From assembly GCA_026120035.1 (NCBI GenBank), contig JALRME010000011.1, forward strand, positions 1,076,127 through 1,140,126: 64,000 bases of DNA. Reading direction: 5' to 3'. Made by a program: the position numbers and the translations under genes. Positions 1-64,000 of this stretch are shown here, one piece after another (positions within the stretch are counted from its first letter, which is position 1; each line of letters begins with the position of its first letter). The notes beneath the pieces were generated by a model. It ran no database searches, was not told where the DNA came from, and saw only the letters and a program-made list of their open reading frames with translations. This DNA is from Coleophoma eucalyptorum (Eukaryota > Ascomycota > Leotiomycetes > Helotiales > Dermateaceae).

Positions 1-893
1 AGTTTAGGTCGCCGAGTAAACACGACTAGCATATCCCTAGTAGTAGGCTTAGTCGTATCAAGTTGGTGCACTGACGTCACGCTGTGCTTGAAGTCATGGT
101 CAACAAAGACCAGAGTGTCCAAGAAGTGCTGGTGGTGCACGCGAGCACGGATAAGAGTCGGGTTCGTCTCCCATACTTGCACGCCAGTAGTCTCTTTGTT
201 GTCGTGCATGAATGTAACGGCGCTATCAGGGCGCATGTTATTGCTACCTAGGAAAACCGTCATCGTGTGATCGGACCCGTCCGAATGGACACCTTCAAGT
301 GCGGGCTCTCCGAAAATGCCATGCTCCTTGGAAGTGTGTGTCCGCGCGTTGAACATAGTGCATATCCAAGACGGAGAGGAATAGTCCAGGCGGTTACGGG
401 GCGTGACTGGGACACCTTGGAAAATGAGTGCTTTGAAGATCATTAGTGCCTGCACGACTGTGTTGCCTTGCATGACCGTCGGAGTCTCGTCGAACATCCT
501 AGGGGTCCCAGAGTCATGGCGTTTGTAGTCTTCTTGCACCGTTAATGTGTATGGTTGTGCCTCGAGTCGTCGTATGCTGCGTGTCTCTGGGTCGATGCAG
601 TATCGCCCGTAAGTCACCGTGCGATAGTCGAGCGTTGGGTCGGGTCCCGTGAGGTCGCTAATCTGCTGGACGGACTCAAAGTCGTCTTTTCTGGCGCCGA
701 GACCTTCCAGAATGGAAATCATGTCCTCTCCTCGGACGAAGATGAATCTATTTTGCAGGTATGTTTTGCGCAGAGCCATGATGGCGGCAATTGACTCGTA
801 GAATTGTGCATGATAGCGTCGTTCGAGGACATTTAATATGTGAGACCCTCGATGATGGCTCTTGTGCCCGTTAACACCGTTCACGATAGGCAT
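1..893 (-). CDS. 2OG-Fe(II) dioxygenase (BsmA / isoleucine-hydroxylase-like), cut by window edge
   Basis: An uninterrupted frame of 297 codons runs leftward from an ATG at 893 and leaves the window without a stop. It resembles the 2OG-Fe dioxygenase family that includes bacterial free amino-acid hydroxylases such as isoleucine 4-hydroxylase. The visible iron-binding set is His203-x-Asp205 in EGVHSDG and a distal His270 in DHDFKHS, followed by a terminal TRDMLVVFTRRP strand. Only a few C-terminal residues seem to be missing. The family hydroxylates small molecules, often free amino acids, using 2-oxoglutarate and Fe(II); the substrate here is unknown. No intron is needed. It is divergent from the PLP enzyme at 1839, so the two may share the promoter between them. 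Confidence 0.75.
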   Translation of the reverse strand, partial: MPIVNGVNGHKSHHRGSHILNVLERRYHAQFYESIAAIMALRKTYLQNRFIFVRGEDMISILEGLGARKDDFESVQQISDLTGPDPTLDYRTVTYGRYCIDPETRSIRRLEAQPYTLTVQEDYKRHDSGTPRMFDETPTVMQGNTVVQALMIFKALIFQGVPVTPRNRLDYSSPSWICTMFNARTHTSKEHGIFGEPALEGVHSDGSDHTMTVFLGSNNMRPDSAVTFMHDNKETTGVQVWETNPTLIRARVHHQHFLDTLVFVDHDFKHSVTSVHQLDTTKPTTRDMLVVFTRRPK

Positions 894-1838
894 AGTGTTT
901 TGATAATGAAAGGCTCAGACTTCAGTCATTGAAGTTGTGGGGTAAGGTGTTTGTCTTCTTATACGCCGAAGGCTATACCCACGTTATGAGACCATAAACA
1001 CTGTGGACGTGTTACGTCGAGCATCTCTGCTCGCTTATTGTGGGTCGTCAGTTAGGACCCCTGCAGTGCCTCCCACTTCCTCCTTCACCTTACACTTCAA
1101 GTGCAGTTACAGTAAAAACACAGTATAAGGATATGTATTTTACACGCTAAATTAAGGATATTACTAAGGAATCCCTACATCAAAAACACGTGATATTAGG
1201 TTGTTGAGTCTTCTCAGGATTTTAGTAAAGCATATATGCTCTAATAGTTATTTATTAAAGCCTAGTACGTAGACTTTGTTTCCATTTAGTCAATTCGACT
1301 TGAGACTCGATCTGAAACCTATAGATTCAATCTATCGATGCCAGTCTGTTGTATTTTATATAGCTTTAATACTTTAAGATCCTTAATAGCTTTTACCTCT
1401 GTATTATCAACTTCTTCTTCTTCCTTCTCCTACTATCTATAGTATAACTCTCTACTATAGTAGCTATTATATCCTCTTTTTCCTCTTGGATTTGCTTTTA
1501 AAGAGGTTTAATAAACTCACCAAGAGCGGTCTCGTTAGATAAGAGCGGTGACAAGAAGACAGCTAATCACCCTACCACACTATTCGCTCAAGAGTCTGCG
1601 AGTGAACCCCGCCGATCTGTGTGCAACCCACCCATGCACTATTAACAACTTCCTACTTGTACGCAGGGAACTCCCAGATAAGAATTGCAGGTGGCACTCA
1701 TCCTGGCCATGCTTTGCCATATTATTAGGGCTTACATAGGCTCCTTCCACACTATAAAGTTAGGACATGTAAGTGGCAAAAGAATTATCTACCGTCACAG
1801 TTACTTCATTTCTCTGCCTCATCTCAACAGTTATCTCA
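894..1838. promoter_or_regulatory. Divergent intergenic region of dioxygenase and PLP-enzyme genes
   Basis: This 945-base gap separates two outward-facing start codons. The part at about 1100-1510 is very AT-rich. A TATAAA at 1753-1758 lies 81 bases before the ATG of the PLP enzyme and is a plausible TATA box. I see no other gene here. Confidence 0.4.
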
Positions 1839-3557
1839 ATGGTCAATCCCCATCCTGCGGCAGTCGCCAATCCTTACGGGCAGTTATCACGACGAACAGA
1901 TCTAAAGTCGTATGAAACGCCCCGACTGTCCATCGTCGACACATGGTTTCTACTAGTATCCCGTCTCAAGGCGACGACGGCCACCATCAAAGAACGCTAT
2001 GATGCACGGGCCCGCATAGAAAAAGAAATAGATGCCCGTACTGATGACTGGTGCATCAACATCTTCATGCAGATGTATACGAACCTGGAGCATCTTACTT
2101 CAGAGCTGGAGATGCAGCTAGCCATTACCAAGAACCTGGGCCAGGGCCAGAACCAAGCGTCATCCGTACTGTCGGTATTCGCTCTTACCCCTTGGCAGAT
2201 GGAGGAACGCTACCGCGCTCTTATCCAGCTTCAGTCCTGCTTAGGCTCGTTTTTCGAGCGCGCGAGTCCCACGTACGATCAATCTAAGACTGTATGGTGG
2301 TTTGACCCTTCTTACCACCAATCAGAAGGCCTCAACTATGATCGGTACGGAGCACCCGACCCTCGAGATTTTGAGGCACGACTCCTCAGCGCCTTGGGAC
2401 TGGGCCACGAAAAAGTACCGCTGAAGCTGTTATTGACGTCTAGCGGCGTTGCAGCCTTCACAGTGCTGCATCAGTTCCTGATGAGCCAGGTTCTTACCGC
2501 AGGTGACACAATTGTCATCTCTCCGTACCTTTATTTTGAGTGTTTCGAGCACCTTCGACAGGTCTCGCATGTAAGGGTCATCAACTCGGCCACATTTGAC
2601 GCCGAAGACATCATCGCGACGGCGGAGAAGCATAACGCTAAGGCAGTCTATCTCGATCCCATGGCTAATACGCTAGGTTTGCAGACTACTGACCTACGGC
2701 GGGTTGCGCAGCTCCTGGCCGGCAGAGAAGGGTGGGCAGACCGGTATTTGATTATTGACGGGACGCTGATCTCGGGCGGAATGCCGTTGTACGAGTGGTT
2801 TAACAAGCCTAGCCACCCAAAGATCCTCTACTACGAGAGTGCCCACAAGTACATCCAGATGGGTATGGACATTGTAATGTGTGGGCTGATTGTCTCCCAA
2901 GAGGTCTACCACGAGCGCCTCAACCTCATCCGCCAGGTCACTGGGACAACGCTATATTCACGCCAGGCAAACGTCTTACCTCCCATCGACTACGATATCC
3001 ATCAATCGCGGATGCACTGGTTGACCACAAATGCGGAGAAGCTCTACCACATTCTGGAAAAGAAGAGTGGCACCATTGCCCAGTTCAATTTTCCGACCAA
3101 TTGGCGCAAGATGGGCTGGGGTCACGGCGGAAACGTGGTCACCATCCGGCTCTTTGGAGATGATGAGATGAACAAGCGGCCAAGCTTGGATATATTTACG
3201 ACCCTCGTCCTGAGGGCAGCTGAGGGAGAGGGCGTTGCAATGACAAAAGGTGGCGGCCTAGGGTTTTCCGTCACTCGAATTTGGCCATCGACCCCCTTCA
3301 TCCGAAATGAGGACCCGTACATCAGGATTTCCGTCGGAGTCGATCCAGATGAGGTCGAGCCCGTTGCCAGGGCTATTTGTAAAGGTCTGGACAGACACTA
3401 CCGCGCTTCTAGATCAGCGATGGCACAGTGGAGGCTCAAGGAGAATGGGTTGGCGAAGGAAAACGGGTTGGTCAAGGAGAACGGATTTGCCAAAGAGAAT
3501 GGGGTGGTCTTGGCCAACCGAGTTTATTTCGACGGTGGCAGAGATTCAATTCGATGA
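1839..3557 (+). CDS. PLP-dependent fold-type-I enzyme (Cys/Met-metabolism or aminotransferase-like)
   Basis: A single exon of 572 codons. The ATG at 1839 is chosen because the frame continues upstream only through GTG. A fold-type-I PLP domain is visible from about residue 180. The likely internal-aldimine lysine is Lys337 in YYESAHKYIQMGMD, comparable to the S-x-T-K-Y-x-x-G-H-x-D region of cystathionine gamma-synthase relatives. A conserved Asp lies in YLIIDGTLISG upstream, and a C-terminal Arg sits in PYIRISVG. The N-terminal 150 residues are a helical extension I do not recognise. The C-terminus carries four tandem KENGxx hexapeptides. The neighbouring dioxygenase suggests joint work on an amino acid or derived metabolite, but the reaction cannot be named. 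Confidence 0.75.
   Translation: MVNPHPAAVANPYGQLSRRTDLKSYETPRLSIVDTWFLLVSRLKATTATIKERYDARARIEKEIDARTDDWCINIFMQMYTNLEHLTSELEMQLAITKNLGQGQNQASSVLSVFALTPWQMEERYRALIQLQSCLGSFFERASPTYDQSKTVWWFDPSYHQSEGLNYDRYGAPDPRDFEARLLSALGLGHEKVPLKLLLTSSGVAAFTVLHQFLMSQVLTAGDTIVISPYLYFECFEHLRQVSHVRVINSATFDAEDIIATAEKHNAKAVYLDPMANTLGLQTTDLRRVAQLLAGREGWADRYLIIDGTLISGGMPLYEWFNKPSHPKILYYESAHKYIQMGMDIVMCGLIVSQEVYHERLNLIRQVTGTTLYSRQANVLPPIDYDIHQSRMHWLTTNAEKLYHILEKKSGTIAQFNFPTNWRKMGWGHGGNVVTIRLFGDDEMNKRPSLDIFTTLVLRAAEGEGVAMTKGGGLGFSVTRIWPSTPFIRNEDPYIRISVGVDPDEVEPVARAICKGLDRHYRASRSAMAQWRLKENGLAKENGLVKENGFAKENGVVLANRVYFDGGRDSIR
3438..3509 (+). repeat. Four tandem 18-nt units encoding KENGxx
   Basis: Four consecutive 18-base units each encode Lys-Glu-Asn-Gly plus two hydrophobic residues near the C-terminus of the PLP enzyme. 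Third-position differences between copies show that it is not a very recent expansion. Confidence 0.8.
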
Positions 3558-4259
3558 CTAACTTGAAAGATGCTATTTCAATACCAGTTACTCCTTATGA
3601 TATATCGAGTGCATTGAACTTATTTCCTTAGATCACTTCATAGCGCAAGGGACATAGCTTGATATATATACACATTACTGCTAAGAAACGGTGTAAAAGT
3701 AAAGCTTACAATGTGTTCTTGCATTCCATTATCAGTACTCTTTATACTTAGCGTTATTGCAATGTAGACTAAGAATCCAAGTTCCCTGCTATACAGCGAT
3801 ACTTGTCCTAAGATCGCTTTTGGGCATAGCAAATGTTGCAATAAGTAGAAAACCGATTTATCTCTCTTTCTTTTACAGGTATGAACGGCTTGGTTTGCCC
3901 GTTGGAATTTGGATGCCCAGCTCGCCACTCCTGCATCTCTTACAGATGTACTTTCCTGGGCAATCATGAAGGTCAGAGACTTGACTCCATCGATCACTGT
4001 ATTGTTGTCTTCGTTCAAGAGCGAGCAGCTCTTGTGAATATTAAAGAAACTGCCAATTGTGATCAACTGATCTAGCATCCATGACATTGTTATAACTCCT
4101 CGATCAACACTACTTGTATAGCGGAACACAAGTTAAGAGAGCCAAAGACCCTTCAGTTTTCAACTCCCGCATATGAGAAGTCTCCAGACCAACCAATCTA
4201 TCCCGAATCATGCGCTAGCAAGGTATGTGGTGGTGAATATCAATAATCTTGCTATCAAT
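3558..4259. other. Gene-free stretch
   Basis: A 163-codon open frame on the minus strand (3638-4129) starts with GTG, matches no family I know and has no supporting signals. I see no gene here. Confidence 0.35.
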
Positions 4260-4655
4260 TCAACTGCTCTTCATTGCTACCGCAATCGCAAGCTTCCTCC
4301 AGGTATAGAGACAGTGCTCCTCACGATAGTACGCAGTATAAGCGGATAGTTCGTCACCCGATATCAGTCTTGTCGTGTTTGCGCCACTGGTCAGATTAGA
4401 GTCTAGAAACCATTCTCGATCGTCAAAGGGATGATATTCTTCCATTGGTGTCGAGAAGAAGCATTTATCAGGGACCCAAGCGTAGTTCATAGGTTCATAG
4501 TGGCAATTCCTTGATCTGGCTTCGTCGACATTTGTTCCACAGTCATTCCAATCCAAAGACTTATTTGAAGTTTGGCCAAAGGTTCGAGCGATAAAAGCAA
4601 GGCTAATTCCTGCAAGGAAATCAAAACTATTGGTAGTCAACCTCCGCTGTGTCAT
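4260..4655 (-). pseudogene. Small fungal cysteine-containing anchored protein, probably truncated
   Basis: The ATG is at 4655 and the frame is 131 codons. A hydrophobic stretch near residues 11-28 is followed by CGTNVDEARSRNC, a W-x-P-x-x-C segment and HCLYTWRKL. This spacing recalls a large family of uncharacterised fungal anchored proteins (UstYa-like or similar) that end in a Trp-Arg-Lys block followed by a His-Cys motif. After the TGA the same frame continues as IDSKIIDIHHHIPC, which looks like that expected tail, so the stop is probably a nonsense mutation. Function unknown. Confidence 0.4.
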
Positions 4656-5300
4656 CCTATGGTTACTGGAGAAATCTCATACCTGTGTCCTCAGCGATAC
4701 AGATGCCGAAAGTCTCTCATTCAGGCAAGTTGCTAGACGGCACAACGATAATACTCAAAAGAAATGGCTAGTGTAACAGTCTATAACAAATGTGACTTCG
4801 ACTAGACTCAATTCATTCTTGTGTGGTCAAAGAATTGAGCACGAAGTTCGGTTCTTTCTCTAACGAGGGCATACAACCACCAAACATCCATCTCGTCACG
4901 AAAATATACGATATGTTTGGTAAATGTAACTTGCCTACAAGTTCAAAGAACCGATTGCAACATTTGGTGCCGCATCTCTCATTGTCTACACGGAGGAAGT
5001 AACCTTACGCACAGGTTTTCTTACCACCCTGTAGCAGAATGTTCTGCCTCCAATCGAGTGGTACTGCGGTGAAGGCGGTGAGCCTAAACTTACCCCAGCA
5101 CCCCCACCGTAATTAGATCCAATTGTAAGAGTCTTCTTATAAGTACTTTCCTATTCCGGAACTATTCACAACGTAAACACCTCCACCTCATCACGCTCGA
5201 CCATAACCTATATTCCATGAGAAGAGAAAACCTCCTTTTCAGTTTCTCAAAGTTTCAGAGTCCATCCAATTAGTCGATTTACGGCACTCACCTTCTTTAC

Positions 5301-6684
5301 ATGATACTTGTTCGCGACAACATTATGTCACTCGACAGAAAGCAAGAGGGGGCAATCTCCTTCCTGCCGACTGAGATTATTTCTCAAATCTTATCAAACG
5401 ACTGTTTAGAAGCCGCAGACTTATGCCGTTTGAGTATTACGAATAAGAGGCTCATGCAAGCATTGCAACCAATACTTTACAACCATATCGTTCTCCTCTC
5501 AGACCAGCCTATGGCAGTGGAGCGCCTTCTTCGGAGTCTCAATGAAAACGCCCACTTGCTACCACTTCTTCGTCATCTCAAACTCAGATCGACTCCTACC
5601 TGCGAATGGGTTGCCTTCCCTCAAAGCATCAATCTGGCTTTCGAGCGAATTCTTGGATTTCATCTACCTGCTCTAGAGTCGGTGATTTTAGAGATGGCCA
5701 AGATTGATATAAACGTTTATAAAATCAACCCAACGCTACCTGTGCGATCTATATTCATAAATCATGCGTCAGTCGAGCAGGCTATTATGCTGTTGCTGTT
5801 ACCTCATATGGAGAAGATACATATTGCATGTATTGATGATACCGATCAGTTATTTTATGCGCTTGACGATCACTCCATCTCTCATTTCATTCCTCCAAAA
5901 AAATCAAAGTTCTCTACCGTGAGGGACATCAGGATCGACCAAGGATTTGGGCCACATAATTCTTTATCTCCATTCATTGAGTGGCCTCGAGAGCTCCAGT
6001 CCCTTCGCATTTCGATCAACACCGTCAATGGCCTGTCTCCAATATCTGTTGATAATCATCTCGAGCCAGTCAGAGAAACTCTGCAGGATCTCTCGATAGT
6101 AGCCTACACAAATAATTTCACCTTTGATAATGCCACCTTTATCCATTTTGAAGGATTCAAGCATCTGGCGCACTTAAAGATAACGTCAAGTCTTCTATTT
6201 AGAAGCACGTGGAACCTCGCTACTATCGAACGTACTGGTATGTTTCGACATCTTGCAATTAGTTTGGAGACATTGACGGTAGCGCTCTCTACTAAACAGT
6301 TTCCTTTTCACGATGTGTATACTTATAGCACAATAGGTTTTCTTTGATCATCTTGCCGATGCGATAGTTACAGGACGAGAAGATGCCTATACCGAAAAAG
6401 AGACTCCAACAGATTATTTCTGGATTTTAGAGCTCACGAATCTTCCCAAATTACGATCTCTCAGATTGATAGAGGATCTAGTGAGCCCCGACGATAGCCC
6501 CAGTTTCAAGCACTTCCACTGGGTGCCTCATTCAATCGTTCAGAGCGCCTTTGCCAGCCACGGTATAGCTCTTGAAGTCTTGCTTAGATCGTATAAGCAA
6601 CATAACGTAGATACAAGTCGAAGGAGGGATAGAATCATGGCCCAAAGACAAGCTCGTGAAGCAGTAAGGACGAGGCGCCATTAG
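5301..6684 (+). CDS. F-box protein with leucine-rich C-terminal region, apparent frameshift
   Basis: An F-box lies at residues about 21-60 (FLPTEIISQILSN, ADLCRLSITNKR), followed by a long region with LRR-like L-x-x-L spacing. F-box proteins normally recruit substrates to SCF ubiquitin ligases. The first frame stops at 6347, but reading shifts and continues from about 6337 as FFDHLADAIVTGRED to a TAG at 6682-6684. The only GT-AG pair that would join the frames locally is 22 nt (6315-6336), too short for a normal intron. An alternative donor GTATGT at 6238 would remove sequence that looks coding. A frameshift, and hence a damaged gene, is likely. A second ATG at 5325 could also be the start. 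Confidence 0.6.
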
Positions 6685-8044
6685 ACTTTCTTGTTATCAC
6701 ACGAAGTCTCGTGGATTTTATGATTGTGAAGATACGATGTTCTAGAGTGCGGCAGTCAATGGACCAAAGCCATATCCAGCTGCCTCAGCTTCAGAAATAG
6801 AGCTGCCACAATAGAGCCTTGTCCTTGATCGAGAAGCCTCCGTCACCCCGTCTGAGATGGTGTTTAGGATATTGGTGTATACATATTGCGAGGCATACGA
6901 TTGCTCTCCATGAGGCAGGTCTTTTTAAAGTGAAATGGCCATCTATTCGGAGATATTATTCTTTGATTAAAAGGAAGACAGGTCAGAACGTAATTTGTCT
7001 TCGTGCCTAGTTCCAGACCTATTTCATGTAATAAAAGTTGGGATGTTATAGAGTCCGTCTTGCTCGCTGACCTTGACCGGTTCATGAAGACAATTTACTT
7101 TATGAGCGCATAACGCTCATGAGCTGCAGTCTTGATTGCCTGGGTATTAACATCTACCCATTATATACCACGGAGAATTCTATACCATGGATAATGCCAT
7201 CATTGACGCGAAGTCTCATGTAAACACCGGTCCCAAGCTGGAGACCACAGCTCCATGCGCGCCTACCAATGCATTCGATGTCCCATTCATCCTTCTCGCA
7301 AACCTTAGCTCTCAAGATCTCTGCACTCTGGGAGAACGAGTCGGGAGGGAGGTAAGGCGGAAGATCACGTACGTAGTCTGAAAGCCGACAGATTTCGTTC
7401 GTGTATAATGGTTCGTTTCGCATAGCACGTTGCAAGTCACAAGTCACAAATTACAAGACACTCGGCTCGAGCAGGAGTCATCATTCTCTTATCTGGAAAG
7501 CAGCTCGTGGGGGACACGATAGATAATCCAGTTGGAGGAGTGTACGAGCCACGCCATTGGAGATCGAGGTGCTTTGCGGTCTAGAGCGGAGGCGACGGGG
7601 GCAGGCAGAAAGGCTTGGCTATGCATGTAAGAGAAAATGGAAGGACAATGTCAGCCCCAGTTGTCAAAGACGCAGCATGAATGGCCTCGGTGTCGCCGAG
7701 TGGTGGTCCCTGCATGGCGCGAAGGTGCTTATCTGCAATCAAGCTTCCGTATCTGTCACTTTGGGCGCAACGCGGCTCAGCGGCGAGGACCAGCCAATAA
7801 GCGGAATCGAATGTTCATCCAGACAGAGGGCGATATGCTGGTGTTGCTGCATTGTTATCATGCAGCCCGCCCGTTCTCTGCTGTCAAGTCGCGGTGATCG
7901 TTCTCGTTCCCATCTCATCCGTCTCCTTCTTTCTCATTTTCTTCGATTTTCAGCATCGAAGACCTTGATTGATTTTATATCCTCTCTTTCGGTCCTCCAT
8001 ACCGTATCCTACGCAGCGCAGCGCAACCTGCTTCACCCGCCAAG
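6685..8044. promoter_or_regulatory. Gene-free stretch ending in the permease promoter
   Basis: Several short frames on both strands overlap at 7150-7900 without family resemblance. A pyrimidine-rich tract at about 7912-7962 lies upstream of the permease ATG, a common core-promoter feature in filamentous fungi. Confidence 0.35.
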
Positions 8045-10182
8045 ATGAGCGGCGAACTTAGTCTCGCGGAGAAGGGGGAGAAGTCACCTCCTTCTCTCCC
8101 ACTCGAGCCGGGTAGTGTCGGTCCCCACGAGATCGCCATGGAAAACGGCCAAGGCAAGCTGCATCGCAACTTGAAAGGGAGACACATGCAGATGATTGCC
8201 ATGTATGAATGAATGAATGAATGAATGAATGCAAAGATACACGGCTAACTTGGTCCTAGCGGCGGTGCGATCGGTGCAGGTTTCTTCGTCTCATCGGCCG
8301 GTGCTTATACAGCGGGAGGGCCGGGTTCCGTCCTCATCGGTTTTATGATCATTAGTGAGGCCGAACATTCCACCTTTAATTAACGACTCTAACACGTTCG
8401 AAATAGGTGCCATGATGTGTGCATTCACTATTTCACAAATGTTAATACAGTATTCTAACGATATTGTGTAGATGGCTGATGATGCAAGCCCTGGCCGAAT
8501 TATCCGTGTTGTACCCTGTCAATGGAGCATTTACCATGTATATTGTCAGGTTCATCGATCCTTCGTGGGGATTTGCCTGTGGATGGCAATACGGCATTAG
8601 TTGGCTTACCGTCCTTCCCTTCGAGATCACGGCGGCTTGCAATGTAAGAATGATGACAACCATGATCTAGATCCCAGCTGACGCGAACAAGATTATTCAC
8701 TTCTGGTCGAATGTGTCGAATGTCAATGACTGCGCCTGGATCATACCATTGCTCTTCGCCCTTACCGCTATCCAATTTTTTGGAGTCAAAGGCTATGGAG
8801 AGGTAGGTGACTTCTCATGGACGATCGCATTCCAGACTGACTGTATTAGGTCGAATTCTTTCTCAGCATCTTAAAGGTCATCGCCTGCACTGGTTTCATC
8901 ATCCTAGGAATAATTATCGACGTTGGTGGTGTGCCAACCGACCCAAGAGGTTATATCGGTGCCAAATACTGGTACGTATGAATATTTGTACTAAATTTTC
9001 TCCGACCTGTACTAACCGAACGAACTTGTCTAGGCACGATCCTGGTGCTTTCCTCAATGGTTTTAAAGGATTCTGTTCCGTCTTTGTCACAGCCTCGTTT
9101 TCCTTCAGTGGAACCGAGCTTACTGGACTTGCTGCTGCTGAAGCTGAGAACCCCAGAAAAGAAATCCCCAAAGCCACGAAGCAGGTTGTTTGGCGTATTT
9201 GCCTCTTTTACCTCGTCAACCTCTTCCTCGTCGGCCTCATTGTACCCGCAAACGCCTCGCAATATAATGACCCAGGAGCCGAAAGTCGACGCTCTCCATT
9301 TGTGATTGCTATCGAATTAGCAGGCATCAAGGCCCTTCCCTCAATATTCAACGCCGTAATTTTGATATCTGTGATGAGCGTTGCTAACTCATGCACATTT
9401 GGATCCACTCGAACCTTCCAAGCGTTGGCTGAAAATGGTAAGCCCCTTGACTTTCAAACCAAGTTCACATCTGACCATTGCGTACAGGAATGGGCCCAAA
9501 ATTATTCGCCTATGTTGATAAGAAAGGCCGTCCTCTTGTTGTCACTCTACTTCAACTTCTCTTCGGGTGTTTGGCGTTCCTCAATTTGGATAAGAATGGA
9601 GGTGGTAACATCTTCACCTGGCTTCTATCCCTGTCCGGTCTCTCCGCGTTCTTCATTTTCGGTAGTATCGCTGTAGCCCACATCCGTTTCCGATCCGCAT
9701 GGTAAAATTCCCCGACTTCTTCGTAATGTTGTTCTCTCAGCTAATTATGTCTTTATAGGAAATATCAAGGTCGCAGTGTTGATGAAATCCCTTACAAGGC
9801 TGCATTAGGTATTTGGGGCTCTTATGTCTGCGCCGTCATGAACTTCCTTTGCCTAGCCGCCCAATTCTACGTTGCCCTTTATCCCGTCGGTGGGCCAAAT
9901 CTCAACGCTACCATTTTCTTCCAAGACTACCTAGCAGGCCCTTTCATCATTGTTCTGTACATTATATGGAAGGTCTGGTCTTGGTTCAAGATTCCGGAGC
10001 AACGTCCGTTGTATGTCAAGATCAAGGACATCGATGTCTACGATGGATTGCGTGAGGAGCAGTTGGAGCTCATCAATGCGCCTGAGGACCAGCGAATTCA
10101 ACGTATCCTAGAGATGAAGGGCGAGAAAAAGGCCAATAGTCCTCTTGGTTGGGCAAAGCGTGTCGTCCATAGTGTAATCTAA
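8045..10182 (+). CDS. Amino-acid permease (AAT/APC family), nine exons
   Basis: The joined exons 8045-8202, 8260-8354, 8407-8416, 8472-8643, 8692-8802, 8850-8971, 9034-9437, 9488-9701 and 9759-10182 give 569 residues in one frame. Hallmarks are GGAIGAGFFVSSAGAYTAGGPGS at the first membrane helix, QALAELSVLYPVNGAF, PSWGFACGWQY, and NPRKEIPKATKQVVWRI. The protein should span the plasma membrane about twelve times and import amino acids with protons. The intron at 8644-8691 holds a GCTGAC branch-point sequence. Odd features are a 10-nt third exon and an ATGA repeat in intron 1. The length is usual for the family and no key region is missing. Confidence 0.9.
8205..8231 (+). repeat. ATGA tetranucleotide microsatellite in permease intron 1
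   Basis: About seven tandem ATGA units begin two bases after the intron's donor site. Confidence 0.9.
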
Positions 10183-11621
10183 TCTGTACTCTAGCCTTAG
10201 TATCCTCCAGTAACTAGGTAACCGAGATCTTTTTATATACAAAAAAATTTCGGTACGTTAGCTTAGCAAGGAAACTTAGTTACTTGTGTAGTAAAGTGGA
10301 GTAGAGTAGTCGCGTTACGTAGTAACGGTGTAGAGTTGTTTCGTCTTGTAGGAGTTAGTGTTCTACTACACCTTCGTGGTTATAATTAAATTATCTTCTT
10401 TCCTTACTTTGAAAGTCGTCAACTTACGCCCTTAGATTACCTACTACTTGCACCTCACTTAGCTTTTGCTCTTATCTATCGTCGCTATGTTTATATTCTA
10501 CATCTTAGATGTCTTGTACTGTAAATATGTCCTCGAACTATTAATATTGCTACGACTACGACTACAAAGGATATAGGATATGTAAAGTAGACTTAGAAGA
10601 CAAACCTCTACTACCTCCTCGACTACCAACCTTACAAGTCTCTAAATATATATACTATAATCCCTCTAGGGCTCGAGGGATTTAATTTGAGAGCTCGAGA
10701 GGATATTCTAAATAGATAGGCTCTGTTAGAATGTCGTTATTAGGTATTAGGTGCTGTCGACTGGAATTTCTAGTAACTTTCAAACTAGTATTCGTCATGG
10801 TTTTAATAGAAGTCACGGTCGCGAAGGATTTGATTTGCTATACCATCAGCACTACCGATCCATATAGGAATTTCTCATAACTTAAGCTTAAGTGCCTAAT
10901 TAAAATTAATAACATCTTCCAGATTTGTAAGGTTTCTTTTTTTTTGCTATTTTACATGTCCAAACTATTGTCCCTTCTGGCGACGCGTTAGGGTCGCCCG
11001 AGATACCGCCTCTGTACGGCCGGTCTACCATCTGAGAACATTACGAGAAAGACAAACATTAATTTTTCGCGATCATCAAATCTTCTCTTGGTATCTCTAC
11101 TAAACTTTGTATTTACTCTCTACTAGATTATATTCTACAATGCTCTTACTTCACGTAAACGATTCTTAAGTCAAGCAAGGCTAGCTTCTGAGTTCGTGTT
11201 CCAATCGTTAAGGTCGTGACGGCATCTAACTATTCAAGAATTTTGACCTCTGTAAACCTAACTCGAATAATTATTTAGAAGCATCCAGTCGATTATAGAT
11301 TCTTACCACCGTATTAACTAGGTTTGGCCATGTAAGAGGGAAGAGAGAGCTGCCTAGAAGTGCCTCTTTGCCCGTGGTGCTAGTCTCATGGTCACGTGGT
11401 CATATGATAAGTTCTTCAGAACTATTTTTTTTGGGAAAACTTTTTTCGTCCACAAAATCGGGCTCAGCTTCCAAGCACCAAGCGGAAATTTACATCGACC
11501 GATGAGCATCAGCTAGACTAAGTTGCCTCGTCAATCGAATTAGTATAGTAGTATTTGAGGGAAGTGGAGACTGGGTTCGATCTTGAACACCAAAAAGTTT
11601 TCATCAGCGCTTTTCTTCAGG
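10183..11621. other. AT-rich gene-free stretch
   Basis: A 1.4-kb stretch dense in stop codons in all frames, with TA-rich composition suggesting an old RIP-mutated repeat. No terminal repeats or domains can be seen. Confidence 0.4.
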
Positions 11622-12806
11622 ATGGCACCAGACGTGCTAACAACTAGCAGCCTTTTGACAATTATCATAACAACATCAGTGACACCATCAGCACCATCAA
11701 CAGAACTATTATCACTAGTTCTAGAATCTTTTCGCTGTCATTGTCCACTCTTGTTAAATTGTAGGGTGATTGTTGTGTTTGACAACTATGATCAAGTTAC
11801 TCCGAGAGCTCGTTTAAAGAAGGGCTGCGTCACTTCTGAACAAGCAGCGGACTACGTTCTTTATAAGGAAAATGTCAAGGAACTTTTCCTCAAACAGTAT
11901 TACCAAGACAGCAACAACATTATTTTCTCCCAGATAGACGCAGAGGCTGAATATGGAAGCCCTGGAGATGCTCAGAATGTTGTGAGCCTCAAAGTATCGC
12001 AATCGCACGACAAGAAAGTGACGTTTATATACCCATCGAGACGTCTCGGCTTCGGTCTCGGTGTGCGTTCTGCCTTGAGAATAACTGAGACACCATATGT
12101 ATGGGTGCATCAGCATGATTGGGTTTTGGTTTCCGACTTTCCTATAGATCCCTTATTGGAGATCATGAAAGCCTCCGAACTTGACAAGAAAGTCCCTATC
12201 AAATACGTCTGCCTTCCAGCAATTCGCATGCTATCATACGCCGTATCTGACGCTGTCAAAAGATTCCCAGCTTTGAGGGAGTTGACATCCTCACTCAAGC
12301 GAGACATGAGTCCTGCATCGCAGCCAGACACAAAAATCCCGTTGACGCCACTGTTTTTCTGGCATGATAAACCGCATATTGCATCTACTGCACATTATCT
12401 GACTCGAGTCTTCCCCACAGGCCTGGCTATGCTTCGTGGAGACTTCATCGAAGACAAGATTGGTCAACGTGCTAGGACCCAGATGAAAGAAGGACTTGTA
12501 AGCAATTTCTGAAATTACCTGCTCTATATCTTTCTTTTAGGAACCTGTTTTCTATTGAAACTGGTTCCAAGATATCTAGACACCCCTCTACCGCATGATT
12601 GTCGAAGGAGCACGAAAGAGCACTGAATTCATTTCGTATGAGCAATTACTAATCATAGATTGTAGTGGACAAAATGGGCAAGTTGGTTATACTATCCTGA
12701 TGAGGGAAAGCAATTGTGCTTGAGACATCTAAATGGAAGAGCTTGGCCAGGGTCAGAACGGGAGGCTGAAAAAATTGCTAGGTTGCGACAACAGCGGGAG
12801 GAGTAG
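11622..12806 (+). CDS. Putative GT-A-like glycosyltransferase domain protein
   Basis: Two exons, 11622-12497 and 12666-12806, encode 338 residues. The intron is 168 nt and joins MKEGL to WTKWASWLYYPDEG in phase. The start is the first ATG; upstream frame continues only through TTG. Visible segments are CRVIVVFDNYD (beta-strand plus acidic site), GFGLGVRSALRITETPYVWV, then HQHDW in the position where GT2-type enzymes place the metal-binding DxD, and a conserved tail LCLRHLNGRAWPGS. This architecture suggests nucleotide-sugar transfer, but the acceptor and even catalytic activity are inference. No signal peptide is obvious. Confidence 0.5.
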
Positions 12807-13639
12807 GTTCTTAACCATAAGAAGGTTTGTTACAGAATCTCCCTTCGGAGATCTGCTCATGAAGAGGGGGAAGAGTATTGGCTAGATTTGGTATATGGCT
12901 CATGTATTTAGTACATTTGAAGAAGAATTCTGATCAGTCGCTAAAACTACTAAAGGATTTGACATAGGCTAAACTTAGAACTACCTTTTAGCGAACTATA
13001 GCCTGACCGTCTCTCTAGCTATTGCCGCTATTCAAGTAACCGACCATCAATAAGTGATCTATATTCTGTTCTTTGAATATTTGCAGATAACTGCTCTGAG
13101 TGTCGAGTCGACAGCGTAAATCTCCGTTCGGGGTGGCACCAGGATAAGATTAGCAATGCTTCGTCTATAGGACCGGCTTCGTTGTTCGTAGAAAAGAAAT
13201 CCATCACCAACGAGTAGAGGCTGGAAGCTCTTACATCTCTTCCACTGAAGCCAATCAAGTGGTAGAGCGATGCCGTGAGGGAAATACTAGAGACTTGAAC
13301 ATGATCATAAATGGTTGGAAAAGTCTCTGGGCTGATTAACCGTGGTGGAGGGCATCAAATCGTTACCCCCCAGAGTAGCATAGGTAAAGTCTTGCAGACT
13401 TGGAGGGCTTCCACCTCATTGGCTTATTGGTTTATATAGCCTTAAAACGTAACTATTCTCAGTCTAGCCTCTCGTCGTGCACCCCTGCAACTAATAATCA
13501 TAGAGGAGATGACGAGTTATCAGAGGTGGGATCATATTACAGTGACGATGATACAATGGATGATCAGGGCCTGATAGCTGACTCTGCTTCTGATAATCTA
13601 TGTGAGAAAGCCAAGATGGTAGTATTCAATGACCTAGGC
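12807..13639. other. Gene-free stretch
   Basis: Contains a 76-codon minus-strand frame at 13028-13258 (with PIDEALLILSWCHPERRF) that looks more protein-like than random but matches no family I can name. It may be a relic. Confidence 0.3.
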
Positions 13640-14047
13640 TTCCTAGATCGGGATTACAAAGGCAGCTTAGGCCTTTCAGCACAATCTAGGTTATGCACTA
13701 GGGTCACCATATGGATGCCGTACGGCATCACATCTTGCCTCACCTTAGGAAATGTTAAGTTAAAGGCGAAGTAGAGCGCGATAGACTCTTCCAAGATTGC
13801 CGCTGTTTTTCCATATCTCAGAGATATACCCACAGGTGACGATTACAAAGATGCACGGAAAGCTGGTGATCGATTTCTGGAGCTTGTACAGAAGCTGGGC
13901 TTCAAAACAACATTATCTGAAAGAGGAGTCACAAGGGATCAAGTTGGGATCATATGTACTAGGGCTGGAGGACAGTTGGACAAGAAGTTGGGTTTAGAGG
14001 ATATAGAGAGAAAAGACCTTCGGCAGCTAGTAGAAACTTCATTTTAA
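13640..14047 (+). pseudogene. Iron-containing alcohol dehydrogenase / maleylacetate-reductase-like relic
   Basis: The C-terminal third of an iron-dependent alcohol dehydrogenase can be read through damage. HNLGYALGSPYG lies in one frame and MPYGITSCLTL in another, which is the metal-binding His region of the family. After an in-frame TAG at 13772-13774 the frame continues with DSSKIAAVFPYLRDI and LGFKTTLSERGVTRDQV to a TAA at 14045-14047. At least one frameshift and one nonsense codon are present, and the N-terminal two thirds are not recognisable. It cannot encode a working enzyme. Confidence 0.65.
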
Positions 14048-15163
14048 CATGAATTATGCAAAAGAAATTTTGTTTCCATGATTGTAACACATTTGACTGA
14101 GCATCCGTATTAAATCTAGTGCAAGACAGCTGGTTTGTAAATCTGTTAGTATAAACCTCGTTACTGAGTCGTAGCCATGGTTTACCTTCTTTTGTTTTAC
14201 CTGTGTATTCGTGTAAAGCATCTAAGACAAGTATAAAGTATACGAACCGGAGGAGTAATACCAGTAGAACAATATGTTAGCTAGTATAGTAGTACTACAT
14301 CTCACGTTATGATCGCGGACTTACTCCTTATGTAGTTGTATAGTATGGTGGTTACCGTGCCGCGAAGAGAAAACTATTACAAAGAACAAAATGTCCCTGC
14401 AATACAATACAATAGCCTAAATAGCTCGTAATTCGGATATAACAATGCATGAGAACCATAGCCCCTAAAGATTTAGATCATTATATATTATACGAGATCA
14501 AGCTCTGCATAGCCTCATGGTTTTGAAACTCATCGGTTTATTGGCCGATGCTACAGATCAGAACAACTAGCCGACATAATGCGAATAACTGGGGTTGGGG
14601 CATGGGCTGAGCGACCGTTGGTTGATATTCTCGGCTGAAGATTAACTTACTGCAATGACCTTCCTCATCTGTAGAAGGCGCCCACGATGAATTAAAAGAA
14701 TCAACTGTCTAAATTAAATAGTGACACACACGGCGTATCCGTGACTCAGGCAAGAGAGTATTAGGAATTAGACATGATGCAATCCAATTTTGGTGTCCTC
14801 ATCTGCGACTATCACCCTCTTTATCGCTGCTAAGTGTTACGCAGCACTACAGTTGATCGTTTCGGTCGCTTATTAGTTTTGTCAGCAAGTATGAGTGACT
14901 CTTCAATTTCTAAGCACTATATATTTATAATCCGCTACGTCCGTGTCGCAGTTAACAGCAGAGAAACAGGACCAACAATGACGTCACTGTAACAAGGAGG
15001 AAGGTGAAATTGATAACATAAACAAATGTGACGATGGAGTATAATTATAAGGTATTAGCGATACAGAAAGTGTATCTTCAAACAATAATACTTAGTATTA
15101 ACTTGTCTTTCTTCTGCCATATCTACCGCGCTACTACTACTTAGCAATAGATTATATTTCATC
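14048..15163. other. AT-rich gene-free stretch
   Basis: No sustained frame or RNA gene visible. The last 300 bases before 15164 presumably hold the promoter of the SRR1-like gene. Confidence 0.35.
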
Positions 15164-15898
15164 ATGCCTCACGCAGTCCAAGTAGAAGAACCTGCTACCC
15201 AATCAACACAAAGCTCAAGGATTAAGCCTTCTTCATCACGGGAGCTTCGGCAATTGCACATCCTATACAACAAAACAAAAAGCAATTATTTTGAATCAAG
15301 TCTCTCCAGATCCATAACTCGCCTACTTGAAACCAAAAACAGGCCAGCAGTCACAAAAATAATATCTCTAGGCCTAGGCAGTCTGAAGTCTGTAGACCAA
15401 AGTCGGAGGATAAAACAATTAACTATATTTTGTGCCATCGTCGAACAGTTACGACAACAGGATTCAAAAATCGAAGTCTACGCGCAAGATCCATCATTCT
15501 CCAAAACTGATGAAGTATTCCTGCGAAGCTTAGGCGTGCAGATTCTTTCAACGCCCTCGGCCACAGAGTTAGGAGAAGCAGCGAAATACATCGACAAATC
15601 GATGCTCGTCTACTGTCCTTTTCTAACGCTTGAGGCATACCAACTCTTCTTTTCTGCCCAAACGGTGAATTTCTTCATCGGAGATGACTTCGATGCTCTC
15701 CGAACTAAATGGCCGAAGCGCAGCGCCGGACGAAATGAAGCCGAATCATTATCGAGGCAGTATGTGCAGGGACTTCGAAAGCGAGCGATATGTGGCGATG
15801 ATGGTTTTTGGAATGCGGAGGATAAACCATTTCCAATGGCTATGTACTGGAGTACTACACAACGACACCAGGCCAAGCAGCCTATAGCTAAGCTTTGA
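15164..15898 (+). CDS. SRR1-like domain protein
   Basis: A single-exon gene of 244 codons with an ATG at 15164. The segment KIISLGLGSL, then QLTIFCAIVEQL, EVYAQDPSFSKTDEVFLRSLG, and MLVYCPFLTLEAYQLFF followed by FFIGDDF matches the order of blocks in SRR1-like proteins, named after the plant SENSITIVITY TO RED LIGHT REDUCED 1 and present in many fungi with unknown biochemical role. The last about 60 residues are poorly conserved-looking. No membrane segment or signal peptide. It lies alone at the edge of a repeat-rich desert. Confidence 0.75.
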   Translation: MPHAVQVEEPATQSTQSSRIKPSSSRELRQLHILYNKTKSNYFESSLSRSITRLLETKNRPAVTKIISLGLGSLKSVDQSRRIKQLTIFCAIVEQLRQQDSKIEVYAQDPSFSKTDEVFLRSLGVQILSTPSATELGEAAKYIDKSMLVYCPFLTLEAYQLFFSAQTVNFFIGDDFDALRTKWPKRSAGRNEAESLSRQYVQGLRKRAICGDDGFWNAEDKPFPMAMYWSTTQRHQAKQPIAKL

Positions 15899-17344
15899 GA
15901 TTCGAATTCTTTTGTTTTAGATATCAAGATGCACATACCGAGAACATTAAATCTCACTACTTCGACACTCACAACTGCTTCTGGCCACCTTAGCTTCCTT
16001 TCAGAAAAAGTCATCTTAAAAGGATAATCTTAAAGGGATAATTTATGAGGAGCGATAGGCTGACTTGAAGGTCCCAGTATATCAAAAACTAGGATATAAT
16101 CAGATACTGCATTTCAGAGGGAATTGATTCAAAGAGAACCATAGATCCTTAATTCTAACAATGCACCCTTCTTAGTTACTTCGCAGGGGGTGGTTATAAT
16201 ACTAGAAATTTTCGAGGTTTACAGCCAGCTGAGATTGCTTGAGCTTGAAATCTAGTTAGGAAAAGACACGTAAGGAAATTTAGAATCTAGATTATTGATA
16301 GGTTATGTAGAGACTTTTGTAGAATAGTATAAATTAAAATTGTATAGCAAATCATGTAGAATTATCTAAAATAACCGTTATCAAATACCTCTCTCTGTAG
16401 AAGAGCCTCTCGGAAACTCTGTCAAGAAAATTCTAGTACCTCACTTATAAGTGATTTTAGAGCTCGAACTAGCACAAGGACACTAGCCACCATGCTCCAC
16501 GATCTTTGCAATATCTAATTGTCAGAGATTGTTTCTAATGGTGTCTTTGACACTTTGCACCAGATTCTCTTAAACATAAGTGCCCTGGACCGATTACCAG
16601 ATTTCAAGATGATACTAGTCATGATTTTCGAAATTCTTTCCATTGAAGAAAGCTCTAGACTGTAGTCATCTCTTTTCACAGAATTCTATGATAAGTGGAT
16701 CTGTCTCTGTCTACACGGCAAAGACAATGGTGGTGTTGTGTAGAACTCATATACTTCGAGTTGGACCGAAGAGAGTACTCTAAAGAAAGAATTTCCAGAT
16801 TTATTCTCAGATGTATGGGAGGTTTTAGGCTCATGATTATTGTGTGCACTATGCGGTAAATGTCAGCAGTTGGCGTGTAACCAAATTACGTAGAAAAGAC
16901 AAAAGGGAAGAATTAATAGAGCTAAACTAGTTAGACGGAGAAGGGTCGATGTGAGATGTGAAAAGAATGTATTAAGGTAGGTATTGTGGTGAGATTTGAG
17001 TTGGTGTGTCGTCAGAATACACAGCAATAGCAGGGACAAGATTGGACTGATAGAGCCGAAGTAGTAAAGTAAAGAAGATGTAATCTTAGGTGTGTCAAAT
17101 GAATGTATTAAAGTAAGTATATCTGCTTAGTGCTTTCCAAAGAACAAAGGTAAAACGAAGGTAATTGAAAGGAAGTACGAATTACAAGTTGCTATTGTTG
17201 AAGACGCGTTTATGCACGAATGAGTTGATACTTACTTCGGTTATCTGTATAAATGGTAATGTGATAGATGATCATAACTTCCTCTGGATCCTCTGTCCTC
17301 CTGTTGTCCTGCCTTCCCTGACCATTTTTGAACTTCAGGTATGA
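15899..17344. other. AT-rich desert
   Basis: Stop-dense in every frame, no gene or terminal repeats found; probably degraded repeat sequence. Confidence 0.4.
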
Positions 17345-17524
17345 TGTTAGTTCATAATAATCATGTGACTGGATTACGTGCTATAATCGCAAGAGGAGAT
17401 AACTACCTCCTTTTTCATTTCACATTTGATAGAGAGAATAAGAACAACCTAGAAAACTGTATACCATGTAATTGAAGCCTACGATGCTATTACGAGATTT
17501 GCCCGTTGTAAACGTATACCAACA
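17345..17524 (+). repeat. Degenerate solo-LTR-like fragment
   Basis: The last about 70 bases (17458-17524) closely match the 3' end of the 188-bp LTRs at 19056 and 25206, sharing the block around ACGATGCTATTACGAG and the terminal GTAAACGTATACCAACA. The 5' part matches only loosely (TGTGAC, ATTACGTG). Similar length (about 180) and a TG...CA boundary support a solo LTR; a target duplication is not clear. Confidence 0.55.
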
Positions 17525-19050
17525 GTATAGACCGCAATAAAGATGTTTTGGTTTCCTCTTCGATCCTCCCTTTACTCTTCTCTTCTGAAATAATCTGAGA
17601 TATTATTATCCAGAGAAGAACTTTTTCTTAAAATTTTCGATATCCTTTCTATTGTCTTGATGTAGTATAGGAATCTTTGAAAATAGAAGAAGATAGGAGC
17701 TTCGTGCTCAACTTCAATTATTCATTTCGTACCTAAACTCGATCTAAATCAGTTACGTGCTTCTACTATTCACTAATACTTCGTTAACCCTATAGTAGTT
17801 ATCTATAGAAGGAAGTAGTATAGTTTATAAGCCCCTATCTTACCTTACACGGCTAGGTATAGGACTAGGGTTAACTATACTTTAATAACTACTTAGAATA
17901 TAGGTATTCTAACAACGCAGATCCACTTAACTACCTTGATTCACCCTAAATCCGGGTTCTTAAAGCTATATAGCGGTTAGGTTCCTATTTTTTCATTATA
18001 AATATTCGGCCTTCCTTCGATAATAATTCGACCTCTAGTCACTAGACGGCCTGATTCTGCTATGTGCTAAATGATAATAATTCGACCACAAATTAATATT
18101 AAACTGTAATCTAGCTCTTATAAGGTACTCTCTTATAGGGTATTCTATTTTTCCTACAGAAAGTTTCCTTGCATTATAGTTACTTAGAGCAGAGGATAAG
18201 TAGAGGTAGAGGAGAGGTAGTTCAAAAGCCAAAGCGAGATCTCGAAATCTTCAAAGTATGATCAAACATAATATCTTCTTCGATAATACAAGAACGAAGC
18301 GAATTATACGGTCGCAAACTATACCAATCGAAAGCTCGAGTTACGGCTGATGTTCTATTTGTTGAAAGTATTCTTATACGACTTAATTTGAGAGACTTAT
18401 ACGTACGGCAAGTGTTAACTCTAGAACGCGGTTACTGGGCTACCGAGCTTTTCCGTCAAGCCTACGTACCGACGTTTTTTGTAGGGGAGAAAAACGCGGT
18501 TACCAGCAAACCGGGGATGCAAGGGTTAGTGTTACAGGGATGCGCGCATTTGGAATTGGGGACTCTTGACGTTCGAAGAATCTACTCATATTTCTATATA
18601 CAATAATATTGTACTTTTTGGAGGTAGGCCATCGAAAGAAGGAAGCTGTAATCGGCGATGTCACGTGAGAAAATTTGGTCCAAGCGGCGAATCTCTTTAT
18701 CTTAGGAAGCTGTAATCGACCCGTGCAACTTAAAAGGCATTTCCTATCTTCTTGTTCCTAATGATTGATCTTATTTAAACTATATTTCTACAAGTGAGAA
18801 CTGTTTCTTAGATGGTTAGATGGGCTATAGTATCAGAATCTAGCTCCATCAAGTATCTTGATTTTGATTTTTAATCACTTGGGATTTTAAGAAATTAGTA
18901 CTTACCTACAGGTAGTATTAGAATACTACACCATCAAATCCCTATTTTATTTGTATTTCCTAGAAACATCCCTATACTAGTATAGTAACCTACCTCCTAC
19001 ATATAAATAAGCTTTATCACTTGGTTTATATATACGGACCACTAGTATAT
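17525..19050. other. AT-rich desert before the retrotransposon
   Basis: No convincing gene. A short frame at 18388-18606 is less AT-rich than its surroundings but starts with TTG and matches nothing I know. Confidence 0.35.
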
Positions 19051-19055
19051 CTATT

Positions 19056-19243
19056 TGTCGGATTGCAATAACATATACTTAGCATGTGACCCAATCACGT
19101 AGTAGTATTCATTGATAGGATATAACCCTATTTACGATAGACATACATAGAGAATCAACAACCACCTACAACATACTACATACCCTATAATTAAAGCCTA
19201 CGATACTATTACGAGGTCTACCCGTTGTAAACGTATACCAACA
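19056..19243 (+). repeat. 5' LTR of the Copia element
   Basis: 188 bases beginning TGTCGGATTG and ending in ACCAACA, paired with the equal-length 3' LTR; differences between them are mostly transitions. Confidence 0.93.
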
Positions 19244-19406
19244 CTGATCAGTAGACGTATAGATCAGAACACTACGTACTATACTCCCTATGCTCCAACG
19301 GGCTCTAAAGTACATAGTCGATTAAGCAGTCAAGCGTTATACCCCTATGCTCTAACAGGCTCTATAACATACTACTTTGTTGAAGAGGGATATCAATAGA
19401 CTACTA

Positions 19407-19564
19407 GAAAGAGGCAATACGACGTATATACTATATATATATACGGCTATTGCGAATCTACGTTAGCTATTCGCTATCTAGTAAGGTTAATACCCCTATT
19501 TGGAAAGAGGCAGTACAACGTATATACTATATATATACGGCTATTGCGAATCTAACTAGCTATT
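19407..19564 (+). repeat. Direct repeat in the retrotransposon leader
   Basis: Two copies of a roughly 62-base unit (19407-19471 and 19503-19564), each containing GAAAGAGGCA, a TATATA run and CGGCTATTGCGAATCTA. Confidence 0.85.
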
Positions 19565-22500
19565 TGACTTAATAACATCATTCTAATATCCTTAATTGGA
19601 CTAAGAATTACATCAAAAAGGACCGAAAAACGTCACAAAACAATATAACGAAAGTACCCTCTACGAAGTACTTTCATTCGATTACCAACTAGGTAACACT
19701 ACGAAACCGAAACCCCTCCGTATACCCCTCGAATACCCTACGAATCAATATCATATAGGATGGCAGAATCTAACGTATCTACAACTACTAAAGGCAATAC
19801 AAACACTACGAAGGATCTCGACTATTGGACTATATAGGAGGAAGAATTCGATACCATCGATAAAAAGTATATAGAGGAATATATATAGTTCAAACTAGAT
19901 GACTACTGTAAACTGGTGGAATGGGACGAGGCAACGGGACGGTAGAATGTGCAACCGATCGGAGGAACCTTGTTCCTACCCGGTAATGCATATATATTGG
20001 TCCCTGGCTATCATACAAATCATTATCGACTTACGGATGAAATGATTGGGCCATGGAAATCGAGGACGTCGACCAACCAAACTACCTCCTTCGTAGCTCT
20101 TCTTTAGTTATATCATTATAGGAATCATTTAGTTGAGACTCCTAACTACTTGTGTCTTTGTTGTATATTGTCGTATCCCAAGAGAATGAATTGAACTACC
20201 TTAAACCACATATCACCATTTATACTACGAACAACGTAGTATAGTCGACAGTAGATTATAGACTAAACTATACGAGGATTTCTCGAAATTTATAATTGAA
20301 ACCTTCTCTATCGCCGCTATCGCTATATAACGTTATATATACTACGAACTTCGCCGGGTAGGAGTATAGATACGAACGAAGCCTAAGAAAGGCGAGAACA
20401 AGAATAGGAATACTATATATGCTCAACTGCTATATGAAATCATCCAGAAGGATAAGAGACCTCCGTGGACTCCATAAGGCCTATATAAAGTCAAAGAGAA
20501 CGCTAGTAGTAAAGGGCTACATTCCTTCCAACTACGTAATACTATACCAAATAACTTGTTACCTAACGAAGGCTTATTACCTAATACTCAACCTACTATT
20601 ATACTAATTCCAATATCAAACCCTAGTATTCCAATACCTCAATCGTTGCTATATACCTAGGCATAGGCTAGAATACCACCTTAAAACATAACTTAATTCA
20701 CACCCGAGACGCCTCTGAATAGGACCTTATAAGCTGAAAATCAACTACGACCTATATACGAGGCTACTAGTAAGGAACCTACGCCCTTAGGCAAGGCTAT
20801 AAGCTAGCAAACCTAGGCTATTAATCCAATCGTATATAGAAAGGAAATCTCTATATACACGAAGATGTTCATAGAGAATATAACATACGATAGAACCAAT
20901 AATAGTATTGACTTCAAACTCAAGATCTTCTACGAGGCCTATAAGAAGTCAAACGTACCCCTAGGAGTATACCACCTAGTATTATTAGCTATACTCTTAG
21001 GTATAGCATTAGAATACTACTTCGCATACGACCTTAGAGATATACCATTCCAGAAGGCTATCACTAGGCTTAAAGCTTACTTCGAAAGCTAGGAATTCCA
21101 ACGCAAGAACCTTTATAAATAGAATACGATCTTACTACGTTCTATAATAAACGAGAACGAAGGAAAGCCTATAACAGACTATATTATATTACTCGTTAAT
21201 AAGCTTATACTAATACAATATAGACTCTCTCAATCATTACGTAATATAGAGTTTCTTATAAGCAAGGTTATAATAGTATATCAAAGCGTACCAATATACT
21301 AATTCGCCCTAACAGATATACCTAACGAAATATTAGTTCTTACGAGTCGATTGTAGTTATTAATTTCGATATAGGAGGCATAACGTAACGACGTACCTAC
21401 GAGCCAAACATACTATATAGATCGACGATATTACAATCGAGAATCGTCGAGAGGTTAGAGTCGACAACCCTCGCGAATAAGGTCGATCTCGCAATAGAGA
21501 CACCAAAAACCTCGATATTTTATCTGTTTTAAGGAGGACTATAGATCCTACAATCATATACCATAAGAACAAGAAGATACTCGAGAGAGGTTCAAGAAGA
21601 AGAATAACCTCCAAAGGTATAATAACCAACGCCTTAAAGGCGTTCTACGTTAATATATTATAGAATTCGAAGGCGAAAAAAACGACCTTAAAGAAGACGT
21701 CCAAGAAGTATTCTAAATGTTATCTATAGAAATACCAAATACGCCTACGATAGTAATATCGTTAGAATAGCTCGACGACGAGGATATAAGGTATTACTTT
21801 ATATCATTCAATTAGGTCGATAGCAAGTATAGAATAGAGCTTATAAATAAGTTGAATAACAAGTTATACCTTTACGCATTCGGTATAGATACTATAGAAC
21901 CGATTTACCCCGTCGGGTAGGTTAAATCGAACGACACACTAGAAATACCTATATATAACGATATCGACGATATCGAGGATCAGAATACCTATAACTATAT
22001 TATAAATACTCGATACTCGAACGAGACCTTTAGAGGTATCGTTATCGACACTAGAGCATCCAATAGATCTACCGTAGGCTACAACCAATTTCTAGCACTC
22101 TAGAAACTCGATACAATAGTAAGCTTGAATACCGATATAAAAGGACTCGTTAGCGTATAATTTAGTATAGGCACTATATCGTTAATAGGATTAATTAACG
22201 TAGATATACCTATTGGAATCATCTAATTCTATATTATCGAAGTCGATACACTATTTCTACTATACCTAGTAGATATAGATAGATTGAATGTATACTATAA
22301 TAACCTCGATAATACGATCAATTCACCCACAAAGAAAATACCTATAATTCGACGTTATAGACACCCGTTTCTCCTTTAGAATAATATACTAAGTAGCTAT
22401 ATAACTACAACATTCACCTAGGATCTATACTACCTAACTACGACTGAATTACGAAGGCTATATCGACGATTTGGCCACCCATCCGTAGAAAGGCTACGAC

Positions 22501-25205
22501 GAGTTCTAGAACGATTAGGCTACGAAAACGTCGATAAGGTGACGCTAGAATATCTCATAAAGTTCTATCACTATTACCAAATATATAGCAAATCACCTAG
22601 GAGGTTTAGATTTACCTTAAAGGACGATATCGACTTCAACTACTCTATAGTCGTCGATATATTCTATATCGATAACCTACCGATATTATATATGATCGAT
22701 AAAGCTATAAGATTCCAAGCTACCAGATGGCTAGTAAACATCTCTATAAAATACATCTAGGATGTACTACGCGTATGTTAGATCGATACCTATCTAGGCC
22801 CACCTAACTTTATAACCTACGATACTAGTAAGAACTTTATAAGCTAGGAATTCAATTACTACGCTATAAACATAGGTATTACAACCAAGGTAGTACCTAT
22901 AGAGGCATACAACTCGATAGGTATAGTAGAGAGGTACTATAGCCTACTTCGTCGAGCCTATAAGATTATAGCAATAGAACTACTAGATCTAAGTAAGGAA
23001 ATAGCACTCTAGATGATACTAAAAGCATTAAACGATACTATAGGCCCCGATAGCCTTATACCGACACTACTAGTATTTAGAGCATTCCTACGTATGATAG
23101 AATTAGATCTACCGAATCCTTCGATTGTAGAACGCTTAAAAGCACTTAGAAAAGCTATAGAAGAAATAAGAAAGCTACGCTTATAACGCTAGGTTTCAAA
23201 GGCACTTTAGATACAAAACAGATCTTTATCAACTATAGTATATAACCTACCTCTAAACGTACCTATTCTCGTATGGAGAGAAGGCCTAACAAACTAGGTA
23301 GGTCATTAGGTAGGACCTTATAACCTTATAAGTATAGAAGGCGAAACATATACCTTACGATTGCTATATAGCGCTACGCAATTTCGTACTACATCCGTAA
23401 AGCTATATTTCGAAGAAACCGGAAATAACGCCGGAGTCGACGCTAGGATCGATGCTATAGTATTACCAGAAGAGTAGGTAACGCCTATACAAACTATACC
23501 TATAATTCCTATAAAACGAGATAGAGGAAGGCTACGAAAATATCCAATTAATATTACAGAAGTCTACCTACATTCGTTAACGATTTACCTAGCTAGGCTG
23601 GCTAAATCAACCTTCGAAGAATCATATAAGAAAGAGGTCAAAGGATTACTCTAAAAAGACGTATTTCGACTCGTTCAACCCTCTAAGATACCACTAGGAG
23701 TACGTATTTTCAAAGCTTGATTTATGGATAGTATAAAGAACGAGGAGAATAAGCTATACGCTAAATCTAGGCTAGTTGTATAGGTATATAACGACGACGG
23801 CAAGAGGCTAGTTCTTATAGAATCACCTATAATTCAAAGAATGAGCTAGAGACTTATCCTCTACCTAGTAGCTATGTTTATAGGTACAGATACAAACTTA
23901 TACCTACGTAATATATCTTAGGTATACGTACAATTCAAAACGACTCTAGCTCGTGATTTCTATATACGAGTATCATACGAACTCAGTTAGGCATTAGGAG
24001 CCGAAGAAGGTACTATTATAAAGGTTTTACGATCCTTATACGACATTCTAGAAGCAGGCAATCACTAGTTTAATATATATTACAAACATTATATTAAGGA
24101 GCTTAATATAGCACAATCCACGTACGATACGTGCCTATTATATACCAACTCAGATACGACTGTATTCGGCATTATAGGCCTCCAAACCGATGATACCTTA
24201 TTCCTAGTAGATAACAAATTCGCTACTATAGAACAAGAACAACTTACTAAGGTAGAATTCCCTATAAAACCTTATAAGTAGCTTATACCTAAACATTCAA
24301 TCAAGTTCAACGGAGGTATGATCGAACTATAAGGTGAAACTATATATCTAAGCCAAGAACGCTAGTATACCAAATTGTTACCTATTGAAGAAAGGATAGT
24401 TCCAAATAGTATATCTATAGCCGATATAAGAGGTATGCTTATACCAAAGTAACAATATATTACTCAAAGAGCTAGAGGTGCCTATATCGCCTCCGTATGT
24501 CAACCAGAGGCATCATACGATCTATTAGTTGCTGCTTAAGTAATCAATCCTACGAAGGATGATAACATACAACTAAACAAGCGTATTAAGTAGTAGATCG
24601 ATAATAAGTCTAGAGGTCTCAAATTCGTCAAATTGGATATTAAGACTCTCAAATTGATTATATTCGTAGATAGATCTTTTGCAAATAATAAGGATCTATC
24701 GAGTCAAATTGGATATATCTATATACTAGCTGATGGCTCTAATAAGGCCAATATTATACATTAGAGTTCTACTAAGTGTAAGAGAGTTACAAGGAGCGTA
24801 TTAGCCTCTGAACTATACGCTATAATATATGGATTCGATATAGGAATAGTACTAAAAACAACCGTAGAATAATAGCTTAATATCCACCTTCCACTGGTTA
24901 TTTGTACTGATTCTAGGTCAGTATTCGAATGCCTTGTTAAGCTAGGAACAACATAGGAAAAACGCCTTATGATCGATATTATATACCTTCGACAGTTATA
25001 CGAAAGACGTGAAATTATAGAGATAAAGTGGATAGAAGGTGCTACTAATCTAGCTAATACTATGACTAAAAGTAATGCCTCGCTAGCATTAAAACAACTT
25101 ATAGATACGAATAGGATCAACCTATAGGAGGTAGAATGGGTAGAACGTTGAAATAGGAGCTCTAAGAGCATCTGGATTCTCTCTGTAAAAAGAAAGAGTT
25201 GCTAG

Positions 25206-25393
25206 TGTCGGATTGTAATGATATATACTTAGCATATGACCCAATCACGTGGTAGCATTTATTAATAGGATATAACCCTATTTACGATAGACATATATAG
25301 AGAATCAACAACCACCTATAACACACTGTATACCCTGTAATTAAAGCCTACGATGCTATTACGAGGTCTACCCGTTGTAAACGCATACCAACA
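25206..25393 (+). repeat. 3' LTR of the Copia element
   Basis: 188 bases, same boundaries as the 5' LTR, followed directly by the CTATT target duplication. Confidence 0.93.
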
Positions 25394-25398
25394 CTATT

Positions 25399-26313
25399 AC
25401 ATCCCTTGAAGAATAGTAGAACATATTATATTAATACTCTGCAAATTGATTTGCTTATTACAATAATCTTAATTTTTATTGATCTTATTATGATTATAGT
25501 ATGGTGGAAATGCTATAGTATATATCTCTTATTATATAAGCTTATTCTTTATCTAGGAGACCTAACGACAGGGATCCGATATGAGGGCTACGTAGAGGAG
25601 ATATCTAACCTCCGAAATCCATCGGGGTCTGCCGATCTATACATTCGAGTGATACCAGGATGCATGCCAATTCGGCCTTTCCCGATAGACCATATTGTCG
25701 AGTATCTAGTTATCTTATGGTGTTAACACAAGTACTACAGTATGAGCAGTTGTACACTGGAATATCTCTTATCTTATCTTATATTTACAGTACTGTACGA
25801 GTGATATCAAAGATGCAGCAAGCAGCCGCGGTGTGCCACATTGTGCCACGGGCACCCGCCGGTTACCATCAACCAAACCTTCAGTAAATGTGTTTTGGTA
25901 CTATAGCCATGTCCGATAAACCCCACCCTGCTCATAGCAAGTATCTAGTTATCTCATTATCTTATCCTGACATTCCTGACCACAACTGCATCTTAGAGTC
26001 CCAAAATGGGCCACAATATCTATGAAGTGTGATCAAGTCAGAAGCGAAAGGTTATGATTTGGACGCTAATTCGGAATTTCCCGACAGACCACATATATAC
26101 CATTATCGAGTGTCCAGCTATCTTATCAATGTTGTTAGAATATATCTGATGGTCACGGTAGGCTAGATGATTCGACTCCTTATAAAAGACAATGAAACAT
26201 ATAAGTACACGGCCTGACGAGAGCTATGACTTTTTTCGTCATAGACTACTTGTGGCATATATTGTCTTCATAACCAACACCTCGCACAACACTCGCATTC
26301 CTAAGCTATCACA
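25399..26313. other. Gene-free stretch with local repeats and transporter promoter
   Basis: A block near 25669-25720 (AATTCGG...TTTCCCGA, GTATCTAGTTATCTTAT) recurs imperfectly at about 26069-26130, and partly at about 25938. TATAAAA at 26181-26187 lies 133 bases before the ATG of the MFS gene. Confidence 0.45.
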
Positions 26314-27932
26314 ATGGAGTCTGAACCAACCATGGAAACCAAAAAATCCTTGGTAATCGACACCGACACCAAGGCTACCGACATTTTTCCCGAGGAAGTA
26401 AGCACAACGATATACATTGAGCCTGAGAAGTTAACGGCCGCCCTAAGAAAATTTGACATTTACTTCGTGCCAGTTACTCTTATCTTCCAAGTCTTGTCCG
26501 CTCTAGACAACAACAACGTAAGTAGAGCCGCTTACATTTGCGAGTCATCTTAACAGTCGATCAGATTGGAAATGCCGTTGTCTTTGGTTTCGACACAGAC
26601 CTTGGCCTCGTAGGCAATGATTTTAACAATATCAACACGATTGCAAACGTTATGAACGTCATCTTCGAAATTCCTTGGGTCCTAGCTGTTCAGCGCTTTG
26701 GAGCGAGAAAGACAATTGGCGTTGCGTTTATCCTCTGGAGTTTGTGTACACTTGGAACTGCCTTCATCAATACTTATGCCCAGGCTATCGTCATTCGGAT
26801 GTTCTTGGCCATTATGGAAGCTGGTCTTGCCCAGGGCTTCGCCTATGTCTACTGTGACATCTACCCCCGAGCACTAGTTGGAAAGCGTATAATGACAGAG
26901 AATCTTGCACAATGTATATCTGGTTCCTTCGGTGGGCTGTTTGCATACGCTGTTCAGACTATGGGAACACGACGTGGGCTCGCAGCCTGGAGATGGCTGT
27001 TTATTGTCGAGTTTTGCATCACAACAGTAATCGGTGGTATTGGCTTGTTCTTCCTCCCAGGCGAGCCTGAAAAGGCATGGTATCTAAATGCAGAAGAGAA
27101 GGACATAATGCGACTTAAAAAACAGCGAGATCTGGAATATAAAGGAGATTCCCACTTCGAATTCAAGTGGGTAAATGCTACACTCACCGATCCCTTTGTC
27201 TGGCTCCTTGGTACCGCATTCTTTACTTCTTCTGTCGCAATCAACGGCTTCCGTGTCTTCTTACCTACTATCATTAACGGCCTTGGGTAAGTACCTACAA
27301 GATTATCAAATACTCTTGCTAAATAGCTTTAGATTTGCTTCCCTTCAAGTCAATTATATGACTATCCCAGTTTATATCCTTGGCGGCATATCTCTCGTCA
27401 TCCAAGTCTACTTTTCCGATAAAACCAAACAGCGGGGCTTATTCATTATTGGATGCTGTGTTCCTGTTATAGCTGGCTACGTTATCTGTATAGGGACAGC
27501 CAATGCTCACGCTGGCTATGCTGCAATGTTCATCCTCGGCGTCGGTAAGTTACATCTACATTATGCTACTAAAGTATATTTTCATCTGACACTTAACTAG
27601 GGATCTATGTTCCATCTACGCTAGCCGTAACCTGGATAGCCACCAACCTAGCACCAGATTCTAAACGAGCATTTGGGATGCCCTTTGCCTACTCGCTCGG
27701 AAACCTATCTGGACTAGTATCATCGCAACTCTACCCTAGCCAACAAGGGCCCCGCTACGTAAAGGGAAATGCTATTTCCGCTGGCTTAACAGCTGTCTCT
27801 GGGTTTATTTATGGCGCCTGTTATCTTTTACTTAGATGCAGAAATGCAAAGAAGGAAAAGCTTATTGCTGAAGGAGCTACTACGAATGGGCTGGACGGAG
27901 ATATGAGTCTTGATTTTATGTACCATCTTTGA
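26314..27932 (+). CDS. MFS transporter of the anion:cation symporter (allantoate/nicotinate permease) family
   Basis: Four exons, 26314-26517, 26565-27286, 27333-27544 and 27601-27932, join to 489 residues. The first join gives SALDNNNIGNAVVFGF, the DRxNIGNA block after helix 1 that typifies the Dal5-like family (DNNN replaces the usual DRSN). Other supports are GLVGNDFNNINTIANVMNVIFEIPW, a degenerate helix 2-3 loop QRFGARKTIG, and WRWLFIVEFCITTVIG. About twelve membrane helices are expected. Family members import allantoate, nicotinate, pantothenate and similar organic anions. A Zn2Cys6 regulator lies 1.2 kb downstream on the other strand. Confidence 0.88.
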
Positions 27933-28060
27933 GCGGCATTTTATTATGATTGCTAGCAACATGTCGACAGGGCTCAACACCACCGAATCATCAAGTATGA
28001 AGCTGGTCATAATCAGAGATACCACCAATAGCGCGGAGTTAATGGCCTTGGCAAGGCGTC

Positions 28061-28095
<35 letters not shown>

Positions 28096-28638
28096 TTTGG
28101 TTTATCTTTGTTTTGCTCTGATTTTGCAACTGTTTTAAGGTTATAAAGAAATGTAGGAGATATTCAGGTATGTATAGATCTTATAGCGCTCAAGGTCAAA
28201 GTACCTATCATAATTTCGGCACGTAGGGTTTTATTTATACAGACGTTAATGCACTACAGGCATACCTTAACAGTCTGTCTACAAAAATAGAATGAAATCT
28301 ATGAAAGGAACTAGTATAGCTTATAAGCTCTTACCTTGCTCTTATACTAAAGAAGCCTTGACCTCTCGGTTTAGTAGTGTACCGAAATAGCCTAAGGCAC
28401 AAGGACGTAATAGCGAGAGGGCGGATCGAACCTGAAGGAATATATTCTTCTTACCGAGAGGCTCGTATAGGTTGGGCTACGCTCCGTGCGCGCCCGACAT
28501 CACTGGGCGATACCGAAAAAGCCTACGCTATCGTCTAAGATACAGGGACATAGCAATGAGGATATTACTATCTAGTAACGGACTTTGCTATTCTTGTCCT
28601 ACCATTTTCCTCTTTACAAAGGATCTGTATTCCTTATT
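27933..28638. other. Gene-free stretch with TA microsatellite
   Basis: A TA dinucleotide run occupies about 28065-28091. The block from about 28300 to 28560 is less AT-rich and may be an old repeat, but I cannot assign it. Confidence 0.35.
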
Positions 28639-28836
28639 TTATAAGATATATCCCCTAATTTCCAGACTATGCTCTCTCATTTTTAAAATGTCCTCCTTGT
28701 TAGAGTCTGTTATTTTCAGGGCACACCTTTTAATTTGTAATGTATACTCTCTAGTTTTCAGAGTATACTCCCCAATGTTCAATCTAAAGATGGAGGTATC
28801 CCTTTCTATCGTGTATTTCTTATCTAGTTCGGCCAT
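28639..28836 (-). other. Short frame with seven-residue periodicity
   Basis: A 65-codon frame from an ATG at 28836 shows degenerate heptads (LKTREYT, LQIKRCA, LKITDSN, then KEDILKM, REHSLEI), matching an imperfect 21-base repeat in the DNA. It may be a fragment of a coiled-coil protein from a mobile element. No family assigned. Confidence 0.3.
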
Positions 28837-29131
28837 TTATGGATACAAAAACAGCTCGTGCCGCTTGATTTCTCACTTCCTAGTCTTGAGTGGGGGCGGA
28901 CGCGCTACCACTTTGTCATTCTGATGTACGCAAGGACCTAATTTACCGTGATAGGTAACTGGTCATAACCATCCATATGTCAAAGGCGGATCAGCATGTT
29001 TCCCTGTTCGATGGCATGAATTGCGGCATAGCTAGACCAATAAGCAGTCAAAATCCATAACACGTTACACCCTAATGTGAAATTGCAGAGGAACAGTGGC
29101 TTGGTAAGCCGGTAAACCAATGAATCGAAGT

Positions 29132-31612
29132 TCAACCAGGCAGGAAATCCCACGCTGGTTGTTGCTGCTGACCCGAGCTTGTCGATAAACCCGTCTCGTC
29201 CCACTGTCCAGCCTCCTGCACCCAAGAATCAATATCAAAGCTTCCATCTATCATGTTTTGGATATCTGTTTGGTACAAGTTCTGTGCAAACATATCATCT
29301 GAACTCACAGAATAGGGATGCGAGCCACTACTCTGGAATGGAGTTGATGGGTTTTGAATTATGTGTCCTTCATCGGCCAAACCGACACTAGGGTATCTGT
29401 TTACAGACGCCATCGATGGCTCTGAGGCCGATATTCCTGATTTCTGGATGCTACCAACCTTTTCCTGTGCGCCAAATGATGCCGAATTCATTTTCTGATA
29501 ACATAGACTCAACAATCGCTCTCCTGATTTTACTAATTTACTTCTCTCCCTTGAAAGTCCGAGTCGGGCAATAGTAGAAAGAAGAGCTTGATCGATCTGT
29601 GCTAAAAGGTCCGCATCCGCAGGTGGGAATTCAGCTGTTATAATAGATAAGAAAATCCCTGCATCTAAGGTATAGGAAGTGATGGTATAGATATTAAAAC
29701 ACGTGAAACCTATTAAGTTGAAAAAACCCTCGTAAGTCTTGAGTAGGCTCAACGCCGCTTGTACGGCCACTTCATGACTTGTCGTATGAGTTCCTGCGTG
29801 TGGTCGATGTGGAGCCACAAGCAAGGAGTTTGATGCCATCTGTATCTGTTCTCGCTGCATCTTAAGACTTGGATTTTTCACATCCCACGATAGATCCGTG
29901 TTCTCGGGTCTGAAAACCGGTGGGAGATTAGCCAAGAGAGAGAGTACTTCGTTATGGACGACGGCCACTTGATTATATTTCCTCGCATGCCTTTGATTAA
30001 TACCACAAGACATGATCTTGTGGACTTTATAAGATAGTGTGTATAGAAACAGTTGTGGTGTATAAGAGGAAGGTGGACTATTCTCATCTAAAACTCCGGG
30101 GACTCTATTTGATGGGTCTGCAGGAAAGCCATAGTCTATTGGTGTTTTGACGGTACAGTCAGCTGCATTTATTGTCCGCGGCCGACCGAAGGCAGATGCC
30201 ATGTAACTGTTGGCATTAGGGCCCGCCTCTACGCGTTATAAAAGGTCAAGTAGACAAAGTATCTCACCTATCACACGAGAAAATTTTAACCCATAGTCGC
30301 CACTTATATTCATCATACCATAAATGAGTGAGCATTTCCCCAGCAGTAGATCCAGTAATATGATGTAATTGAAAATGGCGGTGCAATCCCATGTCTTGGG
30401 CCATCCTATTGTCACGTTACTATACACCTCTCAAGTAAGAACCTGTAAGTATTATACTGACCTGATAGCACCACCCAATAAATACCATGCCTCATTTCCC
30501 CGGCTATAGTTCTTAAGCCACAATGCCCTCATCAGATCGTGCTGCACCGCCGTTACAGTCGGATTATGCCGGTCCAAAAGAGTCATCAACTCCATACCTT
30601 TGTCGCTACAAGTCTGAGAGATGCGATTGCAGTCTTGCACATCGTTGATTTCCAAGCATCTATGGTTGAGCATCTCGGGGGTGAGGAATTGCAATGCCAT
30701 AGCAAGGACTTGAAAGAGCAGGGCTGGAAAACAGCGAAGATCTTGTGAAATTTGCGTTGGGTTCCCATCATCAGTCACAGCGTCGTGTTGTGCTCTCCAG
30801 GAGGCATATAATTTGTCAAAATAATACCGCTCTAATGTTCCAATATACCAGTTCACCTTAGTAAAGTATAAATCTACAAGCTCGCGGGCAAGTATATCAG
30901 GAGGGAGGCATGCTACTAGGTCATGAAACAGAGTGTTCATCTGTAAAGGTAAACAGCCTGATCGTGGGTCGGTGCTTGCTAGTGCTGTACCATCGTACGG
31001 AGTTGTCTGTCCTTCCATTAGCGGCCAGCCATTTTGCCGGCTCAAGAGCTTACTAGCAACAAACCGGTAATCGTGTTGCTATCAGGTAGAGACAAAAAAC
31101 TTGATTGGTCGAAAAGGTTCAAGATATCGGAGCGCTCGCTAAGGGGTAGATTGTCATTGAAAGTGCGAGGTAGCTTTTCTGATATTGTCGGCTTCTGGGT
31201 TGTCGGTGTTGGCTCTGATCTATGAGCATGGTCAACCTCAGTATTCGAGAGGACGCCTTGGGACATTTAGGGAGATGAACATATCTTATCACAGAGGAAG
31301 AAGAGTAAGCCAATGTCTACCATGGAGATAGCAGAATGGCATGAGATAAGGATTAAACAACATGAGTTCACGTGCCTTTTCAGATCTTGATATGAGCATT
31401 TCCCCGGCACACCTCTCGTTGAGCAACCGTCACATGGCCGAGCACGATTGTACTGGAGAAAAATATTAGAAGTGGCTGTAGTAAAGTGCTTCAGGGATGC
31501 GTGAGGAGAATCCTGTATAGCGCATTATGTACCATACCTTTTGTTTCCTGCGATGACATTCCAGGCATGCTGTGATCGGCCGCTTGTGGGCAGTATACGA
31601 TCGCATTTTCAT
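29132..31612 (-). CDS. Zn2Cys6 fungal transcription factor with defective zinc cluster
   Basis: Exon 31612-31538 encodes MKMRSYTAHKRPITACLECHRRKQK; after an 85-nt intron, exon 2 from 31452 gives YNRARPCDGCSTRGVPGKCSY. Together this is a Zn2Cys6 cluster in which the third cysteine (normally QKCNRARP) is Tyr. Further exons include the frame from an ATG at 31266 (join uncertain), one ending at 30462, 30405-30268 (RMAQDMGLHR, LTHLWYDEYKWRLWVKIF) and 30206-29132 (ASAFGRPRTINAADCTVKTP). The latter are the fungal-specific MHR blocks. The C-terminus is Gln-rich. It presumably regulated the nearby transporter, esterase or GH32 group. Splicing between about 31400-31240 and 31060-30990 is unresolved. 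Confidence 0.75.
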
Positions 31613-31769
31613 GGTGTGGAGGAGATAAGTACGCGCTGGTCCGATTCAATGATGATATGGCTGGTATGGGGACAGCTATATGGTTCTTTGTGCTATGTGT
31701 TAGTTAGCATCATGAGATGAAAGTATTGAGATCACGAAGGCGGTGTTCCGTAACACTCGTCAAACCGGC

Positions 31770-32850
31770 ATTCTGCCCTTCACACTTTACAGAGTGTTTT
31801 GGCTAATGTCTTCTTGGAAGGTCACCATCATGGGCGAATCGCTGGTTCTCTTTCGGTTTTTAGTCACACCATTTTGGAGGGTGGCAACAACAGCTATAAC
31901 GGGCAGCCACTCTTCGAGGTGCTATTATGGATTCGGGAGCCTTGCTATCAGCAGATGACATTACCAGCCCCCAAACCCAGGCCAGTTATGATCAGCTTGT
32001 TTTGGACGCAGGCTGTACTAACTCGACGAACACTTTGGATTGTCTCAGAACTACACCATACGAGACTCTCCTAAAGACCATTCAAGGAATGCCTAATTTC
32101 CTCTCATATATTGGAATTGCCCTCCCATTCCTTCCCCGAGCAGACCCCCGAGATAGTTTTTACCCGGTCGCCGCTGAAGATGCTCTTACGGCTGGCAACT
32201 ACGCTCGAGTTCCGATCATTGTCGGCGATCAAGAAGACGAGGGAACGATCCTGTCCATGGCTCAAACAAATATTACCACTACCCAACTTTTTGTCGATTA
32301 TCTCCGTATCCTTTATCCAAATTCCTCTCAAGAAATTCGTCAAGATTTGGTTGACGGCTACTCCGAAGACCCAGCTGCAGGTTCTCCATTTGGTACAGGA
32401 GTCTTGAATGAGCTATATCCTCAATTCAAGAGAAATGCGGCAGTGATTGGAGATACTGTTTTCACCTTGCAACGTCGAAGCTATCTTTCAGAAATAGCGG
32501 CAAACATCACGGTTTGGAGTTTTCTAGATTCGCACCGATTTGGCGAAATGTTTGGAACATATCACAGTAGTGACACAGAGGCTATATTCAACACCCTAGC
32601 TCAAATTGTGCCGCCCAATTTTGGTCCCATCCCAGCTGATACCTTTCGCTCTTACTACATATCATTCGTCAACTATCTCCATCCTAATGCTATTAACATT
32701 TCGACCCCGTTAATATACTGGCCACGCTATACTCTTTACGACCCAACGTTACTAAATATTCGTAACGATAGTAACATTCTTATTCAAGATACCTTTCGTA
32801 CAGCTAATAGCGAGTATCTCCGTCAACATATATCCGATTTACGGTTGTAG
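31770..32850 (+). pseudogene. Type-B carboxylesterase/lipase, 5'-truncated and frameshifted
   Basis: The 3' part, from about 31927, is a clean frame of about 300 codons beginning MDSGALLS, with YPVAAEDALTAGNYARVPIIVGDQEDEGT and a catalytic-His region FGTYHSSD typical of type-B carboxylesterases. Upstream, VTIMGES is in one frame and AGSLSVFSH in the next, so a one-base deletion lies inside the nucleophile-elbow Gly-Glu-Ser-Ala-Gly. A second one-base loss near 31915 separates NGQPLF from RGAIMDSG. Roughly the first 200 residues expected for the family are missing. It is not functional as read. Confidence 0.75.
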
Positions 32851-32926
32851 CTTTTAGTCTAGGTTTCAATTTTGAAGTTGAACACTATCTACTTATACTA
32901 GAGAATAACGAGAGAACAAATGGAAT

Positions 32927-33070
32927 TGTCTTAGGCTCAAGCGAGGTCATATAGCATTAGCGAGCAATACGAGAGAATCATATGTATATCTTTAGCCCCT
33001 TTGATTTAAGAAATTTCAGAGATTAGTTTGAACAACGCCTACTACCTACCAACTTATACCCTGCTTATCT
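32927..33070 (+). repeat. Dispersed repeat, copy 1 (possible solo LTR)
   Basis: Starts TGTC and shares long blocks (AAGCGAGGTCATAT, GCATTAGCGAGC, TTTGATTTAAG/CTTGATTTAAGG, ACTACCTACC) in the same order with 54408-54545. The TG start suggests an LTR remnant. The rest, to 33380, has no gene. Confidence 0.6.
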
Positions 33071-33380
33071 ATTTCTTGAACGTTACTCTACCTAACACCC
33101 AGCATTATAATCTCTCTAACCAAAGGTGTTACATCCCACCTTTGGAGGTAAGGTCAGGTTATTTGAGTAGTGTTTTAAGGACGTAAGCAGTAGGGTTAAC
33201 CCCCAAATCTAAGCTTAAACATATTAAACTAGCCCTAAGATAATCGGCAAAATTAGCAGCACTATGCATATCAGAGTCTATTAGTAGTGGTATATCCCAA
33301 TTTATCTATCTCTTTATCAGTACTTGTGTCTGTGTCTATATCTATGCTTATTCTTATGTTTGTCTCTGTTTAGTTTTCAG

Positions 33381-35313
33381 CTAAGTACTCAACCCATCCC
33401 ATACGCTAGCATTAATGAGCGTTGCAGCTTGTTCACCACAATGAAAGTTGTCACTGTCAGCGAAAAATCCCAATCCAAAACAACGAGACTCGGCGGTGTA
33501 AATTCTTGTTGATATGACAACTCTTTCATTTACGAAGATTTCTAAGACGCTTGTATCGAAGAACGCCCGGATTCGAAGAGTTTCCTCCTCTAATTCGCCT
33601 TTGTCATTGACAAATGTAAATAGAGTATGAGGTGCTGTCTCCAAGTCATGGTTGATACCCTTGTGATTACAATGTGGCCGTTCGACTGTAAATGTTTCCG
33701 ATAAAGATTCCCATGATAATGTAGTACGAGACATAAAATCTGAGCAGTAATATAACATTAGCTATTAGCATGATAGATGGTATAAGGGCCATAAAGGCAT
33801 TAAAGCACTTACCAGCACTATGTCCAATGATAATACCAATACGTGTACAGCATGCTCCTACAAAAAACCTGCTATCGATTTCAAACTTGGACGTTTGAAG
33901 TGGAACGAAACTTTGAAATTCTGGTAAACTAGATTTGAATGGCTGTAGCACACCTGCCTTGATCTCGGTTTGTTGAGCCTTTACTCGCAGCCCTTCTAGC
34001 CTATCTTCTGGTTGGATCTTGAGGGTCTGGAGAGTATGTGTTCCTTGAGTGTCGGCCAAAACTTCAAAAGATGTGATTGACCGAAGATCAGAATGGCGGG
34101 CTCTTGTCACACGATACAAGGTCTCCAAATCCAATACTCTAGGCAGAGACATAAGACCACTCCATCCCTGACTATAACGAAGTTCATCAGGAAGATCTTC
34201 TTCTGTAACCCATCCCCAGACAATGTATCGCTGAGTCTTTGTATCATAAAAGGCATTTGCAGCATAGAGACACCCGTGATCAAAAATACCAGAAAAAGAA
34301 ATCTCAGCTATAGGCTTCTGTGGTTGGTCTTTCTCACTGACAATATTTAATGAAGTCCACAGTTGCGATCGTTGAGTTCTTTTGCTTCGAGCAAGGGGTC
34401 TGAGATCACCAAGGGGTAAATCGCGTGATTCCAGGGAGCCTTCTGCCCCTGTAATCAAAATGTCTCGGTGATGTGCATGGGAGTCAAATAGGCTCACAAG
34501 ACAAGCGACCTCCCAGTTAACTCCCAAATCACCGGACCAGCGTGACAGTTGTAGGTTGAGTCCCACATTTACGAGGTGCCCCACGTATTTCCAATCTCGT
34601 AGATCAGTTGGATTGACGGCGTAAACAAAGACAGTTGGAGTTTTACCGACTATTCCCCCGGAAAGAAACCCATAGAGCTCTGATGTGTCGTTCCGCAGAG
34701 ACGGCCAACGACCAATATAGGGATCGCGAAATCCATAGACATCAATGTCAGGAGGAGGACCTGGAAGGATAGGGTTACAGGATTGTTTTTCCCACGTCTT
34801 GCCTTGATCGCGAGACACTGCTAGACTCAGCGACTCGCAGCCTGTGATGTAATTTTTGGTATAGTGGATGGGAAGATGCTTTACAGATGTGTATACATAT
34901 GTGAGGGCTCCAGAGCTCCCGTCTAGATCTGTGGCCCGAAGGCAACCCGTAAATACACCTAGATGGTCATACTCTGTAGATGGGATCAAGATAGGTTCTG
35001 TTGATGTTGTCCAATTTATTAAATCTGGAGAAGTCGAATGACCCCATGACACATTGCCCCAATCATTCCCTTTGGGATTCCATTGAAATGCCAAATGGTA
35101 CAGACCAGTCGAGGGGTCGTAGCCAGGCCCGCATGGGTCGTTAAGCCACCCAGAAGGTGCTAGAACGTGGAACGACGGGCGGCCATGCAGGACAGGTTGA
35201 GTCGCTTGTAGTTGACATGCCTTTATATGACTTTGAGTCTCTGGAAGATATCCGTTCTCATGGTTTTGAAAGGTCGTGTTCTCAGGTACTGGTAATATGG
35301 CGAGCAGAGACAT
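33381..35313 (-). CDS. GH32 beta-fructosidase (invertase/fructanase)
   Basis: Two exons, 35313-33813 and 33739-33381, encode about 619 residues. The catalytic nucleophile is Asp59 in GWLNDPCG (family WMNDPNG), the transition-state motif is GFRDPYIG, and the acid/base Glu lies in NWEVACLVSL. The C-terminal beta-sandwich ends with RAFFDTSVLEIFVNERVV. It should cleave sucrose or fructans. The first ATG is at 35313; the frame upstream continues through a hydrophobic leader, so a 5' exon supplying a fuller signal peptide is possible. It is divergent from the sugar transporter at 35898 across 584 bases, a classic enzyme-transporter layout. Confidence 0.88.
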
Positions 35314-35897
35314 GAGGAGAGTCAGCGATATCTGCAAAACTGAGGCAACTTGTAATGTAACCAGGGCAAGATTATATTACTGATGAAAGCCGAATGCCTA
35401 CTGACGAAAAATATTTATACATAAACACAATCTTACTGAAATCGAAGATCCTTGCGAACACCAATCCTCATTATGACTCAGTATACGAAAGAGTAATGGT
35501 AAAAGGAGGAATTTCGGTAGTAGGTGCATGAAAACCAATCCTTCTATGAAAGTTTTTCCTTGGCGGCAGATTCAGTCTATATATTGATGAACCATAAATC
35601 CTTTTTATAGTTCCCCATGTATGTCTCGCTGATATCCTCGCTAAATTTATCGCTGAAATAGGTAAATGTGGGGAAGTTGCAGGACTACTCGCTTCAAACC
35701 TGGCAATTATGGGTTTCCCCATAAAACCACCAAATCTCCCCATGGAGAGAAAGAGGTACTAAGTCAACCGAGCAGCCCTTCAAATAGGATCCAGAGCCGC
35801 TCTTCGTCGAATTTGGTAGCTTATACACCTTATCTTTTTGTCTCTTTATTCCTTATTTCTACTCCCATCCTGTTTGTTGTTTAAAAGACATCTCGCA
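35314..35897. promoter_or_regulatory. Divergent promoter of GH32 and sugar transporter
   Basis: 584 bases between outward-facing start codons; co-regulation of sugar cleavage and uptake is an inference from layout. No individual operator can be named. Confidence 0.4.
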
Positions 35898-37525
35898 ATG
35901 ACGCACGGTTCCCCGGATTCCGTCGCCAACTATGGCAAGACTAGTGAGGTCCAGCATGTCGACACTGTACAATCACAACCGACCAAAACCGGCAAAGCCG
36001 TCAACTTCTATCTGCTCTTTGCCTGTGCGGCTTTTGGCTCTGCTAGTTTTATCTTTGGATTTGACGATAAGGTCATTTCGCCAATTGCAGCATTAACACC
36101 ATTTGTGCGTCCATTGACCGTCGTTGTTTCGAATTCAGCTAACAGATGTCGCAGGTTGAAAAATATCAAGGACTTAACCCTGTCACTCAAACCTATGTCT
36201 TTACAGCTCGTAATCAGAACCTTATTTTCTCGGTTCCTCTTGTTGGCTCAATAGCTGGTGCTGTTTTTGCCTCACCCTTAAACAATTACCTTGGTCGCAA
36301 ATGGAGCTTAATGGTCGCATATGTCCTCTCTATAGCTGGTGGAGTTCTTCAGGTCTTTGCTCCACATCTTGGCGCATTTGTTGCTGGCCGATTCATCAAT
36401 TCTATTGGGGTTGGAATTGCAAATTGTACCGCCCCATTGTACCTTTCGGAAATCGTACCTGTCTCAATCAGAGGCGCCAGTGTGACATCCATCAACGTCC
36501 TGTCATCTCTATCTGGAGTCGTCGCTACCCTCATTGTATTTGGGACGGAAAAACTTGGCGGACACAAATCTTACCAAATCCCATTGGCAGTACAGTGTGC
36601 CTTGCCTTTACTTCTTATGGCCATGACTCTTCTTCTCCCTGAAAGTCCACTGTGGCTGGTTGGCAAGGGGCACATGGAACAAGCGCGAGCCAACCTAAGA
36701 AAAATACGAGGATTTAGCGATGCGGAAGTAGAAGATGAACTCCGAGTCATGATAATGTGCGAGGAGAATGAGCGCGATTTGAGCGCTGAGGTCAGATTCT
36801 GGGAGATTTTCAGTCGTCAAAACCTCAAACGAACATTGACGGCAGGGTCATTCTACTCTCTTAACCAAATTTCTGGTATAATTCTTTCAACCACCTACGC
36901 CACACTATTTCTGGCGCAGATCGGAGTTGGTAATGCTTTTGAGCTGACAGTTATTGCTGCATGCTGTTCTCTTGCTGGGACCATTGCTGCTCCATTGCTT
37001 ATCGATCGTGCTGGCCGCCGCCCTCTCGCCCTCACTGGCATGGTTATCCTTTTCATCATCGATGTGGTAGCAGGAGCTCTCGCTTTCTTCCCAGATAATA
37101 GACAGGCTCTTCTTTCGATTGCCGCCCTGTCATTTATATTCAATTTCTTCTGGTCGTCGTCATTCTACTCCATCTCTAACCTCATGCCAGCAGAAATAGC
37201 TACCCCAAAGCTTCGCAACCACACTATGTCTTATACCGTAGCCTGTTGCCAGACCACTGCAGTTATAACTACTCTCGCAGTTCCACAGCTAACATCAGCA
37301 GATGCTGCAAATCTTGGCTCTAAGACATATTTGGTGTTCGCTGGCTGCATGGCTGGTGTCATTGTATTCTCTTTCTTCTTCATGCCTGAAACCAAAGGAC
37401 GTACATTTGCTGAAATAGATGAAATGTACGATGCAAAGATCCCTATGTGGAAGTGGCGCAATTTTCAGACTTCAACAGACGCAAAAACAACTGTTGATCC
37501 TTTTTTTAAGGGCATAAGTGGATAG
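35898..37525 (+). CDS. MFS sugar porter (hexose or oligosaccharide/H+ symporter)
   Basis: Exons 35898-36104 and 36146-37525 (41-nt intron) join to 528 residues. Supports are FGFDDKVISP in helix 1, the helix 2-3 loop NYLGRKWSL, LPESPLWLVGKG in the middle, DRAGRRPLALTG, and the C-terminal PETKGRTFAEIDEMY. These are sugar-porter family signatures. Twelve membrane helices are expected in the plasma membrane. Given the adjacent GH32 enzyme, it probably takes up the sugars released, or sucrose itself. Confidence 0.88.
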
Positions 37526-38112
37526 ACAGAGTTAGGGTTAGGATTTCAAATATTGATCTTGTTGGTACATTACCTTTCGTTCTGAGTAATGGCCAAGGTT
37601 CCAAGTTCGAGCTCGGCTTTGTAAGTGCTGTTTGTAGGCTTCGCTGGACCTACTACTCTGGTTCGAACGGTAAAGGTACCGTACTGGCTACACGCTTAGG
37701 TTATCCTTCTTCTGTGAGAATAATCCAAGTGTATTGTAGCTTGCCTCCTCACAAGAGGAGGACTGTAATCCTTAAATACATCAGATATACCCCTCCTCGC
37801 GTAATCACACAGTGGATATACCCTCCATTGTATCGATGTTACCCTTCTAGGGGTTCTACTTAAAGGGTGTAGGTTCGTGGTGGGACAATTAGACAGAAAT
37901 ACAAAGGTTGGCTCGCTTAGCCTTAGTCCATGGAATAGGGGGCTTATTCCAAGATCTATTATATGAGATTTGCGGGGCCAAAGGTCGAGACTCCGCGAAG
38001 CATCCTTGCTAAGCTAGTCGTCGAACTACCCAAGGAGTACGAATCCGTATGGTTTATATAATTAATGTTTTATATGTTAATAATATCACAGACCGAATCC
38101 TCAACTTCACTA
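37526..38112. other. Gene-free stretch
   Basis: No gene. The stretch around 37730-37960 (including AGGAGGACTGTAATCC, CTCGCTTAGCC) resembles degraded LTR sequence, but no second copy is seen in the window. Confidence 0.3.
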
Positions 38113-39840
38113 TCAGTTTTTAGTATCTATTGCCTCTTCAATTTGAACACTATCCTCCACTTGAATTTTTTGCTGAGCGCGCTCGGTATCGATCCCGGTC
38201 TTAGTAGATCCAAACACTATACATACATGTTAATGACCAAGGTAAAGAATTATGGGCTATATGAAAGACTTACAAGCATCTTTCTCCTCAAGAGATTTAC
38301 CCTTAGTTTCGGGAAGAAAAAACCAGACAAATACCGCCAATGCGTAGTTAAAAACACTGAACATGAGAAATAATCTCCATCCCAACTTTTTTACAGCATA
38401 AGGCGTGCTTCGAGAAAAGGCAAAGTTGAACAGCCATTGTGTAGCAATACCAATGGCCACACATAGTTCTCGGATGCGATTGGGAAATATCTCTGATGTG
38501 TAGATCCAAGGTACAGGCCCCCATGAGATGTTGTAACTCACTAAAGGCAACTTCTTAGCACATCCAATCCTGACTTATGTACAAGGGTAAACTTACTAGC
38601 TTCGAGATAAACCATGGCAACAGCAGCGGCACCGGATGGCGTGAAACCTTGCCCAAGTTTTGGGGGGTAGACCTTTGTAAGGATTGCAATGATTAGCATA
38701 TATGAGCCCATGAGGAAAGCTCCACCAAACATCGATCAGCGACGACCAAGTCTTTCGGCTAGTACAAGAACGAAGAATCCGCACGCAACAACTTTTACAA
38801 GACCGAAAAAGCCGGATAGTAGGAGTGCGTTTTCACCCGCACCGATCGCCTTGAAGATCTGAGGAGTGAAGTACGCAAGGGACGTATTGCCAGTCGCCTG
38901 AACACCAATCTGAATGCAGATGACGAGGAGAACTCGATTCCTGTTGGCTGGGAGGAGGAGTTCCTTCCAACTCACGCCTTTTGTTGCTCGCTGCTCTTCT
39001 TCGATGCCTGCTCTGATCTCGGCGAATCTATTCCTCGTAAGCACACGCCCAGCTTGCATTGCTCTCAACTAAGTTGTGTTACTTACTCATCCTCAATTTC
39101 TTGCGTAAGTACACCACCTCGAACCCAGGTCAATGAAGCCATCGCTTTCTCATTATCGCCACGTGTAGCAAGCCATCTTGTACTCTCCTTAGTGAATATC
39201 ATTCCTAGACCGAGGAGCACACCAGGAAAAAGCTGCAAGCCAATAGCTATTTGCCATTGGGCAGTAGATTGCTTCATGTGCTTGCTGACGCCATAATCAA
39301 CCCAATAAGAGGTCATCACACCGCAGGTAAGGAGGAACTGGAATAAGCCTCCTAGCATTCCTCTCATGTGCTTGGGTGCCATCTCAGCCGAATACATGGG
39401 TATAATGACCGTTGCCATGTCGATGCCAGTGCCACTGATGACACGCGCAACGTAGAAGCAAGCAATCGAATGACTGTTGATTGTTTGCAGAACGGCGCTA
39501 GTGTTGAAAATCGCTGATGCGAGTACAAAGGACCATCGTCGACCAAAGCGCCGAGTGAAAGGGAAGGTGAAGCAAGCAAAAAAAGCTTTATGGGGTACCG
39601 TCAGCAGATATCTCAAACATACAGAATGGTTTCTTAAAACACACCACCAGCTTGCAGTAAACTCGTTGAATTGGCGCTCACGTTTGTTGCCCTAGCCGTT
39701 GTGTATCTGAAGTCTGCCTCAAACGACGCCAAAGTAAGAACACCTCCGACGACACCATTATCGTAGGCGAACAGAAATGAACCAATGCAGCAGAGTGAAG
39801 CGAGATACCAGGCTCTGACGGTGCCACGGGAGTTCGACAT
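38113..39840 (-). pseudogene. MFS sugar porter with a single in-frame stop
   Basis: Five exons, 39840-39648, 39585-39087, 39027-38597, 38540-38274 and 38216-38113, join perfectly in frame to 497 codons, but codon 328 (38738-38736) is TGA directly after LAERLGRR, where GRRW/GRRx is expected. Signatures include FLFAYDNGVVGG, RRFGRRWSF, a degenerate PESPRWL as TKESTRWLATRG, SWGPVPWIYTSEIFP and PETKGKSLEEKDA. Every splice site is intact and no other damage was found, so the stop is recent, or a sequencing error. TGG-to-TGA is the simplest change. Function as for other sugar porters. Confidence 0.85.
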
Positions 39841-41551
39841 GATGATTGCTGGCAATATACGATGACTGTTGTGGAAAGAAGCGGAAGTTCTTTTGAGATC
39901 TCTTGAGAACCTCTGAAGTTTTGAAGAGAGAAGAATAGAGATTCGAGCAGCAGAGTGAGGACCCTGACTAAACCTTTAAAGAGCACTCACTTTCTAGGAA
40001 GGACTGCTGGACGAAAACAATGCGGGGCCCCACCACGCCCCCAGCTGGCGAGATCTCAGAGCATGGACGAGGCCATCCCCTGCAGGTTGTTCCTCAAAGC
40101 CCCCTCCCGCCATCAGAGCTTCTGTGACGGACTCGGACATCTCGGTAACGGGCGCGCATTGGGGTTGGACTGGCCTCTGCGGAGGAGATGCCGTTGATCT
40201 GGCCCTATCATCTTCCACATCGGATCGGGCGAGTCGGTTTTGCTGCTTCGAGGATGCCGACCGACATCCGATGCACCTGCGCGAGTCGGCCGCCTCCACT
40301 CTTCTACTTCTCTACTCTACACGCTACACTTTTCGTCGTTCCTAAGTCACAAAGCTGTTTGGAAACACCCATCGCATTCCCATTCCGCATATTCCGAGTT
40401 TAGGGTAAGGGGCACAACGCAGCGGGCTCGTGGGTCTGCGGGGCTCCCATTCAAGACGACGGTGCGTGAGTCTCGATGGAAGCTCCACCCGATCAAGCAT
40501 CTTTCAGCGTGTATTTTTCCCGGGTTTCCCCTTTTGATTTCCTCTCTACTTCTGCTCAGTTTCTGCTCAAGTTCCTCTCGGTTCCCTGTCTATAAGAACC
40601 TGACCTACCTGACTAGATAATTCAGGACATTGGATTATCCAGGATATATGTCACGTGACTCTGGGACAAGAGGCACACAGAGTCTCAACGCCGGATCTGT
40701 GAAGAAGTCTCAGAGATTACAGATGACAAAAGCCTTGCTCTTCTCGAAGATATCTTGATGTTGCCAATCGCAACTATAGATACGATCCTCCAGACACAAG
40801 TAAGCGATGCTACAGAGCAGAGAAGCGGTACTATGGCAACAACTGAGTGAAAAAGAAATAAGGTTGGTGAGGGATCGCAAGTGCATCAGGGAGACTTCAT
40901 TGCCAGTAACTACCAAGGTGCGGTGCAAGCTGGGTAGCGGAGCTACATTGTTGAAGACAGCGAATTCGAGAAGAATGTGGACTGTCATCAAGGCAACAGC
41001 TATGGGCAGAAGCGATGATTGTCCCAGCTGTAATGCCTCCCATACCGTATTTGTTACCTCCTTCCAATGAAGTTAAATGGACAACGCAAAGACAAACAAG
41101 TACCATCGCTTTCTATGGCTCAAGAAGTAGAGATGTTCAACTCCGATCTTTTATATCTTGGGTGTTGCCCACCTCCCCTAACGGAGTACTTGATAAATTT
41201 TTATGCTATTGGCAGCATTAGAACTATGCCCGGCATCCATGTATCAACAGCATCTGATCTATGGCCCCTGCTCCCTTAAACAGGCCCACACCTCAGGAGC
41301 CACAACCTGTCCAAAAGGTCCGCTTGAAATTTTCCGAAATGATTCCAAGACCTTTGCTCGAAACTCTGGTGGCGACGTCCAGTATGCAGCCAAGAGTCCG
41401 TCGCACCTAATCTCATGCGCAGTCTGTGGGAACAAGTTAAAGTTCAGCACAAAGTTGTCTTCGCTTTTGTTTTCCCTTTCTTTCCCAGCTGTCCTTGATT
41501 TATTTGTCAGCCAATGCAGACAGGAAACCGGGCTCCCATGAGTCAAAAAAC
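39841..41551. other. Gene-free stretch, GC-rich in its first part
   Basis: About 40000-40300 is GC-rich with overlapping short frames on both strands but no family match. At 40590-40660 the sequence AAGAACCTGACCTAC...GGATATATGTCACGTGAC resembles the outer end of the inverted repeats at 61710 and 62834, so a relic of that element probably lies here. Confidence 0.4.
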
Positions 41552-42709
41552 CTACGATCCAAACAATTTCCCGCGGATTGACCGCAGGGATTTGATACGT
41601 TGACTCCAATCCAAGTGAAGGGTTTGCTGGGTAATGTATACCGCAGAATCCTTAAACGATCTTCCACTGTCTGATATATCTTCAGAATAATAGTCTGCAA
41701 TGCGAGCTACTATGACCGCAAGTAGAGCATCTGATTTTTTGATTACGGAGAGATTCGGAGAGTATTGCACGGGCCTTTGACCATCAAGTGCAATGTAGCA
41801 AGACAGGAGTCCAAAAGAATACATATCACTGCAGCTCTCATAGGAAGGATGCTCTAGTGTTCCCAAGGAAACGAAGGGATCGGGATCCTCGAGACACTCT
41901 GGGGCGCACCATTCAACTGTTCCGCCGCGGGGTCGAGCATCTGGCATGCCGGCACGTTTTCCAGAATTGGTATATGTTGTCATTCCTACAAATCCAAAAT
42001 CGGCAACCTTTGCAACCAGCCCATTGGGTGATCGGAGATCTGGAAAGAGGAGAATGTTTTCGGGCTTTAGATCGGCATGGACAATGTCGTGGTCGTGGAG
42101 CGCCGTTATGCCATCTGCAATGTCCGCAACTAGTTGTGCGCTTGTATGGAAGGGTAGTCTTGGAGGTCGATCGGGATTGCAACTCGTATCGAAGTAGTGT
42201 CTTAGGTCCGGATACTGGTCATGAGCAAGCTCGACAACAAGGCCGGGGTGAATGGTAGATACTGAAGACTGGTTTGTACTTTCGTCCCTTCTATCGAAAC
42301 AGACCGCCAGTAGTTTTGGGATGTTTCTATGATCGCGCAGTGATTGTTTGGACATCAACTCTAGTTCGAAATTCAGATCGATCATGGCTCGACGATAAAC
42401 GTATCCAACGTAGCTTCTGCGGATGTACTTGACTACAACTCCTTTCCCTTTCCAAGTTCCTCTGTGGACTTCCATTGTAGCACCATATTTGCCAGGGGCG
42501 TCCAATTCTTCATCAAAATCGAGTTGGATCTCACCGAGGGCTGCAATTGGAACTTTATTTCTCCCCACCACCCTGAGGAATCTAAGTTCTTGGTGGTCCA
42601 AATCTGGTTCGTCTCGAGCAAGACTACGGGTTGTCTTCTTCCCTGGCTCCATCCCGATCCCCGAGCCTAGTGGCGATGCTTTACTGCGGTACGATCGTGA
42701 GGCGAACAT
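41552..42709 (-). CDS. Protein kinase, catalytically complete
   Basis: Single exon, 385 residues from an ATG at 42709. Kinase core: beta-3 Lys94 in GKGVVVKYIRR, HADLKPEN (residues 211-218), DFG at 237-239, and CAPE (268-271). The catalytic residues expected for activity are all present. The glycine loop is weak (YGATMEVHRG). The N-terminal 40 residues are basic and unstructured-looking; no membrane anchor is seen. It is divergent from the caspase-pseudokinase gene only 233 bases away, suggesting a shared promoter and joint function. Serine/threonine specificity is inferred from HxDLKPEN. Confidence 0.85.
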   Translation of the reverse strand: MFASRSYRSKASPLGSGIGMEPGKKTTRSLARDEPDLDHQELRFLRVVGRNKVPIAALGEIQLDFDEELDAPGKYGATMEVHRGTWKGKGVVVKYIRRSYVGYVYRRAMIDLNFELELMSKQSLRDHRNIPKLLAVCFDRRDESTNQSSVSTIHPGLVVELAHDQYPDLRHYFDTSCNPDRPPRLPFHTSAQLVADIADGITALHDHDIVHADLKPENILLFPDLRSPNGLVAKVADFGFVGMTTYTNSGKRAGMPDARPRGGTVEWCAPECLEDPDPFVSLGTLEHPSYESCSDMYSFGLLSCYIALDGQRPVQYSPNLSVIKKSDALLAVIVARIADYYSEDISDSGRSFKDSAVYITQQTLHLDWSQRIKSLRSIRGKLFGS

Positions 42710-42942
42710 TGTGCTGTGATGATACTTGATCCTAAGTATAAGTCCAAAAAAGCGTACTGTCAACCCAGCCCCTGGCCTTGGGACAAGATTTTACTAACAT
42801 GCGTTGGTGCCTGAGGCGGTTGAATATGCTGACACACGATGTTCCACAAGGCTTGCAGGCCGACCTCTATTGGAAGCAATATTTCTGCTGCAACATACCG
42901 CAACACTCTCCTTTCGGGGTCATATAAGGCGAGGAAACATCT
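42710..42942. promoter_or_regulatory. Compact divergent promoter of kinase and caspase-pseudokinase genes
   Basis: Only 233 bases separate the two start codons. CATATAAGG at about 42921-42929 may act as TATA for the rightward gene. Confidence 0.4.
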
Positions 42943-45256
42943 ATGATCATGTCAGACTCCCTGCTTAAGGAAGAACTCAACAAGTCTCTAGAAGGCCGCT
43001 TCAAGCGAGCGACGGATTACAATGCAGTAACAGTTCTCGTCATCTATTGGAAGACGTGTAAGGATAAAGGATACAGGGACGAAGCTCAACTGGTCGGAAA
43101 TTTATTCAGTAATGATTTCGGGTATTCTGTGCAATACTATGAAATACCTGCAATTGACAGTGAGCTCGAAATGGATGCAAGAATCAACCAGTACTTGCTC
43201 GACAACCGTAAGATTGACACTTTACTCATTATACATTACGGAGGCCATGGCAACGCAGATGATGAGCATGGGCAGAATCAAGAGTCGGTTTGGTGTGCGT
43301 AAGTATTAACAACTGACCATTCTACATGAATCTACCGCTGAGGTGTGCCTTGTTTATAGTGATACAGATGATGACTCCCCATTTCTCAGATGGTCAAATA
43401 TTCAGCCGAAGCTCGCTCAACACAACTCAGAAGTGCTTGTACTTCTAGACTGCTGTTTTGGCTCACAGGCTGCAAGAGACTCCCGATCGCGCCGCCGTAG
43501 TCCAATACCTGGAAACGTCGAGCTATTTGCAGCGTGTGGCTTGGGGGAGAAGACAGTTGGTCCAGGAGACTATTCATTTACCTCACTCTTAATTGCAGAG
43601 CTCAGAGGCCAACTTGAAGTTCAGAACTTTGCTGTGGTGGCAGTTGCTCACAAGAATATGGCATCCAAAGATACCCCACTCGCACAATCCGCAATATACT
43701 TCCCTTTCGAAAAGAGGAATGGCACAACACGTCTTGAACCTTTCAAACAGTCAGGTTCATCCCATATTGAGACCGCTGCAGAGGCATCGCTGGTTTTGCA
43801 GCTCTCGATTACTGATAATGATCGTCAGGCTTTCAACAAAGTAATCGAGTGGCTGAAACTGAATCCTCCGCGAACAGTATCGAAGGTAGTCGTCAAGAAC
43901 ATCATAACCACTGGAAGTGCAGTATACAAATATGCATCTAGTCAGGAGGATAGTTCTCGGTCTATTGCCAGCTTCAAGAAATTTCCAGAACCTGAAAGAA
44001 AGGATATTTCCTCCACCTGGGCTGCTTTAAGCACGACAATCGCAGCACTGGCGACTTCGCTGAAAAAATATCCGCAGTTATTTGCTTCTGCGGATTCCTT
44101 AGATAGGAGCAACATAGCTGGTGATTTTCTGCACCAGCTGGATCGACGTCTGAAACCCCTCGAGAGCGCTATTGAGCGGAATGTTATATCATTGCCAGAA
44201 TTTGACAACAGAAAGGACCTCTTGAGTGCTATTGATGATAAGGTCATGGAGGACCTGGGATTTTCAGAAACCCTCAACTTACGGCTGGTAGCCCAGTTCG
44301 ACGTCGAGACCCATGGAATCAGCGAATTGGAGGCAGATTTCGACACAGGCAACCTTCACGCCGATAGACCGTTTCTGAACTTTTCTATCCAAGATATTCA
44401 TCCACTAGGACGGGTGCTGGTTGAGTGCAAGGGTGACGATGAATCCACCACGAACCAACGCACTGTGGCGGCCGCGAAAAATCGCATGGAGAAATTGGCG
44501 AAACTACTCAATTCATCCAAATCAGCCGACTTTCACACCCTGAATTGTCTTCGATATTTTGTTGACCCGAAACTCGGCCGTTCGGGCTTGATATTTGCGA
44601 TTCCGCCAGGATCACGGCAACGTCAAATTTCTCTACGGGATGTCATCAGAAAGGCCGCAGGAAAGTACAAGCCAACTCTAGCACAACGCTTCCAGATCGC
44701 ATACAAAATCGGGAAGGCAATTGCAAAATGGCATCTAGTAGGCTGGGTACATCAAGACATTGCCAGCCACGATATTATATTTTTTTACGACGAGACTCAC
44801 GGCATTGATTACTCAAATCCGTACCTCTGCGGATTTGGATACTCTCGAGAAAGGGACGCCCCATCGACCTCTCGACTTGTCGATAACTTCGAACTTAACG
44901 TATATCGCCATCCCGACCGACAAGGCCTGCCGTCCAGGTTCCACCGCAAGGAACATGATATCTATGCTTATGGGGTGCTTCTTCTCGAGATTGGTTTATG
45001 GAAGCTTGTGGAGATGCTCTTTGATGATAAGGAGAAAAAAAACACTACTCCCTATGCGATGGGGAAAAAGATACAGACAACTTCGGAAGAGCTATTAGCC
45101 CATTCAATGGATAGACAGTACGAGCAAGCAGCGAGCACTTGCCTTAGCGGGAACTTTGGAGTTGAGCAAGATGATATTGCACAGTCCCGTCATGCAGCAG
45201 CATTTGAGATTCAAGTTTTGGAGAAAATAGCTTGCGGTGTGGTTATTCACGAGTAA
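42943..45256 (+). CDS. Caspase-like (C14) protein fused to a pseudokinase region
   Basis: Exons 42943-43298 and 43360-45256 join to 750 residues. Residues about 25-240 form a caspase fold: His102 in IIHYGGHGN and Cys150/151 in VLVLLDCCFG form the catalytic dyad. The middle (about 320-430) is helical and resembles linkers in fungal HeLo-type proteins. Residues about 470-720 resemble the degenerate kinase-like domain of such proteins: GWVHQDIASHDIIFF stands for HRDLKxxN (Asn replaced by Asp) and LCGFGYSRE for DFG, so it should not phosphorylate. Proteins with this mix act in fungal non-self recognition or regulated cell death, but this arrangement is an inference. No repeat sensor domain is present. 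Confidence 0.8.
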
Positions 45257-45309
45257 TTGATCCTCTCGTGATACATTTCGTTCTAGTTCACAAATAGATT
45301 CGTTTATGC

Positions 45310-45495
45310 TCAAGCTCGTCTGAGTTGTGACTCGTCCACTTCTTTCCCGTTGTCCACAGGCTCATTGTTGCCATCATCATCTCGGCACAAGGTGTAACGC
45401 CCAGTTGAGGGCGCACTGGCTATTAGATATGGACCTTCCCGTGGCTTTGATCCACCAGGGTCAAACCATACTTTTTCGCCGACACGGTATTTGCT
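45310..45495 (-). CDS. Small conserved fungal protein, last exon
   Basis: After an acceptor ending in CATAG, 61 codons (SKYRVGEKVWFDPGGSK, then REGPYLIASAPSTGRYTLC and a NGKEVDESQL tail) match a common small fungal protein with a Tudor/chromo-like barrel and no known function. Upstream protein-like pieces occur at about 45650-45545 (SSDGSPTQILDSNDDNTRAKIKK) and an ATG near 45690 (MTSKDVYDGSCF), but the joins do not work cleanly, so the 5' part is unresolved and may be damaged. Confidence 0.5.
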   Translation of the reverse strand, partial: SKYRVGEKVWFDPGGSKPREGPYLIASAPSTGRYTLCRDDDGNNEPVDNGKEVDESQLRRA

Positions 45496-45699
45496 CTATG
45501 GGTAGAATCAGCACCTTGCTTCTTGACAGGGACCTAATGCCATGCCGTTGATCCCTTTTTGATCTTGGCACGAGTGTTGTCATCGTTCGAATCGAGGATT
45601 TGTGTAGGACTCCCATCAGATGAGTCTCTGTACAATTGCCAGTCAGTCCTATTTACAGGTAAAACATGACCCATCATACACGTCTTTGCTCGTCATTTT

Positions 45700-46347
45700 G
45701 TCTTCGTCTCACAGGGTCTGATGCTAGAATGAATAAGTAGTGTTATGCGGTCGCTCGTATGAGGCTGTGAGGGAAAGCTGCCTAACGATCTGCGCGTGGT
45801 CGTTTAGATTTAAGTCCTATGTACTGATTAAGGTAAGCAAGGTAAGATAACTAACCCTCAGCCTTGGCGGGGAAGCGGAGGGTGGATGTGAGCATCAGCC
45901 GTGTTCTTGACTCGTTGACTTGCAGCTGTTGTCCTGCAGCCACAGCCCACCGCATCAACTCCCAAGGGGCGCAGCTTAGGCTCCGGGGGATCAGCTGTTA
46001 GATCTTTATCAATGGGGAAGGGTCAAGCAAGTTCTCAATAGGAGAGAACAGAAGACAAGTCTTCAGATGGCCCCCAAATTTCTTAACAGTAACTAGCCTC
46101 ACAAACTTCTGAGAATGGCAGTTCGGCACTGACAGCTATTAGCAGCAGCAGCATCAACCCCCCCACGATCAAATCTTTTTACAAAATTCTACAAATGCTG
46201 GCTCTCGAGTAAGTCATTGCAGTCCCAAAAGCCAGCCAACATCTTGCCATGTGATGAACAAGATGTTGCCAAGAAACAAAGTACGTATCTTGAGCCCAGC
46301 ATTTTGTGGGTAGGGAGGGGTAGCATCATTACTAAACCATAAACCAG
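45700..46347. other. Gene-free stretch or unresolved 5' exon of the DUF6594 gene
   Basis: No complete gene. An open segment ending in DEQDVAKKQ before GTACGT at about 46280 could be the preceding exon of the DUF6594 gene, but no start codon was found in its frame. Confidence 0.3.
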
Positions 46348-47383
46348 TTGAGGACTACAGGCCCGGCTACCCTCGATATACGGCAATTATAGGAGCTCAC
46401 ACCCCTTTTCACATCTCGCGGCGCTTCGCGCAGCTTCGCTCACGTCTCGTCCTGCTCAAACAGGACGAAATATCATCCCTCGAAGCGAAATTGGAGGACA
46501 TTGATGCCACCGAAACAAAAGTGATCTATTTGGGAAATCACCGTCGGGACAAAAATGCCGCCAGGAAGCAGATCTTGCAAGAGATTGACATCGCATTGAA
46601 GGACTACGGTACGTGTCAATCTCACCTTTTGCCGCTCCCCTCCTGGGAAATGATTGAAGATAGGGGCAGAATTGTGTGTTTTGACGCATCACAGATGAAC
46701 TCGTAGAGCGCAACTACCGCATGCTGAATCATGAATCCGCACAGCCTTTAAACGTAGCTAGTCTGCGAAACTGGGTCCAGTCGACAGGTTGTCTGTCCAG
46801 AGATGAGACGGCATATCTAAGCGCCGAGGAAGACCTGCTGTGTATCGCGAAGCAAACGGATACTTTCCTCGTCCGTTTGGAACTCTTCCTTGAGAGCGCC
46901 CTGATTTCAAGTTGGAGTGGCTTTGGTCGAGTAAGTATCTCTCTGCTCCTACCAAGTTATCTTCCGCTAGTGACAATCTCGGGGCTGTTTGTTGACGAAT
47001 TTATTGTTTAGTGCTTTCGTAGCACTGTTTCTCGTGACCCTAACGTTTACATTTTCTCTGGGTCATTCGTTCAGCGACTGGCACGTTCAATTGCAGCTTT
47101 TGGAGTGGTGATTCTACTCCTAATCCCGGTCATCATTATTAGTTCACTTGGAAGCACGCTCCTGAGATTAGTTCTGATTGTTCTATCGGCGGCTGTGGTC
47201 ATAATACTGTTAGCTGTGTTGACGAAGGCAAGGACCGCAGAAATTTTCATAGCAGGAGCGACGTGAGATTATTCTTTCTTACCTACGATTGAGAAGTTAA
47301 ATGTGCAATTAATGATATTTGCCGCAGGTACGCTACTGTTTTGGTCGTGTTTGTTGCTAGTACGGGTCAGACCATAGGTTAAA
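46348..47383 (+). CDS. DUF6594 membrane protein (start unresolved)
   Basis: Exons 46348-46608, 46695-46930, 47012-47262 and 47329-47383 join in one frame. The N-terminal block EDYRPGYPRYTAIIGAH, FRR-like ISRRFAQLRSRLVLLKQDEISSLEAKL, and then LKDYDELVERNYRMLN are hallmarks of DUF6594, a family widespread in filamentous fungi with no known biochemical function. The C-terminus has three hydrophobic helices (AAFGVVILLLIPVIIISSL, LVLIVLSAAVVIILLAVL, TVLVVFVASTG), as usual for the family. The initiating exon upstream of the acceptor at 46347 is not identified. Confidence 0.75.
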
Positions 47384-47730
47384 ATGACATACATCTCGTA
47401 ATGGATATCACAGTGAGGGTCTATCGCCCTTTCAAACCCCTATAAATACTTGACCATCTCCGCTACTCGACTCCGCTGCTCGAATTTCCCTCTTTGCAAT
47501 TCTTTCCTACATGTCTCTAGAACTAACTTAATCTCGATTGCTCCGTCTCCCTATGATCTGCCATCGGCCTCGCCAATTATATAACAACTACCTACTTGAC
47601 CTCTATCCCCACACTTCGTGTTATCTCTTTCCTTGCCTCAATGAAAAGGAAACTGCAGCAGATAAATGCGTTCCAGAGAGATCCACTGGACCACATGACC
47701 CGTGGTCAACTCGACAAGATCAAGAAACTT
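47384..47730. other. Gene-free stretch
   Basis: Promoter-like pyrimidine-rich sequence at about 47450-47560 but no supported gene on either strand. Confidence 0.3.
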
Positions 47731-47732
47731 CA

Positions 47733-49540
47733 TTGAGCTCCTCCGACAATTACTACATAAGAACTCTCTTCTTCCGCCACTTGTCTGTGACGAATTCTCC
47801 AAGTATCGAACGCATAGTCGAGACAGTCCATCGAAACTATGCAGCGCTCATAGCAGTGTTTTCCAGCGCAAAATTTTCGATGCATTTCTAATCTAAAGAC
47901 CTTGTAATGGAGGATAGTTGCTGAAGTAAGTGGAATGATTCCAGGCGAGTGGAGAACGTTGGGATCTAAGGTTAGACACTTCTCCTGGGGATCTGATGTT
48001 GAAACCACTTGAATTTGGTCTCCACAAGAGCAAAATATCCGGCTCTTCACGAGCTGTAGCATGGTCATTCATGGAATGACTTGTTCTACAGTGACCCCGT
48101 TTATACGATATTTGTGGAGGGCTTCAGAGGCACTACGACCCCAAACGGGTTCGAGGGTACAAGCCATGTTGTCCAAGGATACGGGACTGTTGGATAGTGT
48201 GTTGAAAAATGTCTCCTGAATAGTAGTTCGAGGCTCAGCAAAAGCAGTAGAAGCCGACATCGTGCAGCCTATCTCATTGAATCCGACATTCATTACCAAG
48301 GCGTCGTACAAAATTATCTGCGTTAAATGCTCATCAGTTGCTCCTGGTTGCTCAAGGTATTGGTAACCGACTGAGATACCATTGCCAGAGTACATCAGAA
48401 CAGATTCCTCAGTTCGTAGAAATCTCCAGCCTTCCCCAGCCCATAAGTGAGACTGAAGAAGCCTTAGTTCGGAAAGGTGGATGTTCGTTGAAAGAAGCCT
48501 CTCAATGCAAAGTACAACATCCCACATCTCGGAAATATCTCCAAGTTCGAGCCCACACACGGTAATAGCCTCAACGCCATCTCGAAAGGTGATGAAAGGC
48601 TCCACCAGCCTCAAGATGGCAGCACATAGCAGCACTGTAGATGCGGCTCGGTCCGGATCATTCGTTGTTTGAGTGAGGGTTCTTGCCGCAGGTGCTGGGT
48701 CAGAAGCATCAAGATGGAATTGCTGACCACCATGATTCTGCCAGGCTTACCGTGAAACAGAGGTGAACCAAAGCCTGAGCATCTTAGGAATCGATTGAGA
48801 TCCCGCCTGCAAGTTATCGTTTAGCGAGGCTCGACTTTGAGCTTGATCAATATTCAGTTGAACTTCTCTCTTGGGGTTGATCGAAAGACTTCTGTGATAG
48901 TTCTCGGCTTCCAAGCCGACCAGGCTCCATGCTTGCTCGACCCAGCTATTTGTGATAAGGCCATAGTTGATGTAAGGTTTTGCTACCGCAAGCAATATAG
49001 AGTCTCTGTGACATACTAGGGGTGCCTGTGAGAATGGCAATCGAACGCCTACGATCCATGCAGCGGCGAAGTCAGTGGGAATCTCTTGTCGAGTAACAAG
49101 CTCGACCAGGCGCTTTGGATAAGGGGAGCTTCCAGGAGTTCCGACAACGCCAATGGAGAAACTACACTCGGGGAGGAGCCAGGCAAATTTTCACACTAGC
49201 ATGGATGCTGTAGGATATTTGTTTCCATACTTGTTCGCCCTTTCTTTGTCCCGCTCCTCTGTCAACAACCGAGTCAGAAACCCTAGTTTCAAAATGCCTT
49301 CTCCAGCAAATGCGCTTAGGCTCTCCGTCTCAAGTGGAGTGGTCCACTTACTCTGACGCGCATGCTTGCCATAGCTTTATTGCAACGCACTACTCGGGCT
49401 TGATAGTCAAGTTGTAGTTTGCTACTCTCGATAACTGCCGGCACTGCCGTGGCAATGGAAGCCTCCAAGGCTGTTGTAGCCTGAACTTCAGATCGGTCTA
49501 TCCGATCTTTATGCTTGAGAACTTGAAGTAACTGGGTCAT
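47733..49540 (-). pseudogene. Unrecognised multi-exon gene with in-frame TGA codons
   Basis: I do not recognise this protein. Exon 49540-49352 starts MTQLLQVLKHKDRIDRS, helical, and ends at AGA|GTAAGT. A frame then runs from about 49318 to 48750 (RLLTEERDKERANKYG; FSIGVVGTPGSSPYPKRLVELV; AAAWIVGVRLPFSQAPL), interrupted by TGA at 49193-49191. It continues about 48720-48072 (RAASTVLLCAAILRLVEPF; WDVVLCIERLLST) to a TGA at 48071-48069, after which the same frame stays open to about 47733 (MTMLQLVKSRIFCSC). Joins between pieces are not all in phase. It is either decayed or has introns I could not place. Confidence 0.35.
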
Positions 49541-50149
49541 AAGGTTATTGATCTCATGATCGAGAAATTTCACTTGATGTTATTAATTTTTATTAATTCA
49601 AATAATAATGCTAATACTGTGGTGGGGAAAGTCCCATCAGAGCACATAGAGTTGCAGGACGTGGAATAGAGGGTAGTTCAGTAGCAGCACTACATTTCGC
49701 AGTTATCGTCAAGTCTTGGATTGGTTAAAAAAGGTTGTAAAATTGTTGTTTTCTCATAGTACAGCCCAGCTGCATTTATATATGCAAGATCGCGCGACAG
49801 AATAGAGTTGAAATCAGGTGACAGCAAGTAACCCCGTCACAATACAAATTTCGCTCAGAAAAAAGCAGATAACGGGAATAAGTTATTTGATCCAGATTTT
49901 TTAGTGTTAAACCTTGAGAAAGCGAATCCAATTGAAAGTTATCGAAAATTATTTTGAGTTTGGAGGCGACGGTAATTAGACTTTATACACTCAACACGGT
50001 GAGCAACTCGTACCTTAAGTCGGAGTCTAGATGTAGAAGCTATTCCTTGATGCCCTCTGCATAATTACCCCTCTCCTCATCGTAATCATCCATCTCCCCA
50101 TCATAATCACCGTTCACAAGTCTGTATCCGGAATCACGACATCCTCATT
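49541..50149. promoter_or_regulatory. Upstream region of the formyltransferase gene
   Basis: AT-rich, no gene. The last 100 bases contain repeated C-A-T-C/C-C-C-A-T pyrimidine-rich motifs before the ATG at 50150. Confidence 0.3.
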
Positions 50150-51070
50150 ATGAATGTGCCAAAACTTGATCGACCTACGTCAGCAATTGTCTTTGCTTAC
50201 CACGACGTTGGTATACGATGTCTTGCCGTGCTTTTAGCCCATGGTGTTGATATAAAGATGGTCATCACACATCAGGATGTCCCTTCGGAAAATATATGGT
50301 TCGGCAGCGTCGCAGAGTTTGCCAGACAAAATGGAATTTTGGTGAAGGCGCCCGACAATCCTCACGATGTCGAGACTTTACAGTGCGTTAGAGATATTGA
50401 GCCCGACTTCATTTTTTCTTTCTATTACCGCAAGATTCTCAAGTCAAGCATACTTGACGTCGCGAAACAAGGATGCTATAATATGCATGGATCCCTTCTA
50501 CCGAAATATCGAGGCCGCGTGCCCGTAAACTGGGCGATTATTCATGGGGAATCCGAGACGGGTGCTACGCTGCATCAAATGGTTCCCAAAGTTGATGCTG
50601 GTGCGATTGTCGACCAGATGGCAGTTCCGATTTTGCTCAATGACACAGCTCAGGAAGTGTTCAACAAGGTTTTAGTTGCTGGAGAGATTATACTATGGCG
50701 CACTATTCCTAGTCTTGCCAATGGCAAGGCAGAGCACAAGGCAATGGACATGACAAAGGCCTCTTACTTTGGTGGACGCAACAGAGAGGATGGCCGCATA
50801 GATTGGTCCAAGCCAGCACATGAAATACACAACCTTGTGCGTGCTGTGACACACCCATATCCTGGTGCATTCACAGATACAAGACTGGGTCTTCTTACTT
50901 TCTGGCGCACAGTTCTACGTCCAGAGACTTCCTCAGGTCCACCCTTCATGTTTACAGAAAATGGAGATCTACTCGCAAGAGCTGGAGATGGAGGGGTCCT
51001 GCAGATTTTGAGTGCTGATCTTGATGGTCAATCGATCACTAGCGTACCAGAACCTCTTATTCTTGTGTAA
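50150..51070 (+). CDS. Sugar-nucleotide N-formyltransferase (ArnA N-domain-like)
   Basis: Single exon, 306 residues. The formyltransferase catalytic triad is Asn111, His113 and Asp149, within GCYNMHGSLLPKYRGRVP and PKVDAGAIVDQ. The sequence LLPKYRGRVPVNWAIIHGE-x-ETGATLH follows the bacterial ArnA N-terminal domain and related sugar formyltransferases more closely than methionyl-tRNA formyltransferase. THQDVPSENIWFGSV is another block of that group. It should move a formyl group from N10-formyltetrahydrofolate to the 4-amino group of a nucleotide-linked sugar. It lies 780 bases upstream of, and on the same strand as, a decarboxylase-aminotransferase fusion that could make the substrate. No introns and bacterial resemblance hint at horizontal origin. 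Confidence 0.88.
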   Translation: MNVPKLDRPTSAIVFAYHDVGIRCLAVLLAHGVDIKMVITHQDVPSENIWFGSVAEFARQNGILVKAPDNPHDVETLQCVRDIEPDFIFSFYYRKILKSSILDVAKQGCYNMHGSLLPKYRGRVPVNWAIIHGESETGATLHQMVPKVDAGAIVDQMAVPILLNDTAQEVFNKVLVAGEIILWRTIPSLANGKAEHKAMDMTKASYFGGRNREDGRIDWSKPAHEIHNLVRAVTHPYPGAFTDTRLGLLTFWRTVLRPETSSGPPFMFTENGDLLARAGDGGVLQILSADLDGQSITSVPEPLILV

Positions 51071-51850
51071 CGGACGCTTGTACGGATTTCCTGGTTCCAT
51101 AACCTACTAATACCTACGCATGCGCAACAATAGTATTATAAAACATATTCTAGTATTCGGATAAAGTTTACTTTATTATAGATTCTTAATTATCCCCTTG
51201 ATTATATTACTAAGATTTTGTCTCATATCTAGTTACTATCAATATATTATTAATAGAGAATATTTTGTAAAACTTTTCGATCAAATGACGTATTGCTGCA
51301 TTTGAATAGGATATAAATGACATACGTACTATCTTCTCTGCTTTAGCTCTTCTGTAATTGGTGATGTATCAACCTGAGGATTATCAATCTTGGTACGATT
51401 TGTTACCTAACAAGTCTTGGAACCAACGCATATGTTACAAGTGCTGCAAGGTATGAGTTCGATCAAATAAATCGTAGTCCTTGCATGCCACTCGTATAGA
51501 TAAGGAAGATGATAGGAAGTCTTCTATTTTTGCTTCTCTGTGCCGCTGTCTTGTGCAAACCATAATAATATAACAAGAAAATAAATTGGGCTGCAAATAT
51601 GAACTAGAAGGTCAGATAGCCGCACGTACAGTGGTCGACAAATAAAAACACGGCAATCGAGAAGAACTAAGCCTTCCTCGAGAGAAAGATCCATCCTTGC
51701 GTTAACTACAGGGCGCTAACTTCTGTAAAGCATCCACAGGGAGCTTTACGTACATACATATATACATATACATATATTTCCACTACTCCTCTGCCGAAAA
51801 TGACAAAAAGAGAAGACAATTTTCAAGTTTTATTTCTTTTGCACTCAAAA
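51071..51850. other. Spacer between formyltransferase and fusion gene
   Basis: AT-rich, stop-dense, no gene. The last 100 bases have repeated ATACATATA motifs and presumably carry the fusion gene's promoter. Confidence 0.35.
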
Positions 51851-54199
51851 ATGTCCCCATATACGGCTAAACTGAAGATTCTTGTTGCGGGAGTATGTGA
51901 ATAAGGGTTTATACAGTCTCTAAGAGTTATCTTCTGATCTTATTGCAGGGGGCCGGGTTTATCGGTTCGAATTTAGTTGAATTCCTTCTCGATGGAGGAC
52001 ATCAAGTAATTCTGTTGGATTCATTTACCAATGGCCTAGAAAGTAACATCTCGCACCTGGCTGGGCGGCAAGGACTTGAAATATTACGGTGAGAAAACTT
52101 CCTATTTTGTTTGCGTCTAAACGTTTCGTAGGCATAATATACAAACTCCCTTGGATGGATCTCTCGTTGTGGACCAGATTTATCACCTGGCATGTCCCGC
52201 AAGTCCAAAGCAATATCAGGGAAATCCGATACAAACTTTGAGGACGTGTTTTATTGGCACAGAAAATTTGTTGAAACTCGCGCTTCGATGTAATGCCCGC
52301 CTCCTTTTCTCTAGCACATCTGGTATGTTTCAACATACATTGCTCTGATATTGATGTTGATGTTAACACAGTACTCTAGAAGTCTATGGTGACCCTCTTG
52401 TTTGTCCACAGAAGGAAACATACTTGGGTAATGTCAACCCATATGGACCGCGAGCGTGCTATGACGAAGGAAAACGAGTTGCAGAAGCTTTGTGTTACGG
52501 CTACCAAAAAATACACGGTTCTGAAATTCGTATTGCAAGGATTTTCAATGCATATGGTCCGGGGATGCCTGGGTCTGATGGGAGAGTGGTATCAAGTTTC
52601 ATTGCTGCTGCAATGGAGGAGAACGGAACAATCGCTGTCACAGGGGATGGCTCTGCTGTTCGGTGTTTTCAATACATCTCTGATTGTGTTACGGGACTTA
52701 CCAAACTTATGTCAAGCGACTATTCTAAACCAATGAATATTGGAAGCGACCTTCCCTGTCGAATCGGTGATTTAGCCAACCTGGTTGCGGACCTTGTAGC
52801 GAGTACTAGAAGCTCAAGCCCTCGACCCACCGTTACATACCATCCTAAGCCTGTCGATGATCCGGTCATGCGGCAACCAGATATCTCTCTTGCAAAGAAT
52901 GTCTTGCAGTGGACACCGATTACAAGCCTCGAAGAGGGTCTGAGGCGAACTATATCTTGGTTCTATTCCACATCACAGCGAAATACTCATTGCAAGCAGG
53001 AACAATCAAAGAACAAAACCGATAATGCTCATCTGCCGGAAGATACACTGGTACTATTCAATGAAGTATACGTCATAGGGACCGAGACAAGTAACATTAG
53101 AGCAGCAATGAGCGAGAGTCACCTGTCGGGGAGGGGAAGCTATTCCAAAAGATGCCAGGAAACATTGCAGCAGCAGATCGGCTCATTGTCGGTGATATTA
53201 ACTTCATCGGGGACTTCTGCACTCGAGGTCGCGGCACTGACACTAGATATCAAGCATGGAGATGAGATCATCCTACCTAGCTATACATTTGTTTCAACGG
53301 CAAATGCATTTGCCCTCAGAGGAGCAAAGCTCATTTTCGTGGATATCAGGCCAGACACCATGAACATCGACGAGAGAAAAATTGAGGCTGCAATCACGAC
53401 CCAAACGAAAGCTATCGTACCTGTCCATTATGCTGGAGTCTCTTGTGAGATGGACACGATCATGTGCATCGCAGCTAAGCATGGGATAATCGTGGTCGAA
53501 GATGCAGCTCAGGGTATTCTTTCAAAGTATAGGGGCCGCCCACTCGGCAGTATTGGTCATATTGGGTGCATGAGCTTTCATGAATCGAAAAACATAACGT
53601 CAGGTGGCCAAGGTGGAGCTGTCTTTATAAACGACAAGAAACTAGTTGAGAGAGCAGAGCTTGTTTCGGAGAAAGGCACAGATCGTATACAGCTCCTTCA
53701 GGGGAAACAGGCCTCATACCAGTGGCAATGTGTCGGATCTGGCTCTAGCTTGAGCGAGATCCAGGCGGCTTATCTCTGGAGCCAGCTAGAAGCCTTAGAG
53801 ATGATCACTACCAAAAGGCTATCCTTGTGGAATCGATATAACAAGCTTTTACAACAAACGAGCAATCAGGGACATATTGTTCTTCCAATGGTTCCGAATG
53901 GGGTTCAACACAACGCGCATATTTATTTTGTCCGGGTGCGCACCGCAGCGGAACGAGAAACTGCAATAGCATTCATGAAACGCCGCGGTATTATTACTTC
54001 GTCTCATTACACTCCACTACATGAATCTGCCCCAGGTAAGGTATCGGGATATTTTGTTGGCCGAGATGATTTTACAACACAAGAGAGCACAAGGTTGATC
54101 CGGCTCCCATTGTTCTATGCATTGACTGAGGAGGCTCAGAATAGCGTTGTGGCTGCGTTGAAGGATTTTTTTGAGACCAGACATATGACAAGACTGTAA
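51851..54199 (+). CDS. Fusion of UDP-glucuronate decarboxylase-like SDR and WecE-like sugar aminotransferase
   Basis: Exons 51851-51892, 51949-52088, 52132-52322 and 52380-54199 join to 730 residues. Residues 1 to about 320 are an extended SDR: GGAGFIGS for NAD binding, YHLACPASPKQYQGNP and STSEVYGDP, then catalytic Tyr152-x3-Lys156 in NPYGPRACYDEGK. These blocks are typical of UDP-glucuronate decarboxylases. After a short linker, residues about 345-725 are a DegT/DnrJ-type PLP aminotransferase: PSYTFVSTANAFALRGAK, VVEDAAQG (Asp499) and SFHESKN with PLP Lys528. It is very close in pattern to bacterial WecE. All introns are in the SDR half. Predicted role: make a 4-keto sugar nucleotide and aminate it. 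Confidence 0.88.
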
Positions 54200-56104
54200 G
54201 GTTTGGGAATATAGTCGCAATAAGAAATACAGTCGAGTAGTTAAACTGACGAGTGTAGTCGAACTTTACTATATTATACTATAAAAGCATCTTATGTTAT
54301 TGTTGGATGATCTATATACCTCTTATTTCAACTGTAATATTGAGGTCAAAATGGTAAGGTAAAAATATAGATGATTCTTCTAAGTGAGTGTGATAGAGGT
54401 CTTATAATGTCATAGGGCCAAGCGAGGTCATATGGCATTAGCGAGCCATGGGGGGAACTATATATATATATATTCAGCCTCCTTGATTTAAGGATCTTTA
54501 GAGATTAATTTGAATAACAACTACTACCTACCTACGCATACTCTAACGTTAGCATCCCCTAGTTGTTTGTCAACCAAGAAATTTTTATATACAAAAATTC
54601 TATAGGTACGATTCGTCTTAGGGTTAGAGTATATTACAATTTTTTGATACCTTCTCTTGCTAATAGAGTCACTAATATCTTTATAATTTAGATTCTAAAA
54701 TATAAAGTTTATAATTTTACTAATTTTACTAAATCTTTTATAACTAATTGTTGGAATATCGATATATCTACCACCTGCACGCGAGGTAACATCGTTATAC
54801 CTCATGTAGGTATATAGATCAACCAACAGTTACAAAGACAGTGGATATACATGGCTACTGATGAAAGAAATCTCATTCTCACGTAATCATATTAATGTGG
54901 GGCTGGGGTTATAGTCGGTACATTGGAGGTCCTTAATCCTCCAATATGTAACGTCGCCGATTTTGATCTGAGTAACATTGCCGTAGAATAATCGATCTGG
55001 ACTTAGCGCGGTGCTGTAGTATCTAATTTAACTCTATTTGGTGGGCCTGTGAGGAAATTGTGGGCTACAACTCCTTTAAGTGGTCAAGTAATTTGATTGG
55101 GGGCCATGATTGGGGGCCATGCACGGACATAAATAGCCCTTTGTAACGTCAAGGTCCAGTAGGCCAAACTATAACGCCAAAACCCTAACCTTGCTGTATT
55201 TGAAAGACAGCATTTTGAAAATGGAAGAACTTGATTTGCTGCTAATCCTTGCTTGCATTAGCGAAGGTCTCAGACATATTGGCAGAGTATACATTCCGTA
55301 GAGTGTCCCTTCGAGTGACATTTCGCTACGCCCTTTAGCTCGAAAACAATAGTATTTAACGGTATTGGAATACATACAATTGCGCTAATCTCTTGGTTTC
55401 TTTTGTAGATATAGAGCAGCCAGCTAAAAATATCCTTTATCCTTTTCAATTATTTCAAGTTCCAGATAGTATGTTTACAAGGGAAAGTCGAGAGGCCGTA
55501 AAACACTTGTCTCGTGCGTATATACCACTTGAGGGGTTAAAATAGTTTTGCAAGAGCCGAGTGGACCCTGGCAAGGTGCAGTTAATTCTAATTTGTCTAA
55601 AACCTCCGTCGGAGATCCATAGTCCACTATATTTAGTATGTTTCAATGGTCTGAAGGGAAGATTGCTAGCGATCAAATTTCAATAAGCTTTTACTCTGAC
55701 AGCTCTTGGCCGAAGCGGACGGCCTATACTCGGAAAGGTTGGTCTTTGAACAGATCATCAATTCTGCTTTCCTTTATTTGTTGGACTCTTCTAGTTCATC
55801 CTCGCTGCAGTTTCTTCCCTCTCCAACCAACCAACCCAACCCAAACGGTTGATAACTACATAACTACACAACTTACTTCTTGGCTCAGAACCATATAATT
55901 CTACTGCGAAGTCCTTTTCCCTACCTAAACTTTGATGGACGAAGGAAATCTACTTGTTTAGACTTTTATTAGCAGTGGATCATTATCATACGTCTTTTGG
56001 AGGAACCGAAACTCTGAAAAGAAAATACTACTTGTTGTTTAGGTTTTCTTTGAACAGAAACTCTAGAGATAAAACAAAGACAGCGACACCGTCTGTTATA
56101 GAGA
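54200..56104. other. AT-rich intergenic stretch
   Basis: Besides the dispersed repeat at 54408, no gene is supported. Short frames at 55169-55375 and 55455-55676 (minus) match nothing. Confidence 0.35.
54408..54545 (+). repeat. Dispersed repeat, copy 2 (possible solo LTR)
   Basis: Starts TGTCATAGGGCC and matches 32927-33070 block by block, with a TA-run insertion in the middle. Confidence 0.6.
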
Positions 56105-57645
56105 ATGGCCAGAAATATCCCGGATTATTGTCTGGACCCAAATGCTGTTCTGAAAGACGATATCTCGAGTTGGCGATACGGAAAGGCACCTGATTATACA
56201 AACACTAGAGACGTTTATAACAAGAGTATTTTTCACCCAATATCTAACTTGAAGTTTCTGGAGGGCTAGAATTGGCCTTTTCTGATTCTGTTAAACAAAC
56301 TAGCTAACGTTTTCTTAATTTTAATGCATAGCAAAATCACAGAGTCATGAACCCGGGAGTCTTGAGCATATCGTTGAAAATCTGGTGAAGAACTGGGAAG
56401 TAGAAGCTAGTTTTAAGCAAGACATCAATGATTGGAGGACAATTGATAAAGATGTTTATACTTTTGCTATTAATGGGGGCAAACCTTCGTGTAAGTGCTT
56501 TGTTTTCTATTTTCTTTGGATGATGATTTATCAATATTATGTTGTAAAACGAGATTTAGTAAGTTGAACTTCAAAACAGAAGTTAGTCTAAAACCTAACT
56601 GCTATTGCTGAAAGTGCAGCGAGTGGCTAGTAACATGAGTAAAATTGTCAAAATTTTGACATGAAAACACATACTCTTCTTTGGCTCCGTAGGTGATAAC
56701 TCTTCGCGCTAACATAAATTAATAATAGCCGCTGAGCATATGCTCAGGGTAGGGACCTACAACGCTGTCATCACTCCCAATGAATACTATAGCCCAGAAC
56801 ATTCGGATTTCCATTCGTCACACAAGACTTTCAAACGCATGATGCCAACCTTCGCCTGGGAAGTGCTAGAGGTATTCGGTAGTCCACCAAATCTGACCTT
56901 TAAATGGAGGCACTGGGGAGTTATGAAGAATGACTATGTCGGATTTAATAAGTAAGGTTAATTCCTGCGATTATTTTGAAACAGCTTTCCCTGATTGTTT
57001 TATACGAGATGTTGTGATAAGTAACTGATACAAAGCGACAGAGACGGTGAAAAAGTAACGGTTAAAGCCCATGGTGGGAAAATCGACTTCCAAGGCTTAA
57101 CTGTGGCAAAACTTGACAAAGATCTACGAATCCAATCTCTCGATACATTTTTTGACCCTCTGGAGTTATTTGCACAAATTGGGAGACACGGAATCAGTGA
57201 AAAGGTCACTGTTGGTCGACTCGGAAAATACAAACTGTTGCCTGGGGAGACTCATGAGGATTACCATGGCATGGATGATCATATACAGAAATTTCCAGAA
57301 AACAACCCCCTCTCTGAGAATTCAGAGATACTATCCCGGCCGCAGGAGCAGAGTGAGGAATATCAAAGCAATCATCAGCCCACCCGACCAATTTCGCCAG
57401 CTATAAGCGATCGGTCCGCACAAACGCTCGAGTCGATTTCATTTGAAGAAATGAGTAAGCTTACGCCAGCCGATTGTCCATTTTTGATGAAGTGGAGAAC
57501 TATGAGTTTAGAAGAATCATCCAGAACAACTTCAGTGCATGGCGAGGATTGGGAAGAGCACACTAAGGAAGCAAGTGGAAATCCTTGGGGTCAGCTTGAG
57601 GCGGCAGTAGCAGTTTGCGAAACAATTGTAGAAGGGGATGAGTAG
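56105..57645 (+). CDS. SnoaL-like / pathogen-related-protein-like protein
   Basis: Exons 56105-56225, 56332-56490, 56729-56951 and 57036-57645 join to 370 residues. The start gives ARNIPDYCLDPNAVLKDD, SSWRYGKAPDYT, then HEPGSLEHIVENLVKNWEVE, a His-Glu-x-Gly-Ser-Leu block found in fungal and plant pathogen-related proteins with an NTF2/SnoaL-like fold. HSSHKTFKRMMPTFAWEVLEVF and FKWRHWG, then TFFDPLELF complete the domain by about residue 225. The remaining about 140 residues are acidic, Ser/Glu-rich and probably disordered. Biochemical activity in the family is not established; it is not necessarily a polyketide cyclase. Confidence 0.75.
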
Positions 57646-58216
57646 AGAGCTGGTTCTAATTTTGGGTGGCTAGAGCATACAAGAGAGGGAGATGATCACC
57701 AGAAGATCTTACAATCTAAATGAAGATGACTACTACATTGAAGGCTGTAAAATCCTGAACTGAAGCTGAAATTGAAAGGGATGAGAAATGCCGCAAGAGG
57801 ACTGAAGAAATATTGTTCCGCTTTCCAAACCTGATGGCAGATAAAGACGGCTTCGCTTGGATTTTGTACGTTGCATTCCCCGCGCCTTGGAACTAGGCTC
57901 GTGCGTTACTATAAATGCGTGAGGAAGGTTGACGGTCCTAAAATTCGACTGATAAAGTATAGGAAGGGAAATTCCCACAAGCGAAACTCCTCCAAGCGAT
58001 ATTCCTGCGAATGAGCTTCAGAAACTGTCTACCGATCTCATTTCTTAAATGGCTTCAGCCTTCATGGAACCAACTGCCTATTTGCAGGTCTTTCTCTTTT
58101 TGGTCGGAGACTTGGTCCAGAGTCGATTAATGCGATGGTACAACTTAATTCTGTGTTGCAGAGGCGTCTACTATTATCGCTTAGCGATAGAGAAGCTACT
58201 GGTTTAGACTAAAAGA
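57646..58216. other. Convergent gene-free stretch
   Basis: Lies between the 3' ends of two converging genes; no gene or repeat recognised. Confidence 0.35.
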
Positions 58217-59910
58217 TCACTGCGCTTTCTCGATGGCCTTCAGCATCCTAGGAGTCGTTTCATTGTCAAGAAGCTTGAGGTAACGTCCTTTACAAGTTTC
58301 TGTCAGCTTCAACAGCTTTAGGGACATCCTATTCAACTTACCACAGCTCAACCACCTCTTTGCCACGACTCTCAAGAACTTTCTCAGAGTCCTCAACCTT
58401 GCCAATCCTTCCTTTGCATCGAGTTCCATCGACAGCCTTTCCGTTGTAATCACTGCCGCTTTGTACACTGAGTAGGTAATGAACGGCGGAAAGTAGTTAA
58501 ATTCAATGGTTCGTGTTCCTATCGTGAAGGGTTCGACTATGCTGGTTATGGTGGAGAGGATGCTGATGAGAGAGGATGTGGAATTCCAATTCTCAGCTGC
58601 GTTGGTTGAGAAGGATAATTTCGTGTCGTTCTCAAATGCCAGGAGGAGGGCGCTATCTAGACGTCAGATCAACGCGCCAACATAATAGATCCTAATCTAC
58701 GAGGGTTGGCAGCTTACCTATAACATACACTCAACCCACCAGAGTAGAGGTGGTCCTGGGCCCCTAGCTCCTCAGTCAGAATCGTCTGGAGGCTGATTGA
58801 CGTTTTGACGGTCAACATCATCTCTTGCACATTAAACATCTGCTCTGATGCAGGACTGTTCACGGTGGTATGAACCTTATCCAGCATAGCAGAAGCTTCT
58901 ACTAGGCGACCAAAGCAGGAAACTGGACTATTTTTATCCTGACTGCCTCCATGTGTTGGACAAAGGGCAGGCATTAGAAATTCATGTAGCAAGTCCGTTT
59001 GAGGGCGAGTTAGAGAAGCATATGGGCCTGATTCGGCGGCGATATATCTAGAAGCAATGAGACAAAACCTTCAACAAGGCTCCATTTCTGGGAAATCTCT
59101 GAAGGCATAGCTTACCTATCCAGGATCAGAATCCCACACCAAATCCAAATTGTCTCATCATTACTAGCTACTGCATCTGAACGGGAAAGTTGTAAAATAT
59201 CTCCCCCAGGATAAACTTTAAGTGCATCTGCAGCTCTCACCGTGGCTCCAATAGAGATATAAGCAGCTGGATAGAAGCCATGGCCGACTTCAAAAAGAGT
59301 TATCAAAATTCTTGATTGAACGATTGAAAAAGAATTAATTCCAAGCCCTTCAGCTAAAGCAAGGCTACTCCTGGTCTGAAGGTAAAGGGTTTTAAGTTCA
59401 GAGGTATCATCATTACCGTCTGCAATCGAAGAAGGGCTGGTGGTGAGAAGTAGAATAGAGAGGCAGAGTAACGCAATATCCAGAGAGGTCTTGTCCCATG
59501 TCGATGAGATTCGACTTGGTAATTTAGGTGCAATCGGAAACCACGGCTCAATTGCTTGCTGATACGCAGAAACTATGTTTGCTGGCGTAAAGAGCTCGAG
59601 TTTATGGATGACTGCGTTCTTGAGGTGGCCTGGTACAATCGGCTCCGAGGCAAGAAGTATCCCGGATTCTGGGGATTGCAAAGGGATTAAGCCCAAGCCT
59701 GATACACTAGAGCCATCATACTGGCATCTTCGACCGAACCTGTAAGCCATCTTAGTTAGCAATGTTGTACCTATCGAGGTCAACTCAATATTCATCCAAT
59801 TACCTTGTACAGAGTCCACAAGCCGGGATTGCGCGGTCGCATCGCCTTTTCGATTTGCTGCATTGAATACAAGCTTTCTTGGCTATTATAGCAGGGCCTA
59901 GTGTGCTCAT
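58217..59910 (-). CDS. Zn2Cys6 fungal transcription factor
   Basis: Exons 59910-59804, 59739-59116, 59047-58718, 58652-58342 and 58287-58217 join to 480 residues. A complete Zn2Cys6 cluster spans the first intron: CIQCSKSKRRCDRAIPACGLC, then TRFGRRC, giving all six cysteines. The remainder is a fungal-specific MHR region (FTPANIVSAYQQAIEPWFPIAP, CYSALLLAFEN). It is shorter than many relatives. It is divergent from an NmrA-like reductase gene across 529 bases, so it may act as that gene's local regulator. Confidence 0.85.
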
Positions 59911-60439
59911 CTTAGTGATCAGGAGAGGAAGATTCTTTATTTCCGAAAGTGTCTCTTGGAGTTGATGATAAGAGAATATTACAAAGCAGACAGCGCAAGG
60001 GTCCAACAACGTCCCTGGTGCGATTACGTGACTCGTGTTGTTCGACCGCTAGAGTAATCAGCAACCATTATGCCGACTTTGGGTGTATGCAGGCATTGCT
60101 TCAGCTATAACGAGAGTGGTACCGCGGGATACGTGGTGTATATGCGATGCGGTTGCGGATTTGACGCGGGAACTGCTTTGTCAGAGTGGGAGGATCCCCG
60201 CAAAACAGGGGTCTGCAGGCGGGATATGCGGACACGAATCCGGACGCGAGCGGACCTTTAATCATCTAGGTTAATCTGGTCAGAGTAATAGAAATCATGG
60301 ATTCATCTCAATACGACTCGGAAATGAATATATAAAGGACATCTACTCGCTCTACAAATGAAAGTTCATCAGCATTTCTTGTTTGCAAAATCATCAATTT
60401 GGGCAGAACAACTTCAGCACCCCCATCGCCATCTTCATT
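59911..60439. promoter_or_regulatory. Divergent promoter of Zn2Cys6 regulator and NmrA-like gene
   Basis: 529 bases between outward-facing ATGs. TATATAAAGG at 60329-60338 is about 102 bases before the NmrA-like ATG and is a good TATA-box candidate. Zn2Cys6 proteins often bind CGG half-sites; CGG occurs at 60152-60154 (GCGGTTGCGG) and nearby, but no binding site is established. Confidence 0.45.
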
Positions 60440-61396
60440 ATGTCTGATATCAAATTAGTTGCAATCGCCGGTGTATATATTCCACAAGGAAAAGTTTGCG
60501 GAGATAACTAACAACTTAACTAGGCCTCTGGCACGCTTGGGCCTTATGTCCTTAAAGCACTCACCGACGCAAAATTCCAAGTCAAGATCCTTACCAGGTC
60601 CAAGAAGCCTGGAGAATTTGATGCAAGTATCGAGGTAGTTGAAGTCGACTTCAACTCCATCGAGTTTTTGACTGCTGCGCTCAAAGGTGTAGATGCAGTC
60701 GTATCCACCGTGGCCGGTACAGCCATCAAATTTCAGACTACGTTGGTCGATGCTGCTGCCGCTGCTGGAGTAAAGCGCTTTATTCCTTCTGAGTACGGCT
60801 CTGTTACTACCAACCAAAAGTTAGAATCGCTTCCTCTCTACGAAAACGTGTTCATGATCAGGCATCGCCTTCAAGAAAAGGCAAATGCAGGACAATTGAC
60901 CTGGACGGTGCTTGCGTGTGGAGCCTTCCTGGAGTTCCTGTTTGTGGCGGGCGATGCGGGCCTCATAGATTTTGCAGACCGCAAAGTTACGTTGTTCGAC
61001 GGGGGGGATAACAGGATTAGTTCTACTTCTCTCGAGACGGCCGGGCGGGCTATCGCGGCAATTTTGAAGAACCTAGAGGCCACCAAAAACAGGATCGTAA
61101 AAGTTTCGGAGGTAATATTGACGCAGAATCAGTTATTGACAATCGCAGAAAGATTGAGGCCCGAGGACAAATGGGAGATTAGTAAGGTTGCTGCAAGTGC
61201 GGTTTTGAAAGAGGGGCTGGATGGATTCCGCGCTGGCAACATTAGCCTTGCAGTCATTACCAAGATTATTCAAGGTACAGGATTTGCCGGCGAAACATAC
61301 GGCAGTGCTTATGACGAGACGGACAACGAGCTTCTTGGAGTCAGGGACTTGACGGAGGAGGATTTGAAGAAGATATTGGCTCAGAGGCTTGCATAG
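60440..61396 (+). CDS. NmrA-like / isoflavone-reductase-like NAD(P)-binding protein
   Basis: Exons 60440-60472 and 60524-61396 join to 301 residues. The join restores the dinucleotide-binding loop VAIAGASGTLGPYVLKAL. Other supports are VKILTRSKK after beta-2 (basic residues preferring NADPH), GVDAVVSTVAG and GVKRFIPSEYGS, all typical of NmrA and isoflavone-reductase-like proteins. Members are either reductases of small aromatic molecules or redox-sensing regulators; this one keeps a full-length C-terminal domain. The substrate is unknown. It is divergent from, and possibly controlled by, the Zn2Cys6 regulator at 59910. Confidence 0.88.
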
Positions 61397-61709
61397 ACCG
61401 CACACTTGGAGGGGCAAGATGTTACGAACACATGACAGCTGATGGCCTGAGGCTCGGCGAAGGAGGCTCGCACAGAGAACCATCAGTGGAGATCACGGGA
61501 TCGCAATACATCACGTGATTGGATCAGTGGATCAGTAGGATCAGTGAGTGATCCAAGTGATCCAACTGATCCATGGGGTACGACGGTCTATATAAGTAAA
61601 TAGTATTTCCTTAGTTTAGGAGCTTCGTACTTAACTCAAATAATATCTTTTGACTGTTAGTAACGTAGTTCACACTCAACCTACCTACTACCTATAACAC
61701 ACCTACCTG
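61397..61709. other. Gene-free stretch with GATCA-rich run
   Basis: About 61515-61573 holds repeated GGATCA/GATCC-type words (ATTGGATCAGTGGATCAGT and following), a small irregular repeat just past the NmrA gene. Confidence 0.6.
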
Positions 61710-62834
61710 TAAGAACCTGACATACTCAGAATAGACAATTGGGAATCCAGATATATGTTATGTAACCAAAAATATATCATATGACCCAAGACCATATGCG
61801 TAAGCGAGTATAAGCAGAGTCGGAGGGGTTTCGGACCTAGTAAGCATATAAGAGGGATATATCATAGAATTTGGTTTCTTTCTCTTCTTCTTTTCTTATC
61901 TTTTTTGTGTCCTTCGTACGAGACCTATAGGATATAGTCAATATAAGGTTATTATGCTCCTAAACACCTCTATCCTACTATTGATCAAACCTATGTCTTC
62001 ATAATATTCATTAAAGTGCTCTAATTATTCTAGAGATATTTCATTATCTATCTAGCTATTTTCGGATACATCGGCCCTCTAGCTAGCTAGGAATTACTCT
62101 CGAGGGTACTAGGAATCTAGGTGATTTTTGCCTTTGAAAACGATATACGGAGGAATAGTCCAACCTTATGAATTAACTCCCTAAATAATTATAACCTATT
62201 CTCGATTACTAGGCTAACGTAGCTTTGGTCTAGTCGTACCGTCGGAGCTTATTATAACGATAGTAGTTCTAATTTGTCCTATTAAAAACCTAGTCTTATT
62301 AAAGTTATAGATATCCTCGATACGTATCTTAAATTTCGTAATAAAATTTGTTATAAGCTTAAACCAAGCTTAAATCTTTACTAGATCCTTATAAAGTGCT
62401 CTCTGATTATCGTACGAACGCGTTTGATATATTTTTAGTTATAGTTATCGTTTTATAAAGTTTGTAGCCTATTTCTTTCTAATAGGTAATACGTCGCGTT
62501 CACGAAGGAGGAGATTGGCTATATCTTTAATACTACTAATTGTAAAGACATAGGTTTGATCAATGGTAGGATAGAGGTGTTTGGGAGCACAATAACCTTA
62601 TATTGACTATATCCTATAGGTCTCGTACGAAGGACACAAAAAAGATAAGAAAAGAAGAAGAGAAAGAAACCAAATTCTATAACATGTCCCTCTTATATGC
62701 TTACTAGGTCCGAAACCCCTCCGACTCTACTCATACTCGCTTACGCATACTGTCTTAGGTTATATGACATATGTTTGATCACATAACATATATCTGGATT
62801 CCCAATTGTCTATTCTAAGCATGTTAGGTTCTTA
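61710..62834. mobile_element. Inverted-repeat (foldback) element or two inverted LTRs
   Basis: Left arm 61710 to about 61999 and right arm about 62547-62834 are near-perfect reverse complements over roughly 290 bases. Both arms start from the outer ends with TAAGAACCTGACAT/TAAGAACCTAACAT and share AGACAATTGGGAATCCAGATA and TTCGTACGAGACCTATAGGA. The spacer of about 550 bases is AT-rich without a coding frame. The left arm could start at 61708 as TGTAAGAACC, an LTR-like beginning, so this may be two LTRs in opposite orientation or a non-autonomous foldback transposon. No target duplication is clear. Confidence 0.75.
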
Positions 62835-63126
62835 TATTACCCCCCTCCTTTTGTGACTGTTTGTCCTTAAACAGTGTCGGGGGCGATACGGTGGGTTTTC
62901 GGGGTGGAACAAAGAAAATCCTACCTAGTATTGTTGATTTCTATTGACACAAAGGACAATACTAAGGATCTTAGTATTGTCGATTTTGAACAATAGCAGT
63001 AGGTAGATATAAGCCAAGAAATTTCCTCCTAGCTTTCTCTCTTTCTTTCTTTCTTTGGCTTCCTGAAAAAATCACAAATCGTACGTATGCCTCCAGACTT
63101 GTTGTTTGGATACTGACTTATGTAGA

Positions 63127-63153
63127 CAATCAATCAATCAATCAATCAATCAA
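63127..63153 (+). repeat. CAAT tetranucleotide microsatellite
   Basis: Six to seven tandem CAAT units. Confidence 0.9.
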
Positions 63154-63206
63154 CGTAGGTTTATAGTCGAGGGGGTTTCGTAGGGGTTTCGGTCTCGCTA
63201 ACCATA

Positions 63207-64000
63207 AGTATAGCGTCATACCTGTCCCTGTTCCCGCCGGTGCCCTCCCGGGTGCCTACCAAGTCTGTTGCGTGCGGTGCCTGCGTCGTATGAAGGTCTA
63301 TAGGGATCATAATTGTGATTTCTCAAAGAAATCATCTAAGAAGTATGCGTACTACACACAGCAGAATGCGGCGTATGTTCCGGTAAGTTCCTTATAGTTT
63401 CCTACTCCGAAACCCCTCCGACTTAGCTTATACTCTATAGCTGCCCTGGTTCGTGAAGGAGGAGTTCGTGGCTCTTTGGGTGTATGGGGAGGAAGGAGAG
63501 GTCCGGGCTGCCGCGGTAGCGCTAGATGAAGTCCTATTGGTAGCCGATGCGGAGGCTCCAAAGGACCTTGCCTCCTACCAGATAGCTCTTCTGGAGGAGA
63601 CTCGGTTCCTACGGGCCGAAACTCGACGCCTTTGGGAGCAAGAGGAGGAGTTCCGGAGGGAGACTCGTGCCTTTATGGCAGAGGCTCGCGCCTGGATGGA
63701 GGTAAGTTCTGATTTAGATCCGAAAGCCCTCCGAATCAGTTCTGACATCCATAGGGGGTAATGGTAGAGAGGGGTGCGGCTGCTAAGAAGGCGCCCACCA
63801 AGAAGGGTGGAAAGAGGAAGTGGGGAGAGGTCGGGGGGGATTCGGCTTTGGGGGGTACTACTACCACCACTGGCTTTGGTCCTGTCGGGACATCCCGAGA
63901 ATTAGGGTTAGGGTTAGGGTTAGGGTTAGGGTTAGGGTTAGGGTTAGGGTTAGGGTTAGGGTTAGGGTTAGGGTTAGGGTTAGGGTTAGGGTTAGGGTTA
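63207..64000 (+). CDS. Subtelomeric zinc-finger-like/coiled-coil gene truncated by the telomere
   Basis: Exons about 63207-63382, 63441-63701 and 63755 onward keep one frame. The first has a Cys-rich motif (CCVRCLRRMKVYRDHNC) like Cys motifs in dispersed fungal repeat-encoded proteins, but later cysteines of that pattern are Tyr. The second has an acidic coiled coil (LEETRFLRAETRRLWEQEEE). The third is basic and Gly/Thr-rich (KKAPTKKGGKRKWGE). From 63902 the frame passes into TTA GGG codons (Leu-Gly) with no stop before the end. The 5' end is unresolved; an intron at about 63155-63206 ending in TATAG is likely. The protein family is not recognised. Confidence 0.5.
63902..64000 (+). repeat. 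Telomeric TTAGGG array
   Basis: Sixteen perfect TTAGGG units plus TTA reach the window edge. The G-rich strand reads outward 5'-to-3', which marks this as the right chromosome end. Confidence 0.98.

What the first reader, a model, noticed from the sequence alone, without database searches (positions are those of the whole stretch)
50150..54199. Bacterial-style formamido-sugar nucleotide cassette in a fungal subtelomere
Seen: an ArnA-like formyltransferase (Asn111/His113/Asp149) and, on the same strand, a gene joining a UDP-glucuronate-decarboxylase-like SDR with a WecE-like aminotransferase. Known: in bacteria, a decarboxylase/dehydratase, a PLP aminotransferase (ArnB/WecE type) and a formyltransferase make 4-amino-4-deoxy and 4-formamido sugar nucleotides for surface polysaccharides. 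Inference: the two genes form a complete three-step route to an N-formylated 4-amino sugar, acquired at least in part from bacteria. I know of no described fungal pathway of this kind. The acceptor could be a glycan, glycolipid or secondary metabolite.
Basis: partly seen in the sequence, partly recalled or inferred. Interest (0 to 1): 0.92.

Follow-up and report, generated by a model that had tools for sequence, protein, structure and literature searches.

The report
Fungal two-gene route to formamido sugar
Near one chromosome end of a fungus lie two neighbouring genes that together encode three enzyme domains like those bacteria use to build an unusual formamido sugar (most likely 4-deoxy-4-formamido-L-arabinose), put together partly from other enzyme families than in bacteria, which points to a sugar that fungi are not known to make.

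Summary
A 306-aa formyltransferase gene (50150-51070) and a gene modelled with four exons (51851-54199, 730 aa), fusing a UDP-glucuronate-decarboxylase (UXS) domain to a WecE-type aminotransferase, lie on one strand about 10-14 kb from telomere repeats that end the contig. The formyltransferase belongs to NCBIfam PRK06988. In 72 of 80 bacterial loci fetched with it, relatives of arnB, arnC and a UDP-4-keto-pentose synthase lie in the same locus, so its kin are split-ArnA UDP-Ara4N formyltransferases; it groups with them, not with methionyl-tRNA formyltransferases. The other two domains are not arn orthologues: the aminotransferase is WecE-type, the SDR UXS-type. Best reading: UDP-GlcA -> UDP-4-keto-pentose -> UDP-L-Ara4N -> UDP-L-Ara4FN, the early steps rebuilt from other families and fused. 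The pair recurs in Coleophoma cylindrospora (consecutive locus tags) and apparently on one metagenomic contig; five further fused proteins were listed, forming one clade with this one. Catalytic residues are conserved and the genome encodes UDP-glucose dehydrogenase. No glycosyltransferase partner, transcript or assay is known, and Aspergillus formyltransferases of this kind show no listed fusion. The sugar's identity is inferred, not shown.

The parts
50150..51070 (+). Formyltransferase gene, 306 aa, intronless; PRK06988 (split-ArnA UDP-Ara4N formyltransferase) type; N111, H113, D149
51851..54199 (+). Fused UXS-type decarboxylase + WecE-type aminotransferase gene (730 aa, 4 exons)
   Evidence: (gene model by eye on GT..AG sites and frame, no transcript)
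51851..51892 (+). Exon 1 (start of the NAD-binding motif)
51949..52088 (+). Exon 2
52132..52322 (+). Exon 3 (ends within the T-S-E catalytic motif)
52380..54199 (+). Exon 4: rest of the SDR (CYDEGK, Arg of DDPxxR), linker, whole aminotransferase (PLP lysine in SFHESKN)
63902..64000 (+). (TTAGGG)n telomere repeats ending contig C4

Best explanation
The two genes encode a nucleotide-sugar pathway. The UXS domain oxidises and decarboxylates UDP-glucuronic acid to UDP-4-keto-pentose (inferred). Before or instead of reduction to UDP-xylose, the fused PLP-dependent WecE-type domain transaminates C4 to give UDP-4-amino-4-deoxy-L-arabinose (inferred; fusion would favour hand-over of the keto intermediate). 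The separate formyltransferase transfers a formyl group from N10-formyl-THF to give UDP-4-deoxy-4-formamido-L-arabinose (inferred from orthology). Shown by sequence: intact domains and catalytic residues, arn kinship of the formyltransferase, one fusion lineage, a UDP-glucose dehydrogenase in the genome. Unknown: the glycosyltransferase and the acceptor. The formyltransferase is of proteobacterial arn origin, the transaminase is related to proteobacterial WecE, and the source of the UXS part is unresolved.
For: FT: PRK06988 410 bits, cut-off 316; best solved matches ArnA formyltransferase; 72 of 80 bacterial loci carry relatives of FT, ArnB, ArnC and U4kpxs, the other 8 are loci under 10 kb that lack one or two of them. 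In L005 and L007 the FT and UDP-4-keto-pentose synthase score over their NCBIfam cut-offs, while the ArnB, ArnC, ArnD and ArnT hits are best matches that all stay below theirs. L153 and L154, from the bacterial group nearest the fungal FTs, hold arnT, arnB, arnC, FT, U4kpxs and arnD relatives in a row. Trees: FT with arn FTs and not Fmt; 10 fungal-side FTs one clade at 94/95 in 47 rows. SDR: UXS1 is the best solved match; TSE, CYDEGK and DDPxxR kept. AT: PLP lysine kept; fungal clade 100/97 inside WecE. 5 of the 120 listed fusion-query hits have SDR and AT domains together, with like branching for SDR and AT. UDP-glucose dehydrogenase; the fusion is the only UXS found in the genome. UXS-type enzymes can release the 4-keto product (PMC10338323, passages and section 10).
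Against: WecE itself works on dTDP-4-keto-6-deoxyglucose (recalled), and the genome has a partial 4,6-dehydratase-like frame on C68. Canonical UXS gives UDP-xylose; human UXS1 released no detectable keto-pentose in one study (PMC13404148, passages). No ArnT match and two weak matches to ArnC in the genome; no glycosyltransferase domain in 20 other window ORFs scanned, of 67 listed at 110 aa or more. Aspergillus FTs P0060, P0093 and P0112 have no fusion or WecE-type partner among the 120 listed hits of either search. No transcript or assay.
Confidence: 0.62

Rival explanations
1. The aminotransferase works, like WecE, on a 4-keto-6-deoxyhexose (UDP- or dTDP-4-keto-6-deoxyglucose from a separate dehydratase), and the formyltransferase makes a 4-formamido-4,6-dideoxyhexose; the UXS domain only supplies UDP-xylose.
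For: The AT is WecE type by NCBIfam (531 bits against 375; the ArnB model gives 202 against 631); a 111-aa frame on C68 matches TIGR01181 at 132 bits, below its cut-off of 365.
Against: The AT is fused to a UXS domain in the window and in all five fused relatives listed, the FT is the arn type, whose bacterial substrate is a pentose, and the fungal AT differs from WecE at 19 positions that are at least 95% conserved there.
Confidence: 0.15
2. The formyltransferase is not coupled to the fusion: it formylates another amine in fungi, and its neighbourhood here is incidental.
For: Aspergillus wentii, A. bertholletiae and A. chevalieri encode related FTs without a listed fusion.
Against: Neighbours in the window and, by consecutive tags, in Coleophoma; P0003 and P0123 both report one lgn contig of 16,440 bp, although the same-contig reading rests on that length alone.
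Confidence: 0.13
3. The fusion makes a UDP-4-amino-4-deoxy-pentose of another C4 configuration (e.g. 4-amino-4-deoxy-D-xylose) that the formyltransferase then formylates.
For: Six of six fungal ATs have Gln for a Glu (GEGG to GQGG) that is invariant in 67 of 67 WecE and 72 of 72 ArnB rows examined.
Against: The standalone relative P0145, not among those 67, also has Gln, the residue's role is unknown to me, and an arn-type FT would then have to accept the epimer.
Confidence: 0.07
4. Bacterial contamination or a decayed import.
For: Two of three domains are bacterial in type.
Against: 1.14-Mb contig with telomere, introns in the fusion, full-length open frames and conserved catalytic residues, orthologous pair in another fungus.
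Confidence: 0.03

Closest known systems
[quoted passage not shown]
   Same: Decarboxylase, aminotransferase and formyltransferase steps; the formyltransferase is an orthologue by score, tree and bacterial context.
   Different: Fungal host; the decarboxylase is UXS type and the aminotransferase WecE type, and these two are fused to each other rather than decarboxylase to formyltransferase; no arnC, arnD or arnT gene seen beside them.
WecE/RffA dTDP-4-amino-4,6-dideoxygalactose transaminase (enterobacterial common antigen)
   Same: Aminotransferase domain scores over cut-off, 52-57% identity to the bacterial ones listed, PLP lysine kept.
   Different: Fused to UXS, in a eukaryote, 19 changed near-invariant positions.
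UDP-xylose synthase (UXS)
   Same: Full domain, TSE/Tyr/Lys/Arg motifs retained.
   Different: Fungal clade on a stem of 1.39 changes per site; FNT to FNA in 4 of 4 fungal rows covering it, against T in 22 of 22 others; fused to an aminotransferase.
Giant-virus bacterial-like amino-sugar pathways (mimivirus UDP-Vio4NAc)
   Same: A bacterial-type 4-amino-sugar route outside bacteria (PMC10117803, passages).
   Different: Viral, a hexose, N-acetyl not N-formyl; the term formyl does not occur in that main text.

Membership tests
Split-ArnA UDP-Ara4N formyltransferase (PRK06988) | Score over the curated cut-off | tested here: met
   409.7 bits, cut-off 316
Split-ArnA UDP-Ara4N formyltransferase (PRK06988) | Catalytic Asn/His/Asp (roles recalled) | tested here: met
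   N111, H113, D149 invariant in 15 of 15 rows
Split-ArnA UDP-Ara4N formyltransferase (PRK06988) | Place in the tree among arn formyltransferases | tested here: met
Split-ArnA UDP-Ara4N formyltransferase (PRK06988) | Neighbouring arnB, arnC and UDP-4-keto-pentose synthase | tested here: not met
   Found in 72 of 80 bacterial loci, but the fungal neighbour is a UXS-WecE fusion
Split-ArnA UDP-Ara4N formyltransferase (PRK06988) | Activity on UDP-Ara4N | not testable with these tools
   needs an assay
Methionyl-tRNA formyltransferase | Score over the fmt cut-off; grouping with Fmt | tested here: not met
   152 bits, cut-off 201.5; apart from two Fmt rows at 100/99. Caveat: of the genome's four frames it is still the best fmt match, 151 bits; the likely own Fmt on C6 is split into exons
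ArnB | Kinship with arn-operon aminotransferases; score over the ArnB cut-off | tested here: not met
   ArnB query beats the fungal AT in 72 of 72 loci; trees; 202 of 631 bits. Caveat: the L005 and L007 ArnB also miss that cut-off (340 and 317), so the tree and the comparison carry this row
WecE/RffA transaminase | Score over cut-off and PLP lysine | tested here: met
   531 bits, cut-off 375; SFHESKN
WecE/RffA transaminase | Substrate dTDP-4-keto-6-deoxyglucose (recalled) | not testable with these tools
   fusion to UXS argues otherwise
UDP-xylose synthase | UXS domain with TSE, YxxxK and substrate-loop Arg | tested here: met
   motif roles from PMC10338323 section 10 and recall
UDP-xylose synthase | Release of UDP-xylose as product | not testable with these tools
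   needs an assay
ArnA dehydrogenase / U4kpxs (PRK11908) | Kinship and score | tested here: not met
   29 bits, cut-off 294, on the 591-aa frame, which holds only part of the SDR; U4kpxs query beats the fungal SDR in 31 of 31 loci where the latter matched; separate in the tree
Bifunctional ArnA (formyltransferase-decarboxylase fusion) | Both domains in one chain | tested here: not met
   FT is a separate gene

The most novel reading that the evidence does not exclude
Some ascomycete fungi own a dedicated biosynthesis of UDP-4-deoxy-4-formamido-L-arabinose, in which a UXS domain tuned to release its 4-keto intermediate feeds a fused WecE-type transaminase, followed by a captured arn formyltransferase: a eukaryotic re-invention of the Ara4FN route from non-orthologous parts, used to decorate a fungal surface glycan, glycolipid or metabolite.
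Probability: 0.5. Interest if true: 0.85.

Novelty: new variant of a known kind. Interest (0 to 1): 0.74.

Why it matters
If right, fungi make a formamido pentose otherwise known (to my recall) as an intermediate of bacterial lipid A modification. It would be a clear test case of a metabolic route rebuilt in a eukaryote from other enzyme families plus one imported gene, a new decarboxylase-transaminase fusion whose channelling can be tested in vitro, and a lead to an undescribed fungal glycan or metabolite. My paper searches showed no description of such a fungal pathway in the listed titles and abstract beginnings; the library is open-access only, several of these searches listed a small part of their hits, and most subscription papers are missing.

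Tried and rejected
Contamination: rejected (1.14-Mb contig with telomere, introns, orthologous pair in Coleophoma). Methionyl-tRNA formyltransferase: rejected. ArnB and ArnA-dehydrogenase orthology of the fusion: rejected. A bacterial UXS-WecE fusion as ready-made donor: not seen among the 120 listed of 6062 hits, nor in 274 genomes of the class of Solimonas soli, where all 7 matches at E <= 1e-110 covered the aminotransferase part only. A viral source: viral contigs gave only AT relatives at 28-46% (6 loci) and formyltransferase relatives at 30-35% (7 loci). Source of the UXS part: unresolved; best of 398 Pseudomonadota genomes about 52% (115 of 398 match at E <= 1e-60), rhizobial plasmids 52%, listed plant proteins 43-56% over parts of the query, base of the tree open; no protein search with the SDR alone was left. 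One origin of all fungal FTs: 94/95 in 47 rows, 83 in 94 rows, but unresolved in the 31-row tree with Fmt rows, so likely rather than shown. Literature: nothing found. No structure prediction was run.
Full report
What is there. The window is the last 64 kb of a 1,140,126-bp contig of a 45-Mb genome and ends in (TTAGGG)n from 63902. That it is a fungus is inferred from introns, genome size and the nearest named proteins, which are from Coleophoma cylindrospora; no tool names the species. On the + strand lie an intronless formyltransferase gene (50150-51070, 306 aa) and, after 780 bp, a gene of four exons (51851-54199, 730 aa; introns of 56, 43 and 57 bp, read by eye from GT..AG sites and frame). 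The first part of its product matches UDP-glucuronate decarboxylase 1 over nearly its whole length, the second WecE-type transaminases.

The formyltransferase. NCBIfam PRK06988 gives 409.7 bits (cut-off 316), methionyl-tRNA formyltransferase 152 (cut-off 201.5). Asn111, His113 and Asp149 are invariant in 15 of 15 aligned sequences. It is 41% identical to the formyltransferase part of E. coli ArnA and 29% to E. coli Fmt. In 72 of the 80, relatives of ArnB, ArnC and UDP-4-keto-pentose synthase lie in the same locus; the 8 others are loci under 10 kb that lack one or two of them. In L005 and L007 the formyltransferase and the UDP-4-keto-pentose synthase pass their NCBIfam cut-offs, while ArnB, ArnC, ArnD and ArnT hits, though the best matches, are all below theirs. 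In the family of Solimonas soli, 3 of 58 genomes have the gene at E <= 1e-60, and the two newly fetched loci, L153 and L154, hold arnT, arnB, arnC, FT, U4kpxs and arnD relatives in that order. So the bacterial kin are the split form of ArnA's formyltransferase, acting on UDP-4-amino-4-deoxy-L-arabinose (pathway knowledge: recalled).

Trees of the formyltransferase. In 47 rows, ten fungal-side sequences form one clade (94/95; 92% of 200 bootstrap trees) in a group (99/99) with 14 bacterial rows, among them L153, L154 and proteins named Stenotrophobium and Nevskiaceae. Solimonas soli itself (L007), of the same family, falls on the other side of the tree. In a 94-row quick tree the ten get 83 SH-aLRT. 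In a 31-row tree with Fmt rows they stand apart from E. coli Fmt and the genome's own partial Fmt-like exons (100/99), but as two well-supported groups (98/95 around the window, 99/100 around Aspergillus) whose union is not resolved. Only P0001 (Coleophoma), P0060, P0093 and P0112 (Aspergillus) are labelled fungal; P0002, P0003, P0006, P0069 and P0090 are called fungal-side from sequence and tree place.

The fusion. Of the 120 listed hits (of 6062) with the fusion as query, five carry both SDR and aminotransferase domains: P0121 (Coleophoma BP6252_11396) and four metagenomic proteins, P0122-P0125. The Coleophoma pair has consecutive tags (11395, 11396); P0003 and P0123 both report one lgn contig of 16,440 bp, which I take to be the same. 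P0122 begins with a stretch that looks, by eye, like read-through of an intron just before the SEVYG motif, close to intron 3 of the window. The six aminotransferase domains form one clade (100/97) inside bacterial WecE, with standalone P0145 (98/88) and then P0138/P0139 (95/85) as nearest rows and the enterobacterial sequences beside them. The SDR domains also form one clade (100 SH-aLRT), among UXS and far from ArnA dehydrogenases, with like branching (inner supports 81-99) and a long stem of 1.39 changes per site; five of its six rows are partial. I read this as one fusion event followed by descent. The SDR's source is unresolved.

Catalysis. The UXS motifs TSE, CYDEGK and the Arg of DDPxxR are kept. 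Against 22 other UXS sequences the fungal domain has Ala for Thr after the FN of FNTYGP in 4 of 4 rows covering it, and Cys for His in YGDPxxHPQ in 2 of 2. In the decarboxylase EvdS6, changing T126 or N179 nearly abolished the reduced product and left the keto product (PMC10338323, passages and section 10 read). I take T126 to be the T of TSE and N179 possibly the N of FNT (my own mapping, not checked on the structure); both are kept here, so the altered neighbour is only a hint that the fungal domain might release the keto-pentose. Human UXS1 gave only UDP-xylose in one study, which itself notes that another saw keto-pentose release with much added NAD+ (PMC13404148, passages). In the aminotransferase the PLP lysine is kept. 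Nineteen positions that are at least 95% one residue in the 67 WecE rows examined have another residue in all six fungal rows, among them Glu to Gln in GEGG, where 72 of 72 ArnB rows also have Glu; standalone P0145, not among those 67, has Gln too, so this is not specific to the fusion.

Supply and use. The genome has a UDP-glucose 6-dehydrogenase (C39, 205 bits to the solved enzyme), and the fusion is the only UXS found in it; the next matches are 28-31% identical SDRs. A partial frame resembling dTDP-glucose 4,6-dehydratase is on C68, so a hexose route cannot be excluded. A search with a bacterial ArnT relative found nothing (the tool warns that an empty answer proves little) and one with ArnC found two weak matches. 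Among 20 other ORFs of the window scanned (67 of 110 aa or more are listed), none has a glycosyltransferase domain; short exons could have been missed. In bacteria the formyl group is removed later by ArnD (recalled); whether the fungus keeps it is unknown.

Evidence against. Aspergillus formyltransferases of the same kind have no fusion or WecE-type partner among the hits listed (120 rows each), so the formyltransferase may serve other partners in other fungi. Substrate assignments rest on kinship. There are no transcripts, enzyme assays or glycan data.

Verdict. Papers: I saw search listings only, except passages of PMC13404148, PMC12650200, PMC11708051, PMC10338323 (and its section 10) and PMC10117803.

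Noticed in passing
61710-62834: Repeat element with ~296-bp inverted terminal arms (61710-62005 and 62539-62834, 93% alike); related copies lie on many other contigs of the genome (97 matches to 61600-63880, the window's own included).
   Followed up: partly
16001-26000: AT-rich block (GC 0.36-0.37) with high TpA/ApT (up to 1.48) and low (CpA+TpG)/(ApC+GpT) (down to 0.42), as left by repeat-induced point mutation.
   Followed up: no
33667-39691: GH32 glycosidase frame next to two sugar-transporter frames, possibly a sucrose or fructan use cluster.
   Followed up: no
58217-61396: NmrA-like gene (60524-61396) beside minus-strand frames without a Pfam match that read like part of a fungal transcription factor (likeness is by eye).
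   Followed up: no
L133:1404-2453: Viral contig (IMG/VR) encoding a WecE-like aminotransferase 46% identical to the fungal domain.
   Followed up: no
P0121 against window 51851-52379: The public Coleophoma model BP6252_11396 (560 aa) begins inside the SDR domain and so probably misses the 5' exons.
   Followed up: no
G000:C6:112123-112636: Two fmt-like exons, probably the fungus's own mitochondrial methionyl-tRNA formyltransferase.
   Followed up: partly
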